Below, piece after piece: positions 1 to 64,000 of a stretch of DNA of 64,000 nucleotides. The stretch's first letter is position 1; each line of letters opens with the position of its first letter. The position numbers were made by a program, and so were the translations under genes. This DNA comes from Undibacterium pigrum. Its GTDB lineage: Bacteria > Pseudomonadota > Gammaproteobacteria > Burkholderiales > Burkholderiaceae_D. The notes beneath the pieces were generated by a model, which was given only the letters and a program-made list of their open reading frames with translations, was not told where the DNA came from and did no database searches. The DNA lies in the NCBI RefSeq assembly GCF_003201815.1, contig NZ_QJKB01000001.1, forward strand, positions 186,001 through 250,000. Direction: 5' to 3'.

Positions 1-250
1 GCATGGTAAGTATCAGTATGGGCAGCTTGGGGAACTCATCCTTGATCTGGCGTATCAGGTCTACCCCGCTACGGCCAGGCATGGACAGGTCCATCAGCAA
101 GACATCAAATTCAGTGTTGCGTACTTTTTCCAGGGTATCAAAACCATCTACTGCTTCGGCAACTACTTGTATATCTTCTATACCTTCAAGTATGCGTTTG
201 AGTCCCTCACGCATGATGGTATGGTCGTCGGCGATCAAGATGCGGGTCAT
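1..250 (-). CDS. Response regulator, NarL/FixJ type (C-terminus cut off by window edge)
   Basis: Reading leftward from the ATG at 250, 83 codons of a receiver domain are present before the window ends. The acidic pair D8/D9, the phospho-acceptor D54 in MDLSMPG and the switch threonine T82 in LILTM are all visible, so this half should be phosphorylatable. The phrase ADDHTIMREGL is typical of NarL/FixJ/UhpA regulators, which carry a LuxR-type helix-turn-helix at the C-terminus; that half lies outside the window, so the output domain is inferred. No histidine kinase is visible here. A -10-like TACAAT (329-324, minus strand) and a perfect inverted repeat (288-307) lie just upstream. Confidence 0.9.
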   Translation of the reverse strand, partial: MTRILIADDHTIMREGLKRILEGIEDIQVVAEAVDGFDTLEKVRNTEFDVLLMDLSMPGRSGVDLIRQIKDEFPKLPILILTM

Positions 251-287
251 AGGGCGATAGGAGTGCAATACATGTTCAGTGGCATGT

Positions 288-307
288 CAGGCACAAGTTT
301 GTGCCTG
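288..307. promoter_or_regulatory. Perfect 9-bp inverted repeat before the response regulator
   Basis: CAGGCACAA and TTGTGCCTG are separated by two bases. The repeat lies between a -10-like TACAAT (324-329, minus strand) and the regulator ATG at 250. It could be an operator, an mRNA hairpin, or a weak end point for the upstream stress-protein transcript, because no T-run follows. Confidence 0.4.
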
Positions 308-363
308 GACAAGAATTTCCACTATTGTACTGTAGCCTGTGCTGATGTGTGACTCAGTCTCGT

Positions 364-819
364 TCAGTGATGCTTGATCCTGTGTACCAGTACCGGTATC
401 AGGCACAATGACAATACCTTGGTGGTAACGCTGCCAAGAATGAATTGCCCCAGGCCGCTGCGACCGTGCGAACCCATGAAGATCAGGTCGCAGGCATATT
501 CCTGGGCAGTATGAACAATTTCTTTTGCGGTGGAATCATTGAATTGTATGACTTGCTGGCAGGCCAGTCCTGCGGCTGCGGCCGCCTCTCTGACGGGTTG
601 CAGGTAGCTTTCCGCCAGGGTTTGCATGGCTGCCTGGTACTCTTCTTCAGTAGGGCCATTGGGCGGCAGGATATCGACATACAGTGGGTATTGATAATTG
701 CCCGCAACATAGACGGCAACTACTTCAGCCTGCAGTTGCTGAGCAAATTCCAGTCCCGCCGTGACGCAGGCATGTGACAGTTCTGAACCATCGGTTGGTA
801 ACAATATGCGTTTGTACAT
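364..819 (-). CDS. Universal stress protein, UspA family
   Basis: A 151-residue single-domain Usp, the usual length of the family. The N-terminus RILLPTDGS is the typical first strand with the nucleotide-contacting aspartate. Residues 116-130 (GSHGRSGLGQFILGS) match the ATP-binding G-2x-G-9x-G-S/T signature, so this is probably the ATP-binding subtype. Usp proteins are cytoplasmic dimers induced by starvation, stasis or low oxygen; the specific role here cannot be read from sequence. The gene is followed on the same strand by the response regulator after 113 bases. An FNR-like site about 60 bases upstream suggests induction under low oxygen. Confidence 0.93.
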   Translation of the reverse strand: MYKRILLPTDGSELSHACVTAGLEFAQQLQAEVVAVYVAGNYQYPLYVDILPPNGPTEEEYQAAMQTLAESYLQPVREAAAAAGLACQQVIQFNDSTAKEIVHTAQEYACDLIFMGSHGRSGLGQFILGSVTTKVLSLCLIPVLVHRIKHH

Positions 820-872
820 GATGTATCCCCTGAAATGTGGCTTCAGACTGCACTTGAATTGTCACATCTGCC

Positions 873-886
873 TTGATTTCAAACAA
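873..886. promoter_or_regulatory. FNR/ANR-like binding site upstream of the Usp gene
   Basis: TTGATTTCAAACAA matches the FNR consensus TTGAT-N4-ATCAA at 9 of 10 defined positions. Its centre is about 60 bases before the Usp start codon, compatible with a class II site (-41.5) and a short leader, although no good -10 element is obvious. Confidence 0.5.
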
Positions 887-916
887 GGGAAATAAGAAAA
901 AATGCACAATAAAGTA

Positions 917-940
917 GCAATGCATTGCCACAATATTGTG
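917..940. repeat. Two adjoining perfect 12-bp palindromes
   Basis: GCAATGCATTGC (917-928) is directly followed by CACAATATTGTG (929-940). They lie between the convergent end of the YcaQ-family gene and the Usp promoter region. There is no T-run, so they look more like protein-binding sites than a terminator. Confidence 0.5.
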
Positions 941-959
941 CTTTTTACAGATGCATGAC

Positions 960-2186
960 TTAAAATTCTGTACTGAGTAGCTGGAATAGCTCTGGCGAGT
1001 TGCAGTGTTGTAGCTGGATGTTGGCGCAATCATGCCAGCTGGCAAATTCGCGTAGGGTTTTGCCAAGGTCAGTGGCTAATGCCTGGGAAGTGCGCACACC
1101 AGGTTCCATATGCAGGGCCTTGATTTCGAACAAGCCGTCCTTGCGATGGGCTTTGGCATCCATGCGACCTATCAACGCGCCTCTGCGCAATATTGGCAAG
1201 GTGAAGTAGCCGTAGCGTCGTTTTGGAGCGGGCGTATAACATTCGAGTTTGTAGTCAAAATCAAATAATTCTATGGCGCGTTTTCTGTCCCAGACTACCG
1301 GGTCAAACGGCGAAAGTATTCGGGTGGCTGTTGCCTTGAGTTGATTATCCTGAGCACCTTGCAGTGTATCCAGACGATCTGGATGAACATAGAAAAGTTG
1401 CTCCTGATTTTCTATCTGCACCGGTATTAGCAGGCCTTCTTTGACGAGTTGTGCGGGCTGGTTTTTTGCATCGAATTTACCCATGCGAAAATAATCTGCC
1501 ATCCAGCTGGCTTTGCAAATGCCCAGTGCGCGCACTGCCTGCAAGACCTGCGTGCGTTCGCATTCTGCAGGCGAACGCAGATGTTTTTTGTCATTCCATT
1601 TTGGATGCACGCGCTCACGCAAATCATAGATGCGCTGGAAGTTGTGGCGTTTGGCCACCATCACTTCACCTGTCGTGAACAAGACTTCCAGTGAGCGTTT
1701 TTCCGGCTTCCATTCCCACCAGCCACCACTCTTGCCATCAGTGCGTTCAAAGTCGGCAGAACGGCTGGCACCCTTGTCACGTATATGCTGGCGTATGGCT
1801 TCTACCTGGGCGGCATTTTCCTTGAGCCACTTGTGGTTGTATTTCCAGCCCAGTCCTTGCGGCGACACCATTTGATGACGGTACAAACCATAGTCTTCTA
1901 TAGGCAGAAAACAGGCCTCATGCGACCAGTATTCAAACAGATGGCCTTCTTCCAGTAATTCATTGAGCCAGGCATGTTCATAGTGCCCAAGGCGGCTCCA
2001 TAGCACGAGGTAAGGGCTGCGTGCGACGACATTGATCGTATCGATCTGCAGCGCTGACATATTGCGTATGCAAGCCAATACATCTTCTTTGCCAGTTTTG
2101 CGCGGAGGTGGCTGTAGCAGGCCTTGTGCTGCCAGATGCAGGGCGCGGGCAGAACTGAGTGTCAGATGAAAGTCAGTTCCGCTCAT
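960..2186 (-). CDS. YcaQ-family winged-helix protein (putative DNA crosslink-repair glycosylase)
   Basis: A 408-residue protein of the HTH_42/YcaQ family. E. coli YcaQ unhooks DNA interstrand crosslinks; its active site is a QX(D/Q) motif, and here Q47-I-D49 sits in the matching SALQIDTIN segment. Other family hallmarks are visible: YLVLWSRLG, the EYWSHEACF block, and a C-terminal part with LSPFDPVVWDRKRAIELF. I chose the ATG at 2186; a TTG five codons upstream (2201) is possible but less likely. It stands alone between trpS (same strand, upstream) and the Usp gene, with no repair operon around it. Function is assigned by family and has not been shown for this branch. Confidence 0.82.
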   Translation of the reverse strand: MSGTDFHLTLSSARALHLAAQGLLQPPPRKTGKEDVLACIRNMSALQIDTINVVARSPYLVLWSRLGHYEHAWLNELLEEGHLFEYWSHEACFLPIEDYGLYRHQMVSPQGLGWKYNHKWLKENAAQVEAIRQHIRDKGASRSADFERTDGKSGGWWEWKPEKRSLEVLFTTGEVMVAKRHNFQRIYDLRERVHPKWNDKKHLRSPAECERTQVLQAVRALGICKASWMADYFRMGKFDAKNQPAQLVKEGLLIPVQIENQEQLFYVHPDRLDTLQGAQDNQLKATATRILSPFDPVVWDRKRAIELFDFDYKLECYTPAPKRRYGYFTLPILRRGALIGRMDAKAHRKDGLFEIKALHMEPGVRTSQALATDLGKTLREFASWHDCANIQLQHCNSPELFQLLSTEF

Positions 2187-2254
2187 AAAGTTTTCGCCCA
2201 AAGGTAAAAAGAAAGCCCGGGGGGAGAATCCCCCGGTAGATGAGGACAGTGAGT

Positions 2255-3274
2255 TTAAAAGTGTTTCAAGCCTATTGCTGCTCTGACTTCATCGGTCGTT
2301 TGCGCAGCAATTTCACGTGCCTTGCGCGTGCCTTCCTTGAGTATTTGCAAAACCTGACCACGGTCCTTGGCAAATTCTTCACGGCGTTCACGTATCGGTT
2401 TCAACAAATCCTGCAAGATACCTTCCAGACGGGCTTTGACGATGCTGTCACCCAGACCGCCACGAACATAATGGTCTTTCATTTCTTGCAGGCCAGCTTT
2501 GTCTTCGTCGAAGGCATCAAGGTACATAAAGGCAACATTACCTTCCAGGTGGCCAGGGTCAGCCACGCGCAGATGCAGCGGGTCGGTATAGACATTGCGC
2601 ACTGCTGCCTTGATTTCTGCAGGTGAAAAATTCAGGTTGATGACATTGCCCAGTGACTTGCTCATCTTGGCCTTGCCATCGACACCTGGCAGGCGGCCAA
2701 TTTCAGGTACGAGCGCCTGGCATTCAACCAGTATGTCTTTATTTGCCAGACGGTTGAAGCGACGCACGATTTCATTGGTCTGTTCTATCATCGGTATCTG
2801 GTCTTCACCGACCGGTACCAGACTGGCCTTGAAGGCGCTGATATCTGCTGCCTGGCTGACAGGGTAAGTCAGGAAGCCGGCAGGTATGTCGCGCTCAAAA
2901 TTGCGCAAAGTGATTTCTTGTTTGATCGTCGGATTGCGTTCCAGACGGGCTACTGTGACCAGATTGAGGTAGTAGAAAGTCAATTCCGTCAACTCAGGAA
3001 TTTGCGACTGGATCAGGATAGTTGATTTGACCGGATCTATGCCTACTGCCAGATAATCCAGTGCCACTTCCATGACATTGTCATGTACCTTGGCCGGGTT
3101 TTCCATATTGTCAGTCAATGCCTGGGCATCTGCCAGCATGATGTATTGCTCATACTGGTTCTGGAATTTGACGCGGTTGCGCAGGCTACCAACATAATGG
3201 CCGAGGTGCAGGGGACCAGTAGGGCGGTCACCCGTCAGTATCAGGTGTTTTTTATCTTCAGTACCAGGGAGCAT
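2255..3274 (-). CDS. trpS: Tryptophanyl-tRNA synthetase
   Basis: Charges tRNA-Trp with tryptophan in the cytoplasm. The 339-residue length fits a class I bacterial TrpRS. The HIGH-type signature is PLHLGHY (HLGH at 23-26) and the KMSKS loop is intact at 203-207, so the enzyme should be active. The ATG at 3274 leaves a complete N-terminal strand ([10 protein letters not shown]). The gene diverges from hemC. Its leader contains a terminator-like hairpin and a short upstream open frame (3277-3348), which suggests attenuation-type control. Confidence 0.98.
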
Positions 3275-3320
3275 GCTTAATCCAATTGGGTAGTGCGGTG
3301 AAAAATAGCTAAGTATACGT

Positions 3321-3346
3321 AAAAAAGCCGCTGAATCATGAGCGGC
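3321..3346 (-). terminator. Terminator-like hairpin in the trpS leader (possible attenuator)
   Basis: Read on the minus strand, GCCGCT and AGCGGC form a stem around an 8-base loop and are followed by TTTTTT, the form of a Rho-independent terminator. It lies about 47 bases before the trpS ATG and downstream of a TTGACA (3406-3401) with a CATCAT (3382-3377) that could form the trpS promoter. The upstream neighbour hemC points away, so the hairpin has no other obvious gene to terminate. Confidence 0.55.
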
Positions 3347-3574
3347 ATGACGTATATCAAGGCGTGTTCTGTGGCTATGATGCCGTTTTCAGGCTGGCTG
3401 TGTCAAGTTTGACCAGATTTGTCATGCTTCGGCACGCATTCTGTCCCTGCATTTAATTTAATTCATTGAAAACTATCATCTTGTCATCTGAATTACTTAT
3501 AAAGTCATTTCCTGGGATGATAAAATCGTGCCTGGTTTTTGTATCTCGCTTTTATAGTTGAAAGTAGCCTTATT

Positions 3575-4522
3575 TTGACATCTTCAAGTTCTAAAAAATT
3601 GATTATTGCCTCACGCGAAAGCCGTCTGGCAATGTGGCAGGCAGAACATGTGCGTGACCGTCTGGCCGCACTGTACCCTGATTGGCAGATAGAGATCCTG
3701 GGTATGACAACCCGTGGTGACCAGATACTTGACCGTGCACTCTCCAAAGTGGGGGGCAAAGGTTTGTTCGTCAAGGAGCTTGAAGTCGCCATGGCAGAGG
3801 GCCGTGCTGACCTGGCTGTGCATTCGCTCAAGGATGTACCCATGGACTTGCCTGAAGGTTTCATGCTGGCCGCCATACTGGAACGTGAAGATCCGCGTGA
3901 TGCCTTTGTCTCCAATGATTATGCCGGACTGGATGATTTGCCTTCAGGTGCTGTCGTCGGCACCAGCAGCCTGCGTCGCCAGGCCTTGATTTCTGCGCGT
4001 TACCCCCATCTGGTGATACGGCCTTTGCGCGGCAATCTCGACACCCGTTTGCGCAAGCTCGATAATGGCGAATACGCGGCCATCATCCTGGCCGCTGCTG
4101 GCCTCAAGCGCCTTGGTGTGCCGGAACGTATTCGTGCCTGCCTGGACCCTGAAGACAGCCTGCCAGCCGCAGGGCAGGGTGCCATGGCGATAGAAATACC
4201 CGATAACAGACCAGAGCTGCAAATAATGCTGGCTGCCTTGAATCATACTGAGACAGCGCAGGCAGTGACGGCAGAGCGCACCGTATCCAAGGCTTTTGGT
4301 GGCAGTTGCCAAATCCCGCTGGCGGCATTTGCCACAGTCAGCCAGGGGCAGATGCAGATCAGAGCCATGGTGGCAACACCTGATGGCACTCGCATTGCCA
4401 GAGCAGAAGCAGCAGGGGCAGCAGACCAGCCGCAAGAACTGGGCTTGAAACTCGCACAAGCCTTGTCTGCGCAGGACGCTGAAGCCATACTGGCGGTTTG
4501 CAAAGCCCAGATTACAGAGTGA
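3575..4522 (+). CDS. hemC: Porphobilinogen deaminase (hydroxymethylbilane synthase)
   Basis: Joins four porphobilinogen units into hydroxymethylbilane in tetrapyrrole synthesis. [32 protein letters not shown] and [10 protein letters not shown] are the classic blocks, and C245 in [10 protein letters not shown] is the cysteine that carries the dipyrromethane cofactor. There is no upstream ATG in frame; TTG at 3575 gives a 315-residue protein of normal length, and a TTG at 3539 would add twelve residues. It is the first gene of hemC-hemD-hemX-hemY with an 11-base gap to hemD. Confidence 0.96.
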
Positions 4523-4533
4523 TATAGCATCGC

Positions 4534-5334
4534 ATGCAGAACCAGAATGTCACTCAGCACGCACACGCCAGGCAGGTCGTACTGACACGCCCATGGGCAC
4601 AGGCTCAGGACTTTGCCAGGCAAGTACAGGCAATGGGGCGTGCGGTAGCACATTTCCCTTTGCTGGAAATCGAGGCACTGGAAGACAATACTGCTCTGAT
4701 CGAGCAATTAGGACGTTTACAAGACTATGCCCTGATTGCCTTTGTCAGCCCGAATGCGATTGATGCTTTTTTTCGCCACCTCACTAGTTTGCCGCCAGAA
4801 CTGACGTTTGCCGTTATGGGTGAGGGCAGCCGGACAAAACTGGCAGAATATGGTGTCAACGACCAGACGGCGACTGTTTTACGCCCCCGCAATGTGCGCA
4901 AGACAGATTCTGAAACCCTGCTTGCCGAACTTGACCTGGATGCCTTGCGTGGCCAGAAAGTCCTGATCGTGCGCGGTGAATCAGGTCGGGAGTTGTTGGC
5001 TGATGCCTTGCGTGCACATGGCATAGAAGTCGTACAGGTCGCTGCTTACCGCAGGGTCAAGCCGACTTTAAATGATGAAAATGAAAAGCATTTGGCACAA
5101 CTTCTTGAAAATCAGAATGACTGGATCATCACCAGCTCAGAAGCTTTACGTAATTTGTGTGACTATGTAGCAGGATTAAATTTAATTGACGGCGTGGCAA
5201 AAATGCAACGGCAACATTTGCTGGTGCCACATAGCCGTATCGAAGAAACCGCAAAGTCTCTGGGGTTTCTATCCATAACCTTAACAGCTTCTGGCGACGA
5301 ACAACTGCTTGTCGCGTTACAATCTCGTCTATGA
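4534..5334 (+). CDS. hemD: Uroporphyrinogen-III synthase
   Basis: Cyclises hydroxymethylbilane with D-ring inversion to uroporphyrinogen III. Sequence conservation in HemD is always low. The 266-residue length, the N-terminal VVLTRPWAQA strand, the central FVSPNAIDAFF, the AYRR segment and the C-terminal WIITSSEALRNL block fit the two-lobed HemD fold. Position settles it: between hemC and hemX, the usual betaproteobacterial order. Its stop codon overlaps the hemX start as ATGA (5331-5334), which implies translational coupling. Confidence 0.92.
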   Translation: MQNQNVTQHAHARQVVLTRPWAQAQDFARQVQAMGRAVAHFPLLEIEALEDNTALIEQLGRLQDYALIAFVSPNAIDAFFRHLTSLPPELTFAVMGEGSRTKLAEYGVNDQTATVLRPRNVRKTDSETLLAELDLDALRGQKVLIVRGESGRELLADALRAHGIEVVQVAAYRRVKPTLNDENEKHLAQLLENQNDWIITSSEALRNLCDYVAGLNLIDGVAKMQRQHLLVPHSRIEETAKSLGFLSITLTASGDEQLLVALQSRL

Positions 5335-6509
5335 GTGAACAGCAATCAAATCCCGAAGCCGTCGTAACGGCAAGTACTGTCGACGCTGCGGCACGACAGC
5401 CAGCCCCTGTTTTGCCTGCGGAGGCCAGCAAGGAACCCAGAGAGGCTAAAGAGCCAGGCTGGAATCATCCTGCCTATCTGGTATCCGGCGTCCTGGCAAT
5501 TTTATTGGCAGCCAACTGGTGGTCTTCACAAAACCAGATCAGTGGTTTGCGTGACGAAGTTGCCAAACGTTTGCAGACTGCCGACTCCAATAGCAGCGAA
5601 ACCAAGATACTCGCGCGCAATGTGCAAGACACTGCGAAAGAAATCCAGTCCAAGGTCATCCTGCTGGAAGGCAAGCAATCTGAAGCCCAGAGCCAGCAAC
5701 TGGCTCTGGAGCAGTTGTATCAGGATTTATCCAAGAATCGTGATGACTGGGCATTGGCCGAGATAGAGCAGGTATTGGCCACCGCCAGCCAGCAATTGCA
5801 ATTGGCCGGCAATGTACAGGGTGCCCTGATCGCCTTGCAAAATGCCGATGGTCGTCTGGCAAAATCCGACAAACCACAATTTATTTCGATACGTCGCGCC
5901 ATAGCCAAAGACATAGAAAGATTGAAGTCTTTGCCTGCCCTGGATTTGCCGGGAGTGGCCTTGCGTCTCGACAGCGTGATTGCCCAGATCGACCACATAC
6001 CTTTGTGGGCGGATGAGAAATCAGTCGTCTCGGCAACGCCACCAAAAGCACCTTTGCGTGTTTTGCCTAAGTCTGCTGGCAGTGCCAAGGCAGACAAAAA
6101 AGTGGTTGACGATGTAGAACAAAGCACCTGGACCATGCGCCTGCAAGATGGCTGGCAAAGTTTTTCCAGTGAAATGTGGAATGAGGTCAAGCAATTGATA
6201 CGCGTCAGGAATGTGGAAACTCCTGATGTCTTGTTGCTGACGCCATCACAATCCTATTTCGCCCGCGAAAACCTGAAGCTGCGTTTGCTCAACGCCAGGC
6301 TCGCACTATTGTCCAGAAATGAAAGTATTTTCAGAAGCGATATGATTGCTGCACAGGACGCCATCGCCAAGTATTTTGATACCCGTGCCAAGCAGACACA
6401 GACCGTGCAAGCCTTGTTGCGCCAGGTCCAGGGTAGTAATCTGTCGATAGAAATGCCGACCCTGGGTGAAAGCCTGAACGCGGTACGTAACTATAAAGTG
6501 AAGCCATAA
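5331..6509 (+). CDS. hemX: HemX-family membrane protein
   Basis: A 392-residue HemX. Many databases call the family uroporphyrinogen-III C-methyltransferase, but no SAM-binding methyltransferase motif is present, so that label should not be trusted. Seen: a charged, Pro/Ala-rich cytoplasmic N-terminus, one transmembrane helix at about 47-64, a heptad-like stretch (residues about 65-150) and a helical periplasmic domain. HemX is thought to assist or regulate haem synthesis at the inner membrane. It overlaps hemD by four bases and precedes hemY by four. Confidence 0.9.
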   Translation: MSEQQSNPEAVVTASTVDAAARQPAPVLPAEASKEPREAKEPGWNHPAYLVSGVLAILLAANWWSSQNQISGLRDEVAKRLQTADSNSSETKILARNVQDTAKEIQSKVILLEGKQSEAQSQQLALEQLYQDLSKNRDDWALAEIEQVLATASQQLQLAGNVQGALIALQNADGRLAKSDKPQFISIRRAIAKDIERLKSLPALDLPGVALRLDSVIAQIDHIPLWADEKSVVSATPPKAPLRVLPKSAGSAKADKKVVDDVEQSTWTMRLQDGWQSFSSEMWNEVKQLIRVRNVETPDVLLLTPSQSYFARENLKLRLLNARLALLSRNESIFRSDMIAAQDAIAKYFDTRAKQTQTVQALLRQVQGSNLSIEMPTLGESLNAVRNYKVKP

Positions 6510-6513
6510 GAGT

Positions 6514-7710
6514 ATGCGTATCTTTATCCGGCTTCTGATCCTGTTCGCGCTCGCCGTAGGCCTTGCCGTGGGCGCCCGTTATAACCCCGGGAACGTAGTT
6601 CTGTTCTTTCCGCCTTACCGGATAGACTTGTCCCTGAACTTCTTCCTGTTCCTGTTGCTGGTCGTTTTTGTGCTGATCTACCTGGTGATACGTGCCATCT
6701 TCACGACCAGGAAAATGCCACGCAAGGTTGCCTTGTATCGTCAGGCCAAGCGTGAAAAAGACAGTAACAAGGCTTTGCGCGAGGCTTTGAAGGCCCTGTT
6801 TGAAGGCCGCTTTGGGCACGCTGAAAAAGCCGCCATGCGTGCGACTGAATTGCCGGACAATGCCTCTATTGCCTCATTGATAGGGGCGCGTGCGGCCCAT
6901 CATATGAGCCAGTTTGAACGTCGTGATTCCTGGTTTGCTGGCCTGGAACAAGACAATGCTTACAAGGTGGCGCGTCTGGTCAGCATGACTGAATTGCTGG
7001 TGGATCAGCATCAGCCAGGCAAGGCACTGGAAGCAGTGCGTGAATTGAATGCCAATGGTACGCGCCATATCCAGGTATTGCGCTGGGCCCTGAAAGCCAA
7101 TCAGCAAGCGCACAAATGGCAGGAAGTATTGAAGCTGGTCCGAACCCTCGACAAGCATAGAGCCCTGCATCCGGCGCTGTCCCAGCGTTTGCGTGAACTG
7201 GCTTATGAAGATTTGCTGAAAAACCAGGGCCATGATGCCGAATCGATACGCCGGGTCTGGTATGAAATTCCGCAAGCTGACCGCAAATCTGCATTCGTCG
7301 CTTCTACCGCTGCCGCCGCCTTCAATTCTCACGGTCTATTTGATGACGCCCGTGGCATCGTCGAAAAAGCACTGGTGGAAGAATGGGATGAGCGCCTGAT
7401 GCGCGCCTACCGTGATGCGGCCGCTTCAGAAGGCTCGGCTGCCTTGTTGTCACAAATTGAACATTGTGAAAAATGGTCAGAGCAGTATCCTACTGATCCT
7501 GAACTGGCCCTGACCCTTGGTACACTATGTTTACGCCAAAAATTATGGGGTAAGGCACAAAGGCATATGGAGCAAGCCTTATCAGATGCAGTAGATCCGC
7601 GTACTGTGCGGGAAGCCAATCTGAAGCTGGCACAATTGCATGAGGCACTGGGGCAGCCGGAAGAAGCTGCCAGCCATTATCGCCAATGTGCGATTGCCAC
7701 CATGTTATGA
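6514..7710 (+). CDS. hemY: HemY, TPR-containing haem-biosynthesis-associated membrane protein
   Basis: A 398-residue proteobacterial HemY; this is unrelated to the protoporphyrinogen oxidase also called HemY in Bacillus. Two hydrophobic helices (about 3-20 and 40-62) flank a periplasmic turn containing GARYNPGNVVLF. The rest is helical tetratricopeptide-like, ending with a clear repeat around LKLAQLHEALGQPEEAASHYRQCA. Its exact role is unsettled; it probably scaffolds late haem enzymes at the membrane. It is the last gene of the hem operon; ppa follows after 138 bases with its own -10-like element. Confidence 0.92.
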   Translation: MRIFIRLLILFALAVGLAVGARYNPGNVVLFFPPYRIDLSLNFFLFLLLVVFVLIYLVIRAIFTTRKMPRKVALYRQAKREKDSNKALREALKALFEGRFGHAEKAAMRATELPDNASIASLIGARAAHHMSQFERRDSWFAGLEQDNAYKVARLVSMTELLVDQHQPGKALEAVRELNANGTRHIQVLRWALKANQQAHKWQEVLKLVRTLDKHRALHPALSQRLRELAYEDLLKNQGHDAESIRRVWYEIPQADRKSAFVASTAAAAFNSHGLFDDARGIVEKALVEEWDERLMRAYRDAAASEGSAALLSQIEHCEKWSEQYPTDPELALTLGTLCLRQKLWGKAQRHMEQALSDAVDPRTVREANLKLAQLHEALGQPEEAASHYRQCAIATML

Positions 7711-7795
7711 GGAAATTGATCGTATACGTGTTTACAAGTGCATGTTAAATTGTATTGATGCCTGTTGCATCGCACAATTCTGCTTTGAAAAACTA

Positions 7796-7801
7796 TATAA
7801 T
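7796..7801 (+). promoter_or_regulatory. Candidate -10 element for ppa
   Basis: A perfect TATAAT lies 47 bases before the ppa ATG. No good -35 hexamer sits at 16-18 bases, so only the -10 is claimed. Confidence 0.4.
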
Positions 7802-7848
7802 CACGCCCAAACCATTTCTTCTATTGATACTTATACAGAAAGTGCAAG

Positions 7849-8385
7849 ATGAGCTTGAATAAAGTACCAGCAGGTCGTGATCTGCCAAATGACTTTAACG
7901 TCATTATCGAAATCCCTATGAACGGTGACCCTATCAAATACGAAGTTGATAAAGACACTGGCGCAATTTTTGTAGATCGTTTCATGGGTACTGCCATGCA
8001 TTATCCTTGCAACTACGGTTATGTACCGCAAACGCTGGCTGGTGATGGTGACCCGGTCGACGTTCTGGTTATCACACCTTTCCCGCTGATCCCGGGTGTG
8101 GTTGTGCGCTGCCGTCCTATCGGCATCCTGAAAATGACGGATGAAGCCGGTAATGACGCTAAAGTATTGGCCGTACCTGTAGACAAGATTCTGCCTATCT
8201 ACACACACTGGCAAAAACCGGAAGATCTGAATGAACTGCGCCTGCGTCAAATCCAGCATTTCTTTGAGCACTACAAAGATCTGGAAAAAGGCAAATGGGT
8301 CAAAATTGAAGGCTGGGGCGGTCCAGATGATGCCAGGGCAGAAATCCTGGAAGGTGTAGAAAATTTCAATAAAGCAGAAGCGTAA
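7849..8385 (+). CDS. ppa: Inorganic pyrophosphatase, family I
   Basis: Hydrolyses pyrophosphate to two phosphates and so pulls biosynthetic reactions forward in the cytoplasm. The 178-residue length is normal for hexameric bacterial enzymes. The signature DGDPVD (66-71) carries the metal-binding aspartates; [20 protein letters not shown] and the later [12 protein letters not shown] block are also typical. A strong terminator follows directly, so ppa ends its transcript. Confidence 0.98.
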
Positions 8386-8404
8386 TAGCTTAGCTGATTC
8401 AAAT

Positions 8405-8446
8405 AAAAAAGCTGCGATTCAGTTGAGATCGCAGCTTTTTTGTTTT
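8405..8446 (+). terminator. Rho-independent terminator after ppa
   Basis: GCTGCGAT and ATCGCAGC form an 8-bp stem with a 9-base loop, preceded by an A-run and followed by TTTTTTGTTTTT. The A-run means it could also work for the convergent kinase gene. Confidence 0.92.
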
Positions 8447-8478
8447 TGCGCTTTGCTTTGTTAGCTTCGTTAAAGCAC

Positions 8479-9519
8479 TTAAAATCTATGCATGAAATAG
8501 GCTGCAACTCCAGCAACAGCAAAAGCAACTGCCAGCCAGCTTAACCAGGAGCTTGGCTGCTTGTCTTCATCATCTCTGTAGTTGCTCGACTCGTCTCCCT
8601 GTTTTTGACGTTTGCGCTTCAATTTTTTGTCGCGTTCCAGAAATTTTTCCAAAGCCAAAGAAAGTTCTGCTGCACTTTCATAGCGTGCGGCAGGGTCTTT
8701 TTGCATGGCTTTCATGACGATTTTGGATAAGGAATCGGGGATGCTGGGGCGAACTTCAGAGGGGTATTTTGCTACTTTACTTACAATCTGTTGCAATAAT
8801 TTGTCTACATCCTGCGACTGAAAAGGCTTTTGTCCAGTCAACATTTCATACATGACAGTGCCGAGGGAATACACATCAGTCAGTGCATTGACTTGCTTGC
8901 CATTCGCCTGTTCTGGTGACATGTAATTGGGGGTTCCCAGGATATTGTTATTAAACAGGGTATGGGCTTGTTCGCGGGTTTCATCCAGCACGCGATTTGG
9001 TGCGCGCGCTATGCCAAAGTCCACGACTTTCGGGTGTTGATTAGGCAGTACAAAAATATTGGCAGGTTTGATGTCGCGATGTATCACCCCATTGGCATGA
9101 GCATAGGCTAAAGCTTCTGCGACTTTTTGTATGAGGTTGGTCGTCTCTATGATATCGAATTGTTTGCCTTCGGCAAGTAAGTGCCGCAAATCCTTGCCTT
9201 GCAGAAACTCCATCGCAATAAATGCTGTACCACCTTCACTCGATGCGTCGAAAATAGTCACAATATTAGGGTGAGATAGTCTGCCAGCAGCACGAGCTTC
9301 ATTGATGAATTGCTGTTCTCGTTGTTTCTTGTCGGCAGCATTGTTGCCTGCACTAAATATTTTTATGGCGACATCGCGGTCTATGACAGGATCGTGACCC
9401 CTGTACACCGCGCCATTTGATCCCATACCTATACGCTCGCTCAGATAAAAGCGTCCTACGCGTTTGGTCGGCAATGCGGCAGAGGGCGTATTTGGTGTGG
9501 ATATAAAATTATTTTGCAT
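8479..9519 (-). CDS. Tail-anchored Hanks-type serine/threonine protein kinase
   Basis: A complete eukaryotic-like kinase: glycine loop IGMGSNGAVYRG (30-41), catalytic lysine K53, helix-C glutamate E75, HRDIKPAN (D149, N154), DFG (168-170) and SPE (201-203). It should be catalytically competent. After the kinase domain come a very basic linker (KKLKRKRQK), an acidic stretch and a single C-terminal membrane helix in the last 24 residues with almost nothing beyond it, so there is no external sensor domain such as PASTA. I chose ATG 9519; an in-frame TTG at 9570 would overlap the upstream acyltransferase gene. No PP2C phosphatase or FHA protein is nearby. Substrates are unknown. Confidence 0.88.
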   Translation of the reverse strand: MQNNFISTPNTPSAALPTKRVGRFYLSERIGMGSNGAVYRGHDPVIDRDVAIKIFSAGNNAADKKQREQQFINEARAAGRLSHPNIVTIFDASSEGGTAFIAMEFLQGKDLRHLLAEGKQFDIIETTNLIQKVAEALAYAHANGVIHRDIKPANIFVLPNQHPKVVDFGIARAPNRVLDETREQAHTLFNNNILGTPNYMSPEQANGKQVNALTDVYSLGTVMYEMLTGQKPFQSQDVDKLLQQIVSKVAKYPSEVRPSIPDSLSKIVMKAMQKDPAARYESAAELSLALEKFLERDKKLKRKRQKQGDESSNYRDDEDKQPSSWLSWLAVAFAVAGVAAYFMHRF

Positions 9520-9550
9520 TGCGACAGGATGCCTTGATCCCGTCGAAAAT

Positions 9551-10732
9551 TCAAGTGGCGCTTGCTTCAATGTGTTTCAGGGTTTTGTAGGGCGTATGCT
9601 CATGCAAATCATCCAGATATAGCGCAATATCCTGCGATTCTCGTTCGAGGAAATTGGAAACTGCATCAGAAAATTCTGCATGACTCAGATGGTGGGCGGA
9701 CCAGGTAGTCGTGGGCAAAAAGCCGCGTGCCATCTTGTGTTCGCCTTGTGCGCCGCCTTCAAAAATGGCAATTCTTTCTTGTATGCAAAATTCTATAGAT
9801 TGGTAGTAAGCTGTTTCGAAGTGCAGGCAGGCGTGTGTTTCCAGGCAACCCCAATAGCGCCCATACAGGCGTTGCGTATCATGTATCACTAAAGAGGCTG
9901 CTATTTTATTGCCGTCGCGCAATGCAATAATAAGATGGATATTTTCAGGCATAGTTTTGCCTATGCGCAAGAAAAAATCCAGGTTCAGGTAAGGCGTGGA
10001 ATGATGTTCTTCATAAGTCTGGTCATAACAACTTTTAAAAAACCGCCAGTCGTCGTCCTGCATCTCCTGACCGCGTACATGCCTGAATTCTATGCCAGCT
10101 TCCTGCACTTTTCTGCGCTCTGCGCGGATGTTCTTGCGCTTCTTTTTATCCAGTGTGTCGAGAAAATCATCGAAGCATTGATAGCCCTGATTTTCCCAGT
10201 GGAACTGCACGGCCTTGCGCAATAGATAGCCTTCTTCCTTGAGCAATTCTGCCTGCGCTTCAGGCAGGAAAAGCAGATGGCTGGAAGAATATTCTCCAGC
10301 CATCTGCAGTTCTTGCAAGGAAGCGATCAAGGCTCTTTGGGCGACCTCGCTGCGGGCCAGCAAGCGGCTGCCTGTCACAGGCGTGAATGGAATAGCAGAC
10401 AGCAATTTGGGATAATAGTCATAACCATGACGTTCGAAAGCCCTGGCCCAGGCCCAGTCAAATACATATTCGCCGTAAGAATGCGTTTTTTCGTAAAGCG
10501 GCAGGGCAGCTTCCAGTTGTTCACCGTCCCAGATGGTGATGAAGCAGGTTTGCCAGCCGGTTTTTTCAATTGCTGAACCTGATTCCTCAAGTGCACTCAA
10601 AAAAGCATAAGACAAAAATGGATTGGCATGCGTCTGGTCTGCCACCAGGCTATCCCAAAGTGAAGGTGCGATCTCGCTCAGTGAAGTGACGATACGCATG
10701 CGATAATGTGGGGCTGAAGATTCCAATTTCAT
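9551..10732 (-). CDS. FemAB-like / GNAT-type N-acyltransferase (COG3146-like)
   Basis: A 393-residue protein resembling the predicted N-acyltransferase family once called DUF482. Visible family features are NPFLSYAFLSALEESG near the N-terminus, YGEYVFDWAWARAFERHG, KKKRKNIRAERRKV and LYGRYWGC. FemAB-like proteins add aminoacyl or acyl groups to cell-wall or small-molecule amines; the substrate of this family is not established. It diverges from nadE with only 26 bases between the start codons, so the two promoters must overlap or lie inside the genes. The kinase gene follows 31 bases downstream, suggesting co-transcription. Confidence 0.8.
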   Translation of the reverse strand: MKLESSAPHYRMRIVTSLSEIAPSLWDSLVADQTHANPFLSYAFLSALEESGSAIEKTGWQTCFITIWDGEQLEAALPLYEKTHSYGEYVFDWAWARAFERHGYDYYPKLLSAIPFTPVTGSRLLARSEVAQRALIASLQELQMAGEYSSSHLLFLPEAQAELLKEEGYLLRKAVQFHWENQGYQCFDDFLDTLDKKKRKNIRAERRKVQEAGIEFRHVRGQEMQDDDWRFFKSCYDQTYEEHHSTPYLNLDFFLRIGKTMPENIHLIIALRDGNKIAASLVIHDTQRLYGRYWGCLETHACLHFETAYYQSIEFCIQERIAIFEGGAQGEHKMARGFLPTTTWSAHHLSHAEFSDAVSNFLERESQDIALYLDDLHEHTPYKTLKHIEASAT

Positions 10733-10758
10733 TTTCGATTTTATACAGATTTGCCACT

Positions 10759-12372
10759 ATGACAGTAAAAGTTGCCATTGCCCAGATGAATAGCGTTGTC
10801 GGCGATCTTGCCGGAAACGCTGCACAGATTACAGAGTATGCCCGTCGCGCCGCAGAGCAGGGTGCCGATATACTCGTCACGCCAGAACTGTCCCTGGTGG
10901 GTTACCCACCTGAAGATTTATTGCTGCGCCAGGCGTTTTATCAGGAAGCTGCCCATGCTCTTGATGGCTTGAAGAAACAGCTTACGCTATTTCCCGGACT
11001 TGCTGTTTTAATCGGCCATCCCAGTGAAGTGGACGGAAAGAGGTATAATGCTGTTTCTGTCGTGCAGGACGGTGTAGTACTGGCAACATATTTCAAGCGC
11101 GACTTGCCCAATGATATGGTGTTTGATGAAAAGCGTTATTTTTCATCTGCCAGTCAGGCTTGCGTGTTCACCATCAAGGGCGTGAACTTTGGTATCAATA
11201 TCTGTGAAGATACCTGGTCGTCCGATGCTCCTCTGCTGGCCAAACAGGCTGGCGCAGAAGTACTGCTGGTACCCAATGGTTCACCCTACCATATGGGCAA
11301 GCAGCATCAACGTTATGATGTCATGCGTGCCAATGTCATTTCTCAAGGACTGTCCTTGGTCTACGCCAACCTCGTTGGCGGCCAGGACGAATTGATTTTT
11401 GACGGTAATTCCTTTGTCATGGATACCCAGGGTCAGATCAGTGCGCAATTGAAGCACTGTGAAGCTGATTTGCAATTGATAGAATTTGATGGTGCACAGC
11501 CTTTGCCAACCCGTATTGAGGCTGCATTACCGCTGGAAGCCGAGGTTTATCAGGCACTGGTCATGGGCGTCAGGGATTATGTAGGCAAGAATGGCTTTCC
11601 CAGCGTTTTGCTGGGTTTGTCTGGCGGCGTTGATTCTGCCCTGGTACTGGCAATTGCTGTCGATGCTTTGGGTGCAGACAAGGTCAGGGCCATCATGATG
11701 CCTTCGCCCTATACGGCGGATATCTCCTGGCTGGATTCGCGTGACATGGTAGCGCGCATAGGTGTGCGCTATGATGAAATTGCCATCAGTGATTGCTTCA
11801 GTGCATTCCGCTCTACCCTGAGCCAGGAATTTGCTGGTTTGAAGGAAGACACGACAGAAGAAAATATCCAGGCCAGGATACGCGGCACACTCTTGATGGC
11901 CTTGTCGAACAAATATGGTTCCATCGTTTTGACGACAGGTAACAAGAGTGAAATGGCTGTGGGTTACTGTACTTTGTACGGTGACATGGCAGGTGGTTTT
12001 GCTGTGATTAAAGACATCGCCAAAACCCTGGTGTACCGCCTGTGCGCCTATCGCAATACCCTGTCAGCCGTAATACCCGAGCGGATACTGACAAGGGCGC
12101 CATCAGCTGAATTGCGACCTGATCAAAAAGACCAGGATTCTTTGCCACCTTATGACATTCTGGATGGCATCATGGCCATGTACATGGAAGAAAACAAGGC
12201 CAGGGCAGAGATAGTCGCAGCCGGATATCAGCCGGAAGATGTAGAGCGTATCACGCGTCTCATCAAAATTAATGAATACAAGCGGCGTCAAGCGCCCATA
12301 GGTATCAGGATTACTCACCGCGCTTTCGGGCGTGACTGGCGTTATCCTATTACTTCGAAGTTCAGAGACTAA
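10759..12372 (+). CDS. nadE: Glutamine-hydrolysing NAD+ synthetase
   Basis: Makes NAD+ from nicotinate adenine dinucleotide using ammonia released from glutamine. The 537-residue protein has an N-terminal nitrilase-type glutaminase domain with the E43-K113-C149 triad (TPELSLVGYPPE, YFKRDLPN, INICEDTW), and a C-terminal synthetase domain with the pyrophosphate-binding SGGVDS at 288-293. The ATG at 10759 fits both the start of the first strand (VKVAIAQMN) and the divergent neighbour; a longer frame from 10708 would overlap that gene. glnB follows after 120 bases, a common pairing in Burkholderiales. Confidence 0.97.
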   Translation: MTVKVAIAQMNSVVGDLAGNAAQITEYARRAAEQGADILVTPELSLVGYPPEDLLLRQAFYQEAAHALDGLKKQLTLFPGLAVLIGHPSEVDGKRYNAVSVVQDGVVLATYFKRDLPNDMVFDEKRYFSSASQACVFTIKGVNFGINICEDTWSSDAPLLAKQAGAEVLLVPNGSPYHMGKQHQRYDVMRANVISQGLSLVYANLVGGQDELIFDGNSFVMDTQGQISAQLKHCEADLQLIEFDGAQPLPTRIEAALPLEAEVYQALVMGVRDYVGKNGFPSVLLGLSGGVDSALVLAIAVDALGADKVRAIMMPSPYTADISWLDSRDMVARIGVRYDEIAISDCFSAFRSTLSQEFAGLKEDTTEENIQARIRGTLLMALSNKYGSIVLTTGNKSEMAVGYCTLYGDMAGGFAVIKDIAKTLVYRLCAYRNTLSAVIPERILTRAPSAELRPDQKDQDSLPPYDILDGIMAMYMEENKARAEIVAAGYQPEDVERITRLIKINEYKRRQAPIGIRITHRAFGRDWRYPITSKFRD

Positions 12373-12459
12373 GAGATTGTCACTTGGCACAGCGTGACAG
12401 GCATTTGCCTGCCATACTCTGCTAAAGCGATGATCCAATAATGGATTCATTCACACTAA

Positions 12460-12831
<372 letters not shown>

Positions 12832-12833
12832 AT

Positions 12834-14021
12834 ATGAAGAAGTTAAAGCAGTTGGCAGTACATGAATTTGTTGGTGTTTCAAAAGCAATAGCAAAAACAA
12901 AAATAGGGGTGGCACTGGTGTTGATGGCGATGGCAAATGTCCATGCTGAAACCGGTGTCACCGACAAGAAAATTTTACTGGGGCAGTCCGCTGCATTTTC
13001 CGGACCCGCTGCGCAGTTGGGCATACAGTTGAATTCTGGTGCCAAGGTTTATTTTGATCAGGTCAATGCCACAGGTGGGGTATATGGCCGCAAGATTGAA
13101 ATCATACAAAAAGATGACAAGTATGAGGCAGATTTGGCGGCATCCAATACCAAAGCACTGATAGAAAATGATGGTGTGTTTGCTTTATTCGGCTATGTAG
13201 GTACAGCCACCAGTAATGCAGCGCTCCCCATTTTTACGCAAGCAAAAGTTCCTTTCTTTGCCCCCTACACTGGTGCGCAATCTTTGCGTGAACCTTTCAA
13301 CAAGCAAATTTTCAATATCCGGGCAAGCTATAACGATGAGACTGAATATCTGATCGACCGCCTGGCGAATCTGGGTACTAAAAATATCGCCGTTTTTTAC
13401 CAGAACGATGCCTATGGCAAGGCCGGTCTGGCTGGCGTAGAACTGGCGATGAAAAAAAGGAACTTGCGCGTTTCTGAGGTAGCAACAGTAGAGCGCAATA
13501 GCCTTGATGTGGCCGCAGCGGTGAGCAAGCTTTTGCCCAAACGTCCGGACGCCATCATCCAGATCAGTACCTATGCCGCGAGTAGTGCACTGGTCAAGGA
13601 AATGCGCAAGGCATCCTACACAGGCATGTTCTACAACGTGTCCTTTGTCGGCAGCCAAGCGTTGGCGGATACACTCGATAAAGATGGCGTGGGCGTGGTG
13701 ATTTCTCAGGTGACTCCATTTCCTTGGTCACCATCCATACCTGTTGTGGCTGAATATACCAAAGCACTGGAAAAGGCAGGCAACAAAAACCTGAATTTCT
13801 CCAGTCTGGAAGGCTATGTTGCTGCCAAGGTATTTGTTGAGGGCCTGAAGCGTGCCGGTCCTGGCCTGACCAGAGAAAAACTGGTGTCTGCTTTGGAAAG
13901 CATCAATCGCAGTAGTTATGATGTCGGCGGTTTTGACGTCAGCTTCTCACCTTCGAATCATAACGGTTCAAAATATGTGGATATGACCGTTATTTCCAAA
14001 GACAAGAAGTTCCGCAATTAA
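12834..14021 (+). CDS. ABC transporter periplasmic substrate-binding protein, LivK/amide type
   Basis: A 395-residue type I periplasmic binding protein (Peripla_BP_6 fold). The N-terminus is unusually long: about 24 mostly polar residues precede the hydrophobic core, with cleavage likely near A38 (NVHA/ETG). The mature protein starts with KILLGQSAAFSGPAAQLG, a hallmark of the branched-chain amino acid / urea / amide binders, and contains GYVGTATSNAALP and FYQNDAYGKAGL. The ligand cannot be told from sequence. No permease or ATPase lies beside it. It is two bases behind glnB and probably translationally coupled; livM-livG-livF at the right edge of the window is a possible partner. Confidence 0.9.
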   Translation: MKKLKQLAVHEFVGVSKAIAKTKIGVALVLMAMANVHAETGVTDKKILLGQSAAFSGPAAQLGIQLNSGAKVYFDQVNATGGVYGRKIEIIQKDDKYEADLAASNTKALIENDGVFALFGYVGTATSNAALPIFTQAKVPFFAPYTGAQSLREPFNKQIFNIRASYNDETEYLIDRLANLGTKNIAVFYQNDAYGKAGLAGVELAMKKRNLRVSEVATVERNSLDVAAAVSKLLPKRPDAIIQISTYAASSALVKEMRKASYTGMFYNVSFVGSQALADTLDKDGVGVVISQVTPFPWSPSIPVVAEYTKALEKAGNKNLNFSSLEGYVAAKVFVEGLKRAGPGLTREKLVSALESINRSSYDVGGFDVSFSPSNHNGSKYVDMTVISKDKKFRN

Positions 14022-14027
14022 GTTTGC

Positions 14028-14057
14028 TGCGCCTGTGCCCGACAGGGTTCAGGCGCA
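14028..14057. terminator. Hairpin between convergent genes
   Basis: TGCGCCTG (14028-14035) pairs with CAGGCGCA (14050-14057) around a 14-base loop. It lies just after the binding-protein stop and before the Smr stop. No T-run follows, so intrinsic termination would be weak; it may protect mRNA 3' ends. Confidence 0.45.
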
Positions 14058-14066
14058 TTAGCTAAT

Positions 14067-14702
14067 TCAGGATTTTAGCAGCACGATCAAGGCACCTGAG
14101 CCACCATCAGCCGCAGTCGCCTGACTGAACGCCAATACTTCATCTTTCTGTATCAGCCAGTTCCTGACTTTTTGTTTCAGCACAGGTTCCTTGTTGACCG
14201 ACCCCAAGCCTTTACCATGGATGATGCGTACACAACGCGTGCCATTGCGCATGCACTTGCGCAGGAATTCTCCCAGGCTATCTCTGGCTTCATCACGACG
14301 CAAGCCATGTAGGTCAAGTTGCGCCTGTATGACCCAGTGGCCTTTACGCAGCTTCCTGACGACATCCTGACCTACACCTGATCTGGTATAGCTCAGGTTT
14401 TCATCAGTTTCCAGTAAAGAATCAGCGTCAAACTCATCCGACAAGGATTCTTGTAGTGCTGCCTGTTCATCTGCAATGTGCTGAAATGGCAGTGGTTCAA
14501 GACGAGCGGGCGCGGGGTGATGTTTCACCACTGTTTTCAAAGCTTCGACCTTGCCTACACTGGAACGAAAAATATTGGCCTCTTCCCTGGCTTTCTTTTC
14601 CCGTTCCAGACGTTCTGCTTCGGCACGCTGTCGGCTTTCTTCTTGTTGCTTTAGTTGCTGACTGAGTGACTTCAGGTCAGCAAGATTTTTAAAAGACGAC
14701 AT
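14067..14702 (-). CDS. Smr-domain protein
   Basis: A 211-residue protein with a charged coiled-coil N-terminus (residues about 10-45, rich in Glu/Arg/Lys) and a C-terminal Smr domain. The Smr motifs LDLHGLRRDEA and IIHGKGLGS are intact; these loops form the nucleic-acid-nicking or RNA-binding site in MutS2/SmrA-type proteins. Bacterial stand-alone Smr proteins have been linked to ribosome-collision rescue and to DNA or RNA cleavage; which applies here is not known. It follows trxB on the same strand after 21 bases, so the two are probably co-transcribed. Confidence 0.88.
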   Translation of the reverse strand: MSSFKNLADLKSLSQQLKQQEESRQRAEAERLEREKKAREEANIFRSSVGKVEALKTVVKHHPAPARLEPLPFQHIADEQAALQESLSDEFDADSLLETDENLSYTRSGVGQDVVRKLRKGHWVIQAQLDLHGLRRDEARDSLGEFLRKCMRNGTRCVRIIHGKGLGSVNKEPVLKQKVRNWLIQKDEVLAFSQATAADGGSGALIVLLKS

Positions 14703-14723
14703 GCTTACTTCCTTGACCTGAAC

Positions 14724-15701
<978 letters not shown>

Positions 15702-15938
15702 TTACTAGTAGCAGATGGCGTTTTTCATGCAAATTTCAAGTTTTTTGCTGATTTTGCATCGCTATTCTGAGATAAGGGTAAATTATAGACTATCCTCACA
15801 GTGGTCGTCTTCCCGCCGTAGTGGGCCGGGCTTCGGTATCTGTTTCAACTGTTACAGTGCACAAGTTTGGCGCATACACGGCTTCATGCTATCTTGTCAG
15901 CTTTTGATGGCTGTCCGAATGAGGTTGCTCTCTGTTTT

Positions 15939-18275
15939 ATGACTACTGGTAACGAAGCTTATACTCGAAGCAAGAAAACTGCAGCACCTGCAGCGCCACC
16001 TAACCGCTTTCTGGTCTTGTTGATGGAAGCAAAATGGATAGCTCTTGCCGCATTCTGCATTTGCCTGATACTCATCATGGCAACTTACTCCACGCAAGAC
16101 CCTGGCTGGTCGCGCTCGGTGGATATCCCGCGTGTACACAATATTGCCGGTAAATTTGGCGCCTGGCTGTCAGACGTGCTGTTCTATGTATTCGGCATTT
16201 CGGCATGGTGGTGGTGTGTATTTGCCTGCCGTCAGGTATGGATTTCGTACAGCAATTTATCGCAAAGGGTGAAACTCAACCCCGATCCGGAACCTGATGT
16301 CGGTTTTTCTGAAATTCTGGTGCGCAATATTGGATTTGGCCTGTTATTGGCCGGCAGCATGGGCCTGGAATACTTGCGCATGCACAGCCTTAAAGTGGCT
16401 TTGCCACTCGGGCCGGGCGGAGTGCTGGGTGAATTGCTGGGTAAGGCCGGTTTTGCAGCGCTGGGTTTCACCGGCGCGACCCTGGCCTTATTGCTGATGA
16501 TTGCTTTAGGTATCAGCCTCTATTTCCACGTATCCTGGCTGACCATCGCAGAGCGCATAGGCGCGGGCATAGAGTGGGTGTTTGTGTTTGTACAAAATAA
16601 ACATGCCGATGCAGAAGACCGGCGTGCTGGCCAGACTGCAGCCGTCAAGCGTGAAGAAGTCGTAGTACAAGAGAGAGCCAAGATCGTTGAGGCTGCACCA
16701 ATACGTATAGAACCGCAAGTAGTTGCTGTGCAGCGTTCCGAGCGTGTGGAAAAAGAAAAGCAGGTATCTCTGTTTAATGAACTGCCAGATACCAATCTGC
16801 CACCTTTGTCTTTGCTGGATGAGCCGCCTCCAGTGCAGGAAACTGTCAGCGTACAAACCCTGGAATTTACCAGCCGCCTGATAGAGAAAAAACTCTCAGA
16901 CTTTGGTGTCGATGCCAAGGTGGTGGCAGCTTACCCGGGCCCTGTGGTTACCCGCTATGAAATTGAACCTGCTACTGGCGTCAAGGGTAGCCAGATCGTC
17001 AATCTGGCGCGTGATCTGGCGCGGTCCTTGTCACTGACATCGATACGCGTGGTTGAAACCATCCCCGGCAAAAATTACATGGGTCTGGAATTGCCAAACC
17101 CCAAGCGCCAGATTGTGCGCCTGACCGAAATTCTGGGTTCCAAGGTCTATAACGACAGCTCATCAAGCCTGACTGTGGCACTGGGCAAAGATATTGGTGG
17201 CCTGCCTATCTGCGCTGATTTGGCCAAGATGCCGCATTTGCTGGTAGCTGGTACTACCGGTTCTGGTAAGTCTGTAGGTATCAATGCCACCATTCTCTCG
17301 CTGCTGTACAAGTCAGATCCTAACGATGTGCGCATGATACTCATTGATCCAAAAATGCTGGAGATGTCGGTGTATGAAGGCATACCGCATTTGCTGGCAC
17401 CAGTGGTGACTGATATGCGCCAGGCAGGGCACGCCCTGAACTGGGCGGTGGCAGAGATGGAACGCCGTTACAAGCTGATGTCCAAGCTTGGTGTGCGTAA
17501 TCTGGCGGGCTATAACGCCAAAATTGCTGAGGCAACCCGCAAGGAAGTGCATATCCCCAATCCCTTCAGTTTGACGCCAGATGCGCCAGAGCCTCTTGAA
17601 AAACTGCCAACCATCGTCATTATTATTGATGAGCTGGCTGATTTGATGATGGTGGTCGGCAAAAAGGTAGAGGAATTGATTGCCCGTATCGCGCAAAAAG
17701 CCCGTGCTGCGGGTTTGCATCTGATACTGGCGACGCAAAGGCCATCGGTAGACGTGATCACTGGCCTGATCAAGGCAAATATTCCTACCCGTATCGCCTT
17801 CCAGGTCAGCAGCAAAATAGATTCACGTACCATTCTTGACCAGATGGGTGCAGAAGCCCTGCTGGGCATGGGTGACATGCTTTACATGCCACCAGGTACA
17901 GGCTTGCCTGTGCGTGTACACGGGGCTTTTGTCTCGGATGAAGAAGTACATCGCGTTGTTGAATATTTGAAATCACAGGGCGAGCCAAATTATGTAGAAG
18001 GCATACTCGAAGGCGGCACGCTGGAAGAGGGCGGCGAAGCTGGTGGCGAGAGTGCTGGCGCAGGTGGTGGCGAATCAGATGCCTTGTACGACCAGGCAGT
18101 TGCCATCGTCCTCAAAAATCGTCGCGCCTCGATCTCGCTGGTGCAAAGACATTTACGCATAGGCTATAACCGTGCAGCCCGTTTGCTGGAACAAATGGAA
18201 CAAAGTGGTGTCGTATCTACCATGCAGTCCAACGGCAACCGTGAAATCCTGGTTCCTGCCGGAAATACAGAATAA
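15939..18275 (+). CDS. ftsK: DNA translocase FtsK
   Basis: Septum-located motor that pumps chromosome ends apart and activates XerCD at dif. The 778-residue protein has an N-terminal membrane region of about four helices, a short charged linker (residues about 210-305, far shorter than in E. coli), a RecA-like motor with Walker A GTTGSGKS (438-445) and Walker [11 protein letters not shown], and a C-terminal winged helix (gamma domain, from about residue 712) that reads KOPS sequences. I chose ATG 15939; an upstream in-frame TTG at 15867 would add 24 residues without hydrophobic or conserved content. lolA and rarA follow on the same strand. Confidence 0.97.
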
Positions 18276-18328
18276 AGCAGCAGAATAAAGCGACAGAATA
18301 ATTGCCACAGAATAGCAGCGACAGAATA
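18268..18328 (+). repeat. Five CAGAATA repeats, 13-14 base period, in the ftsK-lolA gap
   Basis: CAGAATA begins at 18268, 18281, 18294, 18308 and 18322. The first copy covers the end of ftsK including its stop codon; the last ends eleven bases before the lolA GTG. The regular spacing marks an expanded imperfect tandem repeat. Confidence 0.85.
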
Positions 18329-18338
18329 GGATAAATCA

Positions 18339-18992
18339 GTGAAGAAACAAGCAAACATGATGGCAAAACTGGTGGCAGGTGCGTTTGCACTTGCCATGAT
18401 ACCTGCATGGGCATCCGCTACTGCGGTTGATCAGTTCAAATCCTTCGTTACCAATAATAAAAGTGCCAAAGGTGAGTTTACCCAGCAGCAAGTCAAGATG
18501 GTTGATGGCAATCCCAAGATCAGCAAGACAGCAACTGGCAATTTTGTGTTTGCCCGTCCGGGCAAATTTATCTGGTCTTATGTCAAGCCGTATGAGCAAG
18601 TCTTGCAGGCAGATGGTGACAAACTTTACATCTATGACAAAGACCTGAATCAGGTCACGATACGTCCACTTGGCAATTCTCTGGGTTCCAGTCCCGCAGC
18701 CATTTTGTTTGGCAGTGCTGGTTCGGCTGACCTGGACAAGAATTTCAATTTCAAGGAGATCGGTACCAAGCAAGGTCTGGAATGGCTGGAAGCCACGCCC
18801 AAAGCCAAGGATTCACAGTTTGAAACCATAGGCATAGGCATGAAAGATGGCGTGCCTGTTGCTTTAGAATTGCACGACAATTTTGGTCAATTTTCTACTC
18901 TGACCCTGAAGAACCTGGAAAAAAATCCTGCCTTGAAGCCTGAGCAATTCAAGTTTGTCGTGCCTGCCGGTGCCGATGTATTTAGACAGTAG
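18339..18992 (+). CDS. lolA: Outer-membrane lipoprotein carrier protein LolA
   Basis: Periplasmic chaperone that carries lipoproteins from LolCDE to LolB. The 217-residue precursor has a signal peptide ending near PAWASA, then KGEFTQQQVK, a strand pattern typical of LolA, and the conserved GNFVFARPGKFIWSYVKPY segment. The GTG at 18339 keeps two lysines before the hydrophobic core; an internal ATG at 18357 would leave a poor signal peptide. It sits between ftsK and rarA, the usual order. Confidence 0.95.
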   Translation: MKKQANMMAKLVAGAFALAMIPAWASATAVDQFKSFVTNNKSAKGEFTQQQVKMVDGNPKISKTATGNFVFARPGKFIWSYVKPYEQVLQADGDKLYIYDKDLNQVTIRPLGNSLGSSPAAILFGSAGSADLDKNFNFKEIGTKQGLEWLEATPKAKDSQFETIGIGMKDGVPVALELHDNFGQFSTLTLKNLEKNPALKPEQFKFVVPAGADVFRQ

Positions 18993-19007
18993 TAGCAGTA
19001 GTATCTA

Positions 19008-20315
19008 ATGAATATGTTGCACAATAATTCGCGCAAAAAACCTGCCCCACTGGCTGAGCGCATGCGTCCTGCTACGCTGGAAGATGTCATTGGCCAGCAG
19101 CATATCCTGGGTGAAGGCAAACCTTTGCGCGTGGCTTTTCAGTCTGGCGAACCACATTCCATGATTTTGTGGGGGCCGCCAGGTGTAGGTAAGACCACGC
19201 TGGCGCGTCTGATGGCTGATGCCTTCCATTGCGAATTCATCGCCTTGTCGGCAGTCTTGTCTGGTATCAAGGATATACGCGAAGCAGTAGAGCGCGCGCA
19301 GATATTGCAGGCGACTTCCCATCGCCGTACCATACTGTTTGTTGATGAAGTCCATCGCTTCAATAAGAGCCAGCAAGATGCCTTCTTGCCACATGTGGAA
19401 AGTGGCTTGTTCACTTTCATCGGTGCGACCACAGAGACCCCTTCATTTGAAGTCAATAGCGCCTTGCTGTCACGTGCCTCAGTATATGTATTGAAGTCAC
19501 TGACGGATGAAGACCTGCAAGCCATGGTAGTACGCGCCTGTGAACGTGAACTCGATGGCTTGACGCTGACGCAAGAAGCCATGGCCAGCCTGGTGTCCAG
19601 TGCAGACGGTGATGGCCGCAAACTGCTGAACAATCTAGACATAGTTGCCCATGCAGCAGTCGCCAAGCATCTCGATATGGTAGACCAGGGCTTGCTGGGC
19701 GAATGCCTGGGTGATGCCTTGCGCCGCTTTGATAAAGGCGGTGATGCCTTTTATGACCAGATTTCTGCCCTGCATAAATCGGTGCGCGGCTCCAACCCTG
19801 ATGCAGCCTTGTACTGGCTGGTGCGTATGCTTGACGGCGGTGCCGACCCACGCTACATGGCCAGGCGCATAGTCCGCATGGCCTCAGAAGATATAGGCTT
19901 GGCCGATCCACGCGCCTTGCGCATTTGTCTCGACGCGGCAGAAACCTATGAAAGACTGGGCTCGCCAGAGGGCGAGCTGGCTTTGGCTGAGGCGGTGATT
20001 TATCTCGCCTGCGCTGCCAAATCAAATGCAGTCTATAAAGCCTATAATGCCGTGCGCGCCATGATCGCCAAAGACAAGTCCCGCGTCGTACCAGAACATT
20101 TGCGTAATGCGCCGACCAAGCTTATGAAAGAACTGGGGTATGGTAAATTATATCGCTATGCCCATGATGAGCCAGATGCCTATGCAGCGGGTGAAACCTA
20201 TTTGCCTGAAGGCCTGGAAAATGAATCCTGGTATCACCCTGTATCGCGTGGGCTGGAAATCAAGATAGCAGAAAAACTCGCTTATTTGCGCAGCCTGGAC
20301 GATCAGGCCAAGTAA
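19008..20315 (+). CDS. rarA: Replication-associated recombination protein A (MgsA/RarA AAA+ ATPase)
   Basis: Clamp-loader-related ATPase acting at stalled replication forks. The 435-residue protein has Walker A GPPGVGKT (56-63), Walker B FVDEVHRF (112-119), the sensor block FIGATTETPSFEVN and a C-terminal tetramerisation region with AARRIVRMASED-like wording (MARRIVRMASEDIG). It begins 15 bases after lolA. No promoter is needed if it is read from ftsK or lolA. Confidence 0.96.
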   Translation: MNMLHNNSRKKPAPLAERMRPATLEDVIGQQHILGEGKPLRVAFQSGEPHSMILWGPPGVGKTTLARLMADAFHCEFIALSAVLSGIKDIREAVERAQILQATSHRRTILFVDEVHRFNKSQQDAFLPHVESGLFTFIGATTETPSFEVNSALLSRASVYVLKSLTDEDLQAMVVRACERELDGLTLTQEAMASLVSSADGDGRKLLNNLDIVAHAAVAKHLDMVDQGLLGECLGDALRRFDKGGDAFYDQISALHKSVRGSNPDAALYWLVRMLDGGADPRYMARRIVRMASEDIGLADPRALRICLDAAETYERLGSPEGELALAEAVIYLACAAKSNAVYKAYNAVRAMIAKDKSRVVPEHLRNAPTKLMKELGYGKLYRYAHDEPDAYAAGETYLPEGLENESWYHPVSRGLEIKIAEKLAYLRSLDDQAK

Positions 20316-20318
20316 TTT

Positions 20319-20400
20319 CAGTTTAGTCTGAATTTCAATTGTTTAAGCTTCATTCGTTTAGATTTCATTCGTCTGAGTTTCATACTTTTACATCTCATTG
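20319..20400 (+). repeat. 15-base imperfect tandem repeat in the DUF4139 gene leader
   Basis: Units CAATTGTTTAAGCTT, CATTCGTTTAGATTT, CATTCGTCTGAGTTT and CATACTTTTACATCT (20336-20395) run head to tail. A related 17-base unit precedes them and a five-base partial unit follows. The array ends about 28 bases before the start codon of the next gene. Confidence 0.85.
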
Positions 20401-20428
20401 CAAACCAATAATCATAACAAGGACTTTC

Positions 20429-21874
20429 ATGAATAAAACATTTACCGTCAGCGCAAGCCTGTTGTTATTGTCACTCGCAGGCTCTGTCTATGCACAGACC
20501 GAAGAGCAGCGCAGTACCCTCGCTGACCAGAAGGAAGTGGCGGTCACTATCTACAACGAGAATCTGGCCCTGATCAAAGACCAGCGCAAGCTGCCCTTGA
20601 AACGCGGTGCAAGCGCACTGGCTTTCCGCGATGTCAGTGCCAAGATGCGTGCTGAAACTGCCTTGCTGCGCAGCTTGTCTTCTCCAGGCAGCTTGTCTGT
20701 GGTTGAGCAAAACTTTAATTTTGATTTGCTGACACCGCAAAAACTGCTGGAAAAATATGTGGGCCGCAACGTCAATATCATCCGTACCAACCCGGCGACT
20801 GGCGCAGAAACTACAGAATCAGCCACAGTCTTGTCAGCCAATAATGGCGTCGTATTGAAGATAGGTGACCGCATCGAAACCGGCTTGCCAGGTCGTATCA
20901 TCTATCCGGATGTGCCCGCAAACTTGCGCGACCGTCCTACTCTGGTCATGGCACTTGATAACAACGGCGCCCAGCAACAGGATGTAGAACTCAGTTACTT
21001 GACTGGTGGTTTGTCCTGGAAGGCTGATTATGTCGTCGAATTGAACGCTGCCGATGACAAGCTTGACATCTCAGGCTGGGTCACGCTGGGCAATACCAGC
21101 GGTACGACTTACCGTAATGCAAAGTTGCAACTGGTGGCGGGCGACGTCAATCAGGTGCTGCAAAGAATAGAAGTGACTGGCAGCGCTATAAGAATGGATG
21201 CTCCCAAACCTATGATGGCCAAAAAGGCCATGGCCGAAGAATCTTTGTTTGAGTATCACCTCTACACACTGGACAGGCCAACTACGATTGCAGAGAATCA
21301 GACCAAGCAAGTGGCTTTGCTGACAGCTTCAGGCGTACCTGCGCGTAAAGAGTTGCTATTGGCCGGCAATGATTATTACTACCAAAGCAGTTACGGTGAC
21401 CTTGGCCAAAAAATGAAGATAGGTGTCTTCGTTGAATTTGACAATAAAGAAGCTTCGCAATTAGGTATGCCTTTACCTAAAGGTGTCGTGCGCGTTTACA
21501 AAAAAGACGGCGCAGGCAATGCACAGTTCATTGGTGAAGATAGCGTGGATCACACACCAAAGAATGAAAAAGTCCGCCTTAAACTGGGCGAAGCCTTTGA
21601 TGTGACTGCAGACAAAAAACAGACAGACTTTAAAAAACTCGCAGGTACAGGCAAATACAATTATGTATTTGAGAGCGCCTATGAGCTGGTATTGAAGAAT
21701 GCAAAGAAAGAGGCTGTTGTCGTTACCGTGCAAGAACCCATGCCAGGTGACTGGCAAGTCTTGAACAGCAGCCATCCTTATGCCAAGGGCGCCAGCAATA
21801 CCGCTGTGTGGAAAGTCAGCGTGCCTGCAGAAGGTAATACCAAGCTGACTTATCGTAGTCTGGTCAGGTATTGA
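20429..21874 (+). CDS. Secreted DUF4139-domain protein
   Basis: A 481-residue protein with a signal peptide (likely cleaved after SVYA, residue 22). It resembles the DUF4139 family, a beta-rich fold of unknown function found in exported proteins. Visible phrases are VAVTIYNENLALIKDQRKL near the N-terminus, SYLTGGLSWKADYVVELN in the middle and VQEPMPGDWQVL near the C-terminus. It lacks any catalytic motif I recognise. The ATG at 20429 follows AAGGA and is favoured over an upstream frame that would run through the repeat array. Neighbours (rarA, serS) give no functional clue. Confidence 0.8.
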   Translation: MNKTFTVSASLLLLSLAGSVYAQTEEQRSTLADQKEVAVTIYNENLALIKDQRKLPLKRGASALAFRDVSAKMRAETALLRSLSSPGSLSVVEQNFNFDLLTPQKLLEKYVGRNVNIIRTNPATGAETTESATVLSANNGVVLKIGDRIETGLPGRIIYPDVPANLRDRPTLVMALDNNGAQQQDVELSYLTGGLSWKADYVVELNAADDKLDISGWVTLGNTSGTTYRNAKLQLVAGDVNQVLQRIEVTGSAIRMDAPKPMMAKKAMAEESLFEYHLYTLDRPTTIAENQTKQVALLTASGVPARKELLLAGNDYYYQSSYGDLGQKMKIGVFVEFDNKEASQLGMPLPKGVVRVYKKDGAGNAQFIGEDSVDHTPKNEKVRLKLGEAFDVTADKKQTDFKKLAGTGKYNYVFESAYELVLKNAKKEAVVVTVQEPMPGDWQVLNSSHPYAKGASNTAVWKVSVPAEGNTKLTYRSLVRY

Positions 21875-21949
21875 TGTAAAAACGGCATTTCCTTCTACCT
21901 GAAAATAGGGGAAATGCCCATCCCTTGATACAATAGTCGATTAGCTTAG

Positions 21950-23263
<1,314 letters not shown>

Positions 23264-23280
23264 GTCGTATTCGCTTCAAC

Positions 23281-23315
23281 AAAAAACGCGCTTCAAATGA
23301 GGCGCGTTTTTGTTT
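23281..23315. terminator. Bidirectional terminator between serS and the EAL/GGDEF gene
   Basis: AAAAAACGCGC and GCGCGTTTTTG pair around a TTCAAATGAG loop. The A-run and T-run let it act on both strands, fitting its place between two convergent genes. Confidence 0.9.
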
Positions 23316-23332
23316 GTATGAATCTAAAATCA

Positions 23333-25204
23333 TTAACCAACCAGCAAATCCATTTCAGAGCGACGGTCTACAAACAAGCTGTTGCCATGAATTTTCTTGG
23401 CCTGTTTCTTGGCATCAGATGCAGCGATGGATATCTGGTGATGTGAGTAATAGCGGTTTGCTCTTGATTTCACCACACCCAGGGACAGGCTCACGAGTGG
23501 ATAAAAGACTTTCTTGCCCTGCCTGTCTTCACTGAGGTAGCCGCCTCGATCGCGGTCTTCATTGCTGTAAAAATCGTAGATGGCAGCGGAAAAACTCGCC
23601 AGTATGGCCTGGCAGCGTACTTCCCAGTCTTCGCTGCGGAACAGGATAATGAAATCATCACCACCGATGTGGCCAATAAAATCCAGTTGCGGATCGCAGT
23701 GCTGCTTTAATACATCGCTGGTCATTTGTATGATGTCGTCACCACGTCGGTAGCCATAGACATCATTAAAGGGTTTGAAGTGATCAAGGTCGCAATAGCA
23801 GGCGCAAAAAGACTGCTCTTTTTGCAGCAATACATCAATATGCTCATTGATGGGCACATTGCCCGGCAGTTGCGTCAACGGGTTTGCATAACGCGCCGCA
23901 TTGATTTGCATCTGCGTGATTTCGCGCATCAAGTCAGGGCCACTACCCAGACCTATATAGCGGCCCTGATCAGTAATGATAATGCCGTTGATTAACTGCT
24001 CAGGATTCGCTTCCACAATAATGTGGCTGACATCCTGCATGCTGGTATTTTTATCGACAATAACAGGATGGGCTTCCATGAAGACCGTGCATGGTTTTTT
24101 GCCGTATAACTCGCGTTGATAAGGGCGGGCAAAACGGTCTATCATGTGATAACGGTTGATCAGCCCCACAGGCATGCCATCATCGACCACAGGGATAATT
24201 TGCAGTTTTGGATGTTGCAGGAAGATGTCATCGACCTGGTTGTTCAGCATGCGCGAAGAGATGGTCGGCGGCGTCTTTAAAATCTTTTCTACAGTAGCAG
24301 CCTGCTCAAAACTGCCTGCTGTACGCCGCGCAGCCTGATATTGATTCGGCGTTAAAACCCGCGCCACTTCAGCCGATACTGCACGTGCAGGAGTAGGGTG
24401 GGGGCGTGCAATATGGTAGCCCTGGCCGCAGGCCACACCCAGGTCACGCACAGCTAATAACTCAGCCTGGGTTTCTATACCTTCGGCAACCACTCGTGTG
24501 CCAGATTTTTCAGCGATGCTTTGTATGGAGCGTACAAACTGCGCTTTGACTGGATCATGATCTATGCCCTGGATGAAATGCATATCGATCTTGACATAAT
24601 CAGGCTTTAATTCTGACCACAAACGCAGGCTGGAAAATCCTTCACCCAGATCATCAATCGCAATTTCAAAACCCATCTCACGATAATGAACGACGGCCTC
24701 ACACAACAAGGCGTAATCATGCGTGGGCTGGTATTCAGTCAGTTCTATGATGACGCGCTCGGGATTGATACCCAGCTCATGAATATAATCCAGGGTCTCG
24801 CCGTAACGTACATCTCTTTGTAGCAGGCACTCAGGGCTGACATTTAAAAACAGTTTGCCTGGCAATTTTTGCGCAGCGAATTGTTCCAATACGACACGAC
24901 GGCACAAGTGCTCTACCGTCACTGTCAGATTATTGTCCCATGCCGCTTTGAACAAATTAACGGGGGAATGCAGGGGGCTATCCGATGGTCCGCGTATCAA
25001 GCCCTCATAGCCCAGAATGTCACCATTCTGCATTTGCACGATAGGCTGGAAGCGCGCCGTCAGCAAACGTTGGTCTATGATGCGCTGTAAATGCGTCAGC
25101 ATCAGGGATGCTGATTGCGCACCAAACTGATCAGCATCCTGCCCTGATACCAGATTTTGCTGAGACAGATAATCCATCGTATCCCTCGCTACACTACTTT
25201 CCAT
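23333..25204 (-). CDS. EAL - CBS pair - GGDEF cyclic-di-GMP protein
   Basis: A 623-residue cytoplasmic protein with domains in reversed order. EAL comes first (about 35-285): E67-G-L in place of EAL, N121, E154 and E157, D184-D185, K205, E241 and Q261 are all present, so phosphodiesterase activity is likely. A CBS-domain pair follows (about 305-435), a usual nucleotide-sensing module. The GGDEF-like domain is last, with GGDDF at 514-518; the catalytic glutamate is replaced by aspartate. There are no membrane helices. ATG 25204 is favoured because AGGA lies ten bases upstream; a TTG three codons earlier is too close to it. The organisation resembles FimX/YkuI-like receptors fused to CBS domains. 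Confidence 0.9.
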   Translation of the reverse strand: MESSVARDTMDYLSQQNLVSGQDADQFGAQSASLMLTHLQRIIDQRLLTARFQPIVQMQNGDILGYEGLIRGPSDSPLHSPVNLFKAAWDNNLTVTVEHLCRRVVLEQFAAQKLPGKLFLNVSPECLLQRDVRYGETLDYIHELGINPERVIIELTEYQPTHDYALLCEAVVHYREMGFEIAIDDLGEGFSSLRLWSELKPDYVKIDMHFIQGIDHDPVKAQFVRSIQSIAEKSGTRVVAEGIETQAELLAVRDLGVACGQGYHIARPHPTPARAVSAEVARVLTPNQYQAARRTAGSFEQAATVEKILKTPPTISSRMLNNQVDDIFLQHPKLQIIPVVDDGMPVGLINRYHMIDRFARPYQRELYGKKPCTVFMEAHPVIVDKNTSMQDVSHIIVEANPEQLINGIIITDQGRYIGLGSGPDLMREITQMQINAARYANPLTQLPGNVPINEHIDVLLQKEQSFCACYCDLDHFKPFNDVYGYRRGDDIIQMTSDVLKQHCDPQLDFIGHIGGDDFIILFRSEDWEVRCQAILASFSAAIYDFYSNEDRDRGGYLSEDRQGKKVFYPLVSLSLGVVKSRANRYYSHHQISIAASDAKKQAKKIHGNSLFVDRRSEMDLLVG

Positions 25205-25359
25205 TGAAGCCAATTCCTACTTAAGCATGAAGTGCAAGGACGGACATAAGCCACGGATCTTGCCGCATTGCATCATAATATAGCCTTGCTTTATGACATC
25301 TTCATGTCGTACGATTAGCTTGTCATGTCAATTTTTACAATCAAGCCCAAGTCCCAATT

Positions 25360-25387
25360 TTGATTTAAGCTAGTTCTTTGCTATAAT
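25360..25387 (+). promoter_or_regulatory. Promoter for tRNA-Ser
   Basis: TTGATT (25360-25365) and a perfect TATAAT (25382-25387) are separated by 16 bases; the tRNA begins 33 bases after the -10. Confidence 0.65.
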
Positions 25388-25420
25388 CACAGGCTTCGTT
25401 TATAACGAACAACCTAAGCC

Positions 25421-25510
25421 GGAGAAGTGGCAGAGTGGTTGAATGTACCTGACTCGAAATCAGGCGTAGTAGCAATACTATCGGGGGTTCGAATCCCTCC
25501 TTCTCCGCCA
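25421..25510 (+). tRNA. tRNA-Ser (anticodon CGA)
   Basis: Ninety bases with a seven-base acceptor stem (GGAGAAG pairing with CTTCTCC), anticodon arm CCTGA-CTCGAAA-TCAGG giving anticodon CGA (reads UCG), a long variable arm (GTAGTAGCAATACTATC) typical of class II tRNAs, the T-loop TTCGAAT and an encoded CCA end. Confidence 0.98.
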
Positions 25511-25522
25511 TAATTATTGATT

Positions 25523-25555
25523 AAGCCCTTGATTTTAAAGGGCTTTTTCTTTTTC
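25523..25555 (+). terminator. Rho-independent terminator after tRNA-Ser
   Basis: AAGCCCTT pairs with AAGGGCTT (loop GATTTTA region) and is followed by TTTTTCTTTTTC. Confidence 0.85.
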
Positions 25556-25779
25556 TATTCTCCCCGGTATGTCATTTGGTATGCCATCTTGATGTGGCTT
25601 TAGATGGGCGTGCTTGGACAATGTTTTCTAAGCTCTCAGATTTACTGAATGCTTGTGAAGACACCGACTTCAAATTTGTTAATGCATTTTTCCTGAAGCT
25701 GCATTGTTTTGTTCGGGCCTCGGTTTCGCATTACTCATCAAGTAACTTGGCGCAGATCGCATTTTGGAGCGCTTGGTAG
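25556..25779. other. Gene-free stretch after tRNA-Ser
   Basis: A 67-codon open frame (25576-25779, plus strand) has no recognisable family, no ribosome site and no conserved-looking composition. I see no second copy of the tRNA 3' end that would mark an attachment site. It is probably non-coding, and perhaps part of the decayed insertion that follows. Confidence 0.5.
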
Positions 25780-25789
25780 TTATATTCCC

Positions 25790-26000
25790 CAAGGTGTTCG
25801 TTTGTTGGCTAAATTGACCCTGTCAGTTTGATCCACCTTAGACTTCCTGGCGAAGGCGGCCACCCGGTCATACGGCCCTTCAAATCCCAGTTCGTTCAGA
25901 TCCAGATGAAGTTGTTTTAAGCTTCGTCGCTGCTTGCGATTCTTGCCAGCTTCGGTTTTAAGCCAGCTTGACAGCTGCAATGCATATTTGTCGATGGCAC
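25790..26000 (-). pseudogene. IS21-family IstA transposase fragment
   Basis: The minus frame encodes DKYALQLSSWLKTEAGKNRK, then QRRSLKQLHLDLNELGFEG and YDRVAAFAR. This strongly resembles an internal stretch of IS21-type IstA, where a KQRRTLKQLHADL-like phrase is usual. Only about 65 residues of a protein of roughly 500 remain, with no helix-turn-helix and no DDE residues. It begins in a different frame where the IS3-like fragment stops, so the two were joined by deletion or by one element inserting into another. Confidence 0.75.
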
Positions 26001-26246
26001 TGTCGTTTGTCAGAATATCTCTGCCTTGAGCGAACATAGCCCGCCTGCAGAGCGTGACTTTGCTCGTATTCTCGATACCAGCTCATGAGTGCATTCTTTG
26101 TTGGATAGCCCAATTGCCGAATGGTAGGGCGAATGCGCTTCCCGAGCTTGATATAAAGCTTGATCGCTCGAATGCGGTCTTCGTATGGGTACATGAGCTA
26201 CCTCCAAGTAGTCCAAGTTATTGTCCGCATCCCCGTGGGTCAATTT
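25811..26246. mobile_element. Decayed insertion-sequence mosaic bounded by 10-bp inverted repeats
   Basis: AAATTGACCC at 25811-25820 and its exact inverse GGGTCAATTT at 26237-26246 bracket a 436-bp segment that holds the two transposase fragments of different families. No target duplication was recognised. It may be a remnant, or a small non-autonomous element using another element's transposase. Confidence 0.5.
26000..26194 (-). pseudogene. IS3-family OrfA fragment (N-terminal helix-turn-helix)
   Basis: From ATG 26194 the frame reads MYPYEDRIRAIKLYIKLGKR, then IRQLGYPTKNALMSWYREYE and GYVRSRQRYSD, the N-terminal helix-turn-helix of IS3-group OrfA proteins. Recognisable sequence stops near 26000 after about 63 residues. 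OrfB is absent. AGGTAGC before the ATG may be the original ribosome site. It cannot transpose on its own. Confidence 0.78.
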
Positions 26247-26884
26247 TCAGTGCAATTGAACACAACCGCTTCAGAACCTTCCGCAGAACAGATTTTTCCT
26301 ACTGGATCGACATAGTTTTCATGCTGGCTATTTTAACGTTGCCACTTATTGCGACAGAACCTGCAAACTGCCTCCAGTCTTTGCGCTAAATAAATAATGG
26401 TACGTTTTAATGAGATTGTCATTGCAGGTGGCAGATAAGCAGGCTATTTATTTGCAGGAATCGATGCTTTTAAACGACTGTGAATACTCATACATTCACT
26501 ACGTGGAACTACTTAGCAGGTACTTTTGCTTGTACAAATAACATACAATTGCACGACATTTGACAGAAATTAGTTTTGACCCCTCTTCGTATAATCGCTA
26601 CTTGAAATAGTACGCATGTGTTGAGCATTTTTATGATTCAGCAGATGGGTACTCGATAAGCGTATCAAAGTGTTTTTCTTTACAGCGGCTTGTATGTAAT
26701 TGCCCTGTCAAGATCGCAGTACATTATTTTGTACTGAGAAAAAATTAAAAAAATTGAACTTGTCTGGATGCGCTGCATCCAAAATGCCCTTTTGGGGAAT
26801 CTGTATATCGCTGATGTTTATGGCGATTGAGCAGCTTTAATGTGGCCATGATCCTGGCGCAATTTTTTGAATCGAAATTTTTTA
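26247..26884. other. AT-rich gene-free region before wzm
   Basis: About 640 bases of AT-rich sequence with no open frame that looks coding on either strand. It must hold the promoter of the polysaccharide operon, but several AT-rich candidates compete and I cannot choose one. Its base composition and the adjacent transposase debris suggest the island boundary lies here. Confidence 0.5.
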
Positions 26885-27712
26885 ATGAATCCTCACGCAG
26901 TACCGTCTATCACTCCCTATAGCTTGCTCGTTTCATTGAAGCAGCATCGCAGACTCATACTCAGTTTGATACAGCGAGAGGTGCTAATCCGTTATCAGGG
27001 TTCCTTGCTTGGTTTATTGTGGTCCTTCTTTAATCCAGTGCTGATGCTGGCGGTGTATACCTTTGTGTTTAGTGTGGTGTTCAAGGCGCGCTGGGCAGGT
27101 GGATCTGATTCCAAGACTGAATTTGCACTGGTCTTGTTTGCAGGGCTGATGGTGTTTGGCTTGTTTTCGGAATGTGTCAACCGTGCGCCATCGCTGGTGG
27201 TCAGCAACGTTAACTACGTCAAGAAAGTTATTTTTCCTTTGGAAATTTTGCCTGTAGTTGCCATGGGAGCTGCCTGCTTTCATCTGCTGATCAGCCTCAC
27301 AGTGTGGCTGATTTTTTATTCCATATTTTTTGGTGTGCCACCAGCGACGATATTTTATCTGCCTGCAGTCTTATTGCCTCTGGTGTTGTTAAGCCTGGGG
27401 TTGAGCTGGTTGCTGGCTTCGCTTGGTGTTTTTATTCGCGACATCCATCAGGTGGTTGGTGTCGCTATCTCGGTGCTGACATTTTTGTCGCCGGTGTTTT
27501 ATCCCATTGTCGCCTTGCCTGAAGATTTTCGGGCAGTAGTGCAGGTCAGCCCTTTGACACAGGTTATAGAACAAAGTCGCGATGCCATGATCTGGGGTAA
27601 ACATCTGGATTGGCAAAGCTGGTTGATTTATTGCATGGTTTCTGGCGTGATCGCCTGGTTGGGATTTGCCTGGTTTCAAAAAACGCGCAAGGGGTTTGCT
27701 GATGTCCTCTAA
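26885..27712 (+). CDS. wzm: Polysaccharide ABC exporter, permease (Wzm type)
   Basis: A 276-residue ABC-2 type membrane protein with about six helices. LIQREVLIRYQGSLLGLLW near the N-terminus and FLSPVFYPIVALPEDFR in the C-terminal half are hallmarks of Wzm/TagG/RfbA permeases, which move undecaprenyl-linked glycans across the inner membrane. The ATG at 26885 is the only sensible start; an upstream TTG (26867) adds six residues. Its end overlaps the Wzt gene by eleven bases, showing coupled synthesis of the two transporter halves. Confidence 0.94.
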   Translation: MNPHAVPSITPYSLLVSLKQHRRLILSLIQREVLIRYQGSLLGLLWSFFNPVLMLAVYTFVFSVVFKARWAGGSDSKTEFALVLFAGLMVFGLFSECVNRAPSLVVSNVNYVKKVIFPLEILPVVAMGAACFHLLISLTVWLIFYSIFFGVPPATIFYLPAVLLPLVLLSLGLSWLLASLGVFIRDIHQVVGVAISVLTFLSPVFYPIVALPEDFRAVVQVSPLTQVIEQSRDAMIWGKHLDWQSWLIYCMVSGVIAWLGFAWFQKTRKGFADVL

Positions 27713-29051
27713 ATTTGCCATCAAGGTCGAGCAACTGAGCAAGTGCTACCACCTTTACGACAAGCCGCAGGACAGGCTCAAGCAAATGCTGCTGTCACGT
27801 GCCAAAACTTATTATCGTGAATTCTGGGCCTTGCGTGATGTGTCTTTCGAGATCGCGCCAGGTGAAACAGTGGGCATCATAGGGCGTAATGGCAGCGGCA
27901 AGTCCAGTCTCTTGCAAATGATATGCGGCACTTTATCTCCTACGGCGGGCATAGTTACCACACATGGCCGGGTTGCAGCTTTGCTGGAATTGGGGGCTGG
28001 ATTCAATACCGAATTTACCGGGCGCGAAAATGTCTTGCTCAACGCCGCCATTCTGGGTTTCCCACAAGAGCAGATGCTGGGCCGCATGGATGAAATACTG
28101 GCGTTTTCCGAGCTGGGTGATTTCCTGGACCAGCCTGTCAAGACTTATTCCAGTGGCATGTATGCCCGCCTGGCATTTTCGATTGCCATTCATGTCGATC
28201 CTGAAATACTGATCGTTGATGAAGCCCTGGCGGTAGGTGATGCCCGCTTTGTTGCCAAGTGTATGCGTCGTATCAAGGATATACAAAAAACCGGTGCCAG
28301 TATTTTGTTTGTCAGCCATGACGTCAGCTCGGTACGCACCTTGTGCGATCGCGCTATCTGGCTGGACAAGGGCCGTATGCTGGAACAGGGCGATGTTTTT
28401 CCTGTGACCGGGCGGTATATGGAAATGATGTTTCAGGACGATGATGCCGCAGCTGTTGAAGATGAAAAAGTACAACCTGTAGCCAGCGTATCCATGTCTG
28501 GCGCAGATTTACCTGGCATCAGCGAGAGCTTAAATAATGCAGAGGAGGTAGCTCTTGATAGCAGGCCAACTACGCATTGGGGATCGCACAAGGGCCTGAT
28601 ACTTTCTGCATCTGTACTTGACGCGAATGGCGTACGCAGGGATGTGCATGAGTGGGGTAGCGAACTGGATGTCAGGATCAGTTTGCGCATCCCGGCGAGC
28701 ATATCGCGCGAACATTTAAGTATTGCCGTGTCCATCAAGGATTTAAAAGGCAGCGACCTCATCGTTTCGACTACACATGATTTTGTAGCGAAGCGTTTGC
28801 CAGATGCCGAGCAATTTGAAGTCAGCTTCAAGCTGAGCAACCCCCTGGTCACAGGTAAATATCTGTTGGTGGCAGCGGTAGAAAATCGCCTGCACCGGGA
28901 TATTCATTATTACGAATACATAGAAGGTGCGCATTATTTCTCATCGCTTGCAGACCAGCGTTTTTTTGGTTTATTCCAGCCGCCGATAGCACAAGAGGTA
29001 GTGGTGCCAGTGACGCAAGTGACCAATGCCAGGCAGGTGCTGGCAGCGTAA
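27702..29051 (+). CDS. wzt: Polysaccharide ABC exporter, ATPase with C-terminal cargo-recognition-type domain (Wzt type)
   Basis: A 449-residue protein. The ATPase part (1 to about 250) has Walker A GRNGSGKS (61-68), signature YSSGMYARLAFSIA (149-162) and Walker B ILIVDEAL (169-176). A linker leads to a beta-rich C-terminal domain (about 285-449; WGSHKGLILSASVLDANG, DLKGSDLIVSTT, LVTGKYLLVAAV), as in Wzt proteins that read a modified chain end before export. In E. coli O8/O9a this domain binds the capped terminus; by analogy this system should need a cap, and the next gene encodes a methyltransferase. It overlaps wzm by eleven bases. Confidence 0.94.
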   Translation: MSSKFAIKVEQLSKCYHLYDKPQDRLKQMLLSRAKTYYREFWALRDVSFEIAPGETVGIIGRNGSGKSSLLQMICGTLSPTAGIVTTHGRVAALLELGAGFNTEFTGRENVLLNAAILGFPQEQMLGRMDEILAFSELGDFLDQPVKTYSSGMYARLAFSIAIHVDPEILIVDEALAVGDARFVAKCMRRIKDIQKTGASILFVSHDVSSVRTLCDRAIWLDKGRMLEQGDVFPVTGRYMEMMFQDDDAAAVEDEKVQPVASVSMSGADLPGISESLNNAEEVALDSRPTTHWGSHKGLILSASVLDANGVRRDVHEWGSELDVRISLRIPASISREHLSIAVSIKDLKGSDLIVSTTHDFVAKRLPDAEQFEVSFKLSNPLVTGKYLLVAAVENRLHRDIHYYEYIEGAHYFSSLADQRFFGLFQPPIAQEVVVPVTQVTNARQVLAA

Positions 29052-29097
29052 CTGAAGTAAAAAATAGTAGTACACATAAGTGATAGACAGTAAAAAC

Positions 29098-31692
29098 ATG
29101 CAAACAGAAATTAATTCCCGTGCGTATTGGGATACGCGATTTGATAACGATTGGCTGGCCTGCAAGGGTGATAAGCAATCGCGTTTTTTCGCCAGAGTCG
29201 CCATTCAACACTTACCATCCTGGTTGCTGGATCAAATTCGCCAGCAAGAATTCAGCCTGGCTGACTGGGGCTGCGCTCAGGGTGATGGTACGGATGTCTG
29301 GGCCAGCTATGTAGTAGCAGAAAAAATTACTGGTGTGGATTTTTCTGCCTCTGCGATTCAACAAGCCAGTGCTCGTTATCCAGGCTTGCAGTTTGTCAAT
29401 AGCAACTGGCTGGAACAAGCAGTTGGCACACAGGATAATTTCGACCTGGTGTTTTCTTCAAATACGCTGGAACATTTTCACCAGCCTTATCAGGTGTTGC
29501 ACACCATCAGTCAACGTGCCAGGAAGGCGGTCGTACTGGCTTTGCCTTATCGCGAGCTGGAGCGTGATAGCGAACATTTTTATTCTTTTCTTCCGGAAAA
29601 TATACCGCTGCAACTGGAAAACGGTTTTAGCCTGATCTGGGCCAAGGTAGTGGATTGCCGCAATCTGGAGAACAGCTTATGGCAGGGTGATCAGGTCATC
29701 CTGATGTATGCAGATACTGCCTGGACCAAAAAGCTGGGCTTGCGCCTGAGCCAGGTTCATTTGATGCAACAGGATACGCATTCTGAGCTGCATCAATTGC
29801 AGGAAGTATTGAGCAAAAATCAGTTGCTATTGCAACAGTCACAGCAAGCACAAGAAAAGCTGGCACTGGAAAACACACATCAGCAAGACATGCTTGCCCA
29901 ACATGAGCAATTCCGCCTGCAACAGCAACAAGATCACGCTGGTTTGCTAGAGAAATACGAAACGCTCCAGCAGGATGTACAAGCACGCGATCAGCAAATT
30001 TCCATTCTCAATGAGAAGTTCAGGAATCGTGAACATGATTTGCAAACTCAGTTAAGCGATATGCAAGCGCAGATGAGTAAGGAAGCTGAAGCGCAAACAC
30101 AGTTTTTGCAAGCCGCGCAAACTGATGTCGCAGCACGCGATGCGAAACTGCAGCAACTCAATGCCAGCCATCAGCAATTGTCAGAAAGCTTGCAACAAAA
30201 AGAACAAAACTACGCCAAATTATTGCAACAGCTTGACTTGCGTGATGCACAAATGGCGAGATTGAACCTGGATGTACATGGCAAGGAAGAAGCCATCAAA
30301 TCCCTGAAGCAATCTTTTTCCTGGGTATTGACACGGCCCTTGCGTTTTACCAAACAGTTTGTGCAAAGCCCTGGCCGTGCCTCTTATGACCTGGCCAAGT
30401 TCGTATTCTGGCGCTTGCCGGCAAAAATGCGCTGGGCCTTGCATGGCCCGAGACATGATTTTGTGCGCTGGGTGCGTACTGCACCGGCTGGTGCAGCACC
30501 TCAGACATTTACTGCAGGCGCGCCTGTAGTGGCAGATCCCTTTGCGGGCAATGCCGTGTTAGCGAAGGCGGCAAACAAGGATTTAAGCTGGCCAGAATTC
30601 CAGCAGCAAGTATTGTCGCGTCGCGCTGATTACAAAGGCATCTTCGTGCAAGAGCTGGTCATAGACTGGAATGTGCCTCTGTATCAACGTCCCCAGCATA
30701 TCGCTGCTGCCTTTGGCCGCCTTGGTTATCTGGTGATCTATCGTACCGACAACTGGGCTGGCGATGATGTGCAGGGTTGCCGTGAAGTGGTCAAGAATGT
30801 CTGGATCACCAACCGTCATGAAATCAATCAATTGCAGGACGTGACGCGCTCTCTGTATTCGACAGCCTATGCGAATACGCCGGAACTGCTGCTGGAAAAT
30901 GGCAAGCGTGGCACCCTGGTATATGAATACATCGACCATATTGATCCACAAATCAGTGGCGACGAAGAAAATGTAAGGCGCTTATTGGCATTGAAGGACT
31001 TTGCTTTCAATGGCGGTGCAGATTATGTCGTCGCATCTGCCAAGAAACTCGAAGCAGAAGCAATTGCTGCCGTGGGTGCTGACAAGGTCATCCTGGCGCA
31101 AAACGGTGTGGATACGGCGCACTATCGCCATCCCAAACACCTGAGTACGCCCTTGCCACAAAACTTGCAGAACTTCCGCAAGAAATATAACAAAGTCGTC
31201 GGCTATTTTGGTGCGCTGGCACCTTGGCTCTGGTATGAAGCCGTGGCTGACCTGGTGACCAGCCGTCCTGATCTTGGCTTTGTGTTTATCGGGCCAGACT
31301 ATTACGGTGGCTCTGAGAAATTGCTCAAGGCTGACAATCTTTTGTATATGGGCACGGTTGACTACCAGATACTGCCTGCCTATGCGCGCCAGTTTGATGT
31401 TTGCTTTATCCCGTTTGCGCCGGGGGAAATTGCCCGTACGACTTCGCCACTCAAATTGTTTGAGTACTTTGCACTGGAAAAACCTGTCGTTGTTACCCGG
31501 GACATGGAAGAGTGCGTCGCTTTTGAAGAAGTATTTTCCGGCAATAGCGTGGAAGCACTCAGCGATGCGCTGGATGCCGCCTTCGTAGTCAAGGACGATC
31601 CTGCATTTACCCAACGCCTGGCGCAACTGGCTGATGCCAATGACTGGGACTGCCGTGCCAGGGCCATGGAGAAAGCCTTTGAAAAGGCTTGA
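29098..31692 (+). CDS. Fusion: SAM methyltransferase - long coiled coil - glycosyltransferase
   Basis: An 864-residue protein. The N-terminal class I methyltransferase (about 1-215) has the SAM loop ADWGCAQGDG (55-64), the acidic turn TGVDFS and FDLVFSSNTLEHF. Residues about 222-406 are almost purely heptad-like, rich in Gln, Glu and Leu. After SFSWVLTRPLRFTKQF comes a GT-B-like glycosyltransferase (about 510-860) with QRPQHIAAAFGRLGY, a VGYFGALAPW block and SPLKLFEYFALEKPVV. I used ATG 29098; GTG 29080 is an alternative. It lies 46 bases after wzt. The architecture recalls WbdD, in which methylation stops chain growth and a coiled coil sets chain length, but WbdD has a kinase and no glycosyltransferase. 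The chain-ruler role is my inference. Confidence 0.85.
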   Translation: MQTEINSRAYWDTRFDNDWLACKGDKQSRFFARVAIQHLPSWLLDQIRQQEFSLADWGCAQGDGTDVWASYVVAEKITGVDFSASAIQQASARYPGLQFVNSNWLEQAVGTQDNFDLVFSSNTLEHFHQPYQVLHTISQRARKAVVLALPYRELERDSEHFYSFLPENIPLQLENGFSLIWAKVVDCRNLENSLWQGDQVILMYADTAWTKKLGLRLSQVHLMQQDTHSELHQLQEVLSKNQLLLQQSQQAQEKLALENTHQQDMLAQHEQFRLQQQQDHAGLLEKYETLQQDVQARDQQISILNEKFRNREHDLQTQLSDMQAQMSKEAEAQTQFLQAAQTDVAARDAKLQQLNASHQQLSESLQQKEQNYAKLLQQLDLRDAQMARLNLDVHGKEEAIKSLKQSFSWVLTRPLRFTKQFVQSPGRASYDLAKFVFWRLPAKMRWALHGPRHDFVRWVRTAPAGAAPQTFTAGAPVVADPFAGNAVLAKAANKDLSWPEFQQQVLSRRADYKGIFVQELVIDWNVPLYQRPQHIAAAFGRLGYLVIYRTDNWAGDDVQGCREVVKNVWITNRHEINQLQDVTRSLYSTAYANTPELLLENGKRGTLVYEYIDHIDPQISGDEENVRRLLALKDFAFNGGADYVVASAKKLEAEAIAAVGADKVILAQNGVDTAHYRHPKHLSTPLPQNLQNFRKKYNKVVGYFGALAPWLWYEAVADLVTSRPDLGFVFIGPDYYGGSEKLLKADNLLYMGTVDYQILPAYARQFDVCFIPFAPGEIARTTSPLKLFEYFALEKPVVVTRDMEECVAFEEVFSGNSVEALSDALDAAFVVKDDPAFTQRLAQLADANDWDCRARAMEKAFEKA

Positions 31693-31710
31693 TAGACATT
31701 GAATATCATT

Positions 31711-31726
31711 TTCAGAAATTTCTGAA
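31711..31726. repeat. Perfect 16-bp palindrome before wecB
   Basis: TTCAGAAATTTCTGAA lies in the 54-base gap between the fusion gene and wecB, 21 bases before the wecB ATG. It is AT-rich and without a T-run, so it could be an operator or a processing hairpin. Confidence 0.5.
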
Positions 31727-31746
31727 TCAGAAAGAAAAATATCATC

Positions 31747-32913
31747 ATGAAAAAAATACTGTGTGTAGTTGGTACGCGCCCTGAAGCCATCAAGATGGCT
31801 CCCGTCATACTTGCCTTGCAACAGCAACCCTGGGCGCAAGTGCGCGTCCTGGCGACTGCCCAGCACAGGCAGATGCTGGACCAGGTATTAGCTTTCTTTG
31901 ATATTGAAGCCGACATCGATTTGAACATGATGCGCCCCAACCAGTCACTGACCACATTGACTGGCCGCATGTTGCTTGATCTGGATGAAGTCTTGCTGGC
32001 AGAAAAGCCGGATGTGGTTTTGGTACAGGGTGATACAACGACAGTGATGACAGTATCGCTGGCCTGCTTCTATCACAGAATAGCCATAGGCCATGTGGAA
32101 GCCGGTTTGCGCACCTGGGACAGGGATAATCCATTCCCGGAAGAGATCAATCGCGTACTGACTGGCCGTTTGGCGCACTGGCATTTTGCACCTACTGAAA
32201 GCTCACGTCAGAATCTCTTGAAAGAGGGCGTCTCAGATACCGACATTATCGTCACTGGCAATACCGTGATCGATGCCCTGTTGATGACGGCAGAACGTGA
32301 CCTCGACCTGGGCATAGAGCTTGATGCCAGCAAGCGCCTGGTATTGGTGACTTCTCACAGACGTGAAAATTTTGGTGAACCTTTTGCGCATATCTGCCGC
32401 GCCATACTCAAGCTGGCAACAGATAATCCGGACGTGCAATTCCTTTATCCTGTGCATCCAAATCCAAACGTCAAGGAAGTTGCCCACGCTACCCTGGGGC
32501 AATGTGCCAATATTCATTTGTGTGAACCGCTGGACTATGCCCCCTTTGTCGCAGCCATGAAGCGTGCCTACCTGATCATCAGCGATTCTGGTGGTGTGCA
32601 GGAAGAAGCACCTGCTCTGGCAAAACCTGTACTGGTCTTGCGCGAAGAAACCGAGCGTCCTGAGGCAGTGGAGCAGGGTGTAGTGAAACTGGTGGGTGCC
32701 AATTTTGAAAATATCGTCGCCGAAGCCCAAATCCTGCTGGATGATGAGGCAGCTTACCGTGCCATGGCCAGGGGTGTATCTCCTTATGGCGATGGCCTGG
32801 CGGCAGGACGTATTGTGCAAGTGCTGCAGCAGCATTTCGCCGGCGAACCGGCATCTGCACTTCAGCCGGTTGATGCGGAGCTTGAAGTTGGCTTAGAAAC
32901 TGAGCCTGCATGA
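31747..32913 (+). CDS. wecB: UDP-N-acetylglucosamine 2-epimerase (non-hydrolysing)
   Basis: Interconverts UDP-GlcNAc and UDP-ManNAc. The 388-residue length is normal. GTRPEAIKMAPVI (9-21), D96 in VLVQGDTTT, HVEAGLRT (E118), the H204 segment VTSHRRENFG and the C-terminal DSGGVQEEAP with REETERPEA are all present. No wecC-type dehydrogenase is beside it, so the glycan probably contains ManNAc itself, or an enzyme elsewhere uses the product. The stop codon overlaps the next start (ATGA at 32910-32913). Confidence 0.97.
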   Translation: MKKILCVVGTRPEAIKMAPVILALQQQPWAQVRVLATAQHRQMLDQVLAFFDIEADIDLNMMRPNQSLTTLTGRMLLDLDEVLLAEKPDVVLVQGDTTTVMTVSLACFYHRIAIGHVEAGLRTWDRDNPFPEEINRVLTGRLAHWHFAPTESSRQNLLKEGVSDTDIIVTGNTVIDALLMTAERDLDLGIELDASKRLVLVTSHRRENFGEPFAHICRAILKLATDNPDVQFLYPVHPNPNVKEVAHATLGQCANIHLCEPLDYAPFVAAMKRAYLIISDSGGVQEEAPALAKPVLVLREETERPEAVEQGVVKLVGANFENIVAEAQILLDDEAAYRAMARGVSPYGDGLAAGRIVQVLQQHFAGEPASALQPVDAELEVGLETEPA

Positions 32914-34124
32914 TGCGCCTCGTCTATTTCTCGCCTGTACCCTGGCATAGCTTTGCACAAAGGCCGCATCAGTTTGTGCAGTGGTTTCATCAGCAATTCA
33001 AAGCCAGGGTGTTGTGGGTAGATCCTTATCCCACACGCTTGCCGGGCATCGCTGATGTGCAACGCATACTTGCAGCGAAAATGGAGCAAAAGCCGCGCTC
33101 TTGTTCAACTGTGAAAACACAGGAAAACCCGCTACAGGCAGACTGGCTGAAGCTGGTGGAAGTGCCAGCACTCCCCATAGAGCCATTGCCTGCCTCAGGT
33201 TATCTGCACCAATGGCTATGGCGCAAGACCATGGCAGAAATAGACGCTTTCATCTCTGGCGGCAAGACACAGATTGTGGTGGGCAAGCCTTCCAAGCTCG
33301 CCTTGCAAGCCATGGCACGTCATCCTGAACTGCCTTCTCTTTACGATGCCATGGATGATTTTCCTGCTTTCTATGAAGGTATTTCCAGTAAGGCCATGGA
33401 ATTTACTGAGCGCCACCTGGCTGCCAGGGTAAATAAAATTGTAGTGTCTTCCAGTGCTGTATCAAGGTTTTCTGAGCATGAAGATAAACTCAGCCTGATT
33501 TTGAATGCCTGTGACAGTGACAATCTGCCCCCCGCATTGCCAAGGTCAGCGCAGGCACCTGTATATGGCTATGTCGGCACCATAGGCCACTGGTTTGACT
33601 GGGAGGCGCTGGTGAAACTGGCGTCTTCACTGATTATCAGCGATCCGCAGGCGCGTGTTCGGCTGATAGGCCCGGTGTTCACGCCGCCACCATGCGCCTT
33701 GCCAGACAATGTGCAAATCCTGCCTGCATGCAGCCATGCGGAAGCGATGCGCGCCATGCAAAAGTTTTCCGTCGGACTGATCCCGTTCAAGCGCAAGCTG
33801 TTGACGGCATCGGTGGACCCTATCAAATATTATGAATACCGCTCCCTGGGCATACCTGTTTTGTCTTCGAATTTCGGTGAAATGTCATTGCGGGCAGAAG
33901 AAGACGGTGTGTTCTTATACGACGAAGGTAGCAAGTTTTCCCGGCTGCTCAAGGCATGCCTGCTACATCGCAGTAGTGCAGAAAGCCTGGTCAGGTTCAG
34001 GGCCAACAATTCCTGGCAGGCCAGGTTTGCTGGTTTGATCCCCTTGTTTGACTCCAATATTGATCGCTGGGGCAGAAGAAGATCAACCGCCAAGCTTGAG
34101 CAATTTACCTGGCAGGGCGCTTAG
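32910..34124 (+). CDS. Glycosyltransferase, GT-B fold
   Basis: A 404-residue glycosyltransferase. The N-terminal WHSFAQRPHQFVQWFHQQF resembles the QRP segment of the fusion protein upstream, and the C-terminal IPFKRKLLTASVDPIKYYEY resembles its SPLKLFEYF donor-binding block, so the two are probably distant paralogues. There is no signal peptide or membrane helix; it should act at the cytoplasmic face of the inner membrane on a lipid-linked acceptor. Donor and acceptor are unknown. It overlaps wecB by four bases and ends ten bases from the convergent acyltransferase. Confidence 0.87.
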   Translation: MMRLVYFSPVPWHSFAQRPHQFVQWFHQQFKARVLWVDPYPTRLPGIADVQRILAAKMEQKPRSCSTVKTQENPLQADWLKLVEVPALPIEPLPASGYLHQWLWRKTMAEIDAFISGGKTQIVVGKPSKLALQAMARHPELPSLYDAMDDFPAFYEGISSKAMEFTERHLAARVNKIVVSSSAVSRFSEHEDKLSLILNACDSDNLPPALPRSAQAPVYGYVGTIGHWFDWEALVKLASSLIISDPQARVRLIGPVFTPPPCALPDNVQILPACSHAEAMRAMQKFSVGLIPFKRKLLTASVDPIKYYEYRSLGIPVLSSNFGEMSLRAEEDGVFLYDEGSKFSRLLKACLLHRSSAESLVRFRANNSWQARFAGLIPLFDSNIDRWGRRRSTAKLEQFTWQGA

Positions 34125-34134
34125 AGATAGGCCT

Positions 34135-35172
34135 TTAGCGTTCAAAGCGCGTTTTCCAGCCCAGGAACCAGGATTCATAATAGCGGAAGCTGACGCTGGC
34201 CACGGCGGTGGTGATGAGCAGGGTGAGCAGGAAGACTGTGATACCTGCATCGGTAACGTGGAACGCGTTTAACAGCTTGCTGACTAAGTTCTTGCACAGC
34301 ATATGCAGCATATACATGCCGTAGCTGATCGTTCCCAGGTAGGCGAGGGGCTTGAATGTAAGCAAGCCTGTGAGGGGATGCTGTTCCCGTATCACGCAAG
34401 AACCTACCAGTGCCGCAAACAATATGGATGAAACAAAGCCAGGCACGACATTGCTGAGCAGACCAAGCAGTAATGCAACGAAAGCCAGTGGTGCAGACCA
34501 TGTCTGTCCAAGCAGGGCGTACAGCCACATAAAAGTTTTTTCATGGTGCATGCCTATCGCCAGCAAGGCACCGAGGACGATGGGCAGTTGAATCACATCA
34601 AGACCTTGCAGGCCCAGTAATTGACTCATGATGCAAGCCGTGATGACGACTATCAGGATGAGGCTGGCTCGTCTGGCTGTTCCTGCTAATAAAAGCAATG
34701 GCGGCCACACCAGGTAAAATTGTTCTTCAGCGGCCAGCGACCAGGCAAAATAAAAAATCACCCGCCCATCCAGAGCTACAAATAAATTCGATGTATAAGT
34801 GGCGAAGTAAATCAGGTTCTGGAAAAAAGCCTGGCCTACCGCTGTATGGCGTTCAAGCAAAAATACCAGGATGATATACAACGCCAATGTGCCGTAATAC
34901 AGCGGGAAGATACGCAAGGAACGGCGCAGGTAAAATGCCTTGAGATCTATCTTGCCATTGCGTTCGCGCTCTCTGAGCAACAAGCTGGTGATCAAAAAAC
35001 CGCTGATGGCAAAGAATAATTGCACGCCTTGCGCACCTATACTGGCAAGGATTGCATGAACGCTGGCCGGGGCAGTGTGATGCCAGATGACGGCAATGAT
35101 GCTGATGGCACGCAAGCCATCAAGGGACTCAAATCTTTTATTGGACAGATATGCGGCAAACGGCTTAAGCAT
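34135..35172 (-). CDS. Membrane acyltransferase, family 3 (OafA/NodX-like)
   Basis: A 345-residue integral membrane protein with about ten helices. RFESLDGLRAISIIAVIWHH places the conserved Arg and the catalytic-type His (H31/H32) as in acyltransferase-3 enzymes, which O-acetylate sugars of O-antigens and other surface glycans. QLFFAISGFLIT, LRRSLRIFPLYY and WSLAAEEQFYLVWP are further family blocks. It lacks the extra SGNH domain of OafA. Convergent with the polysaccharide operon, it probably decorates the same glycan. The 5' leader appears long and contains a Fur-like box about 240 bases upstream. Confidence 0.92.
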   Translation of the reverse strand: MLKPFAAYLSNKRFESLDGLRAISIIAVIWHHTAPASVHAILASIGAQGVQLFFAISGFLITSLLLRERERNGKIDLKAFYLRRSLRIFPLYYGTLALYIILVFLLERHTAVGQAFFQNLIYFATYTSNLFVALDGRVIFYFAWSLAAEEQFYLVWPPLLLLAGTARRASLILIVVITACIMSQLLGLQGLDVIQLPIVLGALLAIGMHHEKTFMWLYALLGQTWSAPLAFVALLLGLLSNVVPGFVSSILFAALVGSCVIREQHPLTGLLTFKPLAYLGTISYGMYMLHMLCKNLVSKLLNAFHVTDAGITVFLLTLLITTAVASVSFRYYESWFLGWKTRFER

Positions 35173-35412
35173 CCATGCTCCGGTTTTTCTGGCTGATAAG
35201 TATGTTGAGTTGCATATGCAGATTATTTGATTTTGCAGTTTTCCTCAATCTGTCTGAAGCATTATTGCTATTTTGCTGCCTTGAAGCAGACATACAAAGT
35301 AAGGCAGGGCCTGCATATTATAGGGGAATTGCATTTCTCAAAGTTGTACGATAGGAGAGGAAGACGCCCAGGATTGAAAAGAAGGTTTGTATAATTCCTC
35401 AAAATTGATATA

Positions 35413-35431
35413 AATAAGAATAATTCTCATT
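35413..35431. promoter_or_regulatory. Fur-box-like inverted repeat with no adjacent iron gene
   Basis: On the minus strand AATGAGAAT and ATTCTTATT flank one base: nine-base arms with one mismatch. It matches 12 of 19 positions of the GATAATGATAATCATTATC consensus. The nearest gene it could control is the acyltransferase (start 35172) or an unannotated RNA. Confidence 0.5.
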
Positions 35432-35532
35432 AAAATTTTTGAGCTTGCCTGTTACCCAGGTAGTGATACGTGAGGAATTGCACAGTTCATTGGCAGGCTT
35501 TGCTGGGATTTCTGAGCGGCAGTTTGAGTAGA

Positions 35533-35562
35533 TAAAAAAATCCCCGGCAGTTGTCGGGGATA
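35533..35562 (-). terminator. Rho-independent terminator after piuC
   Basis: On the minus strand ATCCCCGACAACTGCCGGGGAT is followed by TTTTTTT: a compact GC stem with a T-run, 36 bases after the piuC stop codon. Confidence 0.9.
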
Positions 35563-35597
35563 GTATGAGCAAATACTGATGAAAATCTGGGGGGACT

Positions 35598-36278
35598 TCA
35601 GGTCTCAGACCACATGCGCAAGAGGTTATGGTATTGACCAGTCAGGCTCAACACTTCTGGACTGTCACCAAGCTGGCTACGCAGGCGGGTAATGTTCTGG
35701 TCCATTTCAAACAGCATGGTGCGGCGGGCATCATCTCGTATCATGCTTTGTGTCCACAGGAATGAACATACGCGCTCACCACGTGTGACTGGCAAGACCT
35801 GGTGCAGGCTGGTGGATGGATAAAGTATCAGGTCACCGGCTGGCAATTTGACTTCATGCGTGCCATAGGTATCAACCACTTCAAGTTCGCCGCCATCATA
35901 TTCTTCCGGATCACACAAGAACAGGGTGGAAGATACATCGGTGCGCAGGCTGTAATTGGCATTGGCGACATTGCGTACGGCGCCATCAACGTGCAGGCCA
36001 TAATGTTCGCCACCAGCGTAGGAGTTGAACAGTGGCGGGACTATGCGCAAGGGCAGGGCTGCAGCAAAGAACAGGGGATTGTTTTTTAGGGCAGCCAGGA
36101 CGATATGACCCAGTTCCTGTGCCAGCGCAGAATGTTCAGGCAGTTGACGGTTGCGTTTGACCTGGGCACCTTGCGCGCCTACTGTTTGCTTGCCATCTAC
36201 CCAGTTTGCTGCGTCCAGCCGTAGTCTTATTGCGCTGACTTGCTCACGGCTGAGCACGCCAGGTATATGTAACATCAT
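35598..36278 (-). CDS. piuC: Fe(II)/2-oxoglutarate-dependent PKHD-type hydroxylase, PiuC family
   Basis: A 226-residue soluble oxygenase. The iron ligands H96-V-D98 (GLHVDG) and H159 (TSLHQV), and the 2-oxoglutarate-binding arginine near 166-169, are intact. N-terminal [16 protein letters not shown] and the central [20 protein letters not shown] match PiuC/YbiX. Homologues sit beside catecholate siderophore receptors, as here; the substrate is unproven but is thought to be a siderophore or a product of iron uptake. It starts 59 bases after the receptor stop, with a terminator hairpin in between, so it is probably expressed by read-through at a lower level. Confidence 0.94.
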
Positions 36279-36292
36279 TGCTATTGCTCCAG

Positions 36293-36323
36293 AAAAAAGC
36301 CCCTCAGGGGGAGTGAGGGGCTA
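36293..36323 (-). terminator. Intra-operon terminator between siderophore receptor and piuC
   Basis: On the minus strand AGCCCCTCA and TGAGGGGCT form a 9-bp stem with a short loop, followed by TTTTTTC. It ends only a few bases before the piuC ribosome site CTGGAG, so it likely reduces piuC expression relative to the receptor. Confidence 0.85.
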
Positions 36324-36337
36324 ATGTTACTTCAGAT

Positions 36338-38632
36338 TTAGAATTTCACATTTGCTGTCAGGCTGGCAGACCTTGGTGCGCCTGGAGTGTAACGGTAACC
36401 GCTCTTATTGATGGCAGCAACATAGACTTTGTCAGTCAGGTTGTTGATGTTCAATTGCAGGTCTACATTCTTGGTGATTGCATAGCTGGCCATGGCATCA
36501 ACTACCCAGTAGGATTCTGTTTTTGCTGGTGTACCAACAGCGCCATCGGTGCCGCGCAACAGTGCATCAACAAAACGTGTACCACCACCGAGTTTGATAC
36601 CCATAGGCAGTTGGTAAGAAGTCCATGCAGTCAGGCTTTGTTTTGGTGTGTAGCTCAGGTTGTTGATGCCGCTAGCTGTAACCAGAGGGCCGCTCTCAAC
36701 ACTGGTGTCCATGCGGGTATAGCCTGCGCTGACCAGCCAGTTGCGGTTGATTGCACCAGTTACGCCCAGTTCCAGACCTTGTACACGCTTTTTACCAGTT
36801 TGGTAGTACATCAAGTCAGCCAGGTTTTGTACGATGTCATTGGATACTTCTGTACGGTAGATGGCTGCTGTGAAGGACAGTTTTTGATCCAGCAAATCCC
36901 ACTTGGTACCAATTTCCATGTTCTTGGTTTCTTGTGGATCAAACTTGGGATTGGCAGCGCTGCTGGCGGATGTACTCAATGCAAAGTTGGAGCCACCTGG
37001 TGGTTGCTTGGAAGTCGAATAAGAAGCATAGATGCTGCTGTCTTTAGTTGGCTTATACAATGCACCCAGTTTGAAGTTGACCAGGTTGCCAGCCATATTG
37101 ATATTGGTTGGGATAGGTGTGCCAACTGGTAAAGTCGGGTTGGCCGTCGCCGTGGACAAACTGGCGGCAGAATAGTCTGTACTGTAGTGATCAATACGTA
37201 CGCCTGCATTGGCTTGCCATTCAGGGCTGAACTTGATCGTGTCAAATACATAGGCACTGACAGTATTGGTTGCGCCACGCGTGAAGACTGCATTACGTAC
37301 CGGGTTCAGGCCAGTGACTTTGTCGTTCGGGTTAGGGTTATAGAAATTCGCTGCTGGCAAAGTACCCAGGCCATCATTGCCCCAGGTATTTTGTTTTTCG
37401 CTGGTGACTTCTATGCCGCCGACTACACTATGCTTCAAGCCGCCCAGATCCAGGTCCGCAATCAGATTGGTCTGGTTGGTCAGGATTTCATTTTCCTGGT
37501 CTTTCAAAGTGCGTGTGCCGCGTGCCAGTGTCCAGGTCGACAGATCTGTTGTTGATGGTGTCAACAGATTGGCCGCAGAGCCCATGAAAGATGTCAGCAG
37601 ATAATGCTGACTGGTTTTGCCATAGCGTGCAGTATTGATCAATTTGAGGGTGTTGCTGAAGTCGTGTTCGATACGGCCAGTCAGCATGTCAGCGGTGACT
37701 TTGTCAAAGTCGTTCACAGAACCATAGAAATTCTTTGGGTCGACTTTAGGTGCAGTACCGATGAAAGGACGTTTAGCGTCAGGTGAGCTGTAGCCTGGCA
37801 AGCCTACTGTAGGCACGCCACCATCGGGCACATTGTCTTGCTGTACATGCAGGTAGTTCAGATAGAAACGGGTAGGGGACTTCAGGCCAAAGGCAAAGGA
37901 AGGTGCAACACCCCAGCGTTTGTTTTTAACTTCATTACGGCCAACCACGCCACTGTCCTGATCAAATATGTTCAGGCGGAAAGCAGAGCCTTGCTCAGCG
38001 CTGATAGCTTTGTTCCAGTCAAGTGCAATACGTTTTTGACTGGCGCTGCCGATAGTCGCGCTGCCCAGAATCGCATCGTCAAGATGAGCCTTTTTGCTGA
38101 CCAGATTGACAGAGCCGGTAGGTGAGCCACGGCCACTGTCTGTGCCAGCAGGGCCTTTGAGTACGTCGATTTGTTCTATATTGAACAGGTCACGGGAAAT
38201 GGAACCCAGATCACGTACGCCATCTACATAAATGCTGCTGGAAGCATCAAAGCCGCGCATGTAAATCGTATCACCAGTGCTGGTGCTGCCGTTTTCACCC
38301 AGGAAGAATGCGCCCACGCCTGGCGTATTACGCAGCGCTTCTGTCAGCGTCAAGGCACCTTGCTGGTCTATCAGTTCGCGTTTGATAACGGTAATGGTTT
38401 GTGTCGTATCGACCAGCGGTTGTGTGTATTTTGCAGAAGAGGCTTTGTCAGCTTTGAAGTCATTTTCTGTTTTTGCTGTCACTTTAACTTCTGGTAATGC
38501 CGGATCAGCGGCCTGAGCAGCGATAGGCAACAAAAATGCGGCAGCGGCGACAGTCATCGTATGGTTGATGCGAGAATTGCCGAGTGAACTAAAAAGGGCG
38601 TGCTTGTGCTTGCGACTCTTGATGTGGGCCAT
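36338..38632 (-). CDS. TonB-dependent catecholate siderophore receptor, Fiu/PiuA type
   Basis: A 764-residue outer-membrane receptor, close to the length of E. coli Fiu. The signal peptide ends near IAAQA (about residue 41) and is long, with a basic His/Lys-rich start. The plug domain shows QTITVIKRELIDQQGALTLT and MRGFDASSSIYVDGVRDLG; the barrel ends in the terminal phenylalanine expected for outer-membrane insertion. The TonB box is probably within PEVKVTAK. A Fur box lies upstream (38749-38767) and piuC follows, the classic piuA-piuC pairing, which supports catecholate substrates. TonB and ExbBD are not in the window. Confidence 0.95.
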   Translation of the reverse strand: MAHIKSRKHKHALFSSLGNSRINHTMTVAAAAFLLPIAAQAADPALPEVKVTAKTENDFKADKASSAKYTQPLVDTTQTITVIKRELIDQQGALTLTEALRNTPGVGAFFLGENGSTSTGDTIYMRGFDASSSIYVDGVRDLGSISRDLFNIEQIDVLKGPAGTDSGRGSPTGSVNLVSKKAHLDDAILGSATIGSASQKRIALDWNKAISAEQGSAFRLNIFDQDSGVVGRNEVKNKRWGVAPSFAFGLKSPTRFYLNYLHVQQDNVPDGGVPTVGLPGYSSPDAKRPFIGTAPKVDPKNFYGSVNDFDKVTADMLTGRIEHDFSNTLKLINTARYGKTSQHYLLTSFMGSAANLLTPSTTDLSTWTLARGTRTLKDQENEILTNQTNLIADLDLGGLKHSVVGGIEVTSEKQNTWGNDGLGTLPAANFYNPNPNDKVTGLNPVRNAVFTRGATNTVSAYVFDTIKFSPEWQANAGVRIDHYSTDYSAASLSTATANPTLPVGTPIPTNINMAGNLVNFKLGALYKPTKDSSIYASYSTSKQPPGGSNFALSTSASSAANPKFDPQETKNMEIGTKWDLLDQKLSFTAAIYRTEVSNDIVQNLADLMYYQTGKKRVQGLELGVTGAINRNWLVSAGYTRMDTSVESGPLVTASGINNLSYTPKQSLTAWTSYQLPMGIKLGGGTRFVDALLRGTDGAVGTPAKTESYWVVDAMASYAITKNVDLQLNINNLTDKVYVAAINKSGYRYTPGAPRSASLTANVKF

Positions 38633-38748
38633 GATATTTCCTGGGGGAAAATAAGTTTAAAAATAAATACCGCTGGCTTTTCTTGAGGAATGGCTGAGGT
38701 GGGAATGTAAAAAAACAGTGCGCAATTGTAACGAAATGATATGCGAAA

Positions 38749-38767
38749 GTAAATGATAATCGTTCTT
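38749..38767. promoter_or_regulatory. Fur box of the siderophore receptor
   Basis: GTAAATGATAATCGTTCTT matches 14 of 19 positions of the GATAATGATAATCATTATC consensus, including an uninterrupted ATGATAATC core. It lies about 117 bases before the receptor start. Confidence 0.75.
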
Positions 38768-39000
38768 ATTTGTACCTAAATTATCATTTGATGATGATTT
38801 GAGATTAAATTTATTCTTTTTAAATGCAAATTTATCTATTTTTAATGATTTCTATTAGTTATGAAGGCAGAAATGAGGGCGCATGAGCTATTGTCGGCAA
38901 TTGGCTCGCCTATGAGAGCCTGCAGATAAGCATGGATGCCGCAGTATTTTCCCACTGGCAGTCAACAAGAATCCTGTTGCTGCGTTAATTGCTTATCTGG

Positions 39001-39028
39001 TTTTTACTTTTTACTTTTTACTTTTTTT
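39001..39028 (+). repeat. Three TTTTTAC repeats followed by a T-run in the lipoprotein leader
   Basis: TTTTTAC is repeated three times head to tail and then degenerates to TTTTTTT, directly before the ribosome site TTGGAG of the next gene. Slippage here would alter the spacing to upstream promoter elements. Confidence 0.85.
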
Positions 39029-39038
39029 GGAGTTCATT

Positions 39039-39560
39039 ATGCGCAAGCTTACTATCCTGACCACGATTGCCCTTGTGAGCGTACTGGCGGGATGTGCGAC
39101 TCAGCGTTACCCAGCGCAAGCGCAAAATCAGTATCCTTCACAGTACCAGACCCAGCCTCAATACCCGGCTTATGGACAAAATCCACAGAATTACCCTCAG
39201 CAATATCAAAATTCTTATGTGGATACAGCGGTAATTGTTGGTATGCGTGAAGTGAATGTCGGTAGCGGCGGTTCTTCTGGTGGTGGCGCAGTGGTCGGCG
39301 CATTGATTGGCGGTGTGCTCGGGCACCAGGTCGGTAAGGGCACGGGACGCGATCTTGCTACTGTAGGTGGTGCGATTGCCGGTGGCGTGATCGGCAATGA
39401 AATGGAGCGCAACTCCACGCCAAGAAATAAACTGGAGCTGACGATACGCTTGCACAATGGTGATCAACGTGCCGTACTGGTTGAGCCGAATAATTACTAC
39501 CGTGTCGGCGACAGGGTCAGAGTAACCGTCCAGAATGGCCAGTTAGCCATAGTGCCTTGA
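39039..39560 (+). CDS. Glycine-zipper outer-membrane lipoprotein
   Basis: A 173-residue precursor with lipobox LAGC (C19), so it is lipid-anchored; no Asp follows the Cys, favouring the outer membrane. After the Cys comes a Gln/Tyr/Pro-rich stretch (YPAQAQNQYPSQYQ type, to about residue 65), then a glycine-zipper segment (GGAVVGALIGGVLGHQVG, then GGAIAGGVIGNEME) resembling SlyB and the 17-kDa surface antigens, and a small C-terminal beta domain ending in VRVTVQNGQLAIVP. It may help maintain the envelope. ATG 39039 is chosen over an upstream frame because it creates the signal peptide. Confidence 0.9.
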   Translation: MRKLTILTTIALVSVLAGCATQRYPAQAQNQYPSQYQTQPQYPAYGQNPQNYPQQYQNSYVDTAVIVGMREVNVGSGGSSGGGAVVGALIGGVLGHQVGKGTGRDLATVGGAIAGGVIGNEMERNSTPRNKLELTIRLHNGDQRAVLVEPNNYYRVGDRVRVTVQNGQLAIVP

Positions 39561-39605
39561 GTTAGTGTCCAGCCAGAGTGGCTGGACGATCACTATTTGA
39601 ATCTG

Positions 39606-39644
39606 AAAAAATCCACCAGCTTTATTGCGGGTGGATTTTTTTTT
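39606..39644 (+). terminator. Rho-independent terminator after the lipoprotein gene
   Basis: AATCCACC pairs with GGGTGGATT across a short loop and is followed by a run of nine T, with an A-run before it. Confidence 0.92.
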
Positions 39645-39736
39645 GACCTTCTTCATGGTTCCAGCATGCCCCCTGTTGCCTTGACTCAAGCTACAATGTC
39701 GCAACTATAAAACAAGTGGAACCGGGGTCCTGAACC

Positions 39737-40939
39737 ATGTCCAAACCCATGCTGAGCACCAAAGAAGCGCTGGATTTTTTATTATCGGCGGTACGCCCCA
39801 TTGACTGTGCAGAAACGCTGATGACGATTGCTGCCAATGGCCGAATTCTGGCGCAGGATCAGGCATCGCTATTGCATGTGCCGCCAGCAGATAATACCCA
39901 GATGGATGGATATGCTGTATTTGCCAGCGATTGCGCCAGCGGCGAGGCGCTCTTGCGTATTTCACAAAGGATACCGGCTGGCCATGTTCCTCAGGCTCTG
40001 GAGCCAGGCACAGCAGCGCGCATCTTCACCGGAGCCATGATACCTGAGGGCGCAGATGCGGTCGTCATGCAGGAGCAGTGCCAGGCTGACGGCGATTTCG
40101 TGATGATCAGGCACCAGCCCAAGGCGGGCGAATGGGTTCGTCGCCAGGGGGAGGATATCCAGGCTGGGGCGACGATATTGAAAGCTGGCACGCGCTTGCG
40201 CGCGCAGGAACTTGGTCTGGCAGCTTCGGTCGGTCTGGCGCGATTGCCTGTACTACGTCCTCCCAGAGTAGCCGTGTTTTTTACCGGTGATGAACTGACC
40301 ATGCCCGGTGAGTCTTTGAAGCCAGGGGCCATCTACAATTCCAATCGTTTTACTCTGACAGGTTTGCTGCAAGACCTTGGTTGCGTTGTAACTGACTATG
40401 GCATCGTACCAGACAAGCTGGATGCAACACGCGACACTTTGCGCCGCGCCAGCCAGGAGCATGATCTCATCATCACATCTGGCGGTGTTTCAGTAGGTGA
40501 AGAAGATCATATACGGCCCGCCGTTGAAGCGGAGGGCAGCCTAAACATGTGGCAGATCGCCATGAAGCCGGGCAAGCCTTTGGCTTTTGGTGAAGTGGGC
40601 AAGGCATTTTTCATGGGTTTGCCGGGCAATCCGGTATCAAGCTTCGTGACTTTCCTGCTGTTTGTGCGTCCGTTTATTTTGCGCATGCAGGGCGTGGAAA
40701 AGGTGACACCTGCTGCTTATCAGGTGCGCGCAGATTTTGACTGGTTAAAACCGGATCGTCGCAATGAATTCTTGCGTGCCCGCGTGAACGCTGAAGGTGG
40801 CCTGGATTTGTTCGCCAATCAGAGCTCAGGTGTGCTTACTTCAACAGTCTGGGGTGATGGACTGATAGATCTTGCGCCTGGACAAAGCATACAAAAGGGT
40901 GAGCTGGTACGATATATCCCCTTTAGCAGCCTGATGTAA
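39737..40939 (+). CDS. moeA: Molybdopterin molybdenumtransferase
   Basis: Inserts molybdenum into adenylylated molybdopterin, the last step of Moco synthesis. The 400-residue protein has QMDGYAVFASD near the N-terminus, FFTGDEL, NSNRFTLTGLL, TSGGVSVGEEDH and FMGLPGNPVSSFVTF, covering all MoeA domains. It heads moeA-moaD-moaE-crcB on one strand with small gaps. No Moco riboswitch-like structure was recognised in the 90 bases between the preceding terminator and the ATG. Confidence 0.97.
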   Translation: MSKPMLSTKEALDFLLSAVRPIDCAETLMTIAANGRILAQDQASLLHVPPADNTQMDGYAVFASDCASGEALLRISQRIPAGHVPQALEPGTAARIFTGAMIPEGADAVVMQEQCQADGDFVMIRHQPKAGEWVRRQGEDIQAGATILKAGTRLRAQELGLAASVGLARLPVLRPPRVAVFFTGDELTMPGESLKPGAIYNSNRFTLTGLLQDLGCVVTDYGIVPDKLDATRDTLRRASQEHDLIITSGGVSVGEEDHIRPAVEAEGSLNMWQIAMKPGKPLAFGEVGKAFFMGLPGNPVSSFVTFLLFVRPFILRMQGVEKVTPAAYQVRADFDWLKPDRRNEFLRARVNAEGGLDLFANQSSGVLTSTVWGDGLIDLAPGQSIQKGELVRYIPFSSLM

Positions 40940-40975
40940 TCTGTCTGCTTTTGTTGCCCATATTTGGTCCCTTAG

Positions 40976-41236
40976 ATGATGAATATACAATTACGTTTCT
41001 TTGCCAGTGTCCGTGAAAATCTCGGCATGTCTGAGCAAAAAGTAGTCTTGCCTGAAGATGTCGGCACCGTAGGTGAAGTCAGAGCCTGGCTGGTTGCGCG
41101 AGGCGATGTCTGGGCGGAGGTGCTGGCACCAGGGCGTGCCTTGCGCATGGCGTATAACCAGCAAATGTGCGAGCCTGATACCCGTATCAGCGAAGGAGCC
41201 GAAGTGGCTTTCTTTCCGCCAGTGACCGGGGGCTGA
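40976..41236 (+). CDS. moaD: Molybdopterin synthase small subunit
   Basis: An 86-residue ubiquitin-like sulphur carrier ending in VTGG; the terminal Gly-Gly is thiocarboxylated and donates sulphur to precursor Z in complex with MoaE. IQLRFFASVRENLG at the N-terminus and EVAFFPPVTGG at the end are typical. Two adjacent ATGs (40976, 40979) are equally possible starts. moaE follows after four bases. Confidence 0.96.
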   Translation: MMNIQLRFFASVRENLGMSEQKVVLPEDVGTVGEVRAWLVARGDVWAEVLAPGRALRMAYNQQMCEPDTRISEGAEVAFFPPVTGG

Positions 41237-41240
41237 TGGA

Positions 41241-41711
41241 ATGACTGGCATGACTATTCGTGTGCAGACCGCTGACTTTGATCTGAATGCTGAGTTGGCG
41301 CAACTGCGCCAGGACAATCCTGGCATAGGTGCCGTAGTCAGCTTTGTTGGTCTGGTGCGTGATATTAATGATGGTCAGAACATCAGTGCCATGGAGCTGG
41401 AGCACTACCCTGGCATGACGGAAAAAGCACTGGAAAAGATAGTTGTACAGGCGCAGGAGCGCTGGGATTTGATCAACACTCTTATCATCCACAGGGTAGG
41501 CCCGCTGCAACCGCTAGACCAGATAGTATTGGTAGCAGTGGCGACACGCCATCGTGGTGATGCTTTTGCTGCCTGTGAATTCATGATGGATTACCTGAAA
41601 ACCCAGGCACCTTTCTGGAAAAAAGAGCAGACACCAGAAGGCGCGCGCTGGGTAGATGCGCGTGAGACCGATGATCTGGCCTTGCAAAAATGGGCAGAGG
41701 GGGCGGAATGA
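41241..41711 (+). CDS. moaE: Molybdopterin synthase large subunit
   Basis: Catalytic subunit that makes molybdopterin with MoaD. The 156-residue length fits. GAVVSFVGLVRD, LEHYPGMTEKAL, HRVGPLQPLDQIVLVAVATRHR-type wording (IIHRVGPLQPLDQIV) and CEFMMDYLKTQAPFWKKE are diagnostic; the active-site lysines lie in the last of these. Its stop overlaps the crcB start as ATGA (41708-41711). Confidence 0.97.
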   Translation: MTGMTIRVQTADFDLNAELAQLRQDNPGIGAVVSFVGLVRDINDGQNISAMELEHYPGMTEKALEKIVVQAQERWDLINTLIIHRVGPLQPLDQIVLVAVATRHRGDAFAACEFMMDYLKTQAPFWKKEQTPEGARWVDARETDDLALQKWAEGAE

Positions 41712-42091
41712 CCTGGCTGGGTGCTCTGGCTGTTGGTATAGGAGCAGCACTAGGCGCATGGCTGCGCTGGGCTTTGGGTCTGTGGTTTAACAATACTGTA
41801 CCAACGCTGCCACTTGGTACCCTGATCGCCAATCTGGGTGGCGCTTATGTCATTGGTTTTTCTGTCGCTTTTTTCTCTGCCTATCCACATTTATCACCAG
41901 AGTGGCGGCTTTTTCTGATCACTGGTTTTCTCGGTGGCTTGACGACATTTTCTACATTTTCAGCAGAAGCCATGAGCCTGCTGCATCGCGGTGATTATGG
42001 CTGGGCCTTACTGCACAGTGGCACACATTTACTTGGTTCCATTGCTTGCTGCTTTGCTGGTTTTGCCACCTATAAAGCATTGATGCAATAA
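41708..42091 (+). CDS. crcB: Fluoride channel CrcB (Fluc)
   Basis: A 127-residue four-helix membrane protein that works as a dual-topology dimer expelling fluoride. GAWLRWALG, GTLIANLGGAYVIGF and GFLGGLTTFSTFSAE are the family hallmarks, including the Asn and the Thr/Phe track of the pore. The start codon is inside the moaE stop, so it is translationally coupled to Moco genes and has no leader of its own; a fluoride riboswitch can therefore be excluded at this gene. Confidence 0.95.
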   Translation: MTWLGALAVGIGAALGAWLRWALGLWFNNTVPTLPLGTLIANLGGAYVIGFSVAFFSAYPHLSPEWRLFLITGFLGGLTTFSTFSAEAMSLLHRGDYGWALLHSGTHLLGSIACCFAGFATYKALMQ

Positions 42092-42105
42092 ATTATCTGT
42101 AGGGT

Positions 42106-43149
42106 TCAGCGCCAGTTCTCATGTATTTGCAAGTGGCTGGGCAACATATTGATGTATTGCACGATGCGCGGTTTCTTGCCACGGTTGGGCCTGCTGCCAT
42201 GTGGCAGGGCCTGATGCCATATGACCAGGTCGCCAGCCTTGCCGCCTACGGGTATCGAACCCAATGCGTGCAAATCCTGCTCTCTTGGATAAGCATTTTC
42301 AGGCAATTCATCCAACCATTTTCCAAGTCTTTGATGAAAGCCTGGAACCAGCGTCAGCGCTCCTTGCTCGGGTGGCGTGTCGGTCAGGTAAAGTACCCCC
42401 TGAGTGGCAAATGGCACTGGTTGCTGCAGGCTGACATCCCAATGCAAGTCTGGCCCCTGGAAAACATGGCCGGGGGTTTCTGGTACGTTGAAGCTACAAC
42501 GGTCGGTAGTCGCCCATAAATTTGACGTTCCCCACAATTGCGCAAATGCCTTATGTATGCGTAGCGAGCGGCGGTTTTTTTCAAATGCAGGTGACTGGAA
42601 TAACTGCACCATGATGTTGGTATGCCCTTTGTGATACCAGGATGCCTCATCATTTTCGCTTGCTCCCAAAGCATTCCAGATAGTCTGTGCTGCCATTGCG
42701 CAATCTGCAAGCGGCACCGCTTCCGTCAAGATAACAAAGCCATGCTCGGCCCAATGCTGTAAGTCTTCTTTATCAAACACGTCAGGCATGCTGTTGACTT
42801 GCTCAAATAAACCCGAGATATCGGGCGGGAGAGGTGTGCCCATGTACAAATTTTGTAAACGGGCGATGACGCTATCAGTGGGCATGCCCGCAGTTGCGAT
42901 GATCCATGCCTTGAACTCATCAAAATCAGGGTGGTTTTGCACGAGATGATGCAATGTTTGCTCCAGACCGAGGCCAAGTACATGCAGGAGCAGGCGGTCA
43001 CGATGAAATTTCGGATTATGGCCTGTGCTCTTGCCGGTCAGGCTCGCCATCATGCGCGACCAATAGGCATGCAGGCCAGGTATGCTCAGTTGATCATGGT
43101 CATTCAAATTTGCATGGGAATCAGATAAAGGCATATTAAGGCTGCTCAT
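42106..43149 (-). CDS. Phytanoyl-CoA dioxygenase (PhyH)-like Fe(II)/2OG oxygenase
   Basis: A 347-residue protein. The catalytic C-terminal half has H236-W-D238 (DLHWDVS), H317 (ALPHGSR) and R328, the ligands expected for iron and 2-oxoglutarate. Residues 1 to about 125 form an extra helical N-terminal part of no known family that mentions nothing catalytic. The oxygenase starts near FDKEDLQHWAEHGFVILTEA. PhyH enzymes hydroxylate diverse small molecules; substrate unknown. It diverges from the proline iminopeptidase gene with about 150 bases between starts. Confidence 0.85.
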   Translation of the reverse strand: MSSLNMPLSDSHANLNDHDQLSIPGLHAYWSRMMASLTGKSTGHNPKFHRDRLLLHVLGLGLEQTLHHLVQNHPDFDEFKAWIIATAGMPTDSVIARLQNLYMGTPLPPDISGLFEQVNSMPDVFDKEDLQHWAEHGFVILTEAVPLADCAMAAQTIWNALGASENDEASWYHKGHTNIMVQLFQSPAFEKNRRSLRIHKAFAQLWGTSNLWATTDRCSFNVPETPGHVFQGPDLHWDVSLQQPVPFATQGVLYLTDTPPEQGALTLVPGFHQRLGKWLDELPENAYPREQDLHALGSIPVGGKAGDLVIWHQALPHGSRPNRGKKPRIVQYINMLPSHLQIHENWR

Positions 43150-43297
43150 GTAAAAACAGCATCATAGAAAATAAAAGTCTATACCGCAATACATCTTCCG
43201 GCATTGTAATATTGCCTATTCCATCTTAAGGCACATGGTTATAATCCTTGTTACCTATTCCAAGTTATCCCAACGACACCTTTTCACTCTTATCCTT

Positions 43298-44263
43298 ATG
43301 AGCGCTGACACTACTTCCTTGTTTCCTGCCATAGAGCCACACCGTACTGGCATGCTGCCGGTTGATGATACCCATACCCTGTATTGGGAAGAGAGTGGCA
43401 ATCCCAATGGCCTGCCGGTGATCTTCCTGCATGGCGGGCCCGGAGGGGGTACTGCGCCCAGCCATCGTCGCTTCTTTGACCCTGAGCATTATCGTATCGT
43501 ATTGTTTGACCAGCGTGGCGCGGGCAAATCCACGCCTTTGGGGGAGTACCGCAATAACACGACAGCCTTGCTGGTAGACGATATAGAAAAAATCCGCACC
43601 ATGTTGGGTATAGAACAATGGCTGGTTTTTGGCGGCTCCTGGGGTTCCACCCTGGCGCTGGCCTATGGCGAGGCGCATCCTGAGCGCTGCCTGGGATTTG
43701 TGCTCAGGGGTATTTTCCTGTGTACCAAGGTAGAGGTGGAGTGGTTTGTGAACGGCATGAAATGGTTCTTCCCAGAGGTGCACCAGCGTTTTGCCGAGGG
43801 TGTACCAGCAGAAGAACGCCATGACTTGCTGCAAGCTTATGCCAAACGCTTGTTCAGCGACGACCCGGCGATTTACACCGAGGCGGCACGCAACTGGAGT
43901 CGTTACGAAGGCTCCTGCATCTTCTTGCTGCCGCAGGCAGATACCATTGCCGATTTTGAGTCAGATGCCATCGCCATAGGCCTGGGCAGGCTGGAAGCGC
44001 ATTACATGATCAATGGTGCATTCATGCGCGAAGACCAGTTGATTCAGGAGATAGGCCGCATCCGTCACTTGCCAGCCGTCATCGTGCAAGGCCGCTATGA
44101 TGTGGTTTGCCCGCCAGTGACTGCGCACCGGCTGCACCAGGCATGGCCAGAAGCGCGTTTGCAGATGATTGCTGATGCAGGGCATTCTGGTGGCGAGCGT
44201 GGTATCGCTGCTGCGCTGGTAGATGCAACCAATCAATTTAAAAAATCCGGCAAATTCGATTAA
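43298..44263 (+). CDS. pip: Proline iminopeptidase
   Basis: Removes N-terminal proline from peptides in the cytoplasm. The 321-residue alpha/beta-hydrolase has the oxyanion motif HGGPGGG, nucleophile S114 in GGSWGS, FDQRGAGKS, and the C-terminal QGRYDVVCP and DAGHSGGE segments that supply Asp and His. ATG 43298 gives the usual family start (LFPAIEPHRTGMLPV); an upstream ATG at 43235 would add 21 unlikely residues. A TATAAT at 43240-43245 may be the -10. Confidence 0.95.
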   Translation: MSADTTSLFPAIEPHRTGMLPVDDTHTLYWEESGNPNGLPVIFLHGGPGGGTAPSHRRFFDPEHYRIVLFDQRGAGKSTPLGEYRNNTTALLVDDIEKIRTMLGIEQWLVFGGSWGSTLALAYGEAHPERCLGFVLRGIFLCTKVEVEWFVNGMKWFFPEVHQRFAEGVPAEERHDLLQAYAKRLFSDDPAIYTEAARNWSRYEGSCIFLLPQADTIADFESDAIAIGLGRLEAHYMINGAFMREDQLIQEIGRIRHLPAVIVQGRYDVVCPPVTAHRLHQAWPEARLQMIADAGHSGGERGIAAALVDATNQFKKSGKFD

Positions 44264-44294
44264 GACTTTGCCGTCTTTCGTTTGAGCTTTTGGT

Positions 44295-44837
44295 TCAGTT
44301 CAACATCCCCGCCGGAGGTGTCTCCGGCGCGTTTCCCAGCATTTCCAGAGTAAAGCCCCAGTCTGCTTTTTCTACGGCATCCTGGAACAATTTGCAAAAG
44401 CCATGCAGCAAACGCTTGCCCATGGCAATTTCAAAATTCTTGCCACCGGCAACAGTGAATTCCATCCTGAATGGCAGTTTTGCGTGCACGTGAAATTGTA
44501 TATTTTCTGGCAACATGGCTTCCTTGCCCAGCGGCCAGCTTTCAACATCGTCTTCCAGCGGCGCATTAAAGTGGCCGCTATCCTTCATTTCAGCCACCGA
44601 GGCTTCATGTTCCATTTGCACCAGCTCTGAACTGGCATGGGCGGCGCTGGGTTTGCTCATCTTGACTTGCTTGCCCATGGCTTCCAGCAGCATGGGCCAG
44701 AACTGCATGGTGGTACGGCGAGTAAACAAGAGGTCTATCTCTTGCCTTGCTGATTTATCTTTTTCTGCAAATGATAATTTGAGCAGTAATCTATCCTGAT
44801 CAGGAAGATAAGTAATTTGTATCTGGTGTAAATCCAT
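44295..44837 (-). CDS. Conserved hypothetical protein
   Basis: A 180-residue soluble protein with no signal peptide, membrane helix or catalytic motif that I recognise. It opens with two amphipathic beta strands (IQITYLPDQDRLLLKLSF) and shows LLFTRRTTMQFWPMLLEAM, an acidic middle and a C-terminal GWFTLEMLG-like end (WGFTLEML). The coding frame is convincing: it is full-length between genes, with normal codon use. ATG 44837 is chosen; a frame from 44858 adds seven residues. It is convergent with pip and divergent from clpB. I do not assign a function. Confidence 0.75.
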   Translation of the reverse strand: MDLHQIQITYLPDQDRLLLKLSFAEKDKSARQEIDLLFTRRTTMQFWPMLLEAMGKQVKMSKPSAAHASSELVQMEHEASVAEMKDSGHFNAPLEDDVESWPLGKEAMLPENIQFHVHAKLPFRMEFTVAGGKNFEIAMGKRLLHGFCKLFQDAVEKADWGFTLEMLGNAPETPPAGMLN

Positions 44838-44896
44838 GTGGTCTTTGATGTAAAACAAACGTCAGGGAATGCGTTGCTAGTTTAGCTCTGCCTATT

Positions 44897-44923
44897 CTTG
44901 AAATTGGCTTGCCTGCCCCAAAT
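44897..44923 (+). promoter_or_regulatory. Sigma-32 (heat-shock) promoter of clpB
   Basis: CTTGAAA (44897-44903), a 12-base spacer and CCCCAAAT (44916-44923) match the RpoH consensus CTTGAAA-N11-16-CCCCATNT with one or two mismatches. The clpB ATG is 31 bases downstream, preceded by CAGGAGAG. Confidence 0.88.
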
Positions 44924-44954
44924 TGTATGCTAACTAATTCTTCAGGAGAGAGTC

Positions 44955-47558
44955 ATGCGGCTCGATAAATTAACTACCAAGCTACAAGAAGCGCTCGCCG
45001 ATGCGCAAAGTCAGGCAGTCGGCAATGATAACCAATACATAGAACCTGTGCACGTCTTGTTGGCATTAATCAACCAGGACGACGGCAGCAGCCATTCCTT
45101 GCTGCAAAGGGCAGGGGTGAATGTGACTGCTCTCAGCAATGCCTTGAAAGCCGCTTTGGAGCGTTTGCCCAAGGTCAGCGGTACGGATGGGCAAGTCCAG
45201 GCCGGGCGTGAGCTCGTGGGGCTGCTGAATCTGGCTGACAAGGAATCACAAAAGCGCGGGGACCAGTTCCTCGCCAGTGAAATGATTTTGCTAGCCCTGA
45301 CAGATGACAAGTCTGAGGCAGGCAAACTGGCACGCGAAAATGGCCTGACACGTAAAGCCCTCGAGGCAGCCATAGCCGCCGTGCGTGGCAGCAATAATGT
45401 CGATAGCCAGGATGCCGAAGGGCAACGCGAAGCATTGAAGAAATACACGCTGGACCTGACTGAGCGTGCCCGTCTGGGCAAGCTTGACCCTGTTATTGGT
45501 CGTGACGATGAAATCCGTCGCGCCATCCAGGTCTTGCAGCGTCGCAGCAAGAATAATCCTGTGCTCATAGGTGAGCCTGGTGTTGGTAAAACCGCCATTG
45601 TTGAGGGTTTGGCCCAGCGTATTGTCAATGGTGAAGTGCCAGACAGCCTGAAGTCCAAGCGCGTCTTATCGCTGGACATGGCGGCCTTGCTGGCTGGTGC
45701 AAAATACCGTGGTGAATTTGAAGAGCGCCTGAAAGCAGTGCTCAAGGAAATCGCCCTGGATGAGGGCCAGACCATCGTCTTTATCGATGAGCTGCACACC
45801 ATGGTAGGCGCAGGCAAGGCAGAAGGTGCGATGGACGCTGGCAATATGCTGAAACCGGCACTGGCGCGTGGTGAATTGCATTGCGTAGGCGCAACCACGC
45901 TGGATGAATACCGCAAATACATAGAAAAAGATGCAGCACTGGAACGCCGTTTCCAGAAAATCATCGTTGATGAACCTAGCGTAGAAGCAACGATAGCGAT
46001 CCTGCGTGGCTTGCAAGAGAAATACGAAGTCCATCATGGTGTAGATATTACCGACCCTGCGATTGTCGCAGCGGCAGAATTGTCACACCGCTATATTACT
46101 GACCGTTTCTTGCCAGACAAGGCAATCGATTTGATTGACGAAGCCGCGGCCAAGATCAAGATAGAGATAGATTCCAAGCCTGAAGTCATGGATAAGCTGG
46201 ATCGTCGCTTGATACAGCTGAAGATAGAGAAGGAAGCGGTCAAGCGTGAAAAAGATGAGGGCTCCAAAAAACGCCTGGTCCTGATAGAAGAGGAGATAGG
46301 TAAGTTGTCGCTGGAATATGCTGACCTCGAAGAAGTCTGGAAAGCAGAAAAAGCGCTGGTGCAAGGCAGCACCCATATCAAGGAAGAAATAGAAAAAATT
46401 CGTCTGCAAATGGATGAGGCCAAGCGTCGTGGCGACTGGCAAACCATGTCTGAGTTGCAGTATGGTCAATTGCCTGAGCTGGAAGCGCAACTCAAGCATG
46501 CTGATACCCAGGCGGATAAAAACCAGCAAGATGGCAGCAAGATGAAGCTCTTGCGCACGCAGGTAGGTGCTGAAGAAATTGCTGAGATTGTCTCGCGTGC
46601 AACTGGCATACCCGTGTCACGCATGATGCAGGGCGAGCGTGAGAAACTATTGCATATGGAAGATGCCTTGCATCAGCGTGTCGTTGGTCAGCATGAGGCA
46701 ATTACTGCGGTGTCAGACGCTATCCGCCGTTCACGTTCTGGTCTGGGTGACCCTGGCCGTCCTTATGGTTCTTTCCTGTTCCTTGGGCCAACTGGCGTAG
46801 GTAAAACCGAGTTGTGCAAGGCGCTGGCGAATTTCATGTTTGATACAGAAGAATCCCTGATCCGTATCGACATGAGTGAGTTCATGGAAAAACATTCGGT
46901 TGCACGTCTGATAGGCGCGCCACCTGGCTATGTGGGCTATGAAGAGGGCGGTTATCTGACTGAGGCAGTCAGACGTAAACCGTATAGCGTGATTTTGCTG
47001 GACGAAGTTGAAAAAGCGCATCATGATGTGTTTAACGTGCTGTTGCAGGTGCTGGATGATGGCCGCATGACGGATGGACAAGGCCGCACGGTGGACTTTA
47101 AAAATACCGTGATCGTCATGACATCCAACCTGGGCTCGCATCAGATACAGGCGATGGAAGGCAGTGATCCGGGAGTCATCAAGATGGCAGTCATGGGTGA
47201 AGTTAAAACTCATTTCCGTCCTGAATTCATTAATCGTATTGATGAAATCGTGGTCTTCCATGCGCTGGATGCGAAAAACATAGGTGCGATTGCGAAGATA
47301 CAGCTCAAGACTCTGGAACAGCGTTTGCGCCAGATGGACATGGGTTTGCAGGTCAGTGAAGATGCGCTGCAAAAAATTGCAGAGGCTGGTTTCGATCCTG
47401 TCTATGGCGCAAGACCTTTGAAGCGTGCCATCCAGCAAGAGATAGAAAATGTCTTGTCCAAATTGATATTGCAAGGCAAATTTGGTCCCAAAGATATAAT
47501 TGCGATTGATGCCAAAGACCATGAGCTGATATTTAGCAAGGCAGGTGAACTGGTTTGA
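44955..47558 (+). CDS. clpB: ATP-dependent disaggregase ClpB
   Basis: Heat-shock AAA+ hexamer that threads proteins out of aggregates with DnaK. The 867-residue protein has the N-terminal Clp repeat domain, first ATPase domain with Walker A GEPGVGKT (206-213), the coiled-coil middle domain (about 400-530), and second ATPase domain with GPTGVGKT (611-618) and arginine-finger region. All parts are intact. It stands alone behind a sigma-32 promoter and ends in a strong terminator, so it is a monocistronic heat-shock gene. Confidence 0.98.
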
Positions 47559-47616
47559 AATTAGTGGGAACTTAGGAATAGATTACCGGTCTATTCCTTT
47601 GTAGGAAAGCAAGTTG

Positions 47617-47646
47617 GGGCAGCGTGCAAATGCTGCCCTTTTTTTA
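47617..47646 (+). terminator. Rho-independent terminator after clpB
   Basis: GGGCAGC (47617-47623) and GCTGCCC (47632-47638) form a 7-bp stem followed by seven T. Confidence 0.92.
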
Positions 47647-47656
47647 TCAACAGAAC

Positions 47657-48442
47657 TCATCTCTGTTTGAAAAAGCTCGAAGGCGATTCACCAAAAGTCT
47701 TTTTGAACATGGCAGAAAATGCTGACTGGCTGGCATAGCCAAGTTCAGACGCTACTTGCGACAAGGGCTTGCCGCTGGTGATCAACGGCGATGCCTTGGA
47801 CAAGCGCATTTGCTGACGCCATGCAGTGAATGACATATCGAGTTCCTGCTCAAACAGGCGTGACAGGGTACGCGAAGATGCGCCTACCTGCACCGCATAA
47901 TCTTCCATCGTCAGACCAGAGGCCGGGTCTGCCAGCAAAATTTCACATAGGTTTTTGAGCCGTTTATCCCTGGGCATGGGTAGGCGTATCGGCAGTGCTT
48001 TTGCTGCTTGCAATTCATCCATGATGACCGCAGCAATATGAAATTCACGCGGGCTGGCGACTTCTATCACTTCCATGCAAGCGATCAATTCCCTGAGCAG
48101 GGGCGAAACTTCAAGTACCAGGCAATCCGTACCGCGAAAAGGTGCAAAATCGGCATGAATGTTCAGCAGCCGCAGATGCGAGGGTTCTATGATGCGTACT
48201 TCATGCGCGACATTCGGCGGTATCCAGATGGCCCTTAAAGGTGGCACAAACCAGGTATTGTTATTTGCCAGTATTTGCATCATGCCCTGGGGCGTGTAAG
48301 TGAATTGCCCCCAGGAGTGGCTATGCATGCTGATGACTTCTTCGGTCGGTAAATTCCTGGCGGCCAGACGCACCGGGCGCTCAGGCGTAGGGCGCTTGTC
48401 CGGTGCCTGGGGGCGGGTATCGGTCAGAATGTCAATTGCCAT
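47657..48442 (-). CDS. AraC-family transcriptional regulator with cupin sensor domain
   Basis: A 261-residue regulator. The N-terminal part (about 25-130) is a cupin-like fold with HSHSWGQFTY and PPNVAHEVR, the type that binds small ligands. The last 95 residues hold two helix-turn-helix units (MEDYAVQVGASSRTLSRLF, then QVASELGYASQSAFSAMFKK), the AraC signature. ATG 48442 is favoured over a longer frame from 48484. It diverges from an MFS transporter gene; such pairs usually mean the regulator controls the transporter. Confidence 0.92.
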   Translation of the reverse strand: MAIDILTDTRPQAPDKRPTPERPVRLAARNLPTEEVISMHSHSWGQFTYTPQGMMQILANNNTWFVPPLRAIWIPPNVAHEVRIIEPSHLRLLNIHADFAPFRGTDCLVLEVSPLLRELIACMEVIEVASPREFHIAAVIMDELQAAKALPIRLPMPRDKRLKNLCEILLADPASGLTMEDYAVQVGASSRTLSRLFEQELDMSFTAWRQQMRLSKASPLITSGKPLSQVASELGYASQSAFSAMFKKTFGESPSSFFKQR

Positions 48443-48531
48443 GATAAATCCCAGTTTGGCGGAAATACGATAAAGTTTGTCCATCTATCTTAAATCAGAC
48501 TGAGTAAATTTGCATACACTCTTAACTGATA

Positions 48532-48551
48532 GCTTGCTTTACAGTGCAAGC
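48532..48551. promoter_or_regulatory. Inverted repeat in the AraC/MFS divergent promoter
   Basis: GCTTGC and GCAAGC are separated by eight bases, 26 bases before the transporter start. It is a candidate operator for the neighbouring regulator. Confidence 0.35.
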
Positions 48552-48577
48552 GCGTTTGGAAACAGGAGAAGACTTCA

Positions 48578-49810
48578 ATGACGACAGCAGCAACAAACCA
48601 GGCAGCGCCGGATAATATGAAAAAGGATGTGATGGTGATCAGCCTGGTTGGCCTGGCCCACGGTATTTCCCATTTCTTCCATATGATACTGGCGCCTTTA
48701 TTCCCCTGGATTAAGGACGTGTTTAGCCTGTCCTTCGCGGAACTGGGTTTGCTGATGACCGTGTTCTTTGTGATTTCGGGCATAGGCCAGGCAATGTCCG
48801 GCTTTATCGTCGACAAGGTCGGTGCCAGGGCAGTATTATTTTTTGGGATTAGCTGCCTCGGCGTCTCGGCTCTGGTGTTGTCGATGTCGCAAAATTACGG
48901 CATGCTCTTGATGGGTTCCATGCTGGCTGGTGTAGGCAATAGCGTATTTCATCCATCTGATTACACCTTGCTCAACAAGAAAGTATCCAGCCAGCGTCTG
49001 GGGTATGCATTTTCTGTGCATGGCATCACGGGCAACCTGGGTTGGGCGGCGGCGCCTGTGTTTCTGGTGACCATCGCTGGCTTGACAACTTGGCGTACCG
49101 CTTTGTTTTGTGCGGCTTTCCTGCCTTTTACCGTGTTGGCCATATTGTTTTTTTACAGGGAATTGCTACACACCGAGGTAGTGCAACATCAAAGTGCGGC
49201 ACATGCATCCAAAGCGGCAGAGGGGGCTATGGATTTCATGCGCATACCTGCAGTGTGGATGTGTTTTGGCTTTTTCTTCATGACTGCCATGGCATTGGGC
49301 GGCATACAAAGCTTCTCATCTGCCAGTTTGCGTCAGATGTATGACATGTCGCTGGGGTCAGCCACTACAGCTTACACTTTGTACATGCTGGCTTCGGCGG
49401 CTGGTATGTTGTGGGGAGGTTTCCTGGCCGCCAAGACTACCCATCACGACAGAACCATTACACTGGCCTTCAGCTTTGCCGGGGTCTTCTCCCTGATACT
49501 GGCCAGCGGTACGGTAAATGCGGCTGTGGCTGTTCTGCTCATGGGGGCCATCGGTTTTGGTTCAGGTATTGCCGGTCCTTCGCGTGACTTGATGATACGC
49601 GCTGCTGCACCCAAAAATGCGACTGGTCGTGTATATGGCATCGTGTATTCTGGTCTGGATTCTGGTTTGGCAGTAGCACCGCTGATCTTTGGTGCCATCA
49701 TGGATGCACACCATCCGTCCTGGGTATTTATCTGTGTAGGTTTCTTCCAGGTGCTGGCAATCTTGACGGCCGTCAATGTTGGTAGCAAAACCAGGGCACT
49801 GGCAGTTTGA
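48578..49810 (+). CDS. MFS transporter, fosmidomycin-resistance (Fsr)-like
   Basis: A 410-residue, twelve-helix major-facilitator protein. SLVGLAHGISHFFHMILAPL at the N-terminus and FHPSDYTLLNKKVSSQRLGY in the middle resemble the Fsr efflux group; the usual MFS loop motif appears as GFIVDKVGARAVL. The substrate is not predictable; drug or metabolite efflux is likely. It diverges from the AraC-type regulator and precedes rraA by 52 bases. Confidence 0.88.
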   Translation: MTTAATNQAAPDNMKKDVMVISLVGLAHGISHFFHMILAPLFPWIKDVFSLSFAELGLLMTVFFVISGIGQAMSGFIVDKVGARAVLFFGISCLGVSALVLSMSQNYGMLLMGSMLAGVGNSVFHPSDYTLLNKKVSSQRLGYAFSVHGITGNLGWAAAPVFLVTIAGLTTWRTALFCAAFLPFTVLAILFFYRELLHTEVVQHQSAAHASKAAEGAMDFMRIPAVWMCFGFFFMTAMALGGIQSFSSASLRQMYDMSLGSATTAYTLYMLASAAGMLWGGFLAAKTTHHDRTITLAFSFAGVFSLILASGTVNAAVAVLLMGAIGFGSGIAGPSRDLMIRAAAPKNATGRVYGIVYSGLDSGLAVAPLIFGAIMDAHHPSWVFICVGFFQVLAILTAVNVGSKTRALAV

Positions 49811-49862
49811 ATATTGTGGTTTAGCTGGTTAGAATGAGGTTCCATACTAACGAGGATAAATC

Positions 49863-50357
49863 ATGAGCTTTGCCACCTGTGATATTTGTGATGCTAACGA
49901 AGACAAGATCGCTACGCATGAACTGGCGGTCATTCCGCCTATCTTCATGCGCTATGGCACCGTTATCAAATTCAGCGGTCAGGCTGTGACGCTCAAAGTC
50001 TTTGAAGACAATGTACTGGTCAGGGACACGCTAGAAAAACCGGGCAATGGCCATGTTCTGGTCATAGACGGTGGCGGTAGCTTCCGTTGTGCTCTGATGG
50101 GCGGTAACCTGGCTGCGCTGGCTGAAAAAAATGGCTGGGCAGGCATTGTTGTCCATGGTTGCATCCGCGATGTGGACGAAATCAATGCTTGCAATATTGG
50201 CGTGCGCGCCATGGCACCCATGCCTTTGCGTGCCGCCAAGCATGGAGGTGGCATGCGGGATGCCCGTATCAATGTGGCGGGTGTCGCCATCAAGCCGGGC
50301 GACTGGATTTATGCCGATGCAGATGGTGTACTGGTAGCGAGGCAGGCACTGGTGTAA
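49863..50357 (+). CDS. rraA: RraA-family protein (RNase E activity regulator)
   Basis: A 164-residue protein of standard length. It begins ATCDICDANEDKI, has GNGHVLVIDGGGSFRCALMG, GWAGIVVHGCIRDVDEI and GDWIYADADGVLVA, the RraA blocks. In E. coli RraA binds and inhibits RNase E; many relatives act instead as 4-hydroxy-4-methyl-2-oxoglutarate aldolases, and the G-x20-R-D signature seen here is shared by both. Function is therefore not settled. It may be read with the MFS gene and ends in a strong terminator. Confidence 0.92.
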   Translation: MSFATCDICDANEDKIATHELAVIPPIFMRYGTVIKFSGQAVTLKVFEDNVLVRDTLEKPGNGHVLVIDGGGSFRCALMGGNLAALAEKNGWAGIVVHGCIRDVDEINACNIGVRAMAPMPLRAAKHGGGMRDARINVAGVAIKPGDWIYADADGVLVARQALV

Positions 50358-50379
50358 ACAGGCAGGGACTGATGCACAT

Positions 50380-50416
50380 AAAACGCATACAGCAAATCAA
50401 GCTGTATGCGTTTTTG
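50380..50416 (+). terminator. Rho-independent terminator after rraA
   Basis: AAAACGCATACAGC pairs with GCTGTATGCGTTTT around an AAATCAA loop and continues into TTTTTGTTTTT; a long perfect stem. Confidence 0.95.
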
Positions 50417-50482
50417 TTTTTCAGGGTTGAAAATTGCAGGCTATGGTATAAAGCCTGACCTTATCTTTCATTTTGTTTTCTT

Positions 50483-51424
50483 ATGTTGCTTCGTGCTCTT
50501 GCTTTCAGCCTTGCTTCTGCCTTTTTGATCGCTGCTCCTGTTCAAGCCCAGGATAAGCTGGTGACGACACCGGCTAAACTGGTTGCTGAACCTTTCCAGA
50601 ATAAGAAAATCTTCCAGATGACACCGCAAGAGGTGGATCAGTATCTGGCATATTTGTACGTCAACGTACCTGACTTGCGCCAGCGTATTGCCCTTATTGC
50701 CAGAAAAAATATAGGTCAGCCCTATAAGCTCAATTTGCTGGGGGAATTCCCTTTCGAGTTGCATGACAGCCTTCCCATGTATAGCCTGACGCATAGTGAT
50801 TGCCTGGTGTTTGCCGAGCATACCTATGCCATGGCCTTGAGCCGTTCATGGGAAGAGTTTTTCTGGACCCTGCAACGCATACGTTACAAGGATGGTTTGA
50901 TCGGTGTGGCGACACGCAATCATTACACCGAAGTGGACTGGAATCCCAATAATGCCTGGTTGCTCAAGGATGTCAGTGCCGGTTTTGGTGCAGATAAGGT
51001 GGCAAGCTATGACATCGTCGTCGACAGAGCAAAATTCTTGCGCGAGCAACATCACAAGGAAACCGCTATCCCGGTACAAAACAGCCGTGAAGCTTATGTC
51101 AAAGCCGATAAAGTAAGTGCCATACTGGATCAGTTGCGTGATGGTGATTTTGTGAACGTGGTATCAGACAAGGATGGATATCAATCCATCACGCACGTAG
51201 GTCTGGTCGTGGTTGATGCCAACGGCAAACGCAATTTCCTGAACTCTGGTGAACCACAGGTCAAGGAAGAGAGCTTTGATGCTTTCATTAGCCGTACCAA
51301 TGAAAGAACCAGGACCAGCAAACTGGCCAAGCCACGTCGCTTGCTGGGTTTTAAATTCTTGCGTCTGCGTGATGATATCGCCATCCCGGGTGCAGTCAGC
51401 CTGCCCAGACCAGGTGTTAAATGA
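50483..51424 (+). CDS. Exported DUF1460 protein (N-acetylmuramoyl-L-alanine amidase-like)
   Basis: A 313-residue protein with a signal peptide (cleavage near PVQA, residue 22). It matches the DUF1460 family, an NlpC/P60-like papain fold. C107 in THSDCLVF and H238 in ITHVGLV form the expected catalytic pair. Bacterial members have been proposed to cut peptidoglycan peptides. RQRIALIARKNIGQPYKLNL is another family block. Its role in this organism is unknown. It is convergent with the HTH regulator downstream. Confidence 0.87.
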   Translation: MLLRALAFSLASAFLIAAPVQAQDKLVTTPAKLVAEPFQNKKIFQMTPQEVDQYLAYLYVNVPDLRQRIALIARKNIGQPYKLNLLGEFPFELHDSLPMYSLTHSDCLVFAEHTYAMALSRSWEEFFWTLQRIRYKDGLIGVATRNHYTEVDWNPNNAWLLKDVSAGFGADKVASYDIVVDRAKFLREQHHKETAIPVQNSREAYVKADKVSAILDQLRDGDFVNVVSDKDGYQSITHVGLVVVDANGKRNFLNSGEPQVKEESFDAFISRTNERTRTSKLAKPRRLLGFKFLRLRDDIAIPGAVSLPRPGVK

Positions 51425-51426
51425 AA

Positions 51427-52170
51427 CTAGGTTTTACGTAAGGCAGTAAAACTGGCTGGCTCCCATTCGCGCATGGCCAGTAAAACTGCCGTTCCCCGCC
51501 TTTTCTTGAGAGGGCTGCTCAGGCTTTCTGTATGCAGTTCAGCGAGTTTTTGCCGTAGCTGGCGTATTTCAGACTGGAATTTTTCGGCCGCTGCTTCCGT
51601 CAACATACCGTGTATGAAATGCTGTGATTCAAATTCGTGACTGAAGGGCGCATTCAAAAAATCTGCCATGCCGGTATGATGGAAGTACTGGCGTATGGGA
51701 CCCTGTGGCAACCAGTCAAAATCCCTGGCGATATTCAGCCGTATGCGATTATTTGGCATCAGGCTGATCAGGTTTAATTTATCCAGACGCAAGAGTTTGC
51801 TCAGGCATTCTGCCTTGCTAAATTGATAGACCTGCAGAATTTCTTCAAACTTCCAGTGATTCAGGGCGCAAACGGCAACCAGCAACAGTTTCGTGTCCGA
51901 CACCAATTCCTTTTCCTGCGCTGTGCTCAAACTGTGTATGCGGGTATGGCTGGCATTTGCTTCCTGAGTGATTTCCATGAGACTGTAACCCAGCAGGTTG
52001 CTGATCTGCGCCAGTCTTTCTATGCTCATATTGGCACCATTACCGGCACTCAGCAGACGCTTGATACTGGCTTCGGACAAATCCAGGGCAGTGGCCACAT
52101 CCCTGTAAGTTTTGCCTTGCAGCTTCAGTTGCTGTTTGATGCTGTTGAGTAATTGCCGGATTTCAGTCAT
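51427..52170 (-). CDS. HTH (XRE-like) transcriptional regulator
   Basis: A 247-residue protein. Residues about 8-68 form a lambda-repressor-type helix-turn-helix (KTYRDVATALDLSEASIKRL, then ERLAQISNLLGYSL). The remaining 180 residues are helical with no domain I can name; they contain a second stretch that could be a winged helix (EILQVYQFSKAECLSKLLRL) and RLNIARDFDWLPQGPIRQYF. Such two-part regulators exist in beta- and gammaproteobacteria. It diverges from the ceramidase-like gene, and an inverted repeat lies between them. Confidence 0.85.
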   Translation of the reverse strand: MTEIRQLLNSIKQQLKLQGKTYRDVATALDLSEASIKRLLSAGNGANMSIERLAQISNLLGYSLMEITQEANASHTRIHSLSTAQEKELVSDTKLLLVAVCALNHWKFEEILQVYQFSKAECLSKLLRLDKLNLISLMPNNRIRLNIARDFDWLPQGPIRQYFHHTGMADFLNAPFSHEFESQHFIHGMLTEAAAEKFQSEIRQLRQKLAELHTESLSSPLKKRRGTAVLLAMREWEPASFTALRKT

Positions 52171-52207
52171 GGTTTTGCGTGCACAAGGTTGCGGGATTTA
52201 ATACTTC

Positions 52208-52222
52208 CACTATTGTATAGTG
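52208..52222. promoter_or_regulatory. Candidate operator between HTH regulator and ceramidase-like gene
   Basis: CACTAT and ATAGTG flank a TGT spacer, a 15-bp near-palindrome 38 bases before the regulator start and 78 bases before the divergent gene. Confidence 0.45.
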
Positions 52223-52299
52223 CTACTTTACCAGTATTGGTTACATTATTTGCAGCCTGTATTCACAATTGCCTGACTGTTAAAACATAGGTGAAAATA

Positions 52300-53118
52300 A
52301 TGAAAACTGGTTCGCGTTTGCCGCTTTTGCAAGCCATGCTACCCTGGTTGATTTCTGTGCTGGCTGCTCTGGCATTATTGCTGCACGGGCCAATAGCCCA
52401 ACTGGCACATTATCATGACTTTGCCGATCAATCTGACTGCTCAGGCATACCTCACGCCATTGATGTGCTGACCAATATTGCTTTTGCGATTGTCGCCATG
52501 GCAGGCGGCTGGTTTTTACTCGAAAAACATCGCCGGGACGACACTGGCATTGCATTTCCCGCTTATTGTACATTTGCCCTTAGCCTTGCCGCTACCGCTG
52601 TGGGTTCCAGTTACTATCATCTGGCACCTGATGATGCACGCTTGTTCTGGGACAGATTGCCTATCGCTTTCGCCTGTTGCAGCTTGCTGGCAGCAGTCAG
52701 GGCAGAGGGACTGCCAGGCATGGATGCCCGCACAGCTTTCATGGAACTGGTGTTGCTATTGATTGCTGCCCTGATGTCCGTGATCTGGTGGAAACAGACT
52801 GGGGACCTGCGTCCATATTTATTGATACAGGGTTTAACTCTGGTACTGGTTCCGCTCTGGCAGTGGATATGCAAAGCAGGGCGTGCCGACCGTTTGGCAT
52901 TTGGCGCTGCCATGCTCTTATATGTGGTAGCAAAAATCACTGAAATGCTGGATGCCCAGATATTGCAGCAACTTCAGGTCATGAGTGGTCACAGCCTCAA
53001 ACATTTACTGGCAGCCCTGGCTGCAGGCCTGATTGTCTGGTGCTGGCGCTCTCATCAAGAAGCTAAAGTAATCGTCCCAGTGCAAAAGATTGTGGTCCAA
53101 AGGCAAACTGCTTCATAA
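52300..53118 (+). CDS. Ceramidase-like membrane protein (CREST superfamily)
   Basis: A 272-residue protein with about seven membrane helices. It shows the polar residues that mark the CREST hydrolase group: S103/S104 and H107 in VGSSYYHLAPDD, D118 in FWDRLP, and H231 with H235 in SGHSLKHL, which would bind zinc. Family members include alkaline ceramidases and related lipid amidases, so it probably cleaves an amide-linked membrane lipid; the substrate is not known. ATG 52300 has AGGTG at good spacing; GTG 52291 is less likely. It diverges from an HTH regulator. Confidence 0.8.
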   Translation: MKTGSRLPLLQAMLPWLISVLAALALLLHGPIAQLAHYHDFADQSDCSGIPHAIDVLTNIAFAIVAMAGGWFLLEKHRRDDTGIAFPAYCTFALSLAATAVGSSYYHLAPDDARLFWDRLPIAFACCSLLAAVRAEGLPGMDARTAFMELVLLLIAALMSVIWWKQTGDLRPYLLIQGLTLVLVPLWQWICKAGRADRLAFGAAMLLYVVAKITEMLDAQILQQLQVMSGHSLKHLLAALAAGLIVWCWRSHQEAKVIVPVQKIVVQRQTAS

Positions 53119-53166
53119 TCAGGCTATTAATCAATTAGCCTGGGTTTGAAGCTATGTGTGGATATT

Positions 53167-53973
53167 ATGTGGGTAGATAGCCACTGTCATCTGGATGCAA
53201 GTGAGTTTGGCGGTACATCGCTGGTAGTTGCCGAAGCCGCTGCACAAGCAGGCGTGACTGCCATCGTTGTGCCTGCCGTACACAAAAGTAATTTTGATAC
53301 TGTCATTCATTTAGGTGAGCAGCGGAAAGATTGTTTTTATGCCCTGGGCATACATCCCATGTATGTACCGACTTCAAAAGAAGATGACTTGCTGCTCTTG
53401 CGCGAAAAAGTAAGTGCCTTGATGGCTGGCGCAGATACGCAAAAAAAACTGGTAGCCATAGGCGAAATTGGCCTCGATTATTTTGTACCTGCCTTGACAC
53501 AGAGTCCTTTGAAGGAAAAGCAGGAATACTTCTATACAGAACAACTGAAGCTGGCCAGGGATTTTGATTTGCCTGTGCTGCTCCATGTAAGACGTTCGCA
53601 AGATATCATCCTCAAGCATTTGCGACGAATAAAAGTCAGAGGCGGGATTGCCCATGCTTTTAACGGTAGCGTGCAACAGGCACAGACTTTCATCGATATG
53701 GGATTTAAACTGGGCTTTGGTGGCGCGATGACTTTCACGCGCGCCTTGCAGATACGCAGACTGGCAACGGACTTGCCCTTGTCCAGCATCGTGCTGGAAA
53801 CTGATGCGCCAGATATTCCGCCGAGCTGGTTGCCAGAAGGCGCCAACACGCCAGCCCAGTTACCCAGGATAGGTAAGTTATTGGCAGAGCTGCGTCATCT
53901 GAGTCTGGCCGAAGTGGCTGCAGCAACCACAGCCAATGCCATGAGCGTCATGCCACGCATGCAAAGGGCCTGA
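53167..53973 (+). CDS. TatD-family metal-dependent hydrolase
   Basis: A 268-residue TIM-barrel hydrolase. Metal ligands are visible in order: H6 and H8 (DSHCHLD), E in AIGEIGLDY, H in LLHVRRSQD, H in GIAHAFNGS and D in LETDAPDIPP. E. coli TatD is a 3'-5' nuclease, while YcfH and YjjV are close relatives; PPSWLPEGANTPAQLP near the end is nearer to the YjjV type. ATG 53167 starts right before the metal motif. comEC starts three bases after its stop. Confidence 0.92.
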   Translation: MWVDSHCHLDASEFGGTSLVVAEAAAQAGVTAIVVPAVHKSNFDTVIHLGEQRKDCFYALGIHPMYVPTSKEDDLLLLREKVSALMAGADTQKKLVAIGEIGLDYFVPALTQSPLKEKQEYFYTEQLKLARDFDLPVLLHVRRSQDIILKHLRRIKVRGGIAHAFNGSVQQAQTFIDMGFKLGFGGAMTFTRALQIRRLATDLPLSSIVLETDAPDIPPSWLPEGANTPAQLPRIGKLLAELRHLSLAEVAAATTANAMSVMPRMQRA

Positions 53974-53976
53974 TCT

Positions 53977-56418
53977 GTGCGTGCGGTGATGCTGGGTTTT
54001 GTCATCGGCGCCGCCATTTTGCAGCAACAGGCGGAATTACTTGCTCTCAATACCTTATTGCTGATAGCAGCATTGTCGCTGCTTCTCACCCTCTTATTAT
54101 TCAAGTTTAAATGCCAACCCTGGCTGCATCTGCCTGCACGTCTTGTGCTTGCTGCCACGTTAGGGTTTGTCTGGGCCAGTGGCTATGCACATTTCTATCT
54201 GCAGGAAGAGCTACCCAAAAAATGGGAAAATCAGGATATTGTTTTAACTGGCACCATTGATAACCTGCCTTTCCAGTTTGAGCAGGGGCAAAGATTCAAT
54301 CTTGCGGTTGAGCAGGTGCATGCTGATGATGCTGGTGACTTGAAACCACTCTCGCAATGGCCATCCCGGGTTGCCTTGACCTGGTACGGTGCTGATCGCG
54401 GTAGCGATATGCGGCAAGTGACGGCTGTGCTGCCCGGTGAACGCTGGCAATTTCGCGTACGCCTCAAACGTCCACACGGCAATGCCAATGAATTTGGCTT
54501 TGACTATGAAGCATGGCTGCTGGAGCAGGGTATCCGCGCAACTGGCAGTGTGCGTCCGGATAAATATGGGCAAGATGCTAAGCAATATAATCGCAAGCTG
54601 GCAGATTTTGTCTGGACTCCAGGTACTCTCATTGAGTATGGTCGACATCGTTTACGCGCACGCATACACGCAGCCTTGCCTTTCGCCCCTTACGCCGGTG
54701 TGCTGGTCGCACTGGTGGTCGGCGATCAGCGTGAAATCTCGATGGCTGACTGGACAGTATTTAACCGGGTGGGCATAGGTCATCTGATCAGTATTTCAGG
54801 CCTGCATATCACCATGGTTGCGGGCTTGTTTGCTGGCCTGGTATTTTATTTCTGGCGACATTCCTTTTTCCTGAACCTGGCATTACCTCTACGCTTGCCT
54901 GCACAAAAGGCATCCGCTTTGGCTGGAGCATTAATGGCATTGGCCTATGTCGCCCTTGCGGGTTTTGGTTTGCCCGCCCAAAGAACACTGATCATGCTGA
55001 GCGTGGTTGCGGTAGCTGTGTGGACTGGTCGTATCAGCAGCTTTACTGCAGTCCTGAGTCTTGCGCTGGGCCTGGTTGTGGTATTTGATCCCTGGGCCGT
55101 CTTGTCCCCCGGCTTCTGGCTATCTTTTTCTGCTGTCGCCATCATTGTATTTGCTACAGCTGGAGAAGAGCGCACGAAACCAATGGGCAGTCATACTCAA
55201 GGCGTGGTTAATACTTTGCGTTCAGCATCCTTGATGCAATATGCATTGACGCTGGGCATGATTCCACTGACCATGTTTTTGTTTGGGCAAATGTCGCTTA
55301 TCAGTCCACTGGCAAATGCGGTTGCTATCCCTCTGGTCAGCCTGGTAGTCACGCCGCTGACACTGGTAGGTAGTGTCATGCCAGCGCCCTTGTCAGGCTG
55401 GTTACTGCAAATTGCTCATGTACTGGTCGACTTTCTGGCGCGTTTCCTGACTTACTTTAGCACCTTACCCTTTGCCGTGTGGACTGCACCCATCCCTACA
55501 TTCTGGTTATTTGCCTTGGCCATGCTGGGGGTCTTATGGCTATTGGCACCCAAAGCATGGCCTTTGCGTGGCCTCGGTCTTATCTGCTGTTTGCCCTTGT
55601 TGTTACAGACGGCAAAAAAACCACCAGAAGGTGAATTGCATGTCACTGCGCTGGATGTAGGTCAGGGCATGGCCCTGTTGCTGGAAACCGCACATCATAG
55701 ACTGCTGTACGATAGTGGTCAGGGTTTTGGGCTGGAAGCAGATAGTGGCAACAGGGTGATTTTGCCGTATCTGCATGCGCGCGGTATTAATGAACTGGAT
55801 GTCATGATGATTTCGCATAATGACAGTGATCATTCTGGCGGAGCCTTAAGTATACTTAAACATTTGCCTGTTGAGTTGCTAAGCAGTTCCCTGAACCTGG
55901 ACAGTCCCATTGTTCAGGCTGCAAAGCAGCACAAGCGTTGCGTAGTAGGGCAGACATGGGACTGGGATGGCGTGCATTTTGAAGTGCTGCAACCAGTCGC
56001 CGCCAGTTATGAAAGCACGAAATGGAAGCCAAATGCCCGCAGTTGCGTACTAAAAGTATCGACCAAGCTGCACTCCATCTTGCTGGCGGGTGATATAGAG
56101 GCGATACAGGAAGATGAACTGGTCAACATGATCCCGCAAAAACTCAGGGCTGATATCCTGCTGGCCCCGCATCATGGGAGTGGCACATCATCGACTGCAC
56201 CTTTCCTGAAGATAGTGCAGCCAGAGCTGGCAATTTTTCAGGTCGGTTACCTGAATCGCTACCATCATCCCAAGCCAGAAGTCTTCCAGCGCTATGCTGA
56301 TTTTGGAATAAAACGTCTAAGAACAGATGAATCGGGTGCAATCAGCATACAATTTGGCGCATCATTGAAAACTTCACAATTCAGACAGGAAAACGCGCGT
56401 TACTGGTTTGGCCGGTAA
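53977..56418 (+). CDS. comEC: DNA internalisation-related competence protein ComEC/Rec2
   Basis: An 813-residue inner-membrane channel for single-stranded DNA uptake. It has the N-terminal soluble domain (about 65-190), the multi-helix competence domain (about 215-500; GIGHLISISGLHITMVAGLF, GLPAQRTLIML), and a C-terminal metallo-beta-lactamase-like domain with LDVGQGMALLLET, SHNDSDHSGG and APHHGSGTSS. All three are complete, so the gene looks functional; type IV pilus genes are not in the window. Start is GTG 53977, three bases after the TatD-family gene. Confidence 0.96.
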   Translation: MRAVMLGFVIGAAILQQQAELLALNTLLLIAALSLLLTLLLFKFKCQPWLHLPARLVLAATLGFVWASGYAHFYLQEELPKKWENQDIVLTGTIDNLPFQFEQGQRFNLAVEQVHADDAGDLKPLSQWPSRVALTWYGADRGSDMRQVTAVLPGERWQFRVRLKRPHGNANEFGFDYEAWLLEQGIRATGSVRPDKYGQDAKQYNRKLADFVWTPGTLIEYGRHRLRARIHAALPFAPYAGVLVALVVGDQREISMADWTVFNRVGIGHLISISGLHITMVAGLFAGLVFYFWRHSFFLNLALPLRLPAQKASALAGALMALAYVALAGFGLPAQRTLIMLSVVAVAVWTGRISSFTAVLSLALGLVVVFDPWAVLSPGFWLSFSAVAIIVFATAGEERTKPMGSHTQGVVNTLRSASLMQYALTLGMIPLTMFLFGQMSLISPLANAVAIPLVSLVVTPLTLVGSVMPAPLSGWLLQIAHVLVDFLARFLTYFSTLPFAVWTAPIPTFWLFALAMLGVLWLLAPKAWPLRGLGLICCLPLLLQTAKKPPEGELHVTALDVGQGMALLLETAHHRLLYDSGQGFGLEADSGNRVILPYLHARGINELDVMMISHNDSDHSGGALSILKHLPVELLSSSLNLDSPIVQAAKQHKRCVVGQTWDWDGVHFEVLQPVAASYESTKWKPNARSCVLKVSTKLHSILLAGDIEAIQEDELVNMIPQKLRADILLAPHHGSGTSSTAPFLKIVQPELAIFQVGYLNRYHHPKPEVFQRYADFGIKRLRTDESGAISIQFGASLKTSQFRQENARYWFGR

Positions 56419-56434
56419 TGCTATACCCTAAGTT

Positions 56435-57250
56435 ATGAACGAGACCACCGTAAAACCCATCATCCATTTTGTCCATGGTAATAGCTTCCCGTCCGGGACT
56501 TATCGTATGTTTCTCGATCATTTGCGTTCTGACTATGAAGTCCATGCGACCGACATGGTGGGGCATGACCCGGCATATCCAGTGACAGATGGCTGGCGCA
56601 ACCTGGTGCAGGAATTGATTGACACCTTACAGACGAACTATCAGCAGCCCGTGATTTTGCTGGGACATTCACTGGGCGGCATTTTGTCGCTGATGGCAGC
56701 AAGAGCCAGGCCAGATCTGGTGCGTGGGGTGGTGGTGCTTGATTCCCCCGTGGTGTCAGGCTGGCGGGCCATGTTGTTGCGTATATTTAAATCCCTGGGA
56801 CTGGACAAGAAGTTTTCACCTGCACGCTTTTCAGAAAGGCGTCGGCATCTCTGGAAAAGTGAAGAAGAAGCCTATCAGCACTTTGCCTCTAAAGAAATGT
56901 TCGCCATCTGGCCACCAGAAGTCTTGCGTGACTATATGAAGGCAGGGCTTAAACCACATCCTGAGGGCGTCACCCTGCGCTTTACCCGCGAAGTGGAAAC
57001 GGCAATTTACCGTACTTTGCCACATGGTCTGGGTCGTTTGAATAAACGCCCACCCAATGTGCCAGTCGGTTTTGTTGGCGGGACAGAGTCTATAGAATGC
57101 AGGCAAGCTGGCCCTCATGCGACAAAGAAATTAATGGGTGATAATTATGTCCTTATTCCTGGCGGCCACCTGATCCCCATGGAAGTGCCCGGCCATACAG
57201 CCACTGCCGTGCTGAGCATGCTGGAACGCATGAAGCTGAGCGCCAGGTAA
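56435..57250 (+). CDS. Alpha/beta hydrolase
   Basis: A 271-residue hydrolase. HFVHGNSFPSGTYRMFLDHL forms the oxyanion region, the nucleophile is S79 (LLGHSLGG) and the catalytic histidine H245 lies in PGGHLIPME. No lid or signal peptide is obvious, so it is cytoplasmic. Substrate unknown; similarity to small esterases and haloperoxidase-like proteins is general only. It follows comEC after 16 bases and precedes the LpxR-like gene by 31. Confidence 0.88.
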   Translation: MNETTVKPIIHFVHGNSFPSGTYRMFLDHLRSDYEVHATDMVGHDPAYPVTDGWRNLVQELIDTLQTNYQQPVILLGHSLGGILSLMAARARPDLVRGVVVLDSPVVSGWRAMLLRIFKSLGLDKKFSPARFSERRRHLWKSEEEAYQHFASKEMFAIWPPEVLRDYMKAGLKPHPEGVTLRFTREVETAIYRTLPHGLGRLNKRPPNVPVGFVGGTESIECRQAGPHATKKLMGDNYVLIPGGHLIPMEVPGHTATAVLSMLERMKLSAR

Positions 57251-57281
57251 ATTTCATACAAACCTTATCGCGACAAAATAC

Positions 57282-58226
57282 ATGAATCAAATCAAGCCTT
57301 TATTGAAATTTTCCACCTCACTGGCAGCAGTGCTCGTCACCGCCAGCGTCTTTGCCCAGGAGTCCTTGCCATCCTGGGACGAATTTACCCAGGTACGCCA
57401 GACTGGCAAGACTACTTTGCTAGTGGATATTGATAATGACAGTCTCTTGTTCAAGAAGGATGACGGGTTTTATACCAGCGGCAACAGAATAGGGCAGAGC
57501 TTTACCAAAGGGGATGCCACGCAGGCGCTGACTTATGGCTGGCGACTGGGTCAGGAATTGTATACGGCTTCTGATATCAAGCTGACGCCAAACCAGATTT
57601 CCAAAATTGACCACCCATACGCTGGCTGGCTGTTTGCAGGCCTCTACCGCGAAAAGAATGAAGCCAATGGCAAAAGCCAGCGCCTTGCGCTGGACATAGG
57701 ATGCATGGGTCCATGCGCCGGTGGTGAATGGACGCAGACGCATCTGCACAGATTGCTGAAGCAACCCCTGCCACAAGGCTGGAGTACACAACTGCGTAAT
57801 GAATGGGGTGCAGTCTTATCAGGTGAATATTCGCCAGGCCGTGTCGTAGCTATGTCCAATGTCGATATTGCACCACGCCTGAAGGGCCGTTTCGGCAATA
57901 TCTTTACTGATGCCAGTGCTGAGTTGACGCTGCGTGCGGGCAGTCTGAATGCCTTGCCTGAACAGCCAGCCAGTTATGGCTTCCTGCGTACAGAACTCAA
58001 GGCTGTTGCCTACAATGCAAGCATACAGGGCGGCTATTTTAATAATCAGGCTACAGCAGTCAAGCCCAAAAGCCTGGTTGGTGAGTTTGAAATTGGCTAT
58101 TTCTGGCGTGGTGAAAACTACGGCGCATCAGCATCCTTCATCCGTCGCAGCAATGAAATCAAGGAATTGAGCAACGGTCAGGGCGCACAGAATTTTGCAA
58201 GATTGCAAATTATTTATGCAATGTAA
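57282..58226 (+). CDS. lpxR: Lipid A deacylase LpxR family protein
   Basis: A 314-residue outer-membrane beta-barrel with a signal peptide (cleavage near VFAQ, residue 25). VDIDNDSLLF and DDGFYTSGNRIGQ carry the Asn-Asp and Asp/Ser residues used by Salmonella LpxR, and IDHPYAGWLF and TQTHLHRLL supply the conserved tyrosine and histidine region. LpxR removes the 3'-acyloxyacyl chain from lipid A in the presence of calcium. It ends in ARLQIIYAM and lacks a terminal aromatic, a small departure from most barrels. Confidence 0.88.
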   Translation: MNQIKPLLKFSTSLAAVLVTASVFAQESLPSWDEFTQVRQTGKTTLLVDIDNDSLLFKKDDGFYTSGNRIGQSFTKGDATQALTYGWRLGQELYTASDIKLTPNQISKIDHPYAGWLFAGLYREKNEANGKSQRLALDIGCMGPCAGGEWTQTHLHRLLKQPLPQGWSTQLRNEWGAVLSGEYSPGRVVAMSNVDIAPRLKGRFGNIFTDASAELTLRAGSLNALPEQPASYGFLRTELKAVAYNASIQGGYFNNQATAVKPKSLVGEFEIGYFWRGENYGASASFIRRSNEIKELSNGQGAQNFARLQIIYAM

Positions 58227-58270
58227 ACCAGCCAGTTCCTGAAATTTCCCAGGATTTGCAGGCGGGAATT

Positions 58271-59981
<1,711 letters not shown>

Positions 59982-60056
59982 GATGTAAGGGATTTGGTGC
60001 AGGCCTCCAGCCTGGCAGTTTGAAGACTGGTTTGTCTGTTATCTGTGAATCCTGAT

Positions 60057-60093
60057 TAAAAAGGCGAGCCACTTTTGCGGCTCGCCTTTTTTG
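60057..60093 (+). terminator. Rho-independent terminator after pyrG
   Basis: AAAGGCGAGCC and GGCTCGCCTTT form an 11-bp stem with a loop of about eight bases and a following T-run. Confidence 0.95.
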
Positions 60094-60451
60094 CAAGACG
60101 GTATGTAGTTGCCTTAGAGAATGTTGTTGACATGCCCCCCGGTGACTGTACCGACAGGGGATAAGCTAGGCTTTTTGAGCCTGCGTTTGCATGATTTGAT
60201 CTGTGGTGAAGGTTTTTTTGCTTATCAGCGTAAAAAGCCGCAAGAATAAAGTTTTGTCCGGCTCGAAGTGTCGCCGTAATGGGGTATTATCTGCACCATC
60301 ATTTTGGCTGTATCAAAGTCATTACAGCAGCCAGCTTTATTTATCTGCTGGCATATCCAGCCAGCAGATGTTTTGCAAATCAGATTCGCATTATTTGTTA
60401 GATATTTTGTTAGATATTTTGTTCGATATTTTGATTGTTTAGGAGAATTGA
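60094..60451. other. 358-base leader/spacer between pyrG terminator and eno
   Basis: No convincing gene. A 79-codon plus-strand frame (60203-60442) runs through the repeat array and lacks a family. The spacer holds two small hairpins (CGGT/ACCG near 60140; AGGC/GCCT near 60170), a -10-like TATTAT at 60285-60290, and the 12-base tandem repeat next to eno. Confidence 0.55.
60398..60433 (+). repeat. Three 12-base tandem repeats in the eno leader
   Basis: TTAGATATTTTG occurs twice exactly (60398-60409, 60410-60421) and once as TTCGATATTTTG (60422-60433). The array ends seven bases before the ribosome site AGGAG. Confidence 0.9.
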
Positions 60452-61735
<1,284 letters not shown>

Positions 61736-61749
61736 TCTGCTATCGTATT

Positions 61750-61780
61750 AGTGAAAAGGGGAACGGTGTTCCCCTTTTTC
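61750..61780 (+). terminator. Rho-independent terminator after eno
   Basis: AAAAGGGGAAC and GTTCCCCTTTTT form a tight stem around a GGT loop, with a T-run. Confidence 0.92.
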
Positions 61781-61866
61781 TTGTTGGGTTCCTCCGGGAA
61801 TATCTTTGTATTAATTTTTCTGTATTTTCAGTTTTTTTTTTGCCTCAATTTTTGTATCAATAACTC

Positions 61867-62193
61867 GTGCGTTTGATAGCCCTTTCCTTTGTTGCCTTGC
61901 TGATGTTGATCCAATACCCGCTGTGGTTGGGTAAGGGTGGTTGGCTGCGCGTGTGGGAGCTGGACAGGCAAGTCGCCCAGGTGAAAAACAATAATGAAAA
62001 ACTCAAAGAGCGCAACGGCAAGCTCGAATCTGAAGTCCAGGATTTAAAAATTGGTACCGATGCTGTTGAGGAGCGCGCCCGCTTCGAATTAGGCATGATC
62101 AAGAAAAACGAAATCTTCGTACAAATTCTGGATGCAAATTCTCCAGCGTCCACTTCAGACGCACGTACTCCACCGAGCCAAGTCAAGCCTTAG
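61867..62193 (+). CDS. ftsB: Cell division protein FtsB
   Basis: A 108-residue bitopic septum protein of the FtsQBL complex. A short N-terminus leads to one membrane helix (about 3-20), then a leucine-zipper-like coiled coil ([19 protein letters not shown]) and the conserved [20 protein letters not shown] segment that binds FtsQ. Start is GTG 61867. The last 20 residues (Ser/Pro/Thr-rich) are a disordered tail. Following eno is its normal place. Confidence 0.96.
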
Positions 62194-62209
62194 TTAATAA
62201 CCAGGCAGT

Positions 62210-62920
62210 TTAAACACCCACATATTTCTGCCAGGTTTCCGGCGACTGCGTCAGGCTTTCGCTATTGCCATGCCAGACTATCTTGCCGCGTTCCATGATG
62301 CTGTGCTGATCGGCAAGGGGTATGAGTTTTTCTACATATTTATCGATAACCAGCGTGGTTTGCCCCTGATCGCGCAGCTTTCTCAAACAAGCCCAGATTT
62401 CTTCACGCACCAGTGGTGACAAGCCTTCCGTCGCTTCATCCAGTATCAGCAAATGAGGGTTGGTCATCAAGGCGCGTGAGATGGCCAGCATTTGTTGCTC
62501 GCCGCCAGATAACTGGTTACCCATATTGCCCGCCCGTTCGGCCAGACGTGGGAACAGTTGGTAAATCTCTTTCAGGCTCCATGGTCTTTTGCTTTGATTG
62601 CGATTGGCTGCAAAGGCGACCAGGTTTTCTTTGACAGTGAGATTGGGGAAAATCTGCCGGCCTTCCGGCACCAGGGCTATGCCCATCCTGGCGATTTTAT
62701 CCGTCGTCATTTTTTCTATGCGCTGGCCCATGAAACTGATATGGCCCTTATGTGCCGGTGTCAGTCCCAGTATCGAGCGTAAGGTTGTGGTCTTGCCTGC
62801 ACCATTGCGGCCCAGCAGGCTGGCGACTTCGCCCTGGCGTATCTGTAAGTCTATGCCAAACAAGACCTGGCTGTGACCATAGGCGGTAGCGATATGTTCG
62901 ACTTCCAATATGGTCTTCAT
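62210..62920 (-). CDS. livF: Branched-chain amino acid ABC transporter ATPase LivF
   Basis: A 236-residue ATPase with Walker A GRNGAGKT (37-44), signature QLSGGEQQMLAISRALM and Walker B LLILDEATEGL. It forms a heterodimer with LivG to power LivHM. VPEGRQIFPNLTVKENL is a LivF hallmark. Its start overlaps the livG stop by four bases. It is the last gene of the operon as seen here and is convergent with ftsB. The substrate class is family-level only; such operons also transport urea, amides or aromatic acids. Confidence 0.95.
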   Translation of the reverse strand: MKTILEVEHIATAYGHSQVLFGIDLQIRQGEVASLLGRNGAGKTTTLRSILGLTPAHKGHISFMGQRIEKMTTDKIARMGIALVPEGRQIFPNLTVKENLVAFAANRNQSKRPWSLKEIYQLFPRLAERAGNMGNQLSGGEQQMLAISRALMTNPHLLILDEATEGLSPLVREEIWACLRKLRDQGQTTLVIDKYVEKLIPLADQHSIMERGKIVWHGNSESLTQSPETWQKYVGV

Positions 62921-63684
62921 GCGACTTCCTTGATTGCGATATCCATTTCATCGCCTAGATAGGCTTTCTTGACTTCCGGGTTCTGGCGTATCTGTTCTGC
63001 CGTGCCGGTGGCAATGATGGAGCCTGCTACCAAGACAGAAATGCGGTCAGCCAGTTTGAAGACGGCATCCATATCATGTTCAATCAAGATCACGGCTGCC
63101 TTACCACGCAGGGCGGCGATCAGTTCCAGCATCTTGCCCGATTCTTCATGTCCGGTGCCTGCCATGGGTTCATCCAGCAAGAGCAGTTTGGGTTGCGTCG
63201 CCAGGGTGAGTCCCAGTTCCAGTTGGCGTTGTTCGCCATGTGCAAGTTCGCAGGCTTTGCTATTGCAGTGTTCAGCCAGACCTATATCGCTGGCAAGTTG
63301 CCGGGCTTGCTTGAAAAGTGCCTGCTCATCTAGCGCTTTGCGCCAGAAGCGCATGCTGCTGCCAGAGTGGGCCTGTATCGCCAGACTCAGGTTATCGATA
63401 ACGGTATATGACTGGAAAATATTCGTGATCTGGTAAGAGCGTGCCAATCCTAGCTTGACGCGCTCATGCATGCTGAGTGTCGTGACATCGACGCCATTGA
63501 AAATGATCTGCCCCTGGTTTGGAACTATGGCGCCTGATATCTGATGTATCAGTGTAGTCTTGCCTGCGCCATTCGGGCCTATGATGGCGTGGATCTCACC
63601 AGATAATACATCCAGGCTCAGATTGTTGGTCGCGATAAGGCCACCATAGCGTTTGACCAGGCCTTTTAGCTGTAACACGCTCAT
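62917..63684 (-). CDS. livG: Branched-chain amino acid ABC transporter ATPase LivG
   Basis: A 255-residue ATPase. VKRYGGLIATNNLSLDVLSG, Walker A GPNGAGKT, the LivG-specific RVKLGLARSYQITNIFQSYT and Walker B LLLLDEPMAG are present; the signature is AHGEQRQLELGLTLA rather than the usual LSGGQ, which is normal for LivG. ATG 63684 overlaps the livM stop by four bases. A longer open frame upstream lies inside livM in another frame and is not used. Confidence 0.95.
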   Translation of the reverse strand: MSVLQLKGLVKRYGGLIATNNLSLDVLSGEIHAIIGPNGAGKTTLIHQISGAIVPNQGQIIFNGVDVTTLSMHERVKLGLARSYQITNIFQSYTVIDNLSLAIQAHSGSSMRFWRKALDEQALFKQARQLASDIGLAEHCNSKACELAHGEQRQLELGLTLATQPKLLLLDEPMAGTGHEESGKMLELIAALRGKAAVILIEHDMDAVFKLADRISVLVAGSIIATGTAEQIRQNPEVKKAYLGDEMDIAIKEVA

Positions 63685-64000
63685 GCCTGATCTCCCTGCT
63701 GTCTTTTGATGGACATGAACTTTTGCGGCAGGCTGGCGAGGCCATTTGGTAAGAGCATGACCACCAACAGCAGGATAATGCCCAGATACAGTTGCCAGTG
63801 TATGGTATAGCCAGACAGGATTTCTTCCAGCATCAACATGACGACTGCACCGAGGATGCCGCCAGACAGATAACCAACACCGCCAAGTATCACCATCACC
63901 ATCAGGCTGCCGGATTGTGTCCAATGCAAAAGGTTGGGACTGACCAGCATGTTCTGGTTTGCCAGCAGGGCGCCAGCCAGGCTGGCGACGCTGCCAGCAA
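63681..64000 (-). CDS. livM: Branched-chain amino acid ABC transporter permease LivM (N-terminus beyond window)
   Basis: The C-terminal 106 residues or so of a LivM-type permease; the frame stays open to the right edge. Visible are a hydrophobic helix ending in AGALLANQNM, MVILGGVGYLSGGILGAVVM (the conserved Gly-rich loop that meets the ATPase) and a final helix, LYLGIILLLVVMLLPNGL. It is translationally coupled to livG. livH and the binding protein, if present, lie outside the window. Confidence 0.94.
   Translation of the reverse strand, partial: AGSVASLAGALLANQNMLVSPNLLHWTQSGSLMVMVILGGVGYLSGGILGAVVMLMLEEILSGYTIHWQLYLGIILLLVVMLLPNGLASLPQKFMSIKRQQGDQA

What the first reader, a model, noticed from the sequence alone, without database searches (positions are those of the whole stretch)
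29098..31692. Methyltransferase - coiled coil - glycosyltransferase fusion: a possible WbdD-like chain ruler with different catalytic parts
Seen: SAM-binding loop at 55-64, about 185 residues of Gln/Glu/Leu-rich heptads (222-406), then a GT-B-like glycosyltransferase. It sits directly after a Wzt with an extended C-terminal domain. Known: in E. coli O8/O9a, WbdD caps the glycan (methyltransferase plus kinase), its coiled coil sets chain length, and the Wzt C-terminal domain reads the cap. Inference: this protein may couple chain end methylation to extension in one molecule, so that the coiled-coil length sets polymer length.
Basis: partly seen in the sequence, partly recalled or inferred. Interest (0 to 1): 0.72.

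Follow-up and report, generated by a model that had tools for sequence, protein, structure and literature searches.

The report
Likely methyl-capping polysaccharide chain ruler
This bacterium of the genus Undibacterium carries a single protein that most likely builds a surface sugar chain at one end, caps it with a methyl group at the other, and uses a long coiled rod in between to decide how long the chain gets; the design is known from a few bacteria, but this kinase-free version, and how its parts are shuffled, look new.

Summary
Window 29098-31692 encodes an 864-aa protein: methyltransferase (MT, aa 1-217), Pro-free heptad-patterned helical region (218-405), cationic amphipathic segment (406-462), GT-B glycosyltransferase (496-864). 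It follows a Wzt whose C-terminal domain resembles cap-binding domains. Of the 80 best MT relatives in GTDB genomes, 60 start within 300 bp of a Wzt of 400 aa or more. Best reading: a chain terminator whose MT O-methylates the chain end, the Wzt domain reading that cap and the coil spacing polymerase from terminator. The class is known (K. pneumoniae O7 ORF6, WbbB, WsaE, WbdD); a kinase-free MT-coil-single-GT form was not met in 9 literature searches. New: the MT half is inherited with the transporter (Spearman 0.71-0.81), hardly with its own GT half (0.29); in Undibacterium, Wzt cap domain and MT occur in the same 7 of 43 genomes; coils of 188, 173 and 155 aa occur in relatives with gap-free MT and nearly gap-free GT, a natural test series. 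Cap chemistry and length control are inferred, not shown.

The parts
26885..27712 (+). wzm, ABC-2 permease (start ATG 26885 by alignment to relatives; ORF open from TTG 26867)
   Evidence: PF01061 E 1.5e-25; the closest relatives align from residue 7 of the listed ORF
27702..29051 (+). wzt, ATP-binding subunit with extended C-terminal domain (likely ATG 27702, my choice of start; ORF open from TTG 27666)
   Evidence: PF00005 E 1.8e-22 and PF14524 Wzt_C E 2.1e-17
28572..28976 (+). Wzt_C cap-binding-type domain (aa 303-437 of the 461-aa ORF)
   Evidence: the profile's PDB hits below E 0.28 are 4 sequences of A. aeolicus Wzt; 17 of 17 Foldseek matches at E<=0.001 are Wzt chains
29098..31692 (+). 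MT - coiled coil - GT fusion protein, 864 aa
29098..29748 (+). methyltransferase domain, aa 1-217
   Evidence: Pfam PF08242/PF13847/PF13649/PF08241; model confident here
29263..29289 (+). SAM-binding loop, aa 56-64 (DWGCAQGDG)
   Evidence: sequence; conservation in 81 domains
29749..30312 (+). heptad-patterned helical region (coiled coil), aa 218-405
   Evidence: shuffle test, AlphaFold2 helices 227-318 and 343-404
30313..30483 (+). cationic, amphipathic segment aa 406-462 (SxSWxLTxPLR...), candidate membrane anchor
   Evidence: net charge +9; highest 18-residue hydrophobic moment of the protein starts at aa 410
30583..31689 (+). GT-B glycosyltransferase domain, aa 496-864
   Evidence: PF13692, Foldseek, TuaH model hit aa 640-857 E 7.1e-21 but 74.5 bits against a cut-off of 550
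31747..32913 (+). wecB-type UDP-GlcNAc 2-epimerase
   Evidence: TIGR00236 488 bits, over cut-off
32910..34124 (+). second, stand-alone GT (TuaH-like)
   Evidence: weak PF13692 E 0.021, NF047676 E 5.5e-8 below cut-off; syntenic in the closest relatives
34135..35172 (-). acyltransferase family 3, possible O-acetylation enzyme; matched in 3 of 12 related stretches compared
   Evidence: PF01757 E 4.6e-30; L022, L024, L025

Best explanation
A bifunctional polymerase-terminator of the ABC-transporter-dependent polysaccharide pathway. The C-terminal GT-B domain, held at the inner membrane by the amphipathic segment after the coil, adds sugars to an undecaprenyl-linked chain (perhaps with the stand-alone GT at 32910-34124). 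The N-terminal methyltransferase, held at the far end of the coiled coil, O-methylates the non-reducing end once the chain can reach it; this stops growth. The C-terminal domain of the neighbouring Wzt recognises the methylated end and admits the chain to Wzm-Wzt. Shown here by computation: domains, SAM site, coil, gene neighbourhood, relation of the Wzt domain to a methyl-cap-binding domain, co-inheritance of MT and transporter. Inferred: that the methyl goes on a terminal sugar hydroxyl (no kinase domain is present, so not methyl-phosphate), that the GT is the polymerase, and that coil length sets chain length.
For: Domain anatomy. Coil significant against shuffles. 60 of 80 MT relatives directly after a Wzt >=400 aa; those 60 and the window's all match Pfam Wzt_C at E<=0.001 (61 of 61). 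The Wzt domain profile finds in the PDB only A. aeolicus Wzt sequences at meaningful E (8dky 2.6e-4, 6o14, 7k2t, 8dku), the domain that binds 3-O-methyl-mannose and not mannose (PMC9445017, passages). In Undibacterium the Wzt domain and the MT at E<1e-90 are found in the same 7 of 43 genomes. MT~transporter similarity 0.71-0.81, MT~own GT 0.29 over 43 loci. No room for a kinase between aa 217 and the coil. Terminator at the distal end of a coil and polymerase at the membrane end is the arrangement reported for O7 and O12 (PMC11231755).
Against: No chemistry, no chain-length data. The specific Wzt-cap-domain~MT signal beyond the rest of the transporter is small: partial r 0.155-0.165, p 0.008-0.016 with 499 permutations, while NBD~MT given the cap domain is 0.57, so co-transfer of neighbouring genes explains most of it. 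15 of 80 MT relatives have only a short Wzt (6) or no Wzt match over 100 bits (9) in the fetched stretch; of the 9, several are cut by contig ends and L050 has a Wzt fragment with the cap domain just upstream, but L046 and L077 show no Wzt match within about 10 kb upstream. [quoted passage not shown] The Wzt-domain fold also matches the Kdo-reading (5hno) and O9a (2r5o) domains, so fold alone does not tell the cap.
Confidence: 0.7

Rival explanations
1. The coil is a scaffold for oligomerisation and membrane assembly; its length drifts neutrally and chain length is set by something else (stoichiometry, export rate). The MT still caps.
For: The coil is the least conserved part (75% identity against 93% MT and 97% GT in the closest relative) and takes 15 of 18 gap columns there, as expected for a loosely constrained coil; lengths range widely (MT end to anchor motif 60-306, median 137, in the 42 of 80 proteins where a loose motif was found). 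WsaE methylation was length-independent in vitro.
Against: Coils in the same position are reported as rulers in E. coli O9 and K. pneumoniae O12 (PMC11231755); the coil-like score was at least 20 in 54 of 80 relatives.
Confidence: 0.25
2. The MT decorates internal residues or a precursor rather than capping the end; the fusion just co-localises enzymes.
For: Methyl decorations inside repeat units exist in general (recalled); in 15 of 80 relatives no long Wzt was seen in the fetched stretch.
Against: Tight linkage to a Wzt with cap-type domain (60 of 80; Wzt_C in 61 of 61) and the relation of that domain to a methyl-cap reader.
Confidence: 0.1
3. The cap is methyl-phosphate, as in O9a/O7, with the kinase supplied by another protein.
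For: Known caps of this class include methyl-phosphate (PMC11231755).
Against: No kinase domain in the protein and none among the 5 neighbouring proteins scanned; the Wzt domain is closest by sequence to the 3-O-methyl-sugar reader, and the O9a domain 2r5o was not among the profile's hits up to E 1.
Confidence: 0.06
4. The exported chain is not LPS O antigen but another surface glycan (capsule-like or S-layer-type); the mechanism is otherwise the same.
For: MT relatives occur in Firmicutes such as Paenibacillus and Cohnella, which make no LPS (general knowledge); the window locus holds few sugar genes; the genome has a second ABC exporter with a Wzt_C domain.
Against: Gram-negative host with three Wzy_C (WaaL/Wzy-type) matches elsewhere in the genome.
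Confidence: 0.25

Closest known systems
Klebsiella pneumoniae O7 ORF6 (MT-kinase-CBM-coiled coil-two GT modules)
   Same: N-terminal terminator with MT, central coil, C-terminal polymerase GTs in one protein, in a cluster with wzm/wzt (PMC11231755, passages and part 1 of sections 11 and 13)
   Different: O7 has a kinase and a CBM between MT and coil and two GT modules; here no kinase, no CBM, one GT-B module.
WsaE, Geobacillus stearothermophilus S-layer glycan
   Same: N-terminal sugar O-methyltransferase (2-O-methyl cap) fused to GTs, next to wzm-wzt (PMC2943079, passages)
   Different: Two GT modules, Gram-positive S-layer glycan; 'coiled' occurs 0 times in that review. Sequence not compared.
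WbdD (E. coli O9a; MT-only homologue in O8)
   Same: Terminator with MT and coiled-coil ruler; an MT-only form suffices in O8 (PMC3482155, passages)
   Different: Polymerase WbdA is a separate protein; O9a WbdD has a kinase; WbdD not among the 22 PDB sequences matched by the MT profile at E<=0.01
WbbB, K. pneumoniae O12
   Same: Polymerase, coil ruler and terminator in one polypeptide (PMC11231755)
   Different: Terminator is a Kdo transferase, not an MT
Aquifex aeolicus Wzt carbohydrate-binding domain
   Same: Closest PDB sequence relatives of the window's Wzt C-terminal domain
   Different: About 18% identity in the structural match; the methyl-stacking Trp362 of the paper lies at a Tyr invariant in the 17 domains, by my reading of the alignment with an inferred one-residue offset

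Membership tests
Coiled-coil chain terminators of ABC-dependent glycan pathways | catalytic terminator module (MT, kinase or GT) at the distal end of an extended coil | tested here: met
   MT aa 1-217, coil 218-405; that the MT terminates is inferred
Coiled-coil chain terminators of ABC-dependent glycan pathways | encoded with Wzm and a Wzt carrying a cap-binding C-terminal domain | tested here: met
   60 of 80 relatives directly after a long Wzt
Coiled-coil chain terminators of ABC-dependent glycan pathways | membrane-associated amphipathic helix after the coil | tested here: inconclusive
   sequence only: net +9, highest hydrophobic moment at aa 410-427; membrane binding not testable here
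Coiled-coil chain terminators of ABC-dependent glycan pathways | modifies the chain end and so sets chain length | not testable with these tools
   needs glycan chemistry and mutants
WbdD (MT-kinase-coil) | kinase domain | tested here: not met
   no Pfam kinase hit; helix starts at aa 227, right after the MT
WbdD (MT-kinase-coil) | MT of the WbdD sequence family | tested here: not met
   WbdD entries not among 22 PDB sequences hit by the MT profile at E<=0.01; a weaker relation is not excluded
K. pneumoniae O7 ORF6 type | MT-kinase-CBM-coil-two GT modules | tested here: not met
   no kinase, no CBM, one GT-B module
WsaE type (MT-GT-GT) | MT fused to two rhamnosyltransferase modules, 2-O-methyl cap | tested here: not met
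   one GT module in the window protein; three relatives (L095, L099, L101) have MT plus two GT2 stretches. WsaE itself not compared; cap not testable
Wzt cap-binding domain (PF14524) | Pfam Wzt_C over gathering cut-off and CBD fold | tested here: met
   63.9 bits against 30.4; 17 of 17 Foldseek matches at E<=0.001 are Wzt chains

The most novel reading that the evidence does not exclude
Wzm-Wzt-MT-coil is one portable 'cap, measure, export' cassette, and the protein is a chimera at heart: its N-terminal half belongs evolutionarily and functionally to the exporter, while the polymerase half is a plug-in that is exchanged by recombination at the coil/anchor junction. Coil length is a fast-evolving dial, so bacteria re-tune chain length without touching either enzyme.
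Probability: 0.4. Interest if true: 0.66.

Novelty: new variant of a known kind. Interest (0 to 1): 0.47.

Why it matters
In the papers I saw, how a coil measures a polymer is worked out for a few proteins of E. coli and Klebsiella. Here Undibacterium relatives with MT 78-93% and GT 92-97% identical to the window's differ in coil length (188, 173, 155 residues), a natural length series in one genus that makes 'coil length sets chain length' directly testable. The exchange of polymerase halves behind a conserved cap-and-export half also suggests how ABC-exported polysaccharides diversify, and which pieces could be combined in glycoengineering.

Tried and rejected
A kinase hidden between MT and coil: rejected, the helix starts at aa 227 in the model. 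Filing under WbdD: rejected on the kinase and MT-family features. A strong specific co-evolution of MT with the Wzt cap domain over and above the whole transporter: weak (partial r 0.155-0.165), so not claimed; the cap domain's partial correlation with the GT part was negative (-0.21 to -0.24). Reading the cap from the Wzt fold: rejected, Foldseek matches methyl-sugar, Kdo and O9a readers alike. Horizontal island by GC: no clear shift at 27-35 kb (0.48-0.53 per kb against 0.42-0.54 in the rest of 20-42 kb). Plasmid carriage of the MT: 1 of 72,556 plasmid records at E<=1e-20, Paraburkholderia fungorum. The segment starts printed by my coil script are unreliable (a flaw in the script) and are not used; only scores and motif distances are. 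The cap-domain profile was built from the same 60 Wzt proteins it found, so that part is circular; the independent count is. Prior description: answered searches did not show this protein; [quoted passage not shown] PMC2238763 (passages) was of no use. Most subscription papers are not in that library.

Rows dropped before counts: the 43-locus comparison used only loci with an adjacent long Wzt (L078 included), a Wzm and at least 330 aa after the MT, out of 80; the anchor motif was found in 27 of those 43, and for the other 16 the GT part was cut at a quarter of the tail. The 80 loci are the best of 94 confirmed from 126 pattern matches. Wzt was counted at over 100 bits with the window's Wzt as query, so very distant ones may be missed. 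The 20 loci not in the 60: 9 without a Wzt match (L046, L050, L077, L083, L086, L087, L090, L092, L098), 6 with a short one (L049, L060, L084, L088, L100, L106), 4 with a long one farther off (L051, L069, L091 2.7-3.7 kb upstream; L101 downstream), and L078, whose called start overlaps its long Wzt and which would make 61.

Full report
What is there. The finding's ORF is real: window 29098-31692 (+), 864 aa from ATG 29098, or 870 aa from GTG 29080. Its ATG lies 46 bp after a wzt ORF that ends at 29051, which in turn overlaps wzm. Pfam finds a methyltransferase at aa 56-141 (PF08242, E 1.1e-10) and a group-1 GT C-terminal half at aa 699-825 (PF13692, E 2.6e-7). An AlphaFold2 model on 17 sequences (mean pLDDT 80.3) shows a folded methyltransferase, helices 227-318 and 343-404, short helices to aa 461, an unconfident linker 462-492 and a GT-B domain, whose best Foldseek matches in the PDB are MshA and HepE. 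The segment aa 218-405 lacks proline; 1 of 2000 shuffles reaches its heptad score (my own weights). The next segment, aa 406-462, has net charge +9 and holds the strongest 18-residue amphipathic window of the protein, at aa 410; WbdD is reported to have a membrane-associated amphipathic helix after its coil (PMC11231755, passages).

The partner gene. The Wzt ORF carries Pfam Wzt_C (63.9 bits, cut-off 30.4). A profile of 17 such domains finds in the PDB four sequences of the Aquifex aeolicus Wzt (E 2.6e-4 to 8e-4); the next hit, E 0.28, is a ribosomal protein. [quoted passage not shown] By fold the 17 matches with E<=0.001 are all Wzt chains, including the Kdo and O9a readers, so sequence, not fold, is what points to a methyl-sugar cap.

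Relatives. A pattern scan of GTDB species genomes with the MT domain gave 80 loci (best of 94). L034 is the closest (MT 93%, GT 97%). In 60 of 80 the MT gene starts within 300 bp of a Wzt of at least 400 aa, and those 60 and the window's all match Wzt_C at E<=0.001 (61 of 61). Six loci have only a short Wzt and nine no Wzt match over 100 bits; several of the nine are contig ends and L050 has a Wzt fragment just upstream, but L046 and L077 have the MT fusion with no Wzt match within about 10 kb upstream. Of the 80 MT ORFs, 57 exceed 700 aa; 20 are shorter than 450 aa without reaching a contig end. In L110 the MT lies at aa 394-598, not at the N-terminus. Of 23 family members that I scanned with Pfam, 20 match GT families after the MT (group 1, group 1 plus family 2, two family 2, family 2 alone, group 1 plus WbsX; in L038 and L055 below the curated cut-off) and 3 (L057, L061, L080) match MT families only, apart from a weak helical-domain hit in L057. 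In Achromobacter L061 the MT-coil (365 aa) and a relative of the window's GT (451 bits) are separate genes.

Modules and inheritance. Among 21 loci with a protein over 600 aa, an adjacent long Wzt and an MT at least 50% identical to the window's, 6 have the same GT (45% or more over 80% or more); the other 15 do not. Over 43 loci, similarity of the MT ranks with that of the Wzt nucleotide-binding domain (0.81), Wzm (0.76) and the Wzt cap domain (0.71), but weakly with that of the protein's own GT part (0.29); the cap domain and the GT part give 0.10. The part of the cap-domain~MT link not explained by the rest of the transporter and the GT is small (0.165, p 0.008, 499 permutations), and the ATPase part is linked to the MT more strongly (0.57 given the cap domain), so the fair statement is that MT and whole transporter travel together. 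In the 43 Undibacterium genomes the cap domain alone and the MT alone at E<1e-90 pick the same 7 genomes; 7 further weak MT hits (E 3.6e-6 or worse, 27-32% identity) look like ordinary methyltransferase matches. One of the 7, G012 (U. crateris; L026/L039), has a different GT part plus WbsX. Neighbouring genes move together, so this is consistent with, not proof of, functional coupling. In 369 genomes of the class the cap domain is found in 4: own, G332 and G071, which have the MT next door, and one weak match, G423 (27% identity), not examined.

The coil. Against the window protein, U. umbellatum has 0 gap columns in MT, 15 in the coil, 3 in the linker and 0 in GT; two further same-genus loci have 0, 33, 1 and 3; coil lengths are 188 (window), 173, 155 and 155, and 173, 118, 78, 82 and 86 in five more distant relatives with the same GT. 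With 0.15 nm per helical residue (textbook value) coils of 188, 173 and 155 residues would span about 28, 26 and 23 nm if continuous; the model breaks the helix near aa 314-342.

How it most likely works. The polymerase sits at the membrane end, the terminator at the far end of the rod; when the chain reaches the terminator it is O-methylated and stops; the Wzt domain binds the methylated end and export begins. This order of parts is reported for O7 and O12 of Klebsiella (PMC11231755). Inferred here: methylation of a sugar hydroxyl (no kinase), GT as polymerase, coil as ruler. For chemistry in the same order, Burkholderiales, Paenalcaligenes hominis has a trisaccharide-repeat O antigen capped by 3-O-methyl-L-rhamnose (PMC12308378, passages); whether it has this gene could not be checked.

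Comparison and novelty. By the sequence features testable here it belongs with the coil-bearing terminators of ABC-dependent pathways, but not to WbdD, O7 ORF6 or WsaE in the strict sense (see membership table). The kinase-free MT-coil-single GT layout, the wide family around it and the split inheritance of its two halves are what I did not find described in the searches listed under Tried and rejected; the principle is not new. Hence new variant of a known kind, moderate interest, raised by the natural coil-length series.

Noticed in passing
L126 (G000:C11:146000-165900), 10018-18600: The same genome has a second ABC exporter whose Wzt (414 aa) carries Wzt_C (E 3.7e-26), with a wzm-like gene, a separate 456-aa ORF with an MT at aa 272-380 and a 1122-aa ORF with three group-1 GT stretches. 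Two cap-type exporters in one cell would need cap specificity.
   Followed up: partly
L029 9256-14592, L030 6968-10192, L031 6357-9581: Three other same-genus genomes have, after wzt, a different MT (Methyltransf_23/MetW-like) in 1074-1778-aa proteins with group-1 and family-2 GTs: another likely terminator type in the genus, not found by the window's MT or cap-domain query.
   Followed up: partly
L033 6043-9771: A 1242-aa protein after a short Wzt (253 aa, aligned only over the ATPase part) with group-1 and family-2 GTs and a weak sulfotransferase hit at its N-terminus (PF13469 E 0.0079, under cut-off): perhaps another end modification without a cap reader.
   Followed up: no
window 31747-34124: wecB plus the TuaH-like GT recur beside many of these exporters whatever the polymerase: WecB-like in 51 of 80 loci, GT2-like at E<=1e-5 in 62 of 80, the latter including GT domains of the fusion proteins themselves. 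Possibly a shared adaptor-synthesis pair.
   Followed up: partly
window 25421-26243: tRNA-Ser followed by small minus-strand ORFs that look by eye like broken transposase pieces, between the tRNA and the exporter genes; not searched.
   Followed up: no
L046 9965-13768: Relative of the fusion protein with a second methyltransferase match near its C-terminus (aa 1107-1155) and no Wzt match in the fetched 16 kb.
   Followed up: no
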